From Spinacia oleracea (Eukaryota; Streptophyta; Magnoliopsida; Caryophyllales; Amaranthaceae), in NCBI RefSeq assembly GCF_020520425.1, contig NC_079488.1, forward strand, positions 18,850,247 to 18,914,246: a stretch of DNA of 64,000 bases, written 5' to 3'. Within the stretch, counting starts at the first letter, position 1. Each line of letters begins with the position of its first letter. The position numbers and the translations under genes are program-made. The notes beneath the pieces are model-generated. The model saw nothing but the letters and a program-made list of their open reading frames with translations. It did not search any database and was not told where the DNA came from. Positions 1-64,000 of the stretch are shown here, piece by piece.

Positions 1-480
1 AAAGTTAAATTCAGTTAAGTTCAGCTCAAAACAACATACCCTAGCTCTCCTACGTATCATTAAATTTAGGCTTAAAGGTACGAGACTTAAAAACTACATT
101 TTTAAGTTTAGGCTTAAAGGTACGAGACTTAAAAACTACATTTTTTTTTCTAGACAAATGTAGTACACTAGTACGAGTATTAGTGTGTAGTACATATATA
201 TATACATTTCTTTTCTTATACACCTAAAATCTAGAATAAATTAGACGAAATTTGGTATCAGGTTTATGGTGTGGCCTCGCAAGTCGCAACCTATACCAAC
301 TTAACATAGTTGGCAGCCAGAACATGATACATGCATAATTGCATAGGGTTTAGAAAGAAATGAAATAGCACGAGGGGGGTTTAGTTGTAAGAAATATATT
401 CGTGTCTAGGGCGGGCAATGTAACAATGTTGGTGTGCCTCCACTTTCAAATCATGCATAATTGACTCGCACCAAATTATT
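1..480. other. Gene-free AT-rich DNA with a 42-bp tandem duplication
   Basis: No coding or RNA gene is visible. Positions 65-106 and 107-148 are a direct tandem repeat of 42 bp, near-identical, containing GGCTTAAAGGTACGAGACTT. The rest is unremarkable AT-rich intergenic DNA. Confidence 0.6.
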
Positions 481-835
481 CCTTTTCATCTCTTTTGTTC
501 TTTACGTTTGATATTTTGCGCGGGTTTTAACGACTAATTAATGTACATTGAGATTTATCTATTTTTATTAGTTAAACCAGACAATTACGTCTATTTATAA
601 TGTTTTCACTTTTATCAAAATTCTGATATTGGGAAAATGATAAAAATTTAATGTTCCAATGGGAAAGTGTGAAAGGTTAAATGACCCAATGAATTTAATT
701 GGTTAAGTAATCATTAGACACAAATTTTGATAGAATATTAAACATTTATGTGATAATATAAAAAGAAATGTAAATAACATTTTGGGACATCAAAAAAGGA
801 AAACGTAAAGAACAAAAAGAGACGGTGAGATTGAG
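481..835. mobile_element. Stowaway-like MITE, degraded ends
   Basis: The left end carries TCTTTTGTTCTTTACGTTT and the right end its inverted match AAACGTAAAGAACAAAAAGA. The interior shares a motif order (ACATTTATGTGATAATAT, reverse-matching the element at 24244) with the copy at 24244-24583, in the opposite orientation. The TA target duplication is not clean here. No coding capacity. Confidence 0.6.
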
Positions 836-1838
836 TAGTATTTATCAAAACATGCATATTGTTACAAGCAATAATAATCGTTGGATTGATTAATCTGTGA
901 TAGATGTTGATCGTTGGATTGATTAACCTGTGATAGATGTTGGTTTAGTAGGGTTCCTTCTTTATTCTTACCTAGTAAAAAATGATTGTCCTCATAATAT
1001 ATTGACATTTTCCAAATTGTTATGAAATTATGATGCATGCATGTGTTAATAGTATAGTGTAGTCTGAGTAGGAGACAAATAATAATAATATGGCAAGAAT
1101 GGAATTGAAATGGTAGTTACTTTATACTTTTCCACAATCAAATCGCGTGCTTGAAGAGCCAACACCATCCACGTACTTAGACTCCTTTGCTTTGATCAAC
1201 AAATAGTTTTTCAACAACATACTAGATATTTTAAATAGGTCAAGAATATTACACAAATATTATATTAATCCTTTAAATAATAATTTAAAATTAAATTCCA
1301 AGTAGAATGATCTATTTTATAAATCACTAGATTATGAACGTGGCTAAGAAATTTCAGCCATGCATGCATGCAAAATTAGAACATACACACTACTACCAAA
1401 TTAAAGACGTTTTCGCATTTATTGATAGCTACTACCAAATCTTTGATTTTGTCTTGGCCTCCAAAATTATGGACAACAAAATTCAGCATTTCTATTCCTA
1501 GCTTTTCGTGGTGGACCACAAAGAAATTTCATAACCCTAGAACTACCAATTTTTTAGTAATTGTACGCCCATTTTAGGAGTTAAGTTAATGTTTGGAGAC
1601 TTATCTTTTGAGTTTTTCACCTTTTGGGATCTGTACCTATTCTTTTCACCTTTTAGGACTTCAATTTCACTTTCCGGTAAATTAACTCACATTTAACTCA
1701 CCTTTAACGAAAACGTGAAATTATATATAAAAAAAAAAAATTAAACCATTTAAATAAAATCTGAAAGTTTACATTGAATTAATACTTCCAAAATTTGTAC
1801 TTTGTATTTATTTAGGAAATATATATTTTTAACATATA
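836..1838. other. Gene-free interval, 33-bp tandem duplication
   Basis: A 33-bp unit starting TCGTTGGATTGATTAA occurs twice in tandem at about 878-943. The rest is AT-rich with no recognisable gene. Confidence 0.5.
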
Positions 1839-2099
1839 CTTCATCCGTTCTTATTCACGTGACACAATTGAAATTTAGCAATATTCATACACTCTCTTTT
1901 GACCGAATTTTGTTACTTATGCGTCGGGTAAATATAGTCACGTGAGATCTTGTTAGAAACATATTGATAAACTTTAGAATATATATACTTTTTATAATTT
2001 GTTTCTTTTACAAAATTAAATTAAGATATTAACGATAAAAGAATGTACATAGGAAAAAGTGACTAAAAAATTATGTCAACTAAATAAGAACGAAGGAAG
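1839..2099. mobile_element. Stowaway-like MITE (family with GACACAATTG end)
   Basis: It starts CTTCATCCGTTCTTATTCAC and ends with the inverted GAATAAG/AACGAAGGAAG type terminus, flanked by TA on both sides. It belongs to the same family as 14071-14328: both carry the internal motif TAGTC(A/G)TGTG followed by TCTTGTTAGA. About 261 bp, non-coding. Confidence 0.75.
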
Positions 2100-2831
2100 T
2101 ATACAATATTATTAGAATTAATAAAAGGAGAGAAAATAGTTAATATCATAATTTATAAATTACAATATGTAACTTACTTCTATAGATTTTTTTAAAAAAT
2201 TAAGTACATTCACATTATTCTTATACTCTGTATGAATTTTATATTTTAAAAGGACATTCATACTCTTTTTTTTATTTTTTCCGTCATGTTTTTCCGTTTG
2301 CACCCAAAAAAATCGTCGTAACTTGAATTTTCTATTTTTTTAGTGAATAAGAGAGGCAAAAACACCCTAAATTACAGTACAAGTAGCTAGCTAAAATTAA
2401 TGAAAATAAAGAAAAACATAAAGTAAAATAAAAACGAAAGCAATAACCAACAGTCTTTGACCAACAAGACAAATCCTCAATTTGATGACGATGATGAGTT
2501 AATACAGTTAATTAGGTGATTTGATAACGATGAGTTAATACCATTTACTATGATGATTTAAGAAATAAGTACACAAATTTAAGAAATTAAAATAGAATGT
2601 TAAGATTGTTGAGTCCGTTAAAATTGTTAAGATCACCATGCATAAGTTTCAAAAAAAGTAAAATATATGTTGAGTACGGTAAGAATGTTATCAAATGTAT
2701 AGATTATTTTGTATAGGAATATAGATCCAACAACAATTAAGTAGTAACAATAATAAAAATATAGAGTACACAAAAATATATTATTAGAATTTTAGCAAAA
2801 AATATTACTTCAGTAATAAAAAAAAAAATTA
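2100..2831. other. Gene-free AT-rich interval
   Basis: Only AT-rich, low-complexity DNA is seen; no frame, RNA gene or repeat that I can name. Confidence 0.5.
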
Positions 2832-2836
2832 GTTAC

Positions 2837-3042
2837 TGATAAAATATAGAGAGAATGAATTGTTTTTCATTTCCTTGCTGCTACCTTTCCACAAACAAAA
2901 GTATATATACAGCTAGAGCCTAGTATAACGTACAAGCTAATTAATATGCTAGGTAGCTAGAACACCAAAGGACAGTAGAACTCCAACAGACAAAAATGCT
3001 TCGCTGCACTAACATGGGCTACGCCCTTTCATTGCTCCAATA
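2837..3042 (-). repeat. 3' LTR of minus-strand copia element
   Basis: 206 bp, matching 7604-7809 except for three substitutions. It directly follows the polypurine tract in the element's orientation and is flanked outside by GTTAC. Confidence 0.95.
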
Positions 3043-3060
3043 CTCCCCCTCAAGTTGGAG
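3043..3060 (-). other. Polypurine tract of copia element
   Basis: On the minus strand this reads CTCCAACTTGAGGGGGAG and ends exactly at the 3' LTR. It is the expected primer site for plus-strand DNA synthesis. Confidence 0.85.
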
Positions 3061-3373
3061 TGTGTAGGTCTCGGACACCCAACTTGGACAAGAGAAAGGC
3101 AAACTGCACACTGCCAAGAGCTTTGGTAAAAATGTCGGCAAGCTGATGGTTAGTACGAACATGAGCAGGAGCAATAACACCAGAAGTGAGGAGTTCACGG
3201 ACGAAATGACAGTCAATCTCGATATGCTTTGTACGTTCATGAAATACCGGATTAGCAGAAATGTGGAGGGCAGCTTGATTATCACAGAAAAGGCGCACCG
3301 GCTGAGTATGGAATACTCCAAGGGCCGCAAGGAAACTTCTCAACCATTTTACCTCAGCACATGTGAAAGCCAT
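3050..3373 (-). pseudogene. RNase H C-terminal part of copia polyprotein (after stop 2)
   Basis: This continues the polyprotein in the same frame after a TAA codon within 3386-3388. The minus-strand frame from the upstream piece reads SRSSA, stop, AEYRSMAF; intact relatives usually have an acidic codon at that position, so a single substitution explains the break. It contains the RNase H region with CDNQAALHISANP and KHIEIDCHFVRE, ending near the polypurine tract, which is normal for copia elements. Confidence 0.85.
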
Positions 3374-3388
3374 TGAGCGATACTCGGC

Positions 3389-6139
3389 TTACGCGGAGGA
3401 CCGAGAAACGGTGGTCTGCTTCTTAGTTTTCCATGAAATAGGCGACCTGCCAAGTGCAATAAAATAACCAGAGACAGACCGGCGAGAAACGGGGCAACTA
3501 GCCCAGTCTGAGTCGCAAAATGCGTAGAGTTGGAGGTCGTTATCTGCTCGAAGAAACAGTCCCTGGCCCGGCCTCGCCTTCAAATATTTGAGCACACGAA
3601 TTGCGGCATCGTAGTGATCCCGACGAGGTGCTTGCATAAATTGAGAAAGGAGGTGAATCGGATAAGAAATGTCCAAGCGAGTCAACGTGAGATAAATGAG
3701 ACGACCAATAATACGACGATAAAGAGCCGAATCCTTGAAGAGAGGGCTTGTGGAGGAGGCGAGTTTGTGATGTTGTGGCAGAGGAGTGTCGACGGGCTTA
3801 GCACCAAGGAGACCAGTTTCTTGTAAAATGTCTAAGGTGTATTTGCGTTGACACATAAACAATCCTTCCGGTGAACGTGCAAATTCTATGCCCAAAAAAT
3901 ATTTTAGCGGCCCAAGATCTTTCAATTGGAAACATTTATCCAAGTACTGCTTGAAGGAAGCACAAAGAGAAGGATTATTTCCTGCCACAAGGATATCATC
4001 AACATAAACAAGAATAGAGAGAGAGTCTCCTCCTTTCCGGTAAGTAAATATAGTGTTGTCGGCATGAGATTGATAAAACCCATAGGATCGAAGAGCTGTG
4101 GCCAACTTAGCAAACCAATTTCTTGGAGACAGACGAAGACCGTATAGTGACTTCCGGAGTCGGCACACTTTTGTAGGTGTAGCTGAAGAGAAACCCGGAG
4201 GAAGTTTCATATATACTTCTTCGTTCAAGTCGCCGTGTAAGAAGGCGTTATTAACATCAAGTTGGTGTAGTTCCCAATTTTTTGCGACTGCTACTGCAAG
4301 GAAAGTAAGAACACTCACCATCTTAGCCACAGGAGCAAATGTTTCAGAAAAATCCTCTCCTTCCTTTTGATGATTTCCCAACACAACTAGTCGGGCTTTA
4401 TGTCTCTCAATTGACCCATCGGACATATATTTGGTCTTGTACACCCACTTGCATCCGATTGGGGTTTTACCAGGAGGAAGGTCTACTATATCCCATGTTC
4501 CGTTCTTCTCCAGAGCATCAATTTCCAGCTTCATGGCCGTAAGCCATTTTTCTTCTTTAGCAGCTTCTTTGTAAGACCTGGGTTCCACAGTAGCAGTAAC
4601 AGAGGCAAGAAATTTTCTATGATCGTTTGAAAAAATATCGTAAGTGACATAGTTTGCTATAGGAAATCGCGTACCTGAGGAAGACGATTGACTGAGTGGT
4701 GATGAGGGAGTGGAAGAGGGGTGTATAGTACGGGCCGAGTGACATATGTAATCTGTCATCCAACTAGGAGGACGACGATCGCGTTTCGGGGGCAAAACAG
4801 GAGATGCGGGCTGTATAGACTGCTGGCCAACGTTCTCTACTGCACGTTGGGCCGAGTCCAGTGGGTCTGGACGCACACAGGAGCTAGGTGCAGGCTCAGG
4901 TGAAGGGACAGTAGAGGTGGGCTGTCTGTGTTGGGCATAAGGGCTGGTGGAAGATCCCTGGTCCAGTGCCACAACACTCTCCCTCTCCATGGTGGGTGGG
5001 TTTATATCATTTTCACTTCCTTGCCCAAAATCCCAATCCAAGAACTCAGTCGTATCTTGCGGAGTAGATATAATTGGAGTAAAATCAATGGGATTGGAAA
5101 AGGGAAATTGAACCTCCAAAAATCGAACATCCCGTGATACAAAAACATCTTTAGTTTCCAAGTCATATACTTTCCAACCCTTCTTGCCAAATGGGTAGCC
5201 AATAAACACACACTTTCGACTACGCGGGCCAAATTTATCTTTCCGCCGTGGATTATTATGAGCATAACACAGAGAGCCAAATACCCTAAGCATAGAGTAC
5301 GGTGGAGTTTTTCCAAATAAAATCTCATACGGTGTCTTACCATCCAAAATGCGGGTGGGAGTACGATTTATAAGATGGACCGTCGTATGTACACAATCTC
5401 CCCAAAATTCTATTGGCAAAGAGGCTTGGAATCGAAGAGCTCGAGATACTTCCAAAATATGTCTATGCTTCCTCTCTACCCGACCATTTTGTTGAGGTGT
5501 ACCCACACAAGAAGAGTTAAATAGAGTACCTTGTTCATTGAACCAAGGAACCATAGAAGTAAATTCAGTGCCATTGTCAGAATGCATTACTTTGATGTTC
5601 TTGTTAAATTGGGTTTTGACCATAGGAAAAAAATTTCGAAAACATGAGGGAACTTCAGTTTTGTCTTTGATCAAATACACCCAAACTGCTCGAGAGCAAT
5701 CATCAACAATAGTAAGGAAATAGTGTGCACCGGAATTGCTAGACTTTGTATACGGGCCCCATAAGTCGCAATGAACCAAATCAAAAATGTCTGAAGCTTT
5801 ACTATCACTCAATGGAAAAACATTACGTGTTTGTTTTGCCCGAAAACACACATCACAAGACTCTAGAGTCTTCTTTATTTTGCTATTACCACTTGCACTA
5901 GAAATAAAAGAGAGAGCTTGGCACGATGGATGCCCAAGACGTTGATGAAGAAGACTAGCAGATTCAACAGTTGTGTGATGAGAGAGAATTTGTTGAGTCA
6001 CCGGCCGGAAAACATACACCCCGTCCCGAAATTCACCCAGTCCAATCGGCATCCTCGAAGTGCGGTCCTGTAAAATACACAAACATTCATTGAATGTCAC
6101 AAAACAATTAGCATCCGATATTAAAAGACCAATAGAAAT
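3389..6139 (-). pseudogene. Copia Pol segment: integrase, RT and start of RNase H
   Basis: Open for 903 codons from an internal Met at 6100. It follows 13 in-frame codons after the first stop, so it is the continuation of the gag-protease frame. Counting from Met6100: an HHCC zinc finger (H52, H57, C82, C85), the integrase core with D112 and D175 (HSDNGTEF) and a QQNGRVERKH segment near 205-212, a proline- and serine-rich spacer, then the RT domain (RHKARLVVLGNHQKEG; QLDVNNAFLHGDL; catalytic YVDD at 699-702) and the start of RNase H (FCDSDWASC). It ends at an in-frame TAA. Separate translation from Met6100 is unlikely to be meaningful; it reads as the middle of a once continuous polyprotein. 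Confidence 0.9.
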
Positions 6140-7453
6140 TTAGTTGCATTTCAATTGAGGGACAAATAAGACGTTTCGGAGAATTAATCCGGATACCAAA
6201 GTGACACTTCCTTGCTTCGTGGCAGTTGTGTGGACCCCATCAGGTAGACTGACCGGAGACGGTGTGATATCAACACAATAAAAAAGAGACTCCAGGTTAG
6301 CTGTCATATGGTGGGAAGCCCCACTGTCAAGAAGCCATTCAATCTTACCGTGTAACTTATCAGATGGTGGAGAAGCCTCAAGCAGACATTTGAGACGTTG
6401 GAGTTGATCTGTAGAAAATCCTGGAAGAGAGGAGGACATGGCAGATGTGGAGGGTTTATTATCAGACCCTAGGTGCGCTGCCAAGGCACTATTTGCAATG
6501 GCTGTGGTGCCGCGTGCAGCTTGTGTGTCTCCCCTTGCATCTCCACAGGCACCATGCTTTCTACCTCGACCTCTCCCCCTCGTGCCACCTTGAGGGAAAC
6601 CAATCCTCTTGTAACAAAATTCATATTCATGTCCATTGCGATCACAATATGTACAATGGAGAGGAGGGTTTGTGATAGGACGGGAAGCAGACTCGGAGGT
6701 CGGACTCGCCTGTACAGCAAAGCTCGTTGCTTCAGTCTTAACATCTCGAGCACGAACAATATTTCGATGGCGCTCTTCTTGAGTTACTAGAGAAAAGGCT
6801 CTGTTCAAATTCGGAAGAGGTTCCATGCTCAAAATTTGAGTGCGTATGGCACCATAATCATCATCATCAAGCCCCATAAGGAAGTCATGGGTACGATCTT
6901 GCTCGACCCGCAGTCTGAGTTTTGCGGCAGCCTCACATGTGCACCCACAAGTGAGATCTTTGGAGCCGTATAAGGCATCCCAAAGGGCAGTAAACTTATT
7001 GTGGAATGTGACAATGGTTGCCCCCTTTTGACGGAGGGTGTGGTACTCATTCTTCAATTGATGAATTTTGGGGCCATTAGTTGTTGCATATCTTTCCTTC
7101 AAGTCAGCCCAAAATTCAGTTGCAATTCTGTGACTCACAACACTAGATTGGAGAGACTCATGTAAAGAATTAAAAATCCATCCACAAATTGTGGAATTAT
7201 TAGACCGCCAGGCGATGAATTCAGGGCTAGTTTCATCTGTTGGTCGAGCAATATCACCAGTAAGAAACCCAAGTTTATTTTTACCCTCAAGTCCATTCAT
7301 AATAGCTTTAGACCATACATCATAATTCTCCCCAAGAAGGACACATTTGGTGATCGACATACCTGGGCCTTCAGAAGGATGGAGAAAATAAATTGAAGAA
7401 GTGTCATGAATTAGTTGGGGTGCCTTTTTCTCCGATGCCTCGCCTCCTGCCAT
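6140..7453 (-). pseudogene. Copia Gag and protease segment (before stop 1)
   Basis: 437 codons starting at ATG 7453, about 140 nt downstream of the primer-binding site. The Gag part resembles the UBN2/retrotran_gag type (YDVWSKAIMNGLEGKNKLGF; FWADLKERY). It has a CX2CX4HX4C zinc knuckle (CTYCDRNGHEYEFC), an arginine/glycine-rich stretch, and the aspartic protease motif WLLDSGASHHMT near residue 370. The frame ends at a TAA just after CN. The codons after it (ISIGLLISDANCF) fit the usual continuation, so the stop is a point mutation rather than a natural gag-pol boundary. Confidence 0.9.
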
Positions 7454-7590
7454 GGTGATTGATGATGCAAAGAAAATGCTTTAAAGGAATAAAGCAGATA
7501 ATCAACCTTGATTGGAGAAAAAAATGGCGATTAATACTGGAAGAAGGAAAATATTTGCGGAAAAAAAAAAATCAGGATTTTCAAACCCTT

Positions 7591-7603
7591 GGCTGTGATA
7601 CCA
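7591..7603 (-). other. Primer-binding site (initiator Met tRNA)
   Basis: On the minus strand, immediately after the 5' LTR, the sequence reads TGGTATCACAGCC. The first eight bases match the initiator-Met-tRNA priming site used by most plant copia elements. Confidence 0.85.
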
Positions 7604-7809
7604 TGATAAAATATAGAGAGAATGAATTGTTTTTCATTTCCTTGCTGCTACCTTTCCACAAACAGAAGTATATATACAGCTAGAGCCTAGTATAACGTAC
7701 AAGCTAATTAATATGCTAGGTAGCTAGAACACCAAAGGACAATAGAACTCCAACAGACAAAAATGCTTAGCTGCACTAACATGGGCTACGCCCTTTCATT
7801 GCTCCAATA
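7604..7809 (-). repeat. 5' LTR of minus-strand copia element
   Basis: 206 bp, partner of 2837-3042, bounded outside by the GTTAC duplication. It would contain the promoter of the element. Only short AT-rich candidates such as TATATATAC are visible. Confidence 0.95.
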
Positions 7810-7814
7810 GTTAC

Positions 7815-8254
7815 ACAAAAATATATTACGGAGTATTAGATTATATTTTCTAATTGATTTTTTAATTTACAAGTTGAAAAGAAATATTTAATTCACCATT
7901 TGCTGTGACACGTGTCAGAAATTAATTGGCTTCTTATTTATTGCACCGCAAATAATATGTTGAGAACGTAAATTGACTAATTTTTTAACCACGGAGACTA
8001 ACCTTTTAACCATGGGGAATAAAATTTCAGATTTATTATTTACTTTTAGCCAGAATATATTTTAAGGGTCCTCAACGGTGAAAAGAAAAGGTTTGGGTCT
8101 TTAACTGTAAAAATTTACAAAGGTGAAACCCTATTCTTTATCTTAACTCATGTAATTGAGATTTTGAGAGATATGATTGTTATTTTTTTTATTATTATTA
8201 AGTGGGGACTGAGAGAGAGAAACAATAATATATATTGGGTAGTAGGGATTAATG
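7815..8254. other. Gene-free AT-rich interval
   Basis: No gene or nameable repeat is seen between the copia element and the SINE. Confidence 0.5.
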
Positions 8255-8265
8255 AAAGAGAAAGA

Positions 8266-8376
8266 TTTTTTTTTTTTTTGGTGCGAATGAGCCATAAGGG
8301 CGGGGATGAGAATCGATCCCAGAATCACTTGGAACCGGGATAGAAGCTCTAACCAACTGAGCTATCCATCACTCTC
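8266..8376 (-). mobile_element. tRNA-derived SINE with polyA tail, minus strand
   Basis: On the minus strand it begins GAGAGTGATGGATAGCTCAG and contains an A box (TAGCTCAGTTGG) and a B-box-like GGATCGATTC, and it ends in a run of A (plus-strand T run from 8266). It is flanked by a perfect 11-bp duplication AAAGAGAAAGA (8255-8265 and 8377-8387). The 5' part resembles a tRNA but it lacks a foldable acceptor stem, so this is a retroposed SINE of about 111 bp and not a working tRNA gene. Confidence 0.85.
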
Positions 8377-8387
8377 AAAGAGAAAGA

Positions 8388-9417
8388 AAATATGAATATT
8401 GTAGAAAGTTAACAACCATAAAAATTATGGCATTTTTTTTATGGTCATAGAAATGATGCATTTTAAAAAATAACATCCGTAAAAAAAACAAGTGATACAA
8501 TTAAAAAACCTGGAAGGAGTATGTAATTATAAAATTTTATCTTACTATCTACGTAGTACTTTTTAAGTTAAAATACTACTTCGTATATATCTGAGTCCCA
8601 TAATCATTTAAGATACTCCTTATTCCTTAATTTGTAATGCTTCTTTTATAATCAGTTAAGGATAACGTAGTTATCCTAGAGGATAGAATATCATATGAGA
8701 TAGAGTTATGTTATATGATATGAGTGATACTGAGGGAGTGTCGTTATGTTATATGTTATGTTATATTATATACCTAAACCCTAGATTACATATTAGGTAA
8801 CATACCATATGTAGGACTCATATTAGATAACATACCATATTTAGGACTCTACAGAATATTCACAATATAATATCTCCTATATTCTATCTTAACATAATCG
8901 TTTCTATAGTTTGGTGGCTAATATACGTACAAATTGTTGAGGGGGTTGTTCAACATGAACGATGGACGCATGATGAAATGTATACGTTGTCTTAAAGAAA
9001 AATGATGAAACTTATGAGGTTGGTGAAAAATCACTTGAAAGACACTTGATCCCGAGAGTTCGATCTTTTACTTACTCTTTGTCCATTATATTTACATGCA
9101 ATGTCATAAGATTAAGTCGAGTTGAAAACAATTGATTATCATGTACTTGTGTCCCCTTAGGTCAACTAGACTATCCTAGATATGTCAACATATATATGCA
9201 GTTATTGAAATTAAGCATAAATCTACTTTGTAATCAAACTGCCAGTAGGATCCTCCACCCACATAGTCTCTGGTTTTATTTAAGCCTAATACTGAATTTT
9301 GGATGTCAATTAGCTAAGTTGATAAAGTGTTGAGAGAGTATTATCCAAGATCTAAGATTGAATTTCTATCCCATTTGTTGCCTTTCCCCTTAGGGCTCTA
9401 TCTCTTTACACCAAACT
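8388..9417. other. Gene-free interval with possible SINE relic
   Basis: No coding gene. Positions about 9317-9400 (TTAGCTAAGTTGATAAAG, then AAGATTGAATTTCTATCC) resemble decayed A and B boxes of a tRNA-derived SINE. Direct repeats of the type TTAGATAACATACCATAT occur near 8787-8850. Nothing else can be named. Confidence 0.4.
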
Positions 9418-9431
9418 TAAAATCAGTGTTA

Positions 9432-9687
9432 TGAGTAATTTGAAACGAATTGTAAAGGATAGAATTAAATCAGTCATGTGTAAGAAAGTAAGTAGACGAG
9501 ATAGTGTCTGGTTCTTGAGTCTGTAGTAGTTGAGTGGTTCCTTGTGCGTGCTGGCTGTTAGGTGTTGTGTGCTTTCTGTTGTTGGCAGTTAGTAGTAGTG
9601 TGTGTTCATCTCTGTGTGAGATGGCTAAGCTGTATTGACTTTGATTGGTAATAATTATAATAGCTTGCTTACAAAAAAAAAAAAACA
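9432..9687 (+). mobile_element. polyA retroposon (5'-truncated LINE or processed mRNA)
   Basis: A 256-bp insertion ending in a run of A is flanked by a 14-bp perfect duplication TAAAATCAGTGTTA (9418-9431 and 9688-9701). The target reads TTAAAATC at the left junction, matching the L1-type endonuclease site TT/AAAA. The end of the insert (TAATAATTATAATAGCTTGC then A run) resembles a LINE 3' end or an mRNA 3' UTR. No coding frame is preserved. Confidence 0.75.
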
Positions 9688-9701
9688 TAAAATCAGTGTT
9701 A

Positions 9702-9994
9702 GAATTGTTGATGAGATCGATATAATAGATTTCCTTGACCCACTTTTATGTCCTCGTTTTGTAAGCATTACAATTACGAGTCCCACAAATTTGAAGTTTG
9801 GACATTTTGACTAGGACAAAATCAAGATTAAATTATCACATGGATGCAAGATCAGCTCAGGACAGCTATACGTATGCATGTCTTTAGCCCTTGGTGAGGG
9901 CAAAAGGTTTTTATTCATAATACGGGGCCAATCCGGGGACAAATATACGTATCTCTATTATACCTTTTTTTTTTGTGAGAGAGTGTCTCTATTA
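9702..9994. other. Gene-free interval
   Basis: AT-rich sequence without gene features. Confidence 0.5.
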
Positions 9995-9996
9995 TA

Positions 9997-10257
9997 CTAT
10001 TTCCTCCGACTTTTAATATTCGCAATATTTGGACTTTTTACATTATTCATATCAATTACTTTGACTATTTTTTATGTTTTTTTATATAAGATAAAACATA
10101 GTCATGTGATATCTTATTAGATTCGTCTCAATGTGTATTTTCAAAATATCAAATTTTATATTTTTTGCATAAAGAGAATTTAAGATAAAAGACCAAGGTA
10201 TTGAATCGGCGTGTATAAAAATAACAAACGTTGCGAGTATTAAAAAAATGGAGAAAG
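9997..10257. mobile_element. Stowaway-like MITE
   Basis: Terminal inverted repeats CTATTTCCTCCGACTTTTAA and (inverted) TTAAAAAAATGGAGAAAG are flanked by TA at 9995-9996 and 10258-10259. The internal motif CATAGTCATGTGATATCTTA is shared in related form with 1839-2099 and 14071-14328. 261 bp, non-coding. Confidence 0.75.
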
Positions 10258-10297
10258 TATATTAAGTTAATTCTTGAGATTTTATTACTACGTAGTA

Positions 10298-10552
10298 CTT
10301 CCTCCGTTTCAGAAAGTTCTTTACGCTTTGGAAAATGTGTCCAAAGTATAAAAACTTTGACCGTAAATTCTCACCATTATATACATCAAAACGTTACATG
10401 TAAGATCTTGTTAGATTGGTGTCGGGATGTATTTTCAGAATATCAAATTTTTATAAATTTTTTCACATGCGAAATTGGATATATTAGTAGTTAAATATTA
10501 CATTGGAATCCGTGCAAATAGTACCTGTAAAATTTTTTTGAAACAGAGATAG
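10298..10552. mobile_element. Stowaway-like MITE (ACTTTGACCGTAAATTCTC family)
   Basis: Begins CTTCCTCCGTTTCAG and ends CTGAAACAGAGATAG-type sequence, flanked by TA. It shares AAAACTTTGACCGTAAATTC and the following segment with 21685-21932, so the two are copies of one family. About 255 bp. Confidence 0.75.
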
Positions 10553-10705
10553 TACTATGTAAGATCATGTAAAAATGCACACTTGTCTACACAATATTTT
10601 TTTTGGTGCGATCTAATTGTCTATGCAATTATGATCATATTCTCGTTTTTGTACATAATGTCACATAACGCGTGTATAAAAATTAGTTAATTAAAATGAT
10701 AAATT

Positions 10706-11456
10706 GTTTTTTTACCATCTGAAAAAATCGAAAAATTATTTTTACCACCTAAAAAATTAAAACTTGTATTTTACCACCTAAAAAAATCACTACCAAAACT
10801 TATATCATTAACGATGGGAAATTCCGTCGCTAAAGGTCAATAATTGTTGATTAATGACGAGATTTCCTGTCGTGAAACCGTCATAAAAGTTTGCCGTCGT
10901 TAACCCGTCGTAAAAGACATTTGTGACGGTTGCTCCCATCTTTGTTTGGTTGTTAGCCCCGTCGCAAAAGGCTTTTACGACGAAATATTTGACCAGTCGT
11001 AATTAGGTTGTCGTTAAAGATACAAATTCTTGTAGTGAATATAAACTTGTTTTTTACCACCTAAAAAAAATTAGATGAAACCGTTATCTGGAGGGCCACA
11101 ATAACGGTAATATATCTAATAGTTTTTTTTTCTTCCACGATTTCATGTATTTAACTCTCTTCTCTTTTTCTACTTCATTCTTTTTGTGAATTTACATGAT
11201 TTTTTCTCTCATTAATTCACAAAATTAACAAAATTCAATGGAAATGAAGAGAGGAGGGTGAAGGAGTTAAAGAAAATTGTAGAGGGAGTGTATAAAATTG
11301 GAGGAAAATTGGATTAGTAAGACCAACATAACGATTTCATCTTTCTTTTTTTCGTTTTTCAGTGTGGTACAAAACAAGTTTTAATTCCTTTAGGTGGTAA
11401 AATACAAATTTTAGTTTTTTAGATGGTAAAAAATCATTTTTTGAGGTGGTAAAATT
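10706..11456. mobile_element. Large foldback element with (TTTTTACCACCT) ends
   Basis: Both ends consist of long imperfect inverted repeats built of TTTTACCACCTAAAAAA units (left 10706-10787 and 11050-11070; right 11385-11456 as GGTGGTAAAA units). The middle is AT-rich with no coding frame. A CACTA-type MITE sits inside the left arm at 10788-11037. The family is unknown to me; Mutator-like foldback is possible. Confidence 0.55.
10788..11037. mobile_element. CACTA-type MITE, copy 1
   Basis: Starts CACTACCAAAACTTATATC and ends with the inverted GATACAAATTCTTGTAGTG. A 3-bp duplication AAT flanks it, as expected for CACTA/EnSpm elements. The interior has several (C)GTCGT / ACGACG motifs like subterminal transposase-binding repeats. 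250 bp; relatives at 15462-15731 and 27125-27390. Confidence 0.85.
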
Positions 11457-11463
11457 AAAAAGG

Positions 11464-12205
11464 AAAATGATAATTATTAATTAAATTCAATTTGAACTAA
11501 TAATTAATTATTTGTTAAAAAAAAAATTAATATGAATATTAATTAGTAGGCAAAATACAAAATCCACGCGTTTATGAAAGGTGGTGTCATAATTAAGTTG
11601 AAGTTCTTGTGTTATTGGTGAATTGACCAACCTTATGTTGATTCAGTATTCTAGTATTCTTCTTTCTATTTGAAAAGACTTCTTGGTATCCATAAAAACA
11701 CTAGATTGAGAATTATATTGATCTTCCTATTATTTTATTGAAGATGAGATAATGCTGATTACATGGAAAGTGATTATGTGATTAAAAAAATTATTAGATA
11801 ATTAGTCAATTTTTTGTTTCGAATATAATCCGAGATGTACTCCGATGAACCCCTATAACACTATTGTTAAATTTAGGATGAAATGTTGGGCAAAATTAGT
11901 TACTTGCAATGATTCTATTCCTTTTGGTTATGTGATCCATAAGAGCACTACAAATGAGGGAGGAATGATTAAATATGTGATCTATCGTCTACATATCCTC
12001 AATCGTCTTCATCACTAGGCCAAACTCTTCCGTTATATTCTAACACAAATAGTATGTAGTTGATGCAAGGTTATGATATAGAAGCCTTGGCAAAACTACA
12101 AGGTCGTGCTTGGTAATTAGAGGTAACTTTGATTTTTAGTTGGTTGCATTATCTGATTTGACTTGCTTATTGTATTAGCTGGTTTGACTTAGCGGTTTAT
12201 ATTAG
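11464..12205. other. Gene-free interval
   Basis: AT-rich sequence with no identifiable gene or repeat. Confidence 0.5.
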
Positions 12206-12212
12206 TAGTATG

Positions 12213-12583
12213 GCCCGGCCTGTTCGGCAAAATTAGCGGTATCGGGAGCGGTTGAGTAGCGGGTAGCGGTTCGAGTAGCGGGTAGCGGTGAATGGTAGCG
12301 GGTAACAGTTAGCTGTCAAAGTAGCGGCTAACTGATATGTGTGTTCGGTAAAAGTAGCGGTTGATATTCTAAAATAAAATAAAAGGTAGAATATTGTTTA
12401 AAACTTTATTATAATTTTGTCAAAAACTACCCACTACCATAAAAACTACTAATTTTAACGTTTGACAAAAGCTACACAAACGCTACCTCTACCGCTAAGT
12501 CGCTAACCACTACCTAAACCGATACCTTGCCAAACACTTACAAATTTTACAAGTAGCGTCCTGACTAGGTCAAACACGCCCAA
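12213..12583. mobile_element. Possible foldback/Tourist-like MITE rich in GTAGCGG
   Basis: The left part has repeated (A)GTAGCGG(GT) units and the right part has the complementary CGCTAC/CCGCTA units, giving an imperfect stem. Ends are related (GGCCTGTTCGGCAAAA versus inverted CTTGCCAAACA-type). Target duplication not resolved. Confidence 0.4.
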
Positions 12584-12648
12584 TATGCAAGAATGTTTGG
12601 TAAATAATTATTAATGATTAGTTATTTCAGTGAAGGTAATACGTACTA

Positions 12649-12968
12649 CTCCTTTCGTCCCTCAATACTCGCACCGCTTTTCTTTTCGGGTCGTCCCTTA
12701 ATACTTGCACCGTTTCTATAAATGAAAATTTTTATCAATATTATATTATTTCTCTCACTTACCTACTACCCCACCTACACCCCTACTCCTTACAAAGAAT
12801 CATTTAAAAATCCACATCCCCCACTCACCACTCCCCACCCTTACACATTTCCCACTAACTATATTAAAAAAAATACTCCCCTATCAACAAACACCCATTA
12901 AATTAATAAGTTAATTCAAATGTCTTAAACTCCGCACCGGTTTGAGTATTAAGGGACGGAGAGAATAG
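12649..12968 (-). mobile_element. Stowaway-like MITE (AATACTCGCACCG family), copy 1
   Basis: Begins CTCCTTTCGTCCCTCAATAC and ends with the inverted TTGAGTATTAAGGGACGGAG, with TA on both sides. The interior (CCCACTCACCACTCCCCACC) is the reverse complement of the element at 14753-15079 (GTGGGGAGTGGTGAGTGGG-type). About 320 bp. Confidence 0.85.
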
Positions 12969-14070
12969 TATTCAATAAGGTAAAAGATCTTCCAAAAGCT
13001 TTTTTCTATGACTCTATGAGCTATTTCAAAAATAGCTTATAAGATCCAAAAAGCCCTTTGAAAACACACATGCACCTTTGTTTGCGAAAAGTGCGTGTCG
13101 TACAAGTTTGAGACGGTAGTAACGGCTAAACATTCAAACAAGCAATAGTATAGAACCAGTATTCGAATCTAAAATTCTATATTTAGCAATTTCATGGTTG
13201 CTTAACTTGCTTTGATTGGTTCTAAACATAGGACATTGTCGAATGTTTAATCAAGGGTTGACTCTTTGAACGTTGTCATCAAATCCATTTATTTACTAAT
13301 ATCCACAAACTGAAACTTTATGCATTTATATATTTTGTTTATTTTATATAATTTCTAGGCTTAAAGTAGAACTTGTTCTTCTCCATATATCTTGGCTAAG
13401 TTCAATACACCTGGAATAATCATTTCACTTGTCTAGCAATGAAAATTCCAAGAAATTAAGTAATCCAAGGATATATTTCTTCTCATTTCCGGGTAATAGT
13501 TTTTTTTTTTTTTTAAAAAAAAAATCATTAAACAAGCAAAAAAATACTCTAGGTATATCCGAATGCATATAATAACCTTTAGTGAAATTCTAAAACACTT
13601 AAACGTTTTAATCAGATAAGATATTGGCATTTTTAACATTTGTTTTGACGGAAAACACTTTCTCGAAAAATGTTTTTTCCATTTTCCTTTGTTTTGTTAA
13701 GGGGTGGAAATAAACAGTCTTCACAAGTGTAGAAACCAAATTTTATAATGAAGGGTATGGGTGTTTTAACTTATTTTGATTTATGTCAGCAAAAATTAGT
13801 TCAGATAAGTTGATATAAGTCCTGCTAAGTTTTCCTTCACAAAAAGTCCTGCTAAGTTCAGTTTAGCAAAAATAAGTTTTATCAGACAATTTAAACACAT
13901 AAAATAAATTTTTTAGCAAAATAAATTTAATTAAGTTAATTTCAGTCACATCCTGTTAAGAAAACGAACAAAGTAAAACTATTTAACATTGTGTTTGCTT
14001 ATGAAAAAGCTTTCATGGAAAGTCATTTTCTATTTGGAACTAGCAGGGCCTTAATTATGTTAGATATATA
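12969..14070. other. Gene-free interval
   Basis: No gene seen. Positions 13760-13960 contain several AAGTTGA/AAGTCCTGCTAAGTT repeats suggesting an old unclassified repeat. Confidence 0.45.
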
Positions 14071-14328
14071 CTTCCTCCATTCTTATTTATATGACACAAT
14101 TGAGTTTTAAACACTATTCACAAATGATCCTTTGACTTCGTTTTGTGATTTATACTTAAGAAAAAACATAGTCGTGTGGGGTCTTGTTAGATTCGTCTCA
14201 ATAAATATTTTTTAAATATCAACTTTTTATAATTTTTTTGTATCTATAATTGAAGATATTAGTGTTTGAAATCGTGCATTGGCAAACGTGTCTAAATAAT
14301 TGTGTCATATAAATAAGAATGGAGGAAG
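14071..14328. mobile_element. Stowaway-like MITE (GACACAATTG family)
   Basis: Ends are CTTCCTCCATTCTTATTTAT and its inverted ATAAATAAGAATGGAGGAAG, flanked by TA (14069-14070 and 14329-14330). The stem extends through GACACAATTG. 258 bp, non-coding, one of the best preserved MITEs here. Confidence 0.9.
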
Positions 14329-14415
14329 TATGCTCTTATATCAGGGGAATTTTGATTGACAATGACATATGACTTTATTCTAATACAATTTTCACTTCCA
14401 TTAAAAAAAAAGTTA

Positions 14416-14699
14416 CTCCTTCTGTCCCATATTAGTTGTTACACTTTCCTTTTCGTCTGTCCCAGATTAGTTGTTACACTTCTAAATTAGGAATGACCCC
14501 ACAATTATTATATTGTTTCTATCTTCCTACTAAATATTTTTTTGTCCCCACACCCTCTCTTATTTAATTAAAAAAATCCTCCACTAACTCCTATCACATC
14601 TACTTTTTCAATAAAATAACAATTGATAACCAAACAACCACTTATCACCTAAAACTTTGTGCAAAGGTAAATGTAACAACTAATATGGGACGGAGGGAG
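14416..14699. mobile_element. Stowaway-like MITE (TTAGTTGTTACA family)
   Basis: Ends CTCCTTCTGTCCCATATTAG and inverted CTAATATGGGACGGAGGGAG, TA on both sides. The left end carries a second partial copy of the terminal motif (CTGTCCCAGATTAGTTGTTA). 284 bp. Confidence 0.9.
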
Positions 14700-14752
14700 T
14701 ACATATATGTATATATACATCAGCCTTACTAATTTACATACCGTAACTAATA

Positions 14753-15079
14753 CTCCCTCCGTCCCTTAATACTCGCACCGATTTGACCGGTGCAGAGTTT
14801 AAGACATTTGAATTGACTTATTAATTTCATGGGTGTTAGTTGATAGTGGAGTATTTTTTTTGATATAGTTAGTGAGAAATGTGTAAAGGGTGGGGAGTGG
14901 TGAGTGGGAGGTGTGAATTTTGAAATGATTTTTTTGTAGAGAGTAGGGGGCGTAGGTGGGTTAATAGGTAAGTGTGAGAAATAATATAATATTGGTAAAG
15001 ATTTCCATTTATAGAAACGGTGCAAATTAAGAGATGACCCGAAAAGAAAATCGATGCGAGTATTAAGAGACGGAGGGAG
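14753..15079 (+). mobile_element. Stowaway-like MITE (AATACTCGCACCG family), copy 2
   Basis: Begins CTCCCTCCGTCCCTTAATAC and ends inverted GTATTAAGAGACGGAGGGAG with flanking TA. It is an inverted copy of 12649-12968 about 1.8 kb away. Confidence 0.9.
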
Positions 15080-15081
15080 TA

Positions 15082-15458
15082 AGTTGTTGTTTTAATGTGT
15101 GTTCATCCTATGTGAAAAAAACAAAAAACAAAAAACAAAAATCCCACTAAATGACACTTTCTCCTTTAGCGTCTGGCATACATAAATTCCCATGGACTTT
15201 CTATTGATTAAGACGTTACACCTTAGCTCCAAATAACTTACAATGAGAGGCAGAGAATCAATTAAGGGAGAAATTAGGAGACACCGAGACATCATATTAT
15301 TCATATACATTTTGAACCAAAATGTGTATCGTGTGTCCGGATACACCTAGTCTAAATTTATAGAGTACTCGGCTATTTTGTTGATCATATGACCTTTTTG
15401 CTAATTTTGATGGTTCAATATTAATGATTGAGCGGAAGAATAACGATGTTGTAATTAT
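15082..15458. other. Gene-free interval
   Basis: AT-rich DNA, no gene recognised. Confidence 0.5.
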
Positions 15459-15461
15459 TCG

Positions 15462-15731
15462 CACTATAAGAATTTGTATCATTAATAACAATCTAATAAT
15501 TACGAGTAAAAAGTCTCGGTGTAAAAGTCTCGGTGTAAACGCCTTTTACGACGGGCTAATAACCAAATAAAGACGGGAACAACTGTTGCAAATGTCTTTT
15601 AAGACGGGCTAATGACGAGATTTTCCATCAACGACATCTCCTTTTATGATGGGTCCGCGACAAAAATTCCCACCATTGTTAATCTTTAACGACGGAAATT
15701 CTCGTCGTTAATGATACAATTTCTTGTATTG
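15462..15731. mobile_element. CACTA-type MITE, copy 2
   Basis: Begins CACTATAAGAATTTGTATC and ends inverted GATACAATTTCTTGTATTG, with a perfect 3-bp duplication TCG (15459-15461 and 15732-15734). Internal motifs ACGACGGGCTAATAACCAAA and AAAGACGGGAACAACTGTTG are shared with copies 1 and 3. 270 bp. Confidence 0.85.
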
Positions 15732-15734
15732 TCG

Positions 15735-16643
15735 AGGTGCACTTAGAAAAAGTTTAGCAACAACCAAATGTTTGGACCTAAAGATAGGCAATCTATTAAA
15801 ATATTAAAAAGTACTTCAAAATCAAATACCCTCAAATCGAAAATTAAAAAGTATTGTAGAGTAATGCAAAAGCAAAGAAGCTAGAGAGAGAAGGGATGAG
15901 CAGATGAGAGGTAGAGGCTAGCTAGCTAAAAGAGAAAAATGACCTCAAATCATGAAAATATTTCGAAAGACCAAATATTAGGTGTTACCTCAGTCGAAGA
16001 GAGAGAAAATAGAAAATCAAATACTTTTTTTGCTAAACATGCTCTTACCATTATTGTAAATTTGACAAATTAACTTTATTTTTTGTCCTCGTGCAATTAA
16101 ATATAAATATTTTAAGAGATTATAATTACCACTCATATTAATTTATGTGTCATAGCTCATAACGAAATTGGTTAATAAGGAATAATAATTGTAGTTTTGT
16201 CATTGTAGTATATACGAAGTACTTGCACTATTCATTTTAATCTTCTATATTACTCTTGGACTCTTTATTTTACATTAAGTGTATTTGTTGGATATTCGAC
16301 ATTCGAATATGGATTTTATATACCGACATTTCACTTTTAACTAGTCAAAATCATGAAATGTTTTCATAAAAATAAGACACTTAAACACGTATATATGTCA
16401 AATCTGAGACATAGGTCTTAAATTCCAAAACGAAGGTGGTAAACATTTATGAATACATTGATTGGGGTCATTATAACATTTGAGTTCAAAAGGGAGTACG
16501 TGCATTTCACCATTTAGCATTTTCTGTTCCATAATAATACAAAAATGGTGCTTTTTAAGGATAGAGTACGAAAGTATAAAAGTCAACAATTAGTTATAAA
16601 CGTAAACTTCTCTTTTTTTTGATATAAAAAAATTGTCAAATAT
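15735..16643. other. Gene-free interval
   Basis: No gene recognised. Contains short AGAGAGAGAA purine tracts around 15880-16010 only. Confidence 0.5.
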
Positions 16644-16645
16644 TA

Positions 16646-16974
16646 CTTCTTAGTTCTTTCGTATTTTATTAAATAGTTCACTTTGACCGACACAAAGTTT
16701 AAGGAGTGCGGGATAATTTTATTAAAATATAAGATACAAACGGGGTAAGGGGAATAAACAATATAATTGTAATAAAATATAATGGGGTTTAAGGTGTTCA
16801 AGGAATGTGACAAGGTAAGGAAAGATCAATGAAATAGGTGAAAGTGAAACCCATGAGATAAGAAGGAAATAATCAAAATAGGAGGAAAACATATCAAAAA
16901 TGAAAAGGTCCACCATTTAATAAATAGCTACCGCTTGAGAAAAGTGCACCAGTTAATAAAATAGGAAGGGGTAG
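16646..16974. mobile_element. Stowaway-like MITE (TATTTTATTAA family)
   Basis: Left end CTTCTTAGTTCTTTCGTATTTTATTAA and right end inverted TTAATAAAATAGGAAGGGGTAG (cut here to key parts), flanked by TA at 16644-16645 and 16975-16976. Non-coding, 329 bp. Confidence 0.7.
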
Positions 16975-16976
16975 TA

Positions 16977-17345
16977 AAAATTTTAAAAAAAGTTTCGTGA
17001 GTTGGAGATAAAAAATATTGATGATACTTCAAAATTGTGCTTCTCCAATTTCTTGTTGATTGAGGTCTACGTACTTACTCCGTATAACAAAATCTCTCTT
17101 GATACACAATTTAATAAAGATTTTGAAAAAGTAAATGGAAATAATTACATTAACTTAAATTAAGTATCAGTGTACGTAGGAAATTAAGGCCTTGCTCGTT
17201 ATCGTTTTATGTTTACAGTTTTTGTTATTTAGAAAAATTAAAAACATAAATATGGAAATGAAAAAAATAATTTCCTACTTTTATTGTCAGATATGAAATA
17301 AATATGACCGTCAGAGTGTGATATTTTGTCCCTTGATTAATATAC
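16977..17345. other. Gene-free interval
   Basis: AT-rich, nothing recognisable. Confidence 0.5.
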
Positions 17346-17347
17346 TA

Positions 17348-17630
17348 CTCCCTAGTCCGGTAGTCCCTACCCTTAATACTCGACCTGCTTTGACTTTTTG
17401 CACTATTCACATAATTCACTTTGACTCTATTTTATTTATAGTATATGAAAAAACGAATGTTAATATATATACTTCGTAATATATTGTTGGCTTCATCTTA
17501 ATATATACTTTCAAAATATTAATATTTTTAAAAGTTTTTATAATATGTAGTTAAAGAAATTGGTGGTCAAAGTAGTCCATTGGCAATCGTGTCCGGTCAA
17601 AACATGTCAAATATTAAGGGAAAGAGGGAA
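17348..17630. mobile_element. Stowaway-like MITE, decayed
   Basis: Left end CTCCCTAGTCCGGTAGTCCC then TTAATACTCGACC; right end inverted TATTAAGGGAAAGAGGGAA with TA on each side. The internal pattern (CACTATTCACATAATTCACT ... TTGGCAATCGTGTC) is typical of the same broad group as 14071-14328. Confidence 0.65.
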
Positions 17631-17694
17631 TAACTTATCTCCCCCCTAACAAAAAAGTTCATCAACCCTCCCCCCACAAAATTATATGGCTTTC

Positions 17695-17846
17695 TACCAA
17701 TGAGGTATTGACCTATTGGTTAAAACCGAGGTCTCGTATTAAGGTTTGAATTTCGCTAGTCCATTTATAATTTATATTGTCAATATGATTTATTCGCATG
17801 AAGAAATAACATCCAATTTTGCAAAACCAAAAAAAAAAAAAAAAAA
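17695..17846 (+). mobile_element. tRNA-derived SINE-like retroposon with A-run
   Basis: A-box-like TGACCTATTGGTTAAAACC, B-box-like GGTTTGAATTTC and a terminal run of about 18 A at 17829-17846. The first part resembles the relic at 48694 (GAGGTCTTGGCCTAGTGGTT). No clear target duplication. It lies about 340 bp upstream of the monooxygenase start, in its promoter region. Confidence 0.45.
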
Positions 17847-18057
17847 CTGACAGTAATACCAAAACAGGGCCAAGTAAATCTAAGAAGCTAAAAGGAAAGG
17901 GGGAAACCATGGAACGGTCCTCTTTCCATGCATGCATTGCATATTTGCATTCACTAACTAATCCTGTTTTCCCATTTTTTGAAGATAATTTCAAAGTCAT
18001 AGAAATTACTCATATGACCACTATAGCAACGTGCCCCACCCCTTACTCTCCATTTAC

Positions 18058-18065
18058 TATAAATA
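18058..18065 (+). promoter_or_regulatory. TATA box of the monooxygenase gene
   Basis: TATAAATA within a TTTACTATAAATACC context, 123 bp before the start codon. It would place the transcription start near 18088-18095, leaving a 5' leader of about 95 nt rich in A and C. Confidence 0.6.
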
Positions 18066-18187
18066 CCTTGCCAAACACTCCTTCAATATATATCCCACAA
18101 ACTAACTAACACACAATAAACCCTTGAAACTAAACACCTATAACCTTCTCTTCTCTAGCTTCCAACACCACCCCTCAAAATCAAACA

Positions 18188-21100
18188 ATGGCCACCATTT
18201 CGTCGAAAATAGCCATCATCGGGGCTGGGATTAGCGGCATAGCGGCGGCTAAACAACTAGCCAAGTACGAGCCGGTGGTGTTCGAGGCCACCGACTCGAT
18301 AGGAGGTGTATGGAAACATGCCTCTTTTCGGTCTACAAAACTTCAAACACCTCGTTGTGACTATGAATTCTCTGATTTCCCTTGGCCTAATAGGGATGAC
18401 TCTTCTTTCCCATCTTATGCTGAGATCATTGATTACTTGGACTCCTACACCACCCACTTTGATGTCCTTAAGTTCGTTAAGTTTCGTTCCAAGGTGGTGG
18501 AGCTCCGCTACATCGGGGACGGAGACCACCGTGAAGGACAGGGCGAGTATGGGAGGTTGTTGACCGGCCGCCCGGCGTGGGAGGTCGCCGTTCAAACTAA
18601 CGATGACTTCGACTCCATTGAGGTAAACTATGGTTTTTTTTTATATGTATGGAGTAACACCAGTGGGGGAGCCATGATTTTTAAATCGGGGTTTTGACAT
18701 TTTTGAATTGGGGGTGTTGATATGTTAGTAAAAAAAAATTATTTACTCCGTATTAATTTACTTTTTCTAAAATTATAAGGTATAAACGTTTTTTAACAAA
18801 ATTGGGTGGTCGGCGGCCCACCCTCGACACCCCTGTCTCGGCCACCGAGTAACACTATATATATCATATGGTGTCAGATAACCCTCTGTATGATAATGAT
18901 GTTTGAGTTTCTACTTTTTACGTTTGTCAATGCATATTTTTTATCGTTCTTATCCCTAATTATAGGCAAAATTATAAAATTTTGATATTCTTAAAGTACT
19001 CATCGAGACGAATCAAACAAAACTACACATGATAGAATATATTTTTTTCCTTATGTATTAGAAATAATTAGGCGATTCTCTTCAATTATGAATAGTATCA
19101 AATTCTGAATCTGAAAACGTATACATAGATATGGTATAAGGAGATTAGGGTTTCTTCTTATCAAATTTCCTTGTACATGACCTTATAATTAAGGACACAT
19201 TTTGTTTCTGTATACATGTTGTAGAGGTACACCTTTGAGTTTGTGGTGGTATGTATCGGAAAATATGGCGACGTCGCGAAAGTACCAAGTTTTCCAGCAA
19301 AGAAAGGGCCAGAAGTGTTCAAAGGAAAGGTGCTACACACTCTTGATTATTGCAAATTGAACAAGGAAGAAGCTTCTTCACTTGTTAAGGGAAAGAGGGT
19401 TGCAGTTGTTGGATACAAAAAATCTGCAATAGACCTTGCTGTTGAATGTGCTCAAGCAAACCAAGGTATATTATTTTATTCTTATAAAAAAATTGACTAT
19501 TAATTATACTAGCATATATACCACTTTAATTTGGAAGTGAACAATGTAACATCTTTATGGAATCTTATAAGATTACATCATAAAAGGCGATCTATAAGTG
19601 ACTTTTATGTGTTTAAGCATGTCTGTAAATTTTTCCATGGAAAACTTTTGAGGTTGTAATGAATAATGCTATTAATAGGTAATAATTATTAATTATCGGA
19701 ACAAAAGTTGAACATTTTTTAACTTCATAATAAATTGTATTCATACTTGGACTTACCCTATGATGTTCTTAATTTGGCAAATTAAGGGTAGTTCGGATTA
19801 GGTTTTGTTCGGGTCAATTTGATTCGACTGAACCATATTCGAATAATAAGTTTCAATTAGGTTAGATTCAAATCTTATAATTGTCAACTAACATCTAGAA
19901 ATATATGAATGAAAGATGACAAGGTAAAAGTTAGAGTAATAAACTTTAATTTGCAAATCTTCTAGTCTTTGAGAACTAGCATAATTGACTAAATATTGAT
20001 TACTTGTAATACCCGTACAAAATTTTGCAATTAAATATAAAAGTACACTCTTAGAATCTCAATCAAGTCCCTTATTTTTAATGTTAATTAAGTTAGACAG
20101 AAATTTCCAACATCAATCTATTTTATTAGAATTATACATCAAAAGCAAATCTCTAATAATGTACGGATTGCATGTTATGTCATAGTTGACTTAATTTTTC
20201 AGCCCATCAAGGCATCAACTACATCCCATGTGGCAAATGGAAAATCCGATTAGTTAGTTGTTTATTTAATTTAATTGCAAAGGAGTCTAAGGACAACATA
20301 AATTATAAATGTCGGACTATAAAGTTTTCCCTTGTTTTGAAATTTTGAAAATCAGTTACGTTGGTCTCATCACCTTATGTTTACTCTACCAAGTACTACT
20401 CCTAATTAGAGTACGTCAAGTGAAAATGTTACTTGACTTCTACTCAATCAAACAATTCAAAGCTTGACTTCGGTTAATATTGTTGCCGATGAATAACTAA
20501 TTAATTGAATTGTTCAATTGTTTGATTACCTAGCTAACAAACAAGGCAAACAAATTTATATTATTTTAAAAAATAACTCCATAAAAAGCAAAAAAATAAA
20601 TTTTCTAAATAAAGAAAGAAGTATATTTGAAGTCAATTCATACTATGACTAGTCCAATGATGTGTGTGTTGACCTTTGTTTTTTCAATTTTGGGTTGGAC
20701 TTTTCTCTTGCATGTGCATGCAACATTATTATAGCGTCATAATAAATTGATAGAATATTGTTTTCATACTACTACCCGACAGAATATATCTAGTTTGGTT
20801 AGCTATGTATTTACTTCGTATAAAATATATGTGTTCATAGTTCATACTATCGCCGGATAGCGAATATATGTTAGTCATTTAGTGAAAATTTCATTGTACT
20901 TCTTCTTGTAATAGTTTGCTCCTCCTCTAGAATCTAGATCTTAATATTTCAAGTGATTACTTAGGTGTTCCTCTTAAGAGAATGACATCCTAATATATTT
21001 TCTCCTTATCTGGTAAAAACAAAAAATTATACTACTATTTTAAAATAATATTTATAGTTACTATTTGCATAAATATTAAGACAAAATAGAAAAAGTGGTA

Positions 21101-23983
21101 AAAAAGTGGGTGGTTATAATAAAACATGGATGAAAAAGATAGATGTGTAAAAAGGAGGGTGGATGTAAGAAAAAAAATGAATAATATAAAAGAAAGTGAA
21201 TAGAAAGTTGTAAACGTTATGGGGTAAGAGGATAAGATAATAAATTTTCATGTCCAAAAATAGAATAAAGCACAATGTAAATAACTTTATAAAATAGATT
21301 AAAACAAAACCGTAAAAGATCATTTTGAAACAGAGGTAGTATATGTTTTCACACCACAAATTACACTCATTACTCGTAAAATACTAATATCATATAAAAT
21401 ATTGGTGTCCATACTAGTTGTAGTGAATGAGTGATATGTATTGATCATTTGTTACATGATGAATTCATTATTCGATATTCTGTTTATACTGCAATTATAC
21501 AATAGTATCTACTACGTAATATGATTGTATCAAATAATACCAAGCATCTTGTATAAACGACAGAATCATATGAAATGATATAAAATGTGAAGTTCATACT
21601 ATGTAGAGGCGTCGTAGAGTAATGCAAATTGAGCATGCACATGTTAGATATAGATATCTTTTCCTCTATTACTAGATACTATTACCTTCCTTCAATTCCT
21701 TTAACAATGTGTCTAAGTATAAAAACTTTGACCGTAAATTCTCAATATTATAATATATAAAAGCGTTACATAAATTCCCATGAACTTATATTAGATTAAT
21801 CACGGTATGTATTTTCATAGTATCAACTTTTTTATAAGTTTTCATATAAAGAATTAGATATATTAGTGGTTAAATATTGCATTGAAGTCTATGCAAATAG
21901 TAATTGTAAAAAATTTTAAGAAACGGAGGTAGTAATTAAGTGTCGCTTGTTCGGCCTGTAAAGTTAGAATGGATTGACCCGTGAAAGGTTGCGGTCAATC
22001 AAGTAGTACGTATTACATGTCATAGAACTTATGCATGTTTTTTTTTGCTGTAGGTATGGATGGGAAAGCATGTACCATGGTGATACGAACTTTGCATTGG
22101 ACTGTTCCACATTACTCTGTTTGGGGTTTGCCATTTTACTTGTTTTACTCAACAAGATCTTCACAATTTATCCATGAGAGGCCTCACCAAAACACTCTTA
22201 GGGCTTTGACGTGCCTCTTCTTATCTCCTATGGTAAATTTTCTACTTTTGTCCCGTAAAACACATAATTTCGACCGTTAATATCATTTTGAGTTTAAAAT
22301 CAAAATAGTTAAGACATAAAGCCATATAGATAAGTCGAGGAAGTGTACATATCCAATGACAAATATCTATTTTATATACAGTGACACATGGCATTTCCTT
22401 GTGCAAAACTTTTTTCCCCCAAAAAAATTTCCCCAAAAAAGTGTTTTCCTAAAACCTGTTACTTCCTGGTGCAAAAAATTTCCCCTAAATTTTCTATCCT
22501 TTCAATTAAATGTTTATGTATGCGAAAAAATATTATTATTGAAATAAATATATGCTAAACAGTAATTTGCTAAAAATGATTTTTGGTAATATTTTAGTTA
22601 AATTAGTAATGGAAAATATATTGCTCAATATTTTTGGTCAAAAAATCAACATATTAGTATATTGAATATTTTGGTCAGATTAGGGTATATATTCCGTATT
22701 AAATGATTAGATAAGTATATTCAAGATTTATTAATTATGCAGCAAGTTAGTAACATTAGGGAGAAAAATATTTCAGTCAAATAATTTTAGAGTATTCATG
22801 CATGCACGATATCTAATCTAGTTGTTACTTATTTCAGAGAGGGGTTGTGTCGAAAATTATAGAGAGTTACTTGCTTTGGAAGCTTCCATATGAGAAGTAT
22901 GGGCTAAAACCAGAGCATCCCTTCGTGGAGGATTATGCAAGTTGTCAAATGGCAATCTTACCTGAAAACTTCTTCACTGAGGCTGATGAGGGAAGAATCA
23001 AGTTTAAGAAGGCGTCGAAATGGTGGTTTTACGAAAATGGCCTCCAATTCGACGATAATAGCAAGCTTGAGGCCGATGTAGTGATTTGCGCAACCGGTTA
23101 TGATGGCAAGAAGAAGCTCGAATCCATACTACCACAACCTTTCACTAGCTTCCTTGATTATAATGGTGTAATGCCATTGTACAAGTAATGATCTATACAC
23201 ATCTCTTTAATCTTAATTACTACATATAATTATATTTTCAATTTACCGCGTTTAAATTTTAGGTTTTTATATTTACCGCCTTAATTTCATGAAATGTTTT
23301 ATATTAACCATCTCTTAACGAATTTAATCCAAATTTTCATCCATGTGGGCCCTACGTACTTAACTAACTTCTTTTATTAGAAACCTGATAAAAGAGAAGG
23401 GAAATCAAAGAAGTTGGTTAAGTGACGCCCATTTGAACGGAAATTTTTATGAAATCCGCTAAAAAGTGATGAATACAGAACATTTTATAAAATTAAGGTG
23501 GTAAACATAAATTATATTTTATAAGGTGGTAAATGCAAAAAATTAAAACTTAAAAGGTGTTAAATATAAATCAGTCCTAATAAGAAGACGATTAAACTTA
23601 ATTTTGGAGCTTATTTGACTAATTGCAGGAGCACAATAAACCCTATGATCCCAAACATGGCTTTTATAGGCTACATTGAGTCAGTATCAAACCTACAAAC
23701 GGCTGAGCTACGGTGCAAGTGGCTCGCGAGGCTGGTGGATGACCGGTTCAAGCTCCCTAGTGTCGAGAATATGCTCGGCCATGTCGAAAGGGAGGTGGAA
23801 GTTATGAAGAGGACAACAAGGTTCTACAAAAGGCAATGTATTTCAACCTATATTATTAATCATAATGATGAACTATGTGAAGAAATGGGGTGGAATTCCT
23901 GGAGGAAGAAAAGCTGGTTTTCTGAAGCATTCAGCCCTTACACTAGTCAAGATTATGACGATGACAACAACAACGACAATTAA
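18188..23983 (+). CDS. Flavin-containing monooxygenase (FMO1-like), five exons
   Basis: Exons 18188-18622, 19225-19465, 22054-22232, 22838-23184 and 23629-23983 join without a frame break into 518 codons; each intron is GT-AG. The product should be a FAD- and NADPH-dependent N- or S-oxygenase. Visible marks: FAD-binding GAGISG at residues 12-17, the FMO signature FKGKVLHTLDY at 177-187, an NADPH-site segment VVGYKKSAID at 206-215, and CATGY at 369-373. The KKSAID form, instead of the more usual GxGxxG/A, is known from plant FMO1-like proteins, of which Arabidopsis FMO1 makes N-hydroxypipecolic acid in systemic immunity; it argues against the YUCCA and S-oxygenating clades. Substrate here is not known. 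Start chosen as the first ATG after the TATA box and directly before the FAD motif. The C-terminus is Asp/Asn-rich. Intron 2 is 2588 nt and contains MITEs; intron 1 contains a hAT MITE. Confidence 0.92.
18661..18847. mobile_element. hAT-type MITE in intron 1 of the monooxygenase gene
   Basis: Perfect 8-bp duplication AGTAACAC (18653-18660 and 18848-18855) flanks a 187-bp insert beginning CAGTGGGGGAGCCATG and ending CTCGGCCACCG. The ends resemble those of the hAT element at 28626-29121. It starts 38 nt after the splice donor. Confidence 0.8.
19466..21046. other. Intron 2 of monooxygenase gene, left part
   Basis: AT-rich intronic DNA with no recognisable element apart from the MITEs listed further right. 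No frame or RNA gene. Confidence 0.5.
21061..21339. mobile_element. MITE-like repeat in intron 2
   Basis: Right end GAAACAGAGGTAG followed by TA is the Stowaway-type terminus. The segment TAAATTTTCATGTCCAAAAATAGAATAAAGC-type sequence is shared with 46363-46603 in the peroxiredoxin gene A intron. The left boundary is uncertain. Confidence 0.5.
21685..21932. mobile_element. Stowaway-like MITE in intron 2
   Basis: Second copy of the 10298-10552 family: same AAAACTTTGACCGTAAATTC core, ends CTTCCTTCAATTCCT and inverted AGAAACGGAGGTAG with TA. Lies 120 bp before the exon 3 acceptor. Confidence 0.75.
22233..22837. other. Intron 3 of monooxygenase gene
   Basis: 605-nt GT-AG intron, AT-rich, with a poly-C/A stretch around 22410-22440; no element recognised. 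Confidence 0.6.
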
Positions 23984-24243
23984 TCAAAGCAAAGATCAAC
24001 TAATTACATGTATAATGTTCTAATGTTCAACTATCATATATCATTTATTTTTATAATCACCAGGGAGGAAATATCTCTAGTGGTTAAGGAGCAAAATAAA
24101 ACAGATACAAAATCTGTGATTAAGGAAATATAGTAAAGCATTTTTTATTTTTTTAGGGCATATAAAAGGGTTTATAACGCATTGTAACATCATGTAATAA
24201 TCACGTATTTAACGCATTTATATATATTTAACAAAATAAACTA

Positions 24244-24583
24244 CTTCCTCCGTCTGTTTTTTTTCTTTACGTTTTTCCTTTCTTGGTGTCCCAAAATGTT
24301 CTTTACATTTCCTTTTATATTATTACATAAATGTTTTAATATTTTATCAAAATTTGTGTCTAATGATTATGTTAACAAATCTCTCACACTTTTTCGTTAG
24401 GACATTAAATTTTTCTCATTTTCCAAATATCTAAATTTTGATAAAAGTGAAAATATTATAAATAAACGTAATTTGCCTTGTTTAGATAAAAAAAAAATAG
24501 AGGAATCTCAATGCACATTAATTAGTCGTTAAAACGTACGCGTGCAGAATACCAAACGTAAAGAACACAAAGAGACGGGGGAG
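24244..24583. mobile_element. Stowaway-like MITE (TTCTTTACGTTT family)
   Basis: Begins CTTCCTCCGTCTG, ends GACGGGGGAG, TA on both sides. Internal inverted relation to the copy at 481-835. 340 bp, about 260 bp downstream of the monooxygenase stop codon. Confidence 0.85.
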
Positions 24584-24769
24584 TATTATATCGTCAAGGA
24601 AGTTGAGTTGCAGTTTTTATTTCTTTTTTCAAACACGAATTCTCCCATTTCTTCGCTAAAACCACCACCACAGCGGCGGTTACAGACTTATCGGGTGGCG
24701 CGCGCGGGGTGAGCGACGGAACAAGACCCCAAATTTTAGATACAGTATAATTAGTTTTCTAAATCTAAA

Positions 24770-24922
24770 CAAAACTAAAATTGGTATTGTGGTTAAGGGG
24801 ATGACAAGTAATTCCCAAAGACCTGTGTTCGACGTCTAACAAGTCATCTATACCTAGTATTTTAAAAAGAAAACCAAAACTTTGTCTATACCTAGTATTT
24901 TAAAAAGAAAACCAAAACTTTG
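24770..24922. repeat. SINE-like relic and 38-bp tandem duplication
   Basis: Positions about 24778-24845 have A-box-like TGGTATTGTGGTTAAGGGG and B-box-like GTGTTCGACGTC. They run into two exact tandem units of 38 bp starting TCTATACCTAGTATTTTAAA (24847-24884 and 24885-24922). Confidence 0.5.
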
Positions 24923-24959
24923 GCCACGTGTCTATCCCATTGCTCTCCCATCCGTATAA

Positions 24960-26560
24960 TTGTAAAAATTGAAGGAAAAAAAACATAAAATACCCACCAT
25001 CACTCCACACCAGAGCACCGTCCAACTTCCCCATTCTACTCCATGCCAAACCCTTCTTCATTTACCCTCCTTCAATTTCATGAGCAGTTACAACATATAA
25101 ATATCTCATCTAATTCTTTTATGAATCTTTAATTCTTGAATCTTTAATTGTACAAACTCTTCAATTGAAGTAAATTGTAATACACTTCAATTGGACCTCT
25201 AAATACATCATCTTTATGGAATTCCACCTTCAATTTGATCCACCATTTTCTCCCCATCTCCTTTAAGAGCCTCCATTTATAAATCAATTCCTCCCGGAAC
25301 CATTAATAATTGATTAAATAATGTCGGTTACACTTCGTGATCACAAACGATCGCTTATATTTGGCTCTCATCTCTAAATCCAATCCTAACTCTATTTAAC
25401 ACAGTAGATACGACAACAGTAATGCTATGAATGAGAGCTAGACCGATCGAGACAGGTACTTTTTTTGGGTTCCTTTTTTCTATTTGGGTTTACCAGTTCC
25501 GGTGATTAGATTTGATGTATCGGTTTTTGATAAATAGTAGTATGTTAATACGGAGTATTTAGTTTGTTTTGTGTGTTTGAAAGTTTGTTTCATTAGAGGT
25601 TTAATTGAGGTTGAATGTCATAGTGTAGTCAAATCAAATGCTCTCATTATGTGTTTTATGCGTTGAGTGTAAGCCTGTAACTTTTTTTCCCAATTAATTA
25701 TAGTACAGAGTATTTCCAAGTGTTGCATGTTTTGAGTTTTACTAAAATTTTTGAAAACAATGATCCATCAAAGATAAGCTAGGTTTTGTTACTCATGTAA
25801 ATAGTTGGACTTCTTGTGATTAAATGAGTGGACAGCCAACATTGATTAATTAAAACTTGGTTTTGTTGTTGTTGGATTGTTGGGCTGATATGTTAATGTT
25901 GTAATCAGGGATTAGGGACTGAGAAGCACAATAGAGAAGAGGCTGTAGGGAAAGAAGGAAGAACTAATAATATGTTTTTAAAAGGTTTTGTTTTCAGTTT
26001 TAGGATTAAATTTATGTATTATTGTATTTTATTGTTTTTGAATAATGATTTTGTGATTAGAATAATAATTTGCTAATAATCTTGCCACTCATCTGCAATG
26101 TGTACTTCGGAAAAACAAAATACATATATGTAAATCAATTTGGGTGTTTAAGCTTTAGAGGATCAACTGATATTGTTGCAGGAAAAATTTGATATAGCGT
26201 TTGGGAGACATAAAACACGAGCAAACTTCTTAAAGATACAACCTCAGGTACTTGCAAACTTGCCATTATAACTTATTGGATTAAGAAACATTTTGTACTT
26301 TGGCATTATATACAAAGCTGATACATTTTGATCATGTTTCAGGATATAATGGTGTGAATTTCTCGCGTCGTCAATTCACTTATAATGTTAGCATTCAGAA
26401 ATAAACAAAATTAGCAGTTTGATCATACTTATTCACCGTCAAGTATCTTATGGTAATCAAACTCCTCAATGTTAGCATAAAGGCCTAAGGATGGGGAAAA
26501 TAAATTATCTTCATCTTTCTATTGTAATGTTAGGAGTTGAATACGGAGTACGCTGTAGCA
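24960..26560 (+). ncRNA. Candidate spliced non-coding transcript
   Basis: A C/T-rich, leader-like stretch (24990-25455) ends at a strong donor GAGACAG/GTACTT (25455/25456). Good acceptors with T-rich tracts follow at 25908 (GTAATCAG), 26181 (TTGTTGCAG) and 26342 (ATGTTTCAG), and a donor CTCAG/GTACTTG at 26247. The segment 26182-26247 is a neat 66-nt exon candidate. No frame of useful length survives joining: the last ATG before the donor gives about a dozen codons whichever acceptor is used. It could be a long non-coding RNA, an unproductive gene relic or chance. Transcription direction is inferred from the splice-like sites only. Confidence 0.3.
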
Positions 26561-27121
26561 AGCTTTTGTAAATGGGTTGTCTTCACAATTCACCAGTTAT
26601 GTTAACCCAATTCTTGCATAGTCTATTGGTAATTTGGTACTATTACTTTTTGCCTTTTTTGGAGGTACTTCAACTACAATATTAGTTTTATTTATTCCTA
26701 AATTATCTAATATGAGCACTTCAACATGGTGATTGTTAAGTTTAATTGGATCTTTAAAATACCACACATATCACGGTGAACCAAAGCCCGTTCATCGAAC
26801 GGGTTCAAGAACTAGTTTTTTTAATTCACTTTCCTTTTTTTCATTGAACGAGGACCTCATTTTAAAATTGCAGAGGGCCCCAAAGTCGTGGCTTCATCTA
26901 GTCACGACCTTACACCAAGATCACCTCCAACGTCACCGCCTACTCCTCTAACATCATCTAAATCGACTGATGGCCTCCAATGTTACCGTCTACTACTCTA
27001 ACATCATAGGTTCGAGTCCTATTCAAGGTATAACCTTGAGAATGTTCATTGAATTGAATGATCAATTTCAAGATCTCGGATTGAATCATTATTGATATAC
27101 CCGAGATTTTGGAATTGGAAT
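26561..27121. other. Gene-free interval with a short hairpin and B-box-like motif
   Basis: CCCGTTCATCGAACGGG at 26787-26803 is a perfect 7-bp stem with a 3-nt loop. AGGTTCGAGTCC near 27007-27018 matches a pol III B box and could be a SINE relic. No gene seen. Confidence 0.4.
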
Positions 27122-27124
27122 AAG

Positions 27125-27390
27125 CATTATGAGAATTTGTATCTTTAATGACAACCTAGTTACGATGGGTCAAAAATCTTGTCGCAAGAGTTTTTGCGAC
27201 GGGGCTACCAACCAAACAAAGACGGGAACCACCGTCACAAATGTCTTTTATGACGGGTTAACGACGAGATTTTCCATTAACGATGCCCCTTTTATGACGG
27301 GTTCGCGACAGAAAATTCAGTCATTAATCAACGATTATTAGCTTTTAGCGACGGGATTTCCCGTCATTAATGGTACAATTTCTTATAATG
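27125..27390. mobile_element. CACTA-type MITE, copy 3
   Basis: Ends CATTATGAGAATTTGTATC and inverted GGTACAATTTCTTATAATG; both CACTA termini carry the same change (CATTA), keeping symmetry. Perfect 3-bp duplication AAG (27122-27124 and 27391-27393). Interior shares ACCAACCAAACAAAGACGGG with copy 2. 266 bp. Confidence 0.85.
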
Positions 27391-27654
27391 AAGTTTGGCA
27401 GCGGATCATGAAAACTTGGTGATCGATCCTCGCTATCTAATGAAAGGGGAGTTTGCTTTGAAATCGTCCGCCCTACAACCACCCTTGAGTTTATGCTTCA
27501 ACAGGAATCACACAAGGGGAGATTGATACAATCGAAACGTCTAATAAAACGCCTGCCCGTAATGTAACTCCACAGATAAATTACGTCTATTGTGGCAATG
27601 CAAGGTATTGAAAGAAATAAAAGCAAATGATGGATTCAACACACGTATCTGTCG

Positions 27655-27832
27655 AATACTGATGTTCTCAACTTAATTTTATTGCATTTAAATTGTTGAT
27701 AAAGTGATTTAGTATACAGAAATAATCACAATTAGTTGCAAAGAAGGAAGATCTAAAACATACATTAGAGAATCAAGGATTCAGGTATTCACAGTTCCAC
27801 AGTATCTGCCACTAGATATCGAGAAATCTTGC
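27655..27832 (-). promoter_or_regulatory. 3' UTR and polyadenylation signal of peroxiredoxin copy B
   Basis: On the minus strand AATAAA lies at 27678-27683, about 150 nt after the stop codon. The whole segment is clearly alignable with 45908-46117 behind copy A, so the duplication includes the 3' end of the gene. Confidence 0.65.
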
Positions 27833-30800
27833 TCAAAGACTCTCTAAAAACTTGAGGGTCTCGTTAATATGTTTCTCGGGTTGAAATTGATTGTTGTAAA
27901 CAAGTTGCACAACTCCATTTTTGTCAAGGACGTAAGTTTGTCTCCCTGGGAGAGCTCCAAAGAGATCCGAAGGGATCCCCCATTCTTTTCTCACGCTGTT
28001 ATCTTCATCGCTTAGTAAAGTGTAAGGGAGTCTGTACTTCTCTTTGAATGCCTGTATATATACATATATACATTCATTCAAAACTTTTCTTGTAGGATTT
28101 TCCATAACATGCATAACTTTTCTAATTGTCATAACAAGTTGTTTGCTAAATAAGTATCAAGTAAAATTTTGCATTTACCTTGTGAGACGATGGATCGTTA
28201 ACACTGATACCAATAACCTCTGCTCCTGCTTTCTTAAACTTTTCATATGAGTCTCTGAAAGAACAAGCCTGTGGAGAATGTGGAGAATGTACAGAAGGTC
28301 AAGTCATGACACTAACGGTCCTTTTGGTAGCCGGTAATAAACGGTGGAAATGAGAATAAATCCAAGTATTATGTGGCAAGAAATTAACATCATGATATTC
28401 ATGGTAATGAAATTTTGTGTAAAAACTTGTGTTTTTCTTCATAAATTTGCATTCCCACACAATACCACTCTCTAAATGGTAATGGATGGTAATGGAAGTT
28501 TAATAAAGAAAATGAGATTATATTGAGTGAATTATCATTACATGGGAAATGAATATTGATTTTCCTTATAAATTCATATACAAATTCATTCTCATTGACA
28601 CTATTAATGACCGGCTATCAAACGGCAGTGGCGGAGCCAGGTAGGTGCATGACCCCCCAAAAAAATTTGGGAAAAAAATACTTATAGCTGAAATCTAAGT
28701 TTTTATTTAAAACCGATCTCTTAGGTTATACTTAAAAACACCCGCCCCGCAAGTAAGACATCTGGTATACAATAGAGATAATCATAAGAGACCATCCTTT
28801 CCAAACAACTGATCTCTTAGAGTTCTGAAAAAATATAGGGGGATAATCCTAAGAGACCAGTCTTTATAAATAACTTCTCACTTAGGATTTTGAATTTAAA
28901 CACCCGCTTTCTTAAATTAAGTAATTCTTTTCAGTTTTTACCACACATCTATAATTGTAATAATTTTGCACGATTATAATATGAATATTGATTAATTTTA
29001 GGACGATACATTTTTTTAGTAGTATATTGTGTGTTGTAGAAGATCACCGGACACAACACTCTAAAAATCTTGGGAACGCCCCTGCCGACACCCCAAAAAA
29101 ACATTCCTGGCTCCGCCACTGTCAAACGGGCCGTAAGAGAAACATTCAAGAGAAAATTTTAGCTCATCCCAAACCCATCCGGCCATCCCCAGACTAATGA
29201 AAGGGTGTAACATAACAAAAGGTCTTGCGCGCACAAGGTGTACAATAAATTTATTGTACACCAAGATAACTTTTATGCAGTTTTTTGTAACTTTAACCTA
29301 TTTTTCTTTAACTTTTATATTATAAAATTAAAAAGTTGATAGATAAACATTTTAAATGGTTAAATGATTAATTTATACATTATTAGTGATTTTGAAGAAA
29401 TAATTTTTATTCAAATGAAAAATTTATCATTAAAAAATAGATAACTTATACATATATAAATGTAACTTTTAAGCATTTTGATTCAACTTTTACTCCGGTA
29501 TACAATATTTATTGTACACCCATTATAAATAAGAATTTGTGGTAACATAAAGGAAAATGGGAAATAATGTAACAATGAGATTTCCACATTAAAACACGAT
29601 TTCATATGATCAAGTTTTGACCACCAAAGTCAAATGCGGTCTAGCATTCCAAAAGGCGAAAGGTACCTTTACGAGGGGGTCATTAAAAGAATGAAGCAAT
29701 ATAGCATGGAATTCATACAATTATACACAAAATTTATGAGGGCCGTAATTAAAATACACTCGCAACTTTTCGCCCGGGGTGGCTGGGCCCTGAAGGAAAT
29801 AATGCCCTTGGTCCAAGTATGCATTCTATGTTAAGTCTAATAAATGCGGTTCAGTATTAATTAACAAGTTAATAATTCAGTGAGATCAAGTGAGCTGAAT
29901 GCCTAGCTAGAGGCCGCTTCAGTTCAAGTGGAATTAATGATATTAATCCACAGCTTACTCTTGACTGAACCCGTAGGGTCACACAAATAGTACGTAAACG
30001 GATCAAGTATTTAATGGCATTAAATACTCCATCTATGAATATTCGGAACCGACGGATCTTGGTTTCAGTGGGAGTTAAGATCGTCACAGGCAAGAAATGA
30101 ATACTCCGGAAACGATGATATTGCCGAAAACGGAAATATGGATCGTGTCGGAAATATGAATATTATCCAAGTCGTAGATGTTGCCGGAAACGGAAACATG
30201 GTACGTATCGGAAAATATTATTGGAAATGGAAATATTACCAGAATCGGAAATATTGCCGGAAACGGAAATATTGTCAGAATCGGAAATATTACCGGAATC
30301 GGAAAATAATTCCGGAAACGGAAATATTAAATATTTGTTCGAAACGGAAATTAATTCCGGAATCGGAAATATTAAATATTGTTCGTATCGGAAATAAATT
30401 CCGGAACTGGAAATTTAATCGGAAGCGTATCGTACGAATTAGCATCGGACGAGGCCTGCCGGACGAAGGCCCAGCACGAAGCCGGGCCATCGCCCAGCAA
30501 GCACGCGCGCGCCACAAGCCCAGCCAAGGCAGCGCCCAGGCCTACCACAAGGCAGGCCCAGCGCGCGCCAAGGCCACCGTTGCGTGGGCCGCGCTGCGTG
30601 GGCTGCTGCTCGCACGCGCATGGGCAGCCCTTGTGGCTGCCGTGTGTGTGTGAGTTTGTGCTCATGCGTGATTCCTAAATCTACAAGAGTCAGTGTATGA
30701 TTAAATTTCTATTCCTAATTGGATAAATTAATTAAATAGAATTCATGTAGGATTCTAATTTCAATTAATTCGTATCCTACTAGGATTACGATTCCTTTTC

Positions 30801-33800
30801 CATAACTCTATAAATAAAGGCCTAGGGGTCATAATTTATACACAAGTTTCAAAGTATTCAAAAGTGAGTTTTTTGAGAGAAAATTAAAACACACATCTTG
30901 CTCATAAAGTGCCGAAATTTTCTAGTACCTTAAGGGCGATTCTAGTTGGTCAATCTTAAGGCGGATCCGGACGTGCTGTGGACTATCTACGGAGGGACGA
31001 CACTTGGAGTCCTAAAGACTTGTTCTTGTTCGGTTCGGGCGCAGCTAGGGAGGGCATGCAACAAAGAGTATGCATCTAAATTATGCTATATGATTATGTG
31101 TAAATAATATGTTGTCTTGGGTTAATGGTTGTTTCCGCATGATCTATGTAATGTCATATGTATCATAACCTAACAGTGGTATCACGAGCCCCTTATTATT
31201 TTCATAATCTAAATTGCATGAACATGGTTAAATATTACAAATTTGCAAGAATTAAAAGGGGTGATTAATTTTCGTAATTGTTAATTAATTGCAAATTGCG
31301 TTTATTTAATTATACGTACGCAGTTTTTCGGCAGTTTCTTCGTTACTCATCCGAATTGAGTGATTTTTGTGTCAATTCCGCATGTAAAAGGCATTCTAAA
31401 ATTTTGACAAAAAAAGTATTTTTCTGCCGAACCCAGAATTCTCAAATTCGAAGCCTAACTATGACTTTTCGAAGGTTTTAGTTTTTCGAATGCAAAATTT
31501 CGTAAATTTAAGATGTTAAATTAAATATTTGCGATTCTTGTTGATAAATCTTGAATTTTTGATTGACCTACTGCATATGTTTAACAAGTTTGAATGCCTA
31601 GTCTTGTTAATTATGCAATCTAATTTGTAATTATGATTAATTTGTTGAAAATTAGAATAATTTAGAATTAATTTGATTTTCATAATTAATTGTAATTTAA
31701 TTAGAAACCTATGATTAAAAACCACCATAAAAATTGTAAATTTACGATAAATTTTAAATTTTTATGACCTAGACTTGAATCCATAACAATCGGAAATCAA
31801 TTGGATAATAAATTTTCGATTTTTTCGCCCTAAAATTATGAAATTAATAATATTTATTAATTTGTCATTAATTTTAAATATAAATTTTAAATTTTATGCG
31901 ATTCGTTCATATAACTTGCACGCACGAAGCAATGGACGCTTCGTGTTACCCTTAAGGGGTGTTGTATAATGCGAGCATGCGACGACGAGCAAGGGAGCTC
32001 GTCGCCCGTGCGGCACGAATGCAATGAGCAAGGGCGTAGTGCACGAGCACAAGGCAGCAGCCCTGCCTTGTGTCGTGTGCCACGAGCAATGAACGAATGG
32101 GCATGGGCGAAGGGCGAGCCAAGGCAGTCGCGTGTGGGCAGCAAGCGAGCTGCGCCACAGCGCGCACTGCCTCGCACAAGAGCGCGCAGCCTCGCGCGCA
32201 GCGAGCGCAAGCTCGCGTGCCACGAGCGCTGCGCCCAGCATCACTCGCGTGCACAGCGCGCGATGTCGCGCGCCCAGCGAGCGATGTCGCGCGCCAGCGA
32301 GCGATGGCTCGCGCCAGCGAGCGATGGCTCGCGCGCACAGCGAGCGATGTCGCGCGCCCAGCGAGCGATGGCTCGCGCGCCCAGCGAGCGATGTCGCGCG
32401 CCCAGCGAGCGATGTCGCGCGCGCGCACTGCGAGCGATAGCTCGCGTGCGATGAGCGCTGGCGCGCGCAGCGAGCACGATGTGTGCGGAGGCTTGCGATA
32501 GGGAAGCAGCAGCTATGCGACGAGCGCATGGGCTGCGCGCACATGGCCAGCAATGGCTGTGTGCGCACGGTCCATGGGCGTGCAACGCGTAGGGTGTTTG
32601 CGTTACGATTAGATCGTTTTGAATGTTTAATTTGAAAATTTCAGTTCACGTAATTTTAATTAATTTTAAAATTAATAATTTGAATTATTTTCTTGGATTT
32701 TAATTTTGAATATTATAATTATAATAAATGTTACTTATTCTAATTATTTTACTAAAATTAAAATCATGAATTAATTTAAATACGACTGAAATTAAATTAA
32801 ATTTTTGGATTCAATTATAAATTGATATGAGCTTTAAATTTTAATTAAATTTGTATGTTTCCGGTTGGACTAGAAATACATTTTTATGTTTAAAATTGGT
32901 AAAGCATATGAATTTACTGGTTTAAGTGGGAGCGCTTTTTAGTCATAAACTCTTGATTAGGTCTACAAATCCTTAAGGTTAAAACAACTTGATTAGAATT
33001 AATAAGGACTGAATAATTGGTAGATTATTGGTGCCCTTGATTAATTGCTGCAAATGTTTACGTGATGCATAATGTGTTTTACTAACCAGCTATGTGGGCC
33101 ATTCATGATAATGAATGGGTGAATGGTATATATTGTATATGTACTGTTTTGCAGGTTATGAAGTGACTAGTATGGCCCAAATAGGATAGAAAATATGGTC
33201 TGCGTACCATTAATTTGAATGTAATTGGTCTAAAGTACCAAAGTTGTTTTTCAATTCAAATATGGTCTGCGTACCATCAAATAGTTGTAATTAGTTTTAG
33301 TTATAGCTTATCCTATTTGAAGAAAATGGTGCCTCCCACGGAGATTTTCAAGACGGACTTTGAAGTCAAAGCTTCAAGATGAAGTCGGGCCATACTAGAT
33401 CACAAATATCTTATGCATGTTTTAAGTTATTTATTGCTTTAAATATGTCTTAAAATGCATGAGATCAAAAGCTTGATTATGTTGCATGATTAAGGATTTT
33501 AGTTCACTTAAAATCTAACCAACATAGTAAGAGCCTTAAGTTCCAAACTTAAAAATTGAGTTAAAAGGTGCCATGCCAAAATATACACTTGCTTGGATAT
33601 CCTTTACATCAATCTAGTAATAGTTTTCGCTCAGCGAGGTGTTACTTATTGGTCCTAAAGGGGCAAGGTACACAAATAATTGTGAGTACATGTTAGTTTT
33701 GGTGAAACTCAACGATATAAGTAAGGAGTCCTTTTATGTCGTGGCAAATTCGATAGGTTTACCTAATAAGTTCTTAGACGTACCTATCAACCAAGAATAG

Positions 33801-36800
33801 TTTCTAGACTATTAGCAAAAGGCTTTTGCTTACCTAAGATATTCTAGGATTAAGTCGACAAACTGTGCTTAGTTCTTCAATGATTTTAGGATCTTGGAAT
33901 CATTTTATTCACACCTGCCGGAACACATAACTTGAATAAAATGCTAATAAACATTGAATTATGCATGTATGCTAGAATTTAAGTTTATTAAGAGAAACTG
34001 TGAATGGTTATTTATTTGTTTATTCTTTTCAATTGTAGTTTTAATATGGCAAACAACAATCAAAACATCATCATGGGTTCTGAGCTTATGGTCAAGCTGA
34101 ACCTGACAAATTTTCTTGAATGGGAAGCTAAGCTAGTTGAAATAGTCAAACTCAATGGACTTGAGTATGTACTATCACATCCCATGCCAAGCTACTATGC
34201 CAGAGACATGACCCCTGAGAGATTTTACGCCTGGGATGCGGATCTCAAAAAGGTTATGAGTCTCATGCTGAACAATATCCCTGATGATTGGGCTAGAAGG
34301 TTTGTAGCCTATGAACCTTTTACGCTCATCAAGAATCTGAGGGATATCTGTCGTGGAAGTACGGAGGACAGGGACCTGAACGTCCATGAGTTGATTGAAT
34401 CAATGTCTGGGCTAAAGGTTAGTTCTCCCAACAGGTGTTATAGGATGGAGGTCCAAGAAACACATGTTCAGCTCCTTCGCACTAAACAGAGGGTAGGCGT
34501 CCCACTGAGGTTCCATGTGGATCTTATGTGTTCATATTTTGATCGCCTAAGTCTACTAGGAACACCAATAAGCGAAAGGATGGCAGTCTCTGTCTTGCTC
34601 AATTCACTACACAGTGGGTTTGGTCGCTTCAAGCAACAATACCTAAGTGAACCAAGAGAAGAAACAGTTGCAGAATTTATTCACCTTGTCAGAAAGGCTG
34701 AAATAGTACTGGACTGTGAAGCCAAAGATTTACTCAAGGCTAGAAAGAGACCATTCAAGAAAGGTGGAAAGTCCAAGGGCAATGCTAAATCAAAGCAGGA
34801 CAAGTCCACATCAAGCTGTCTTTATTGTGATGGAATAGGCCATTACAAAAGAGAATGTCCAAAGCTAAAGGAAGATCAGAAGAACGGAACAGTCGTTCCA
34901 TCTTCAGGTATTTTCGTTATAGACTGTATACTTGCTAATTCAACTTCTTGGGTATTAGATACAGGTTGTGGCTCACACTTATGTTCCAATCCACAGGGAC
35001 TAAGAAGAAGTAGAAAGTTAAGCAAGGGTGAAGTCGACCTACGAGTGGGAAATGGAGCACGGATTGCTGCATTAGCCGTAGGAACTTACTATTTGTCGTT
35101 GCCCTCCGGGCTAGTTTTGGAACTGGAAGAATGTTTCCATGTTCCAAGTCTTACTAAAAACATCATTTCAGTTTCTTGCTTAGATGCTAAGGGATTTTCC
35201 TTTATAATAAAAGACAATAGTTGTTCGTTTTATTTTAAAGAGATGTTTTATGGATCTGCTAGATTAGTCAATGGACTTTATTTATTAGATCACGACAAAC
35301 AAGTATATAACATAAATACCAAAAAGGCCAAAAAGGATGATTCAGATCTCACCTATCTGTGGCATTGTCGATTAGGCCATATAAACTTGAAACGCTTAGA
35401 AAGACTTCAAAGGGAAGGAATTCTAGAACCATTTGACTTAGAGGATTATGGTAAATGCGAATCATGTTTACTTGGCAAAATGACAAAGCAACCTTTCTCT
35501 AAAGTTGGAGAAAGAGCAAATGAACTATTGGGTTTAATCCATACAGATGTATGTGGACCAATGAGTACAAATGCTAGAGGTGGTTTCAGCTACTTTATCA
35601 CTTTCACTGATGACTTCAGTAGGTATGGTTATGTCTACCTAATGAAGCATAAGTCTGAATCCTTTGACAAATTCAAGGAATTTCAGAGTGAAGTAGAGAA
35701 TCAATTAGGCAAGAAGATTAAGGCACTGCGGTCTGATAGAGGCGGTGAATATCTGAGCTATGAATTTGATGACCATCTGAAAGAATGTGGAATTCTATCA
35801 GAATTGACTCCTCCTGGAACACCACAATGGAACGGTGTGTCAGAACGGAGGAACAGAACCTTGCTAGACATGGTCAGGTCAATGATGGGTCAGGCCGAAC
35901 TTCCATTAGAATTTTGGGGACATGCACTAAATACAGCTGCACTCACTATAAATAGAGCTCCGTCTAAAGCTGTCGAAAAGACTCCATACGAATTATGGTT
36001 TGGAAAGCCTCCAAATGTGTCTTTTCTTAAGATTTGGGGATGTGAAGTATACGTCAAACGATTAATTTCAGACAAACTTCATCCAAAATCTGACAAATGT
36101 ATCCTTGTGGGCTATCCAAAGGAAACAAAGGGGTATTACTTCTACAATACATCTGAGAACAAAGTGTTTGTTGCTCGAGATGGTGTCTTTTTGGAGAAGG
36201 ATCACATTTCCAAAATGACAAGTGGGAGAAAAGTAGACCTCGAAGAAATTCGAGTCGAACAACAAACTCTAGAGAATGCTCAAGATGACATTCAGGATGA
36301 AACTCAGAGATCTTTAGAAGAATCTGGTGAGAATCATGGTCAATCTAGAAATGTTACCCCGCGTAGATCGCAAAGATATAGATCTCAACCGGAAAGGTAC
36401 TTAGGTATTTTGACGAATGAGAGCTATGACGTTCTATTACTTGAAAGTGATGAACCTGCGACTTACAAGCAAGCTATGACGAGCCCTAGCTCCAAGCAGT
36501 GGCAAGAAGCCATGCAATCTGAATTAGACTCCATGTCTGAAAACCAAGTATGGGATTTGGTCGATTTGCCAGATGGCTACCAAGCCATTGGAAGCAAATG
36601 GGTTTTCAAACTGAAAAAGGACAAGGATGGGAAACTTGAAGTTTTCAAAGCTAGATTGGTTGCAAAAGGTTACAGGCAAGTCCACGGTGTGAATTACGAT
36701 GAAACCTTTTCACCAGTTGCAATGCTAAAGTCTATTCGAATAATGTTAGCAATCGCTGCATATTACGATTACGAAATATGGCAGATGGATGTCAAAACTG

Positions 36801-39800
36801 CTTTCTTAAACGGCGTTTTAACAGAAACTGTGTTTATGACACAGCCTGAAGGTTTTGAGGATCCAAAGAATGCTAAAAAGGTATGCAAGCTAAAGAAGTC
36901 AATCTACGGGTTGAAGCAGGCATCCAGGAGCTGGAATATACGTTTTGATGAAGCAGTCAGTGACTTTGGTTTCATCAAGAACACGGACGAATCTTGTGTA
37001 TACAAGAAGGTCAGTGGGAGCAAAATTGCTTTCCTAGTATTATATGTCGACGACATATTGCTTATCGGAAATGACATTCCTATGTTGAACTCTGTCAAGA
37101 TTTGGCTTGGGAAATGTTTTTCGATGAAGGATCTAGGAGAAGCACAGTACATATTGGGCATCAAGATTTACAGAGATAGATCTAAAAAGATGATTGGACT
37201 TAGTCAAAGCACTTATATCAATAAGGTGCTTGATAGGTTCAAGATGGCGGACTCCAAGCGAGGCTACCTACCCATGTCTCATGGAATGACTCTAAGCAAG
37301 ACTCAGTGCCCAAAAACACTTGATGAGCGTAGACGAATGAATGGGATTCCATATGCATCATTGATTGGTTCAATAATGTATGCTATGATATGTACACGCC
37401 CGGATATTGCGTACGCACTCAGTACTACGAGCAGATACCAGTCAGACCCAGGAGAGGCGCATTGGACTGCTGCCAAGAACATTCTGAAGTACCTGAAAAG
37501 GCACAAAGATGACTTCCTGGTCTATGGTGGAGATGATGAATTAATTGTTAAAGGCTATACGGACGCAAGTTTCCAAACCGACAAAGATGATTTCAGATCA
37601 CAGTCTGGGTTTGTCTTCTGCCTCAACGGAGGAGCAGTAAGCTGGAAAAGTGCTAAGCAAAGCACCATTGCGGATTCTACAACTGAAGCGGAGTACATTG
37701 CTGCACATGAAGCAGCAAAGGAAGCTATATGGCTAAGGAAGTTCATAGGAGAACTTGGTGTAGTCCCCTCCATTAAAGGACCAATAGCCCTGTATTGTGA
37801 TAATAACGGAGCTATTGCACAGGCAAAAGAGCCTAGACACCACCAGAGAGTCAAGCATGTACTTCGTAGATTTCACCTTCTACGAGAGTTCGTTGAAAGA
37901 AAAGAAGTCGAGATAAGCAAAATTGGAACTGATGACAACATATCAGATCCATTAACTAAACCTCTGCCGCAAGCGAAGCACAACTCGCACACTGCAGCTA
38001 TGGGAATCAAGCATATTGGAGAATGGCTTTGATGTCTCTGTTTAATGTTTTAAAGTTTTAGAGTTTAAATCTTTGTAAAACATTATTGGTTAATCATTCA
38101 CAATAAATGAAAGGAATTCATTTTTCCATTTAATTTGTGGTTTATTAAATGATGAGTCCCTTCAACTTGACGATATATTCAAGATAGACTGTCAGGACCA
38201 GTCCTGTGACTAAGAAATGTCTATCAAGTGAACTTGAATGTCAAAGGTTGAAAATGGTCCCTAATCGGAGTTTTCTATAAAATTGGACGCATAGAAAACG
38301 TTAGACGATTAGAATGCAAGATGACTAGTAGTTCTGTTTCTTGAACTATGTGGACATGGCAATGTCATAATCATTTGCATAGATACTTACTTTGGGAAGA
38401 CTAGTATCGGACAAAGACCTATGAAACTTTACTGTAAGAGATGAAAATCTGTCATGAGTAAATTTCATTAAAATTATTAGACACTAAATCCTCAATACCT
38501 GAGTGATTTGAGATTACTTGTTTGAGAACTGGTTGCTTTGACGTTGACCAACCGTCGCACCGTAAAAGGAGGCTATAAAGGCAACGCTCAGGTAATCACC
38601 TATCAAACGAAGTCTAATCTCAAGATCGCAAGATTGGGATTTTCCTCCCATAAATCGGGATGAGATGCTTAAAAGTTGTACAAGGCCACTCGGAGAGCTA
38701 GAAACTGTGAAATGCATGGCCGTGCTCGGATGAATCATAGGCTATGATTATCTGTTTATTTGATCAGTTAAACTCTGAAACCGAGGAACACCTCTGGACA
38801 TAATAAGGATGACAACTCTTACCTTATGTTCAAGAGCAAGCATCGAGCGACAAAGGAATTAGGAAATGCACACTTGTCCCTAAGGACAAGTGGGAGACTG
38901 AAGGAAATAATGCCCTTGGTCCAAGTATGCATTCTATGTTAAGTCTAATAAATGCGGTTCAGTATTAATTAACAAGTTAATAATTCAGTGAGATCAAGTG
39001 AGCTGAATGCCTAGCTAGAGGCCGCTTCAGTTCAAGTGGAATTAATGATATTAATCCACAGCTTACTCTTGACTGAACCCGTAGGGTCACACAAATAGTA
39101 CGTAAACGGATCAAGTATTTAATGGCATTAAATACTCCATCTATGAATATTCGGAACCGACGGATCTTGGTTTCAGTGGGAGCTAAGATCGTCACAGGCA
39201 AGAAATGAATACTCCGGAAACGATGATATTGCCGGAAACGGAAATATGGATCGTATCGGAAATATGAATATTATCCAAGTCGTAGATGTTGCCGGAAACG
39301 GAAACATGGTACGTATCGGAAAATATTATTGGAAATGGAAATATTGCCAGAATCGGAAATATTGTCGGAAACGGAAATATTGTCAGAATCGGAAATATTA
39401 CCGGAATCGAAAATAATTCCGGAAACGGAAATATTAAATATTTGTTCGAAACGGAAATTAATTCCGGAATCGGAAATATTAAATATTGTTCGTATCGGAA
39501 ATGAATTCCGGAATCGGGAATTTAATCGGAAGCGTATCGTACGAATCAGCATCGGACGAGGCTCGCTAGACGAAGGCCCAGCACAAAGCCAGGCCATCGC
39601 CCAGCGAGCCGCACGCAACGCACGCCTCGACCAGGCCCAGCGCAAGGCCAGGCCCAGCCTAGACACCACCAGAGAGTCAAGCATGTACTTCGTAGATTTC
39701 ACCTTCTACGAGAGTTCGTTGAAAGAAAAGAAGTCGAGATAAGCAAAATTGGAACTGATGACAACATATCAGATCCATTAACTAAACCTCTGCCGCAAGC

Positions 39801-42800
39801 GAAGCACAACTCGCACACTGCAGCTATGGGAATCAAGCATATTGGAGAATGGCTTTGATGTCTCTGTTTAATGTTTTAAAGTTTTAGAGTTTAAATCTTT
39901 GTAAAACATTATTGGTTAATCATTCACAATAAATGAAAGGAATTCATTTTTCCATTTAATTTGTGGTTTATTAAATGATGAGTCCCTTCAACTTGACGAT
40001 ATATTCAAGATAGACTGTCAGGACCAGTCCTGTGACTAAGAAATGTCTATCAAGTGAACTTGAATGTCAAAGGTTGAAAATGGTCCCTAATCGGAGTTTT
40101 CTATAAAATTGGACGCATAGAAAACGTTAGACGACTAGAATGCAAGATGACTAGTAGTTCTGTTTCTTGAACTATGTGGACATGGCAATGTCATAATCAT
40201 TTGCATAGATACTTACTTTGGGAAGACTAGTATCGGACAAGACCTATGAAACTTTACTGTAAGAGATGAAAGTCTGTCATAAGTAAATTTCATTAAATTA
40301 TTAGACACTAAATCCTCAATACCTGAGTGATTTGAGATTACTTGTTTGAGAACTGGTTACTTTGACGTTGACCAACCGTCGCACCGTAAAAGGAGGCTAT
40401 AAAGGCAACGCTCAGGTAATCACCTATCAAACGAAGTCTAATCTCAAGATCGCAAGATTGGGATTGTCCTCCCATAAATCGGGATGAGATGCTTAAAAGT
40501 TGTACAAGGCCACTCGGAGAGCTAGAAACTGTGAAATGCATGGCCGTGCTCGGATGAATCATAGGCTATGATTATCTGTTTATTTGATCAGTTGAACTCT
40601 GAAACCGAGGAACACCTCTTGACATAATAAGGATGACAACTCTTACCTTATGTTCAAGAGCAAGCATCGAGCGACAAAGGAATTAGGAAATGCACACTTG
40701 TCCCTAAGGACAAGTGGGAGACTGAAGGAAATAATGCCCTTGGTCCAAGTATGCATTCTATGTTAAGTCTAATAAATGCGGTTCAGTATTAATTAACAAG
40801 TTAATAATTCAGTGAGATCAAGTGAGCTGAATGCCTAGCTAGAGGCCGCTTCAGTTCAAGTGGAATTAATGATATTAATCCACAGCTTACTCTTGACTGA
40901 ACCCGTAGGGTCACACAAATAGTACGTAAACGGATCAAGTATTTAATGGCATTAAATACTCCATCTATGAATATTCGGAACCGACGGATCTTGGTTTCAG
41001 TGGGAGCTAAGATCGTCACAGGCAAGAAATGAATACTCCGGAAACGATGATATTGCCGAAAACGGAAATATGGATCGTATCGGAAATATGAATATTATCC
41101 AAGTCGTAGATGTTGCCGGAAACGGAAACATGGTACGTATCGGAAAATATTATTGGAAATGGAAATATTACCAGAATCGGAAATATTGCCGGAAACGGAA
41201 ATATTGTCAGAATCGGAAATATTACCGGAATCGGAAAATAATTCCGGAAACGGAAATATTAAATATTTGTTCGAAACGGAAATTAATTCCGGAATCGGAA
41301 ATATTAAATATTGTTCGTATCGGAAATAAATTCCGGAACTGGAAATTTAATCGGAAGCGTATCGTACGAATTAGCATCGGACGAGGCCTGCCGGACGAAG
41401 GCCCAGCACGAAGCCGGGCCATCGCCCAGCAAGCACGCGCGCGCCACAAGCCCAGCCAAGGCAGCGCCCAGGCCTACCACAAGGCAGGCCCAGCGCGCGC
41501 CAAGGCCACCGTTGCGTGGGCCGCGCTGCGTGGGCTGCTGCTCGCACGCGCATGGGCAGCCCTTGTGGCTGCCGTGTGTGTGTGAGTTTGTGCTCATGCG
41601 TGATTCCTAAATCTACAAGAGTCAGTGTATGATTAAATTTCTATTCCTAATTGGATAAATTAATTAAATAGAATTCATGTAGGATTCTAATTTCAATTAA
41701 TTCGTATCCTACTAGGATTACGATTCCTTTTCCATAACTCTATAAATAAAGGCCTAGGGGTCATAATTTATACACAAGTTTCAAAGTATTCAAAAGTGAG
41801 TTTTTTGAGAGAAAATTAAAACACACATCTTGCTCATAAAGTGCCGAAATTTTCTAGTACCTTAAGGGCGATTCTAGTTGGTCAATCTTAAGGCGGATCC
41901 GGACGTGCTGTGGACTATCTACGGAGGGACGACACTTGGAGTCCTAAAGACTTGTTCTTGTTCGGTTCGGGCGCAGCTAGGGAGGGCACGCAACAAAGAG
42001 TATGCATCTAAATTATGCTATATGATTATGTGTAAATAATATGTTGTCCTGGGTTAATGGTTGTTTCCGCATGATCTATGTAATGTCATATGTATCATAA
42101 CCTAACAGGCCCACCCTAGGCAAAGGGAAGATCCGCCATTGCTTAAACACCCAATATTGGTCCACTTAACTTAACATGACCACTATTAAGTACTCTGTAG
42201 TATCATGATCCCTATAATATGTGTTCTTTAAGGGTTTACAAAAGGTTCTAACAAGAATAGCAAATACTCCGTACTTATTAAGGATATAGTTCTTTCACAA
42301 GGACATTTCTAAAGAAATACAGCATTAGAATCAAAATTCATAGTTACAACCAAATTCACAACCTACATATACCAACCAAAGCCAAAATAAAGCAATAAAC
42401 CGAATACTTCTTGTAAAAGACAGTATGACAGGTTCCGTTTCGTTATCAGATATTAGTCAAACAAAAAACAATAGAACAATAGGAAGAGAAATAAAGGTAA
42501 GGACCTGTTTGGTGCAACCAGGGGATTCATCAGCAGGATAAAAGTAGACAACAACAGGCTTCCCTTTAAACTTAGACAAGCTCACATTCCTTCCATCTTG
42601 ATCTTTCAAACTAAATGCTGGTGCCAAAGTACCTTCTTTAACCTGCATTTTCAACAAATAATTTACAAAAATTAACAAAAAAAAACCAGAAAAATAATAA
42701 TATAAATAGTCCCCTAATCAAGCATAAATTTGAGATGTAATTAGATTGCTTAGGTGTGATTAGATAACTTTGGGCACCTAAATTTAACCTCTTCTAATAA

Positions 42801-43284
42801 AATTTACTGGAAAAGGAAATAGAAAATCCCAAATTATCTAATTAGATGTACTCTGCTGAATATTTGCAACAATTTGACTGTCACAGTTGCAAGTTACTAT
42901 TTTGACCGTAATTATACCCAATGACATATTAGTAAACACTTAAAAGAATAGATATTTGAAAATTTTAAGATTAATACAACAACATCTTACACAATAACAT
43001 TAATTTGTACATTAATAAGAAAATATGGTCAAAATTAATGTATGAATAATGCAAAAGTAAAGTTTGGAAGAGAGTAGTACCTTAGCAATAACGGAAAGTT
43101 TGGAAGAACGAGAGGTAAAAGGTGAGGAGAGAGGAGATGTGTGTGACAATTTGAGGCCGCAAAATTGGGATTGTGTTGCATTGGAGAGGATGCAGAGATT
43201 CTGAGAAGAAATGGGTTTTCGGGTTTGGGTTTGGGTTGGGAGAGTGGAAATAAGGGAGTGTTTGGGGAGAGAGAGGGAAGCCAT
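27833..43284 (-). CDS. PRXQ: Peroxiredoxin Q, chloroplast, copy B (four exons, 14.2-kb intron 2)
   Basis: Exons on the minus strand: 43284-43081, 42642-42505, 28268-28179 and 28051-27833. They join in frame to 216 aa; all junctions are GT-AG and each falls at phase 0, exactly as in copy A. Exon 1 is a Ser-rich chloroplast transit peptide (68 codons). The enzyme is a thioredoxin-dependent thiol peroxidase: peroxidatic Cys111 (PGCTKQ) and resolving Cys116 (ACSFRD) have the C-X4-C spacing of the PrxQ class. Other kept blocks: [52 protein letters not shown]. About 13 of 148 mature residues differ from copy A; the conserved SGDD after the second block is SVND here (V137, N138). Intron 2 spans 14,236 nt because of nested transposons, including a complete copia element. 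Homology to copy A's intron on both sides of the insertions shows these four exons are one split gene, not two fragments. Whether it is still spliced is unknown. Confidence 0.82.
28316..29133. mobile_element. Tourist-like MITE, interrupted by a hAT element
   Basis: Left end CGGTCCTTTTGGTAGCCGG and right end inverted CCGGCTATCAAACGGGCCG, with TAA on both sides (28313-28315, 29134-29136), the PIF/Harbinger duplication. The right inverted repeat is split by the hAT insertion at 28626-29121, whose duplicated target is part of that repeat. The MITE itself is about 314 bp once the insertion is discounted. Lies in intron 2 of PrxQ-B, absent at the matching site in copy A. Confidence 0.85.
28626..29121. 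mobile_element. hAT non-autonomous element
   Basis: 496 bp with 16-bp terminal inverted repeats CAGTGGCGGAGCCAGG, flanked by a perfect 8-bp duplication TCAAACGG (28618-28625, 29122-29129). No transposase frame. Inserted in the right end of a Tourist-like MITE. Confidence 0.92.
29237..29520. mobile_element. Foldback MITE-like element with palindromic end
   Basis: The left end 29237-29262 is a perfect 26-bp palindrome of the form GGTGTACAATAAA plus its reverse complement. The right end repeats TACAATATTTATTGTACACC. AT-rich, non-coding interior; flanks unresolved. Confidence 0.5.
29791..31175 (+). repeat. 5' LTR of copia element
   Basis: Starts TGAAGGAAATAATGCCC and ends CATAACCTAACA. U3 holds a degenerate array of about 18-bp units with GCCGGAAACGGAAATATT character (about 30107-30420), then a GC-rich block. 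TATAAATA at 30809-30816 is a good promoter TATA box, putting the RNA start near 30840. Confidence 0.95.
31177..31190 (+). other. Primer-binding site of copia element
   Basis: TGGTATCACGAGCC starts one base after the 5' LTR and matches the initiator-Met-tRNA type priming site in its first eight bases. Confidence 0.85.
31191..34045 (+). other. Long untranslated leader of copia element
   Basis: About 2.85 kb between primer-binding site and Gag start without a credible gene. It is AT-rich except for the GC-rich minisatellite listed separately. Short direct repeats ATATGGTCTGCGTACCAT occur at about 33194 and 33261. Confidence 0.7.
31970..32590. repeat. GC-rich minisatellite in the copia leader
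   Basis: Degenerate tandem units of roughly 20-40 bp built from GCGCGCCCAGCGAGCGATG, densest at 32250-32450. It is very different in base composition from the surrounding AT-rich leader. Long open frames on both strands here are composition artefacts (Arg/Ala/Ser-rich in all frames). Confidence 0.8.
34046..38032 (+). CDS. Intact copia Gag-Pol polyprotein
   Basis: One uninterrupted frame of 1328 codons from ATG 34046; an upstream in-frame ATG at 34004 adds 14 hydrophobic residues and is less likely, as MANNNQN starts the usual Gag region. Order: Gag ([22 protein letters not shown]-type UBN2 region), CX2CX4HX4C zinc knuckle near residue 257 ([14 protein letters not shown]), protease [10 protein letters not shown] near 302-311, HHCC finger ([12 protein letters not shown] ... 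CESCLLGK), integrase core ([26 protein letters not shown]), RT with YVDD at about 1000-1003, and RNase H ([28 protein letters not shown]). Length and motifs are those of a complete copia polyprotein, so this copy could in principle supply proteins. Confidence 0.95.
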   Translation: MANNNQNIIMGSELMVKLNLTNFLEWEAKLVEIVKLNGLEYVLSHPMPSYYARDMTPERFYAWDADLKKVMSLMLNNIPDDWARRFVAYEPFTLIKNLRDICRGSTEDRDLNVHELIESMSGLKVSSPNRCYRMEVQETHVQLLRTKQRVGVPLRFHVDLMCSYFDRLSLLGTPISERMAVSVLLNSLHSGFGRFKQQYLSEPREETVAEFIHLVRKAEIVLDCEAKDLLKARKRPFKKGGKSKGNAKSKQDKSTSSCLYCDGIGHYKRECPKLKEDQKNGTVVPSSGIFVIDCILANSTSWVLDTGCGSHLCSNPQGLRRSRKLSKGEVDLRVGNGARIAALAVGTYYLSLPSGLVLELEECFHVPSLTKNIISVSCLDAKGFSFIIKDNSCSFYFKEMFYGSARLVNGLYLLDHDKQVYNINTKKAKKDDSDLTYLWHCRLGHINLKRLERLQREGILEPFDLEDYGKCESCLLGKMTKQPFSKVGERANELLGLIHTDVCGPMSTNARGGFSYFITFTDDFSRYGYVYLMKHKSESFDKFKEFQSEVENQLGKKIKALRSDRGGEYLSYEFDDHLKECGILSELTPPGTPQWNGVSERRNRTLLDMVRSMMGQAELPLEFWGHALNTAALTINRAPSKAVEKTPYELWFGKPPNVSFLKIWGCEVYVKRLISDKLHPKSDKCILVGYPKETKGYYFYNTSENKVFVARDGVFLEKDHISKMTSGRKVDLEEIRVEQQTLENAQDDIQDETQRSLEESGENHGQSRNVTPRRSQRYRSQPERYLGILTNESYDVLLLESDEPATYKQAMTSPSSKQWQEAMQSELDSMSENQVWDLVDLPDGYQAIGSKWVFKLKKDKDGKLEVFKARLVAKGYRQVHGVNYDETFSPVAMLKSIRIMLAIAAYYDYEIWQMDVKTAFLNGVLTETVFMTQPEGFEDPKNAKKVCKLKKSIYGLKQASRSWNIRFDEAVSDFGFIKNTDESCVYKKVSGSKIAFLVLYVDDILLIGNDIPMLNSVKIWLGKCFSMKDLGEAQYILGIKIYRDRSKKMIGLSQSTYINKVLDRFKMADSKRGYLPMSHGMTLSKTQCPKTLDERRRMNGIPYASLIGSIMYAMICTRPDIAYALSTTSRYQSDPGEAHWTAAKNILKYLKRHKDDFLVYGGDDELIVKGYTDASFQTDKDDFRSQSGFVFCLNGGAVSWKSAKQSTIADSTTEAEYIAAHEAAKEAIWLRKFIGELGVVPSIKGPIALYCDNNGAIAQAKEPRHHQRVKHVLRRFHLLREFVERKEVEISKIGTDDNISDPLTKPLPQAKHNSHTAAMGIKHIGEWL
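38033..38881 (+). other. 3' untranslated internal region of copia element
   Basis: About 850 nt between the Pol stop and the polypurine tract with no coding capacity. The same sequence recurs at 39859-40706 and, inverted and diverged, at 58514-59285. Confidence 0.8.
38882..38898 (+). other. Polypurine tract (first copy)
   Basis: AAGGACAAGTGGGAGAC directly before an LTR start (TGAAGG). An identical tract precedes the terminal LTR at 40706-40722. Confidence 0.8.
38899..39655 (+). repeat. Extra, partial, variant LTR inside the copia element
   Basis: Starts as a normal LTR (TGAAGGAAATAATGCCC) but breaks off after 757 bp, in the GC-rich part of U3, and joins the end of Pol at AGCCTAGACACC. Its last 110 bp (GAGGCTCGCTAGACGAAGGC; ACGCCTCGACCAGGCCCAGC) do not match the terminal LTRs but resemble the LTR at 57112-58513 (inverted). 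Confidence 0.9.
39656..40722 (+). repeat. Second copy of the 3' internal region with RNase H tail
   Basis: Corresponds to 37830-38898 with about ten differences and two 1-bp deletions (roughly 1% diverged). The first 203 nt (to 39858) repeat the last codons of Pol including its stop, without any upstream coding sequence, so this is a non-functional RNase H tail. Confidence 0.92.
40723..42107 (+). repeat. 3' LTR of copia element
   Basis: 1385 bp, co-linear with the 5' LTR without indels; differences seen at 41005, 41076, 41987 and 42047 regions. Followed by the GGCCC duplication. Confidence 0.95.
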
Positions 43285-43491
43285 TGTTGAAGGAGATCGA
43301 AAGAGGTGTAAAAAATGTAAAAGGGTGCGAATTAAAGGTGAGAGTTACTCCGTAGTAATGTTGGAAGTTGTTAGAACAAGTGGTGGTTTAGTGGACTTCC
43401 TTTGTGCGTGTGGAGATTCGTTGGCCAGCCAGCCAACTCCGAACTTTGTCTCTTTGATTTTTACATGACCAATATCATAAGGTACGATTGT

Positions 43492-44205
43492 CGACATAAA
43501 CTATCTCGGTGGTACGTATGCCCGACAACGTCAATATTTTTTGGAGAAAATTTTGTTGATTAGTACCAAAGATGTTGATGGCCGGGATGGCCCGAAGCCC
43601 CAACCCGACCCGGTATGAAAAAACCCGGTCTAATATGGGCATAAAGTCGTGGGTTGGGCCTGGGCCTTAATCTTTTGGGAAAAAGTACGATAAGACACGG
43701 CACGACTAGACCTGATATGACAAAGCATGCGAAATTTAGTAAAATTGACCTTAGGCACGACAGTCGGCCCTACCCGGAACGAAAGCACGTGGGCTCGGGC
43801 CGGGTCGGGTCGACATAAACTATCTCGATGGTACGTAATCCCGACAACGTCACGATATTTTGGAGAAAATTTTGTTGATTAGTACCAAAAATGGTTGTGG
43901 CCGGGCTGGCCCCCGACCCGATATGAAAAAGCCCGGCCTGGGCACGAAGTCGTGGGTCGGGTCTGAGCCTTAACTTTTTGGGAAAAAACACGACAAGGCA
44001 CGGCACGATTCGACCTGGCATGACAAAGCACGCTAAATTTAGTAAAATTGACCTTAGGCACGGCGGTCCGGCCAGGAACGAAAGCACGTGGGCTCGGACC
44101 GGGCTGTTTTGAACTTTTCGGCCAGGCCCGATACAAGTGGGCATGCTATGTCTCGGCCCGGTTAGGCCCGTGGGCTCAGTCCGAAGCCCGGCCCACGACG
44201 ATCTT
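43492..44205. repeat. CCGGGC-rich dispersed repeat in tandem duplicate
   Basis: Two direct units (43492-43810 and 43811-about 44108), both starting CGACATAAACTATCTCG and sharing GAAAATTTTGTTGATTAGTA and GAAAGCACGTGGGCTCGG. About 90% alike by eye. A relative flanks the CACTA element (49976-50243 and 55132-55205). Superfamily unknown. It starts about 210 bp upstream of the PrxQ-B start codon. Confidence 0.75.
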
Positions 44206-45554
44206 TAATTAGTACGGTTAGAAAATTTGTCAATTACTCTTTGTGTCTCTAGATATTTTCCCGTTTCCTTTTAAGATATCTCACTTGTAATTCTATTGGT
44301 TTATTAATAAAAGATCTTGTACTTTCATTGGTTGGATAGCTCATCGGTGGTGTTTGTGTGAAATATAGAAGTCATAGCCCCCTGGTCATAGGTTCATGCC
44401 CCACCAATGCTTCAAAATTCAAATTCATGATTTTCATTGCTCATTTGCAAACTTTGCCTATGCCTTCCTTTTCTATTAGTACTCCGTATTACCCAATTTG
44501 AATCAAGCTTAATATTAACCCTAAAAGAAAGAAAGTGTTACATGCACAATCTTTAAAATCCTAATATTTTATTCTTCTTTTGTCAATTTAATCACTTCTT
44601 GTGTTATTTGGGACTTAGAAAAATTAATTGAATATTAGTACGGAGTATGTAACCAATTTAATTTATCGTATTTCAAAAAATTTACCAACAAGTTAAAACT
44701 TTTGGACGATTCACTACCACATCATCCCCCTTCAATAAATTTATTTCATCCATCTTTGAGAGTCTAGACTTATAATGTTGTTTTCATATCTTAACTAGTG
44801 TGTGGCTCGGGCGATGCCCCGATTGCTACATTGAATAGTTAAAATTTTAGATTTTCTTGAGCAAAATATTTGATAAGATATATGTATAGCATTAAGTGAA
44901 AGCATTCATCAAGTTCGTCAACTACACAAACACACTAAGTCATTTATCATGAGCAATAATTTTTCAATTGCATCATCTTACAATTTGTATAATTTGTTTT
45001 CTAGTGGAAATAAGTGATTCAAAATTAACAAACACCAAATTAGACATATGCAGTCATGCAAGGCATTTTTGTAGTTGATGCTTATGAGACTGATGACATC
45101 ATGTTTATTCATGGTTGTTCTAATTATTTAATTATTATTTTTTTCCAAAATAGTCAATAGAAAATAAAAAGTCACATAAAATTTTAGTTGTTGTAAACTT
45201 CATGTTAACATTCATTTATAAATTAATGTGAAGAGATAAACCACAAATGGTTGTTGGTTAAGATGGTAATGAGAGTTATCTTCCACACTTGAGGTCTAGA
45301 GTTCGAACCTCATTGTACGTATTGATTTTTGGTTGTCCATGATATGCCATATCATTTGGTGAGTGGATGATGTGGCACAAAAGGAAGAGTACTACGTGCC
45401 ACATAGACATTTTTCTCAACGCCTTTTAATATATTAGTATAGATTTGATAATTAATGTTTGAAACTTTGAAATATTCATGCAAGCCTCCAAATGTTTTTA
45501 ATCATGATAAACTTTCTCTGAGCTTAATTAGATAATGAGTAGTGTTAAGTCTAA
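44206..45554. other. Spacer between the two PrxQ genes, with SINE relics
   Basis: No coding gene. Two tRNA-like relics: about 44331-44430 (A box TAGCTCATCGGTGG, B box AGGTTCATGCCCC) and about 45241-45345 (GGTTGTTGGTTAAGATGG, B box GAGTTCGAACCTC). Both are plus strand and lack clear duplications. Confidence 0.5.
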
Positions 45555-45653
45555 GACCCTGTTCTTTTGGACTTTATTTGGCTGAACTGAACTGAATGAA
45601 GTTGAACTGAACTGACCGAACTGAACTGCAATAAAGTCCAAAAGAACATAGCC
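45555..45653. mobile_element. Short Tourist-like MITE
   Basis: 99 bp, almost entirely a hairpin: GACCCTGTTCTTTTGGACTT and inverted AAGTCCAAAAGAACATAGCC, flanked by TAA on both sides. Interior has GAACTGAACTGA repeats. Confidence 0.85.
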
Positions 45654-45907
45654 TAACTGTCTAAGAAGTGAAAAAATCGAGAATTTCTATATCATCTCAC
45701 CCTATTTACGAGCAATTTTTTTCACAACATACTTCTAAATGTATAAGGCCCCAATTTATTGTTTCGCCCGTGGACCACCAAGAAGTCAGGAACGGCACCG
45801 AGTGTACGTTTAGTCTAGCTTCAATTGTTAGAAAAATATTGTTTAGTTAGCGCCAATCGTTTTGTGATTTAAGCACACTATACAAATTACAAACTAAACT
45901 TCCTGAG

Positions 45908-46117
45908 TACATGACAATATACAAACTGATATTCTCAACTTTTATTGCATTTAAATTGTTGATAGTGATTTAGTATACAGAAATAATCACAATTACTGCA
46001 AAAAAGGAAGATCTAAGACATACATTGGAGAACCAAGGATTCGGGGATGAATGGTAGTTGATTGCACTGAGAAAAGAGAGAGGATTCACATAATCTGCCA
46101 CCAGAAAAGAAAAATTC
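45908..46117 (-). promoter_or_regulatory. 3' UTR and polyadenylation signal of peroxiredoxin copy A
   Basis: On the minus strand AATAAA lies at 45941-45946, about 170 nt after the stop. Aligns with 27655-27832 of copy B. Confidence 0.65.
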
Positions 46118-49100
46118 TCAAAGGCTTTGTAGAAACTTGAGGGTTTCGTCAATATGCTTCTCGGGTTGAAATTGATTGTTATAAACGAGCCGGACAACTC
46201 CATTCTTGTCAAGGACGTAGGTTTGTCTCCCGGGGAGAGCTCCAAAGAGATCCGAAGGGACTCCCCACTCTTTTCTCACGTTGTTACCCTCGTCACTTAG
46301 TAAAGTGTAAGGAAGTTTGTACTTCTGTTTGAATGCCTGTATACATTCAAAGGAAAATATGTAAAAAGGTGAGCGGATATAATAAAATATGGATAAAGTA
46401 TGGTAGATAGGTAAAAGGTAGGCGCGTGTAAGAAAAAAAAGGAATGAAGTAAGAGAAAATGAGTGGAAAGTTGAAAATGTTGTGGGATAAGTGGGGTAAG
46501 ATAGTAAATTTTCATGTTCAAAAATAGAATAAAGCAAAGGGTAAAGAACATTATGAAACCGACTGAACCAAAAAGTGTAAGAATCATTTTGAAACGGAGG
46601 TAGTATGTTTTAGAGATTCATAGAGACAATTCAAGAAGTGCAACAAGTTTTGCTTCGTTAATACCTAGTTGATTTATGAAGCTAGTAGTTTTGGATAACA
46701 CAAAACAATTTCATGATAGACAAGAAAGTCAACTAAAAGTAGACTGGAATTTCTCAAGGCATAACACAAAACAATTTCATTATACAACAACGAATAAGCT
46801 ATACTCCAGGGGAAGAACACAAGTACACAACATCAGAATTTCCAGTGTTCTTTTTTTCTTCTCTTTTTTGGTTCGATAAAGTGCAGTGATGCAACTTTGG
46901 AGACATGATTTTATCCCACATCTTGAATGCCACCATTCAACAACTCCACACTAGATTACAAACACCATAATTTCCCTTTCTTAGGTGACTTAAAAAATAC
47001 GAAATTGTTGTTGTAATACTGCATGAGTTGAAGGACTTTTTCTCCATGCCAATAACACAGACAATGATGTTTTTTAATTGAATGTAAATATTTGCTGAGC
47101 AAGTATGGACAACTCTAGAATTTTGTATTTACCTTGTGAGATGATGAATCATCGCCACTGATACCGATAACCTCTGCTCCTGCTTTCTTAAACTTTTCAT
47201 ACGAGTCTCTAAAAGCACAAGCCTGTGGTGAAAATGAAGAAAGTCAAGTCATAAGGTAAGAAGTAAGTCGCGAACCAGTTCCATGACAGTAAGAGTGACA
47301 TGGTAAATACATTGTTGCAAAGACCAAAAAACAAATATTCAAGAGTCAAGACTCAAGAGAACATTTTGCCATCTTCAAAGCTGTTTTATTAGCACAATGG
47401 CAAACCAATTAATAGGAGAATGTCACATACGTTGGAGGTGCAATGTCTTTTATTGGCTATTCAGTTGGTTTTTACTTCTTACAGGAAAGAGAAGCAGAAG
47501 CCTCAACCCTTCTGCACAGTATAGCTGCATAGGCAGAGGATTCCATATATCCCAAAGAAAGCAATCTTCCACGGGAGCTTTACATGAATGTCAAGTAAGA
47601 AAAATACTTAGAAATAGAAAACAGTACACTAGTATAACATTCGGTCCTCAATAACAATGCATTATTTGATACTGGCTTGGTTTCACCACTACCCCTAGTT
47701 ACTTGTAATTTCCAGTGAAAAGAAAAAACGATATATGAATTTGGCAGCTTAAGGCCCCGTTCGGCCGTTCGGTATCGTTTTTTGTTTTTAGTTTTCTGTT
47801 TTTTACAAAATATGAAAACCACATAAAGTAGTTTCCAGTTTTTTGTTGCCAGTTTTCGAAATCAACATAATTACTAATTTACTATAAGTATGACTATTTT
47901 TTAGCTCATGATTCAATCTAGTTCATATGACTTTTAAAACCAAACAAACAAAAACTGGAAACAGGAAACAGGTAGTGATATTTATCTTTTGCTTTGCAAA
48001 CAATTGAATACGTCAAGGATTCCTAATATCAAGAACATAGAAAATTTTCAATTTTGGAAGCGCATTTGATTTGCCAGAGGATTGTTGTTGGCCAAGGACT
48101 CTCTCCTTTAGGATGTCCAGATAAATGCTGAGCTTTTACTCCTTGATTCCTTCACTATCAAATATTCCATGTTCATTGCATATCCTATACATACAATGTA
48201 ACCTAACTAAATGTCTAAAATCATTTCTAAATTGTTGATCACCCTAATCAGCATAGCATACCTCATCAACAATCCATCAAGAGATTTGCTGAACAATTGA
48301 TAATCCTCTGATAAACATAATGTTAGAACAAATTAATCTAAGCAACTGCTTGAAAATGATGAGTGCTGAGACTGCTGACAGCTTCAAAAGGAAAGGGCAT
48401 TGTTTATTCTTCCTCCACCAATGTAATTTAATTCGAGGTCGTTTATCACCATGTGGTAGCTACTATACAATGTGACTATACTGTATGGTAGCTACTATAC
48501 AATGTGACTATACTGTAAGCCATAGTTAGGTTGATCAACTTTTCAATATTATTGACATACAAAATGAAGTTTAGCACTCCTGAATATCATATTATAAAAT
48601 CATGGCATTAAAATACCCGAGGTTGATCAAGTCTCCATTGGTCATTTGATTGACATATAATAGCTCATCCCAAACCCATCCCAAGACTAATGGTTAAGAC
48701 TGAGGTCTTGGCCTAGTGGTTAAGACTGAGGGTTTGTGTACATTAGGCATCAGGTTAAATTTCCCCCCACCACCACATTTGTAACTTATATTGCCCTTGT
48801 GGCTCATTCCCACGCACAACAGTTTTATAAATATACATTGTTCCACTTACCTTAACATGATCACTGTTTAGTAGCATTATATATCAATCATGATCCCTAT
48901 AATATGTGTTCTTTAAGGGTTTACAAAGGTTCTTAACAAGAATAGTAAATACTTAAAGGATATAATTCTTTCAAAAAAGAGGCATTAGAATCAAAATTCA
49001 TAATTAGAACAACAGGTGAAAAGGGAGAAATTAAGGTAAGGACCTGTTTGGTGCAACCAGGGGTTTCATCAGCTGGGTAAAAGTAAACAACAACAGGCTT

Positions 49101-49490
49101 CCCTTTAAACTTAGACAAGCTCACATTCCTCCCATCTTGATCCTTCAAACTAAATGCAGGTGCCAAAGTACCTTCTTTAACCTGCATTTTCAACAAATAA
49201 TTCACAAAAATTAAAAACCCAGAAAAAGAAATATTCACTGAAAAAAAAATCAGAAAATCCCAAAATTACACAATTCTAGCAAAATGCAGCACCTTAGAAA
49301 CAATGGAGAATTTGGAAGAACGGGAAGGGAATGGGGAGGAGAGAGAAGATGGGTTTGACAATTTCAGTCCGCAAAATTGGGATTGTGTTGAATTGGAGAT
49401 GATGCAGAGGCTTTGAGAAGAAATGGGTTTTGGGGTTTGGGTTGGGAGAGTGGAAACAAGGGAGTGTTTGGGGATAGAGAGGGAAGCCAT
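46118..49490 (-). CDS. PRXQ: Peroxiredoxin Q, chloroplast, copy A (four exons)
   Basis: Minus-strand exons 49490-49293, 49181-49044, 47222-47133 and 46336-46118 join in frame to 214 aa, the usual PrxQ length; introns are GT-AG and phase 0. Residues 1-66 form a Ser/Pro-rich transit peptide ([10 protein letters not shown]...). The mature enzyme reduces hydrogen and alkyl peroxides with electrons from thioredoxin in the chloroplast, associated with thylakoids in known plants. Peroxidatic Cys109 (TPGCTKQ) and resolving Cys114 (ACAFRD) are four residues apart. Also seen: [42 protein letters not shown] and [18 protein letters not shown]. The chosen start matches copy B; an in-frame upstream ATG at 49646 would add a poly-Leu stretch coded by a CTT repeat and is rejected. 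Its 5' region differs from copy B by a MITE and the CTT repeat. This is probably the main functional gene. Confidence 0.93.
46363..46603. mobile_element. MITE-like repeat in intron 3 of PrxQ-A
   Basis: Right end GAAACGGAGGTAG then TA; shares TAAATTTTCATGTTCAAAAA and AATAGAATAAAGC with 21061-21339. The left end is not clear. Absent from the short intron 3 of copy B. Confidence 0.55.
47223..49043. other. Intron 2 of PrxQ-A (1.8 kb)
   Basis: Contains a foldback-like segment with GGCCCCGTTCGGCC end (about 47753-47990), a 27-bp duplication (GTAGCTACTATACAATGTGACTATACTGTA type, 48455-48515) and a SINE-like relic at about 48690-48810 (GGCCTAGTGGTTAAGACTGA). The parts near exon 2 (48838-49043) and near 48660-48695 align with the two sides of the transposon stack in PrxQ-B intron 2. 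Confidence 0.6.
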
Positions 49491-49510
49491 TGTTGAAGGA
49501 TGACTGCTTT

Positions 49511-49542
49511 GAAGAAGAAGAAGAAGAAGAAGAAGAAGAAGA
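49511..49542 (-). repeat. (CTT)n microsatellite in the 5' leader of PrxQ-A
   Basis: About ten GAA units on the plus strand (CTT on the sense strand), starting 21 nt upstream of the start codon. Copy B has no such array at the same place. Confidence 0.85.
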
Positions 49543-49660
49543 TAAGGAGGAAGAGGTGAAAAGGGTGTGGTTTGAGAGTTTGTAATGTTTGAACAAGTGG
49601 ACTTCCTTTGTGCAATTCTGCAGGTGGATAAACGGTGTCCAGCCAAGAGGAAGTCTTTGT

Positions 49661-49920
49661 CACAAGTGACTTGTGTTCATATTGGACACAAGTGACTTGT
49701 GTTCATATTGGACACAAGTGAGTACCAATACATAATTTGGAGTACCAATACAGAATATGTTAGTACCAATACAAATTATGTGAATACCAATAATAACACA
49801 TATGACTTATATTGGTGGTATTTCTAAGCAATTTTGCATTTTGGTACTGACATATTATGTGTTGGTACTCAAGATGATTGTATTTGGATCACTTGTGTCC
49901 ATGTGGACACAAGTCACTTG
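49661..49920. mobile_element. MITE-like insertion upstream of PrxQ-A
   Basis: Ends are CACAAGTGACTTGTGTTC and inverted GGACACAAGTCACTTG. The left end is itself duplicated in tandem (26-bp unit, 49661-49712). The interior has several GAGTACCAATACA/TTGGTACTGACATA motifs in opposite orientations. It splits sequence that is continuous upstream of copy B (GTCCAGCCAACTCC). Confidence 0.65.
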
Positions 49921-49975
49921 AGGTTTAGAAACCCTCGTCCAGCCAACTCCAAAGTTTGTTCTTTGGTGCTACTTA

Positions 49976-50243
49976 AAGTTGGTTGTGGGCCGGCCTGGAC
50001 GCAAAAAGCCCGGTCCGCACGGGCAAAAAAAAAAAGCACACTCCGGCACGAGCAAGAAGTCATGGGCTAGACTTGGGCCTCATTTTTTTAGAAAAAGCAT
50101 GATAAAACACGATCTGATAAAGCACGCTAAATTTAATAAAATTTGGCTTAGACACGACGATAGGCTGGTATTATGGTCCGTGGGCCTGGGCACTATTTTA
50201 AATTCTCCGTCTGGAATGGCCCGATTCAAAGTGGGTTTGTCTT
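49976..50243. repeat. Dispersed CCGGGC-rich repeat, left half
   Basis: Related to 43811-44108 (TTGGTTGTGGGCCGGCCTGG; CACGCTAAATTTAATAAAAT). Interrupted by the CACTA element; the rest is at 55132-55205 (GGACCTGAGCTGTTC...CCCGACCCG). Confidence 0.65.
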
Positions 50244-50269
50244 CACTACAAGAAATTGATTAATTCCCG

Positions 50270-50705
50270 ACCGCCAAAAGTAGTTGGTAAAACACGAAAA
50301 ACGGTTGGTAAATGTTTTAGCGACCGCCAACTGCCGCAAAAAGGCGGTCAGTGTTCACCTGGACGGTAATTAAGGAAACTCCGACTGAATAGCGGTCGCT
50401 AATATTTACCGTCAGAAATAGCGACTACCAATGCAGTCACTAATTTAGTGCCAGTCTAAGCAGCCGCTAATTTGGTGACCGTCAAGGCAGTCGCTAAATT
50501 AGCGATCGTTTAGGCGGTCACTAAATTACTGACCGCTACAACGGTCGCTAAATTACCGTCCGCTTAAATGCTCGCTAATTTAGCGACTGCTTAGACGGTC
50601 ACTAAATTAACGACTGCTTAGACGGTCACTAAATTAGTGACTGCATTGGTAGTCGGTAATTTAGCGACCGCTTTGACAGTCGCTAAATTTTAATTGTAGT
50701 CGCTA
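50270..50705. repeat. Left subterminal repeat zone of the CACTA element
   Basis: More than a dozen copies of a core like AGCGACCGC/GCGGTC(A/G)CTAA in both directions, alternating with AATTTAGTGAC. Expected sites for the TNPA-type DNA-binding protein. Confidence 0.8.
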
Positions 50706-51010
50706 TTAAGTATTTAATTAGGCTTTATTTTTGCGGTCTATAATCTGCCTGTAGTGGTCTGTAAATTTGTATGCAAATATCATTTTGCAGTCATGATCAT
50801 TAATATATGCCTGTATATATACGAATTTATATAAATCCTGTAAAATCGTATGAAACTTGCTCAATGTTATAATATTAAACATGTTCTAAGTCATACAACA
50901 AAATTCATAATACACCTGATGTTGTTTAAACATGTTAATACATTCATAATATATAGGACTCAACAAGAAAAGTTGCAACTAGTTCAAACTCATACAAGAA
51001 TACTAACTAC

Positions 51011-51511
51011 CTAACACAAAGGTGTCCCGCCGCCAGTTGGATCTCGAGGGTCCTGCGACTGCGAGAAAGGAAAACCAGTACACTGACTGAACATCCTCTC
51101 GTAAGACTCCATTGCCTTTTACATCTGGGCGGCATATTCTTCTCTCTCCTGTCTCTCCCTTTCTCTCTCCCTTTGACGCTCTAGTCGCTCTTCTTCTCTT
51201 TCTTCTCTCTCCCTTTGCCTCAAAAGTCGATCTTCCTCCGTAGCTTTTGTTGTTTCAAGCTCAATGGATTTTTGAGTCAACTATTGTTGAGTCTCTTCCA
51301 AACATGTTGAGAGTTGAGAATAAATAGATGGGGTGTATGAGCTAGAACAACTACCACCCCTTCTAGATGGTGCAAAGTATAGAGTTGCTCCACTCCCTAG
51401 GCCGGGAAACTTTCCCTTCTTTCTCCCACCTACTGTCTCAAAGTAGATTTGGTTGAGATCTTTATCAATGCCTTTTTCACGGCATTCAGCAACATTTTTT
51501 TCGTAGTTTTC
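51011..51511 (-). pseudogene. TNPA-like (plant transposase_24) last exon, two stops
   Basis: From an acceptor CTTGTAG/GAAAAC at 51511 the minus-strand frame reads ENYEKNVAECREKGIDKDLN and then TVGGRKKGKFPGLGS, the signature of the Ptta/EnSpm plant transposase family, followed by a long Glu/Arg coiled-coil-like stretch (REREEREEERLERQ). In-frame stops occur in the ETQQ*LTQ and AAQM*KAM positions, then the natural stop at 51011-51013. Non-functional as it stands. Confidence 0.75.
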
Positions 51512-51641
51512 CTACAAGAATTGAAATGATTATCACCCATGCATAAAAAATATATTAAACCAACTTGCATAACAAATAAGAAACTTTTGTTAAAGGACAA
51601 AAAAATTGAGCTCTTGTACTTTTAGACAAGTTCGTGACGAA

Positions 51642-53609
51642 TTATAGTAGGTGATTCCTGTGCTTGCATGATTGAAGATTTACACACCTGCTCAAGTTTG
51701 AAGCATAAGCATCCGAGAATTTCAAGTCTCGAACCCATTCACATAACACCTTCTTTTGAGCCTTGTCAAGTGAAAAATATGCTTTGGGCATGGTTTGATT
51801 TCCATTTTCAAGCTCTAACTGCCGACGTTTATAATATTTAGCCATATCTTTCCTTGCATTAGTGGTGTCCGAGTTGCTGCCTTTCACATCCATCAAAGTG
51901 TTTATGAGTTGGTCAAAAAAGTTCTTTTCAATGTGCATGACATCCAAGTTGTGACGAAAAAGCAAATCCTTCCAATATGGGAGTTCCCATAGAATACTTT
52001 GTTTGAACCAACCCTTTTTGGACTCCTCAACTTCTTAAGAGCTTCAAGACCATCAGTTGCTTTAGGCAAGTCCTTCATACATTGCCACAATTCTTCTCCA
52101 CACATTATATGCGGACCCATGCCATTTTCAGCTTTGTTTTTGCAGAAAGCTGTTTTATTCTTTCGAAAAGGGTGATCATGTGGAAGGAATTGTCGATGGC
52201 AATCAAACCATGAAACTTTACCTCCATGTTCAAGCCAAAACGCCTTGCTTTTATCCATACAATAAGGACAAACCTTCTTTCCAGCAGTGGACCATCCAGA
52301 TAGCATGCCATATATATGCAGGGAAATCACTAACAGTCCACAAAAGGGCTGCGCGGAGGTTGAAACTCTGCTTGCTTGAGATGTCATAAGTCATAGCCCC
52401 AACCTCCCATAACTGTTTTAACTCTTCAATGAGTGGTTTCATGTACACATCCAAGTTTCATTTAGGATTTTTAGGATCGGGAACGAGCAAAGAAAGGAAC
52501 ATGAATGGTCTTTTCATACACATCGATGGAGGCAAGTAGTATGGTGTAAGAATAATTGGCCAACATGAATATTGGGATCCAAATTTACCATGGGAGCAAA
52601 TCCATCCGTGCACAAACCAAGCCCAAGATTTCTTGGCTCTGATGCGAAATTAGGAAAGGTTGTATCCAAGTGCTTCCACGCTTCACTATCACTAGGATGT
52701 GCGAAGGTGTTTTGAACTCGGGGATTCTTGGCGTGCCAAGTCATATCCTCCGAAATGTTCTTGGTAGCATACAACCTTTGCAACCTCGGTGTGATTGGAA
52801 AATAGATTAGAACTTTTGCTGGAATAAGCTTGTCCTTTTTAGTCTTTTTATACCGATCACTTCCACATACTCTACATTTATCTAACTGTGCATCGCCTTT
52901 CCAGAAGAGCAAACAACCTTTAGGACATGTGTGGATCCTCTCATGAGGAAGTTCCAAGCCCTCAAGAACCTTCTTTGTGCTATTGAAAGTTCTACCCATT
53001 TGGTTGTTATCTAGAATCGCATCATTCAACAAAGATGCAAACCCATCCACACACCTGTGTTGTAAGTTGAATTCACATTTCAAACTTGTAATTCTTGATG
53101 CCATCTCCAACACAGATAGTTTTCTCCCTTCATATAATGGATCTCCAGCTGCCTTTAGAAGGTCAATAAACTTTTTAGCTTCATCATTTGGTTCTTCTTC
53201 AACTGAATTACCCTCTTCATTTAACAAATGCTCTTGATTATTTCCAAGAGCATCAATAACTATATTCCGGTATGGATTTGGCTGAACACGCGAGGACTAT
53301 ACTAAGCTTTCCCCTTGACATATCCATTGATAGTAATTACAAATAAACCCCTAGCTTCTTGTACAAATGTACTCTAACTGTTTCAGTATCATGGAAACGT
53401 CTATTATCACACAGGGGGCATAGGCATCTTATTTTGTCACTATCATTGCAGGTTGGATGTTCTTTGAAAAACTCAATGAACTCTCCAACCCCCTTGAGAA
53501 AGTCAGGCTTAAGATTGCACCCATCAAGTCTATCATACATCCAACTACACTCTCTTCTTTTCATGATACCAAATTCTACACATCTCACAAAAAACATGTT
53601 ACTAACCAA
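51642..53609 (-). pseudogene. TNP2-like CACTA transposase, frameshifted and C-terminally truncated
   Basis: Consecutive minus-strand pieces: 53609-53337 carries the transposase-associated zinc domain (WMYDRLDGCNLKPDFLKGV; CLCPLCDNRRFHD). 53227-52514 carries HERIHTCPKGCLLFWKG and DSEAWKHLDTTFPNFASEPRN. 52454-52251 and 52387-51902 are two overlapping frames needed to follow the protein (FPAYI, then GWSTAGKKVCPYC). 51965-51642 contains HNLDVMHIEKNFFDQLINTLMD. At least two frameshifts are needed, and the normal C-terminal part (DUF4218/DUF4216 region) is missing before the TNPA-like exon. The pieces are a relic of the cut-and-paste transposase. Confidence 0.88.
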
Positions 53610-54465
53610 TCTCTACACATCTCACACTAATCATATTACTAAACCTACTATATAATCTAACTAACGCTCGATGTTTTCTAAATAAACACTCAAATAATTG
53701 TTATTATTAATTATATAAAAAACAATAATTATAAATGATATAAAGTTCAATAATTTATTAATGATATAGAGATCAATAATTTACTTAAACACACTTATTA
53801 ATTATATAAAGATCAATAATTTACTTATAAATTATATAAAGATCAATAATTACTTAAACAGAACCCAATAAGAATAAAAGTCAAATACAAACAATAAAAT
53901 GCATTTACAATAAACACCTAAACATGCACAAATTTATTCAATACAATTACTTACTACTCAAATTCATTCTCTAAATTATTCGTTGTTTCTCTAAAAACCA
54001 GAAGCATACTATAATTAAGCTAAATTTATAATTCATAGTTACTCTACGTTGCTACCAGCATAGCCTCAGTGATAAATTACGCAGTATCAATTATAATGCC
54101 AATAATTAAGCACCTAAATTGGAGTACCAATTGAATAATCAATGTCACATGATTCAAATTCAAGAGAAAACTAAAATCCATAAGAAACTCTAAATAATTT
54201 CATAATCTTAAACAATAATTAAAACTAGTACATTTTGTATTTCTTTGTGCCATTTAGGAACATCAGTAAGAATAATAAGTCATTTGCTCAACAAAATTAG
54301 AAGAGAAAAACGAATACTTACCCTTAAAAGATCGAAGAGTTTACAGAGCCGGAGATTTACGCTGAATAAACTACATTTGATATAAACAACAAAGTTAGGG
54401 TTTGAAAAATTGAAGCATTATATCATGAAAAATTAAGAACAAAGGTTACCTTTGGTGGGAAATCG
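53610..54465. other. 5' region of the CACTA element
   Basis: AT-rich sequence with repeated ATATAAAGATCAATAATTTA units (53740-53850); probably leader or first intron of the transposase gene. No frame. Confidence 0.5.
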
Positions 54466-54723
54466 CCGACAGGTGGTCCGACCCGGCTAGGTGGTCCGGT
54501 CCGTCTAGGTGGTCCGGCTGGGTGGAGATTCTTCAGCCAACGCGCGCAGCTGGCTGGGTGGGACCGCGCGCGGCTGGCTGGGTGGTACCGCGGCTGCCTG
54601 GGTGGGTGACGGCGTCGGTACGGTTGGGGTGGCGCGGTTGGGAGCGGTGGCGGTGAGGGTGGTTGCTTCGCCCAATTCGCTACTCCTTCTGGCAATATTT
54701 TTTTGGGGGGGGGGGGGGGGGGG
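54466..54723. repeat. GC-rich minisatellite and G19 run
   Basis: Units such as CTAGGTGGTCCGG and GGCTGGCTGGGTGG repeat through 54466-54660, followed by an uninterrupted run of 19 G at 54705-54723. Lies at the 5' end of the CACTA element. Confidence 0.8.
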
Positions 54724-54842
54724 AATGTACGAATGAGCAAATTAATGACTGCTAGTTTTTTGGAATTAATTTGTTGTACTGGTATGGCATTAATTTGTTG
54801 TATTCAATGACCACACGTTTTTTTGTTTTTTTTTTTAAAAAT

Positions 54843-55110
54843 TCCGACCGCTACAATGGTCAGAGATATTAAATAAGCGGTTACTAAAATTTTAAATGTA
54901 TTTTGGAAATAGTCGGATATTTACCGACTGCCACGTAGTCGGGACACAAGGAAAGCGGTCACTAAACTAACGACTGCTTTAAAAGTGGTCAGTCAATTTA
55001 AAAAATAACAACCGCCTCTAAATTGGTCGGTAAATTAACGACTGTTTTTTAGCGGTCAATAAATTTTGTTTTACTGACTGTTTTCTGGCGGTTGGTAAAT
55101 TCAGTTGGTA
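54843..55110. repeat. Right subterminal repeat zone of the CACTA element
   Basis: Copies of GACCGCTACAATGGTC, AGCGGT(C/T)A and inverted versions, mirroring 50270-50705. Confidence 0.75.
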
Positions 55111-55210
55111 ATCAACCTCTTCCTTGTAGTGCGTGGACCTGAGCTGTTCATGTTACGCCCGGTGGGATCGCCCCATAGCCCGACCCGACCCATAATCATC
55201 TTTAGTGTTA

Positions 55211-55392
55211 CTCCTCTGTCCATGTCCTTTTTATATCTTCTCATATTCCATTGCTCTACAGGGCAATTAGAGTAAGTCACTGAATTTTCACATGAGCATG
55301 CGGCAAGGAACTATACTTGAGAAGTTTACGTTTTAAGTCGCATTTTATAAAATGAAAAATCAAATGGAGCAAACGATAAAGGACGGAAGGAG
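55211..55392. mobile_element. Possible MITE with CTCCTCTGTCCATGTCC ends
   Basis: Left CTCCTCTGTCCATGTCCTTT and right inverted AAAGGACGGAAGGAG. The segment CTTGAGAAGTTTACGTTTTA is present here and again at about 55405, as a direct repeat across the right end. Confidence 0.5.
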
Positions 55393-55739
55393 ATGATGCA
55401 TCCCTTGAGAAGTTTACGTTTTAAGTCGCATTGTGCATACAAACTAGGCACATTGGTCCCATTATGATAAGGTCATTCGCCTTTATCATCAAACACTATA
55501 AAGAGATTGTCAAATGGTGAATCCCTAGATATGTTCATATGCTGTTGCAAACAACCCTAGTAAGATCATTAATGTATTCTCTGTGTAACTTAGGCATTAT
55601 TAGACTCCCTTCGACGATTAAAGCCTCACTCGAAATGATTGGTTTCATACCCGAAACAATCACTATATCATTTAGGCAAGATTAGTGTATAAAAATGTTG
55701 ATCAAAGTTAAATAATATTGTAATTCCTCATGTTTTTAC
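55393..55739. other. Gene-free interval
   Basis: No gene recognised; starts with the duplicated TTGAGAAGTTTACGTTTTAA segment. Confidence 0.45.
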
Positions 55740-56467
55740 GTATTTATAAATATATTTTATTATATTTATAAAGCATTTTATGATTTTTAGAATTTAAATC
55801 GCATTTAAATATTATTTAAATGTATTTTTATTTATTAGAATATTTATTATTTTAATTAATATTCGAAGTCGGGAAATTAATTGGGTTTTGATTTTAATAT
55901 GGTTTGAATTAATTCTAAGCCCAAGTCGTTTTAATGGTTGAACCCAACTAGAGTTTCTAATTTAAATTCCTAATTCAAACCCGGTCATTAAATGAAAGCC
56001 CAATACCCAAACTCATAAGGCTAGCCCACCAGGGATTACGGAAGCCTATAAATACACCATATATTTCAATGGGATCCCCACTTCATTAAACCCTCATTAT
56101 TTTTCTCTTTCTCTCTCATACCCGACTCCTTCTCTCTCCTTGCCCGTGTCCCCTCGCGTCGCACAGCCAGCCGAGCACATCGCTCGTTGTTGCCTTCGTC
56201 CCTCCTCTCTCTTTCTCTGCTCTCGTCCGCGTATAGCACAGTCGAGCCCTTGCTCGTTGTTGCTTCCTTCGTTCGTGCACTCGACACCCAGCGCCCACGA
56301 GCACCCATACTCGCTGCTGCTTCCCTCGCACAGCATGCACACTCGTGCTCTCTCTTGCCCCTCGGTCGAGTGTTGCTGCCCCGCACAGCCCCTGTTACCC
56401 CTTGTTGCTTGCTTCATCGCACACCACACACACCCGCAAGCAACATCACTGTTGTTGATGTGCCGCA
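55740..56467 (+). repeat. Probable LTR fragment of an unrelated retrotransposon
   Basis: AT-rich U3-like sequence, then a promoter-like CCTATAAATACACC (56044-56057) and a C/T-rich, CTCTCTCTC-containing leader, the usual look of a plant LTR around its transcription start. It is cut off at 56467 by a copia-family LTR. Superfamily not determined; open frames here are composition artefacts. Confidence 0.4.
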
Positions 56468-57111
56468 TGTTAGGTTATGACAAATATAAATCATATATTT
56501 CATGCGGAAAAAAATATAAAGTCAGGAATCCAAATTAATTGCCACATAGTCAATTAGCATAATTTAGGATACATTCATGTGATGCGTGCCTTCCCTAGCT
56601 GCTCCCGAACCGAACAAGAACAAGTTTAGGACTCCAAATGTCGCCCCTCCGTAGATAGTCCACAACACGTTCGGATCCGCCTTAGATTCATTTAACTAGA
56701 ATATTATCTAAGGTTTTATGTTTATTCGAAAGCTTAATTATATATTTAGGCAATTTATAAAATTCGTACTCAAACTTAAACTATATGAATACTTATTGAT
56801 TGTGGTGTATAAATTGTGATTATGAACCACGTATTTATAGGGTGGAAATAATGGACTTAGATTTCTATTAGGATTCAAATAACTAAATTAATTAGGATTC
56901 TAGTTAAATTAATCCATTAGAATTTAATGTTTAATCAAAAACAAAAACATTCAATTCGAGTAGAATTAGGAAAACGATATTAAGCAAGAAATCCTAAACG
57001 ACCAAGGACTCGGTCGTACGTAGCAAAGCAGCCACGCATCCCACAAGGGACGTTGGTGCGCTGCTCGGCCCAAGGCAGGCACTGGCAGCACGTGGCCCAT
57101 CGTGGGCTCTG
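56468..57111 (-). repeat. Copia-family LTR fragment, minus strand
   Basis: Begins TGTTAGGTTATGACAAATAT, the inverted end of the LTR family at 29791, and contains CGAACAAGAACAAG and CCTCCGTAGATAGTCCACA from R-U5. It breaks in the GC-rich U3 block at 57111, where another LTR of the same family begins. Confidence 0.85.
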
Positions 57112-58513
57112 TGTTAGGTTATGATACATATGACAAAATATAAATCATGGGGAAAACCTTAATGCCAGGAAAACATATTATTTACACATAATCATTTAGC
57201 GTAATTTAGGTGCATACACTTTGTAGCGTGCCCTCCCTAGCTGCGCCCGATCCGAACAAGAACAAGTCTTTAGGACTCCAAGTGTCGTCCCTCCGTAGAT
57301 AGTCCACAGCACGTCCGGATCCACCTTAAGCTTGACCAACTAGAATCGCCCTTAAGGTTCCTAGGAATTTCGGCTAAATGGTTGCAAGTGTTTTGGCTGA
57401 TTTTTGCTTCAAAATCTTACCTTTGAATATTTCAATGTTGTTTATAAATTTGTGACCCTAGGCCCCTATTTATAGAGTTATGGAAAAGGACTTATAATCC
57501 TATTAGAATACTAATCTAGTTTAATTAGAATCGTGCTAGGACTCTTTTAAATAAACTTTATCTATTAGGATTAGAATTTAATCATATGTCGAATCCCGAT
57601 AGCTTTAGGATTTTTATAGCACGCACACGAGCATCGCACGAGCACCGTTCACCCGCTCGCAGGCCTTACGGCCCACGCTGAGCGCACAGCGCCTCGGCCC
57701 AGCTCGCTGCCAGTGATCCGCGCGCGTGCCCAAGGCCTTGGCTGGGCCTGGCCTTGCGCTGGGCCTGGTCGAGGCTTTGGCGTGTGGTTTGTTGCGTGTG
57801 GCTTGCTGGGCGACGACCTGGCTTTGTGCTGGGCCTTCGTCTAGCGAGCATCGTCCGATGCTAATTCGTACGATACGCTTCCGATTAAATTCCCGATTCC
57901 GGAATTCATTTCCGATACGAACAATATTTAATATTTCCGATTCCGGAATTAATTTCCGTTTCTAACAAATATTTAATATTTCCGTTTCCGGAATTATTTT
58001 CCGATTTCGATAATATTTCCGATTCTGACAATATTTCCGTTTCCGGCAATATTTCCGATTCCGGCAATATTTCCATTTTCCAATAATATTTTTCGATACG
58101 TACCATGTTTCCGTTTCTGGCATCATCTACGACTTGGATAATATTTATATTTCCGATACGATCCATATTTCCGTTTCCGGCAATATCATCGTTTCCGGAG
58201 TATTCATTCCTTGCTTTTGACGATCTCACCTCCCACTGAAACCAAGATCCGTCGATTCCGAATATCCATAGATGGAGTATTTAATGCCATTAAATACTTG
58301 ATCCGTTTACGTACTATTTGTGTGACCCTACGGGTTCAGTCAAGATTAAGTTGTGGATTAATATCATTAATTCCACTTGAACTGAAGCGGCCTCTAGCTA
58401 GGCATTCAGTTCACTTGTTCTCACTGAATTATTAACTTGTTAATTAATACTGAACCGCATTTATTAGACTTAACATTAAATGCATACTTGGACAAAGGGC
58501 ATTATTTCCTTCA
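57112..58513 (-). repeat. Copia-family 3' LTR, minus strand
   Basis: Full-length (1402 bp), inverted: TGTTAGGTTATGATACATAT to TTTCCTTCA. TATA box on the minus strand near 57470-57478 (CTATAAATA). Followed rightwards by the inverted polypurine tract GTCTCCCACTTGTCC. Its GC-rich block is the closest match to the extra LTR at 38899-39655. Confidence 0.9.
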
Positions 58514-61500
58514 GTCTCCCACTTGTCCTTAGGGACAAGTGTGCATTTCCCAATTCCTTTGTCGCTTGATGCTTGCTCTTGAACATAAGGTAAGAGTTGT
58601 CATCCTTATTACGTCCAGAGGTATTTCTCGGTTTCTGAGTTCAACTGATCAAATAAATAGATAATCATAGCCTATGATTCATCTGAGCATGGTCATGCAT
58701 TTTACAGTTTCTAGCTCTCCGAGTGGCCTTGTACAACTTTTAGCATCTCATCCCGATTTATGGGAGGACAATCCCAATCTTGCGATGTCGAGATTAGACT
58801 TCATTTGATAGGTGATTACCTGAGCGTTTCCTTTATAGCCTCCTTTTACGGTGCGACGGTTGGTCAACGTCAAAGTAAGCAGTTCTCAAACAACTAATCT
58901 CAAATCACTCAGGTATTGTGGATTTAGTGTCTAATAATTTTAATGAAATTTACTTATGACAGATTTTCTTCTCTTACAGTAAAGTTTCATAGGTCTGTCC
59001 GATACTAGTCTTCCCAAAGTAAGTATCTATGCAAATGATTACGACATTGTCATGTCCACATAGTTCAAGAAACAGAACTACTAGTCATCTTGCATTCTAG
59101 TCGTCTAACGTTTTCTATGCGTCCATCTTTATAAAAAACTCCGACCAGGGACCATTTTCAATCTTTTGACATTCAAGTTCACTTGATAGACATTTCTTAG
59201 TCACAGGACTGGTCCTGACAGTCTATCTTGAATTATTTCGTCAAATTGAAGGGACTCATCATTTAATACTAAACCAAGATTAAATGGAATATGAAAATAC
59301 ATTTCTTATATGATAAATGTTCAACCCTTATGTTTTACAACCATGGGCCTCAAACCCATCTTTTAAAACAGTTCATGGAATTCAAAGCTATGCTTGATTT
59401 CCAGTGCTACAATGTGAATGTTGCTCCTCACTTGTTTCATAGGTTTAGTTATCATGCTTTGCCAATCTTTAATATCCTCTTCATCGAATGTTTTTCGAGA
59501 TAGGATGATAAGATCTTTTGAGTTTGTTTATTATGTGATCTTTTCTTTCTTACTTAAATAGTGGTTCTACGCATTTTGCAATGAAGAACTATTAAGTCAA
59601 CAGACATGTGATCTACCCAAGTTCAATGAAGAACTCTTTAACATAAACAACCCTGTTTTATTGCTTCTTAGGCAATAAGAACTTTTACTTCAACTGTATA
59701 GGTTGCTAGTGATGCTTTGTTTGGATTTACCTATCCAAGCAGTTCATAGATATGTGGAAGACTTTCCAACTATATCTTAGAACATAGAAATTATTATTTT
59801 AATTTCCCACGCAACAACTCATGGTCTCCAATCCATGTTGCCATTTCAAAACACGATGCTCTTTAGCTCGTCCTTGTCAATGGATAACTCCAAAGGAATC
59901 TTGCTTGATCCTTTGCCAGTGTTTGTGTGTGTAGCATCAATATTTAGCATATCTTTATTTCCTTGAATCAAGAATTGATCCTATGTACCTTTTCAAGTAC
60001 CATAAGTTTTTCTTGATCTCAATCTTGTTGATCTTTACTTAGACCAATAGAGACTGGTATGTGTTCGTCATGCCTAAAGCCATACGATACATTTTTGGCG
60101 ATCCTCATATTATATTATACATGATAAATTCTTTTTGCAGAATAATTCCCAATTGAATTCTATTCATGTAACTTTAGCTCATTCAATTTCAGTAGATAAT
60201 GAATCCAGCTAAATTCTTTGACATATAATATAATATAGGTTAAGAATCTCACTTAGATCCTTTGATGTTTAACTTAAATGCTTATACATAGTTCAAACAT
60301 TCATTACTTAGATTTATTCATATGGATCGAATATCTCCAATGGAGTCTTTCGTGTTTGATTTAGTAAATGCATTTACTTAATCCAAAACAATATCATAAG
60401 ATCTTTGTAAATAGATCTTAATACCCAGTATGTACTAAGTTTCGCCTTGGTCCATCATTGATGAATTATTTCAAACCTAAGTTATTAGCATTTGAATGTT
60501 ATTTCACAATAGAGAGATATGTGTATGACACACATAGGACCAATTAAGTTTTATGTACTCCCACTAAACTTCTTATATATCTATAAGAATCATGTACCTT
60601 TTATGAAACTAAAATAGTTATTAGCTTCACTAAAATACAGTTCCAATTCCCAATTGCTTGCTTAAATCTGTACTTAGATTTCATAAGCTAGCTTTCCTTT
60701 TCAAGTATTTATTTGGATCCACAAATCCTATGACATACCATGTACATAGTTTCTTCCAACATTTGACTGAGGAAGATGTTTTGTCATCCAATTGCCATAT
60801 GTACCAATATGAAATCATTGCTTGAATTATAGACTTGAGCATTATGATTATGCATGAGGTTTCAACACAATCCATGCCATGAATTTGCTTGTAACCTTTA
60901 TCAACTAATCTAGCTTTGTGTGTGAACACAATTCCATGTTTGATGGTTTTTATCCTTAAAACCAATTTGCAACCAATAGATGTAAATCATTCTTGCAAAT
61001 CAACAAATTTTCAATTTTGTCATCAGAACATTGAGTATGTTTTTATGGCCTTTAACCAATTAAACATTAAGTCTATATATGGCCTCTAACCATTTTAGGG
61101 AATCTAGGTTTCGTCATAGCTTTCTTACAAGTCATAAACTCATTAATCTACATGATAATAGTTTGACTGCAAGTTGTAGGTTTCCTCGCTATCTAATAGA
61201 AGAATCGCATAGCTTCAGTGACCTGAACTCCATGTTTCTTCACTATCTAATAGAAGAATCTCATAGTTTCAGTGACTTGAACTCTATGCCTACTTGGGTA
61301 TAGAACATCAAACAATAGAATATCAACAACCACTTGAAAGTCCTTTGAATATTCAGTTCTCCTTGAAGCACTTGTAAAGTCTTCTAAGAGATGTCTATTC
61401 TTTAAAGCCACTTCTAAAGTCCTAAAGAATACGTGTTCGGATTTTCTAAAGAACTTCGAAAAGCCTCCGGAATGTACGTTTATGTTTGTTGTTCGCCTCG

Positions 61501-62843
61501 AAGACTTTCGAGGTCTATTTTCTCCCACTTGTCATTTTGGAAACGAATCTTCAAAAGGACATTATTTCGAGCAAACAAACATTATGTTCTCAAAATTCGT
61601 GGTAGAAACAATACCCTTGTGTCTCATTTGAATAAATCACAATGAAACATATATCTATACTTGGGCTTTAGTTTGTCGAATAACAAACACTAAGCTCCCA
61701 CTGAGTTTGGCAACTCTCTAGATATATATTATCGAAAAGATATTCTTAAATTACTTTTCATTAGCTTTGACGAATTTGGTTTAGTTTGGTGGTAGTTGAG
61801 AATTTTGTTTTAGAAATTATAGGAAAATTCTTTATGATTCATCATTGATCGAATCAAGTACTAATTGACTTCCATCATTCCAATTTAGATATGCCATATC
61901 TTATCGTTACAACACACAATCATTGATGATCATTTTTGGTCTCAAGTAATCATCAACATGATCTAACCTAGATCTTTATGATTTCTTGCCAAGTGGATTT
62001 TATACTTCTGAATCTTTGAACTAGCCAAACATATTCAAACTTATATCACTTTGAGTAAATAAACCAATATCCACTCAAATTTAGGTGAAATAATAAAGTC
62101 ATAAAATCTCTCTTTAGCTTTGAACTCTATTGTCTAGGTGTTATAACAATAGTTCATATCTCTTGTTACTTTCAACAAGTAAGACTAGCTTGTCTTGAAT
62201 TGATCTAGAAATCAATCAACTTTCAAAAGTTCATCAGAATAGAGCTTTTGAATGTTAACTTGTTGACATGGTATAAGTAACAATGCCAAAGATTAGTGGA
62301 ACTCAAATCAAGAGATTGATTTGAACCTAGTAAAGTTTTAATTGTTAAAGAGTTGTTTGTTTTAATCAAGCATTTTAACTCAACCCGTAAATGACCATTT
62401 TCATTCAAATAAACAAATAAACAAGTATTGTTTTTATTCTTCTGAATGTGAGTCTTTCTGTGTTTGAAAACAGAAATTTAGGTATGCTGGTTATGGAACA
62501 AAATAACCATTAAGTTCCAGCCTTGGAAGGACTTAAAACAAACTAGATGACCCTACAACTAATGTAGCATTGCCATGCTTCATTTCCCTCTTGTAGGTCA
62601 TTAGTGTAGCCTAGCTTCCATTGTTTGAGTTATTACCGAAGTAAGAACCTCAAGCGGTATATGATACCAAGGAAGTTTGATTGCTAGGTCACTTCTCTTT
62701 AAACATAAACTTTTAGGTAGAAACGGAACTGTAAGTTCCTTTCACTTGTTCCTTGTTTTCCTATTTCTTGTACCCTTTCTTATAGTCTTAAGAATTTAAT
62801 TCTTTAGTGTTGACTTTTATACTTTGTTTAGACATGTCCAATG
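58514..62843 (-). pseudogene. Decayed copia internal region, minus strand
   Basis: 58514-59285 aligns (inverted) with the 3' internal region 38033-38898. Further right come heavily mutated Pol remnants in reverse order: RT at 60681-60965 (FTHKARLVDKGYKQIHGMD; WQLDDKT) and a pre-integrase finger at 62223-62408 (NLWHCYLYHVNK). Many stops and frameshifts separate them. The 5' side is cut off at 62843 by a plus-strand LTR. Confidence 0.8.
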
Positions 62844-64000
62844 TGAAGGAAATAATGCCCTTGGTCCAAGTATGCATTCTATGTTAAGTCTAATAAATGC
62901 GGTTCAGTATTAATTAACAAGTTAATAATTCAGTGAGATCAAGTGAGCTGAATGCCTAGCTAGAGGCCGCTTCAGTTCAAGTGGAATTAATGATATTAAT
63001 CCACAGCTTACTCTTGACTGAACCCGTAGGGTCACACAAATAGTACGTAAACGGATCAAGTATTTAATGGCATTAAATACTCCATCTATGAATATTCGGA
63101 ACCAACGGATCTTGGTTTCAGTGGGAGCTAAGATCGTCACAGGCAAGAAATGAATACTCCGGAAACGATGATATTGCCGGAAACGGAAATATGGATCGTA
63201 TCGGAAATATAAATATTATCCAAGTCGTAGATGTTGCCGGAAACGGAAACATGGTACGTATCGGAAAATATTATCGGAAATGGAAATATTGCCAGAATCG
63301 GAAATATTGCCGGAAACAGAAATATTGTCAGAATCGGAAATATTACCGGAATCGGAAAAAATTCCGGAAACGGAAATATTAAATATTTGTTCGAAACGGA
63401 AATTAATTCCGGAATCGGAAATATTAAATATTGTTCGTATCGGAAATGAATTCCGGAATCGGAAAATTTAATCGGAAGCGCATCGTACGAATAAGCATCG
63501 GACGAGGCCTGCCGGACGAGGCCCAGCACGAAGCCAGGCCATTGCCCAGCAAGCCAAGCGCGCCGCACAAACAGCCTCGCCAGGCCCAGCGCAAGGCCAG
63601 GCCCAGCAGGCTGCGCAGCGCGCACAGCGCGCACAGCACGCGCAGCGCGCAGCGCGCGCGGGCGCTGCGTGGGCTGCTGCTCGCGCGCACGCATGGGGGC
63701 CCATCGTGGCTGCCGTGCGTGTGTGTGCAAGTGTTTGTGTTCGTGCACGTTTCCTAAAACATGCAGAGTTCGGTTAATGATTAAATTCCTAATTCTATTT
63801 GATAAATTAATTAAATTAGAGTTCTTGTAGGATTCTAGGTTTAATTAATTTGTATCTGAGTAGGATTTCGATTCCCTTTCCATACCCCTATAAATATGAG
63901 GCTAGGGCTCACAATTTATAACAAGTTTCAAAGTATTCAAAGTGAGTTTTTGAGAGAAAAATTCAGTCACACATTTGCCTATAAAAGTACCTTAAGGGCG
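62844..64000 (+). repeat. Copia-family LTR, plus strand, cut by window end
   Basis: Starts TGAAGGAAATAATGCCC and follows the LTR at 29791 through the GGAAATATT array, the GC-rich block and the TATA box (CCTATAAATATGAGG near 63886-63900) into R. At 64000 it is still inside the LTR, so whether it is a solo LTR or the 5' LTR of an element cannot be told. Confidence 0.9.

Follow-up and report, generated by a model that had tools for sequence, protein, structure and literature searches.

A whole, young Ty1-copia element lies antisense in the second intron of one of two tandem genes for peroxiredoxin Q (PrxQ), a presumed chloroplast peroxidase, in the window analysed here (the complete 64,000-nt stretch of spinach DNA, C2:18850247-18914246 of an 894.2-Mb, 242-contig assembly), and its insertion is almost certainly real, single and recent. 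Taken as a whole, the locus is probably best explained as a PrxQ copy that had been held under constraint, received this copia insertion not long ago and would still be spliced in part. Both genes are on the minus strand, with copy B, which carries the element, at 43284-27833 and copy A at 49490-46118.

Repeat-rich plants must splice over element-filled introns, and clean pairs of a loaded and an unloaded gene only kilobases apart are few. Here copy A serves as the control, the insertion can be dated, and a single junction, that of exon 2 with exon 3, reports splicing and joins both redox cysteines. Moreover, the insertion is young enough that accessions lacking it may still exist, and the element itself would offer a case from nature of family members recombining as an insertion was made.

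The tandem PrxQ genes

The features of the two genes are as follows.
43081..43284, minus strand: PrxQ copy B exon 1, presumably encoding the transit peptide (its translation matches that of copy A exon 1 at 78%)
42505..42642, minus strand: PrxQ copy B exon 2, with the peroxidatic cysteine (DESPGCTKQ; gene model)
28269..42504, minus strand: PrxQ copy B intron 2, 14,236 nt, between the codons of the peroxidatic and the resolving cysteine (gene model)
28179..28268, minus strand: PrxQ copy B exon 3, with the resolving cysteine (ACSFRD; gene model)
27833..28051, minus strand: PrxQ copy B exon 4 and stop (gene model)
46118..49490, minus strand: PrxQ copy A, same four-exon layout, intron 2 of 1,821 nt (gene model and protein match)

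The sequence-only reading had described copy B as a four-exon gene free of stops, with the phases of copy A, GT-AG borders and both catalytic cysteines, and it proved right almost to the base: the coding sequences of 651 nt (copy B) and 645 nt (copy A) hold no internal stop, the three exon junctions of copy B are all in phase 0 and all GT-AG, copy A shares this layout, and the cysteines are encoded in exons 2 and 3 of a gene whose product matches the Pfam domain AhpC-TSA at E=3e-41 (copy A, E=6.9e-42). Peroxiredoxins carry the motif PxxxT/SxxC around the peroxidatic cysteine, and copy B has it as PADESPGC. In both copies, GCTKQAC places the resolving cysteine five residues past the peroxidatic one, as expected of a PrxQ; the same spacing was found in 17 of 33 prokaryote homologue rows, all of them distant sequences. 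These rows comprise 29 loci plus L027, L029, L041 and L042, of which L027 and L042 are identical and L029 and L041 nearly so; L028, at the same place as L041, and L040, a second gene beside L042, were left out.

The phase-0 splice sites of plant PrxQ genes are given as 74-0, 126-0 and 156-0, with 126-0 common to Arabidopsis, Selaginella and PpPrxQA (PMC3095285). These conserved land-plant exon borders are found in copies A and B, and intron 2 of copy B fits 126-0, the positions being matched by the 30-codon spacing of exon 3 and not by alignment (PMC3095285). One PrxQ is described in Arabidopsis (PMC3095285) and in rice (PMC5483221), as against two in tandem here. All eight PrxQ protein matches in the assembly (seven of seven candidates scored) fall inside copies A and B, exon by exon, and these two are the only PrxQ loci among the scored matches. 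None of the eight is a retrocopy of spliced copy B mRNA, an absence that proves nothing about splicing. Among the matches listed in the literature for 'peroxiredoxin Q' and 'spinach', no title concerned this locus, which is not a claim that the locus is unpublished.

Within 600 nt ahead of their start codons the two copies have only short blocks in common, the best being an exact run of 18 nt and one of 28 nt matching at 89% (E=2e-5 each). A foldback close upstream of copy A (50409-50698) has two 120-nt arms that are 85% complementary, lie 6 nt apart and are superimposed on a 27-nt period. Close upstream of copy B, at 43490-44103, lies a tandem duplication of about 300 nt of a GC-rich repeat, part of which has a relative upstream of copy A (50115-50159).

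Intron 2 of copy B and the elements within it

Intron 2 of copy B has exactly the borders first read (28269-42504) and a length of 14,236 nt, compared with 1,821 nt in copy A. Of this length, 12,317 nt (86.5%) belong to the copia element, and the remaining 1,919 nt come near the 1,821 nt of copy A. The claim that the intron flanks match intron 2 of copy A, and hence that the halves belong to one gene, is supported by a strong anchor on the right side (200 columns, 76%, E=5e-36) and a thin one on the left (21 nt exact at 29160-29180, E=4e-5). The sequence-only reading had named beforehand an assembly with the halves on separate molecules as evidence against the gene; both lie on one contig of the 894-Mb assembly. 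The intron 2 donor nonamer, CAG/GTCCTT (42496-42504 in B; 49035-49043 in A), is identical in both copies, and ATGACTTGAC close to the acceptor is kept in both; the exons, the intron ends and this common stretch near the acceptor are shown to have been left untouched by the insertion. The donor is unusual in matching the donor consensus at 4 of 7 places, which counts against the explanation preferred here but is equal in A and B. Since exon 2 ends with codons for GCTKQ and exon 3 begins with those for AC, intron 2 splits the two redox cysteines.

The elements in the intron, for the first four of which no strand is assigned, are listed below.
28316..29133: Tourist-like MITE flanked by TAA and split by the hAT-like element (from its terminal repeats, with the right end and its TAA taken from the sequence itself)
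28626..29121: hAT-like non-autonomous element in the right end of the MITE, 8-nt target duplication TCAAACGG
29237..29520: small foldback element, 14-nt arms at 29237 and 29507
29668..29790: older dispersed repeat, left part, split by the copia element (right part at about 42113-42145)
29791..42107, plus strand: whole Ty1-copia element, antisense to PrxQ copy B (LTR pair, domains, target duplication)
29791..31175, plus strand: 5' LTR, 1,385 nt (LTR comparison)
34004..38032, plus strand: open gag-pol frame, 1,342 codons (ORF and Pfam)
37830..38898, plus strand: 3' internal stretch, first copy (self-comparison)
38899..39659, plus strand: middle LTR, truncated (LTR comparison)
39656..40722, plus strand: 3' internal stretch, second copy, joined with a 4-nt AGCC overlap (self-comparison)
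40723..42107, plus strand: 3' LTR, four transitions from the 5' LTR (LTR comparison)

The Tourist-like MITE, the hAT-like element and the foldback element that had been read as stacked in this intron were all found, with terminal repeats or arms present, and the whole antisense 12.3-kb copia element was located at 29791-42107. The edge of the MITE lies 47 nt from the exon 3 acceptor. The nesting gives the order of events: the MITE was followed by the hAT-like element in its right end, and the copia element entered the older dispersed repeat. The copia target duplication, GGCCC, is present at 29786-29790 and 42108-42112. When the joined flanks were compared with the assembly (40 of 277 candidates scored; match spans transcribed by hand from the listing), 37 of the 38 listed matches outside the window continued without a break over the site of insertion, with 76-81% identity. 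These related empty sites, together with the target duplication and its matching 5-nt copies, argue for a clean, real single insertion.

As expected of Ty1-copia, integrase (rve, 510-607) precedes reverse transcriptase (RVT_2, 847-1091) in the one frame of 1,342 codons, and the LTRs read TGAAGG...CTAACA beside the 5-nt GGCCC duplication. The candidate primer site TGGTATCACGAGCC begins one base past the 5' LTR and the candidate purine tract AAGTGGGAGA stands ahead of the 3' LTR; the former may resemble a Met-tRNA primer site. In an LTR search of the assembly, in which the best 40 of 2,236 first-look candidates were scored, each of the 40 aligned along all 1,385 nt at 99-100%, and two of these are the LTRs of the present element in the window; the family is large, young and recently active-looking. 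Two older pieces of it, at about 84-96%, lie elsewhere in the window (57112-59340, minus strand; 62844-63985, plus strand). Short GC-rich tandem repeats with a spacing of about 21 nt were observed between the 5' LTR and the gag-pol frame (32191-32468).

Recombination, age and constraint

The first reading of a whole copia element held, but it had overlooked a third LTR (38899-39659) and a 1,824-nt duplication. The LTRs of this element are 10,932 nt apart, compared with 8,910-9,124 nt in 11 other pairs (hand-picked from neighbouring full-length matches judged to be pairs), and the excess of 1,824 nt equals the duplication (37830-40722), which consists of the second 3' internal stretch and the partial middle LTR. 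Over 761 nt the middle LTR is 99.3-99.5% identical to the LTRs at L032 and L033, as against 97.2-97.5% to the element's own LTRs. The element thus appears to be a recombinant in which part of an LTR derives from a different lineage of the family. The simplest account would be a backward template switch between two different co-packaged RNAs, either in the round that made this insertion or in a parent since lost or unscored. A tandem duplication inside the element after insertion was ruled out, the middle LTR being nearer to those at L032 and L033 while the element's own LTRs differ by 0.29%. The join of the duplication was not found in other family copies among the 40 scored of 1,115 candidates. 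In one family copy elsewhere, L034, the beginning of an LTR in inverted orientation adjoins the internal site at which this join lies; this is probably a nested insertion whose high rank is due to chance. Transposition bursts of ONSEN are reported to yield new copies that are pairwise recombinants of the members of one plant copia family (PMC5668417); here, by comparison, a natural integrated copy shows recombination that in addition doubled a stretch of 1.8 kb, leaving part of an LTR in mid-element.

Between the 5' and 3' LTRs, 4 of 1,385 sites are different, each by a transition, and two of these differences are private to the 5' LTR relative to both other LTR copies. Substitution rates in use are 1.3e-8 and 6.5e-9 per site and year, which place the insertion at 0.11 or 0.22 My (Poisson range over both, 0.03-0.57 My), an age that depends on these rates. 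Exact dating calls for caution, since the element is recombinant and an LTR pair can already be unequal at insertion if recombination accompanied the copying. Over this time an unconstrained coding sequence of 651 nt would be expected to gain 0.94 substitutions (0.26-2.41), and a simulated unconstrained copy B stays free of stops with a probability of 0.97 (0.93-0.99). Intact exons are therefore the default outcome of so young an insertion, and the exons are silent on the time since it occurred. The suggestion of the sequence-only reading that intact exons mark a gene tolerating the intron is accordingly not supported, since they are expected even if constraint had ceased with the insertion.

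The exons do speak of the time before. Between copies A and B, dN/dS is 0.09 (NG86) or 0.19 (YN00) in the mature part and 0.45 or 0.88, respectively, in the part encoded by exon 1. On an unconstrained branch of 0.12-0.21 (half the A-B synonymous distance), the simulated probability of remaining stop-free falls to 0.10-0.03 and 48 to 75 residue changes accumulate, compared with an actual total of 27 aligned residues differing between A and B. The low dN/dS and the low neutral stop-free probability argue that copy B was constrained before the insertion; intact exons thus point to selection before the insertion and not to splicing after it. By these comparisons, copy B would be a real second PrxQ, kept by purifying selection through most of its history after the split from copy A.

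Two departures at conserved residues were found in copy B. Three residues ahead of the peroxidatic cysteine it has Ser, where all 33 prokaryote homologue rows have Thr; Ser at this place is permitted in the general peroxiredoxin motif. Furthermore, at the position of copy A Asp136, which is Asp in 27 of the 33 rows, copy B has Asn. Both changes may have weakened or altered the function of copy B before the insertion. A one-sided decay of copy B before the insertion is not clear despite the two changes at conserved sites, because among the 13 mature-part differences copy A has the commoner residue in seven and copy B in six.

Known systems, expected splicing and competing explanations

Copy B is of a documented kind, that of plant genes with a recent LTR element in an intron; the kind is ordinary and the test case is clean. 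In grape, 2,697 large introns defined by ESTs hold 591 complete LTR elements, about 30% of the intronic LTR pairs exceed 99% identity, and some insertions vary by cultivar (PMC3058033). Like copy B, these grapevine introns contain whole, young, mostly copia elements in ordinary genes, but splicing there is shown by ESTs, whereas copy B is known from sequence and has in tandem copy A a built-in control intron (PMC3058033). In Arabidopsis, 206 of 241 intragenic transposons were reported in introns and about 17% of the intragenic ones reach 1 kb (PMC4417168); the element of copy B is likewise intronic, but it is whole and 12.3 kb long. A further likeness is COPIA-R7 in intron 1 of Arabidopsis RPP7, also a copia element in an early intron, whose 5' LTR provides an early polyadenylation site under EDM2/H3K9me2, whereas the element in copy B is antisense (PMC7529245). 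What is added here is the position of intron 2 between the redox cysteines, the two conserved-residue departures in copy B and the recombinant nature of the element.

AATAAA does not occur on the gene strand in either LTR, a zero that is not statistically striking. The internal part of the element holds 16 such hexamers, the first about 1.9 kb into intron 2, compared with three in intron 2 of copy A; early transcript ends are possible on this basis, although hexamers alone do not decide polyadenylation. In the course of events that we propose, the copia element would have landed antisense in intron 2 about 0.1-0.2 My ago, inside an old dispersed repeat, and copy B would most likely still be transcribed, with intron 2 removed at least part of the time and less full-length mRNA made. 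Because the splice borders are untouched and such introns are tolerated in grape, partial splicing with less full-length mRNA is the outcome towards which we lean; the LTRs hold no AATAAA on the gene strand, and copy A would cover any loss. Reading through the donor into intron 2 adds a 15-residue tail, so that transcripts ending in the intron would give a product of 129 residues (68 + 46 + 15) with the peroxidatic but not the resolving cysteine.

That the insertion instead killed copy B, the intron being too long or silenced, and left a very young, intact-looking pseudogene is possible, though we would not favour it. With 0.94 (0.26-2.41) neutral changes expected and a stop-free probability of 0.97, such a gene would have the same sequence as a working one, and copy A is present as a back-up; the untouched splice borders speak against it, as do the complete LTR elements common in introns of expressed plant genes, 591 in grape alone (PMC3058033). 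Copy B could also be a gene with a heterochromatic intron of the RPP7 or IBM1 kind, in which silencing marks on the element would decide between an early end in intron 2 and full-length mRNA, making the output of copy B dependent on a pathway like that of EDM2 and IBM2. This is suggested by an anatomy shared with COPIA-R7 in the first RPP7 intron (PMC7529245), by a likeness to the intronic elements of PMC4417168 and by gene-strand hexamers in the internal part that are candidates for polyadenylation, but it seems unlikely, since the early end of RPP7 lies in the 5' LTR, whereas the element here is antisense and has no gene-strand AATAAA in its LTRs. An assembly artefact joining two gene fragments over a repeat is hardly credible: an element whose family counts 40 or more nearly identical LTRs is indeed of the kind at which assemblies break, but the target duplication is matched and related empty sites exist, the duplication join is absent elsewhere among the 40 scored of 1,115 candidates, the intron flanks are colinear with those of copy A, and no other PrxQ exons occur among the scored assembly matches.

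Beyond the partial splicing preferred here, copy B might act as a switch, a reading that we consider quite improbable, in which a silenced element would permit splicing over 14 kb and yield the two-cysteine enzyme, while slipped silencing would yield the 129-residue protein, the whole being specific to certain accessions. If this were true, a chloroplast protein of 129 residues, lacking the resolving cysteine and the remainder of the enzyme, would be made beside an unaffected copy A.
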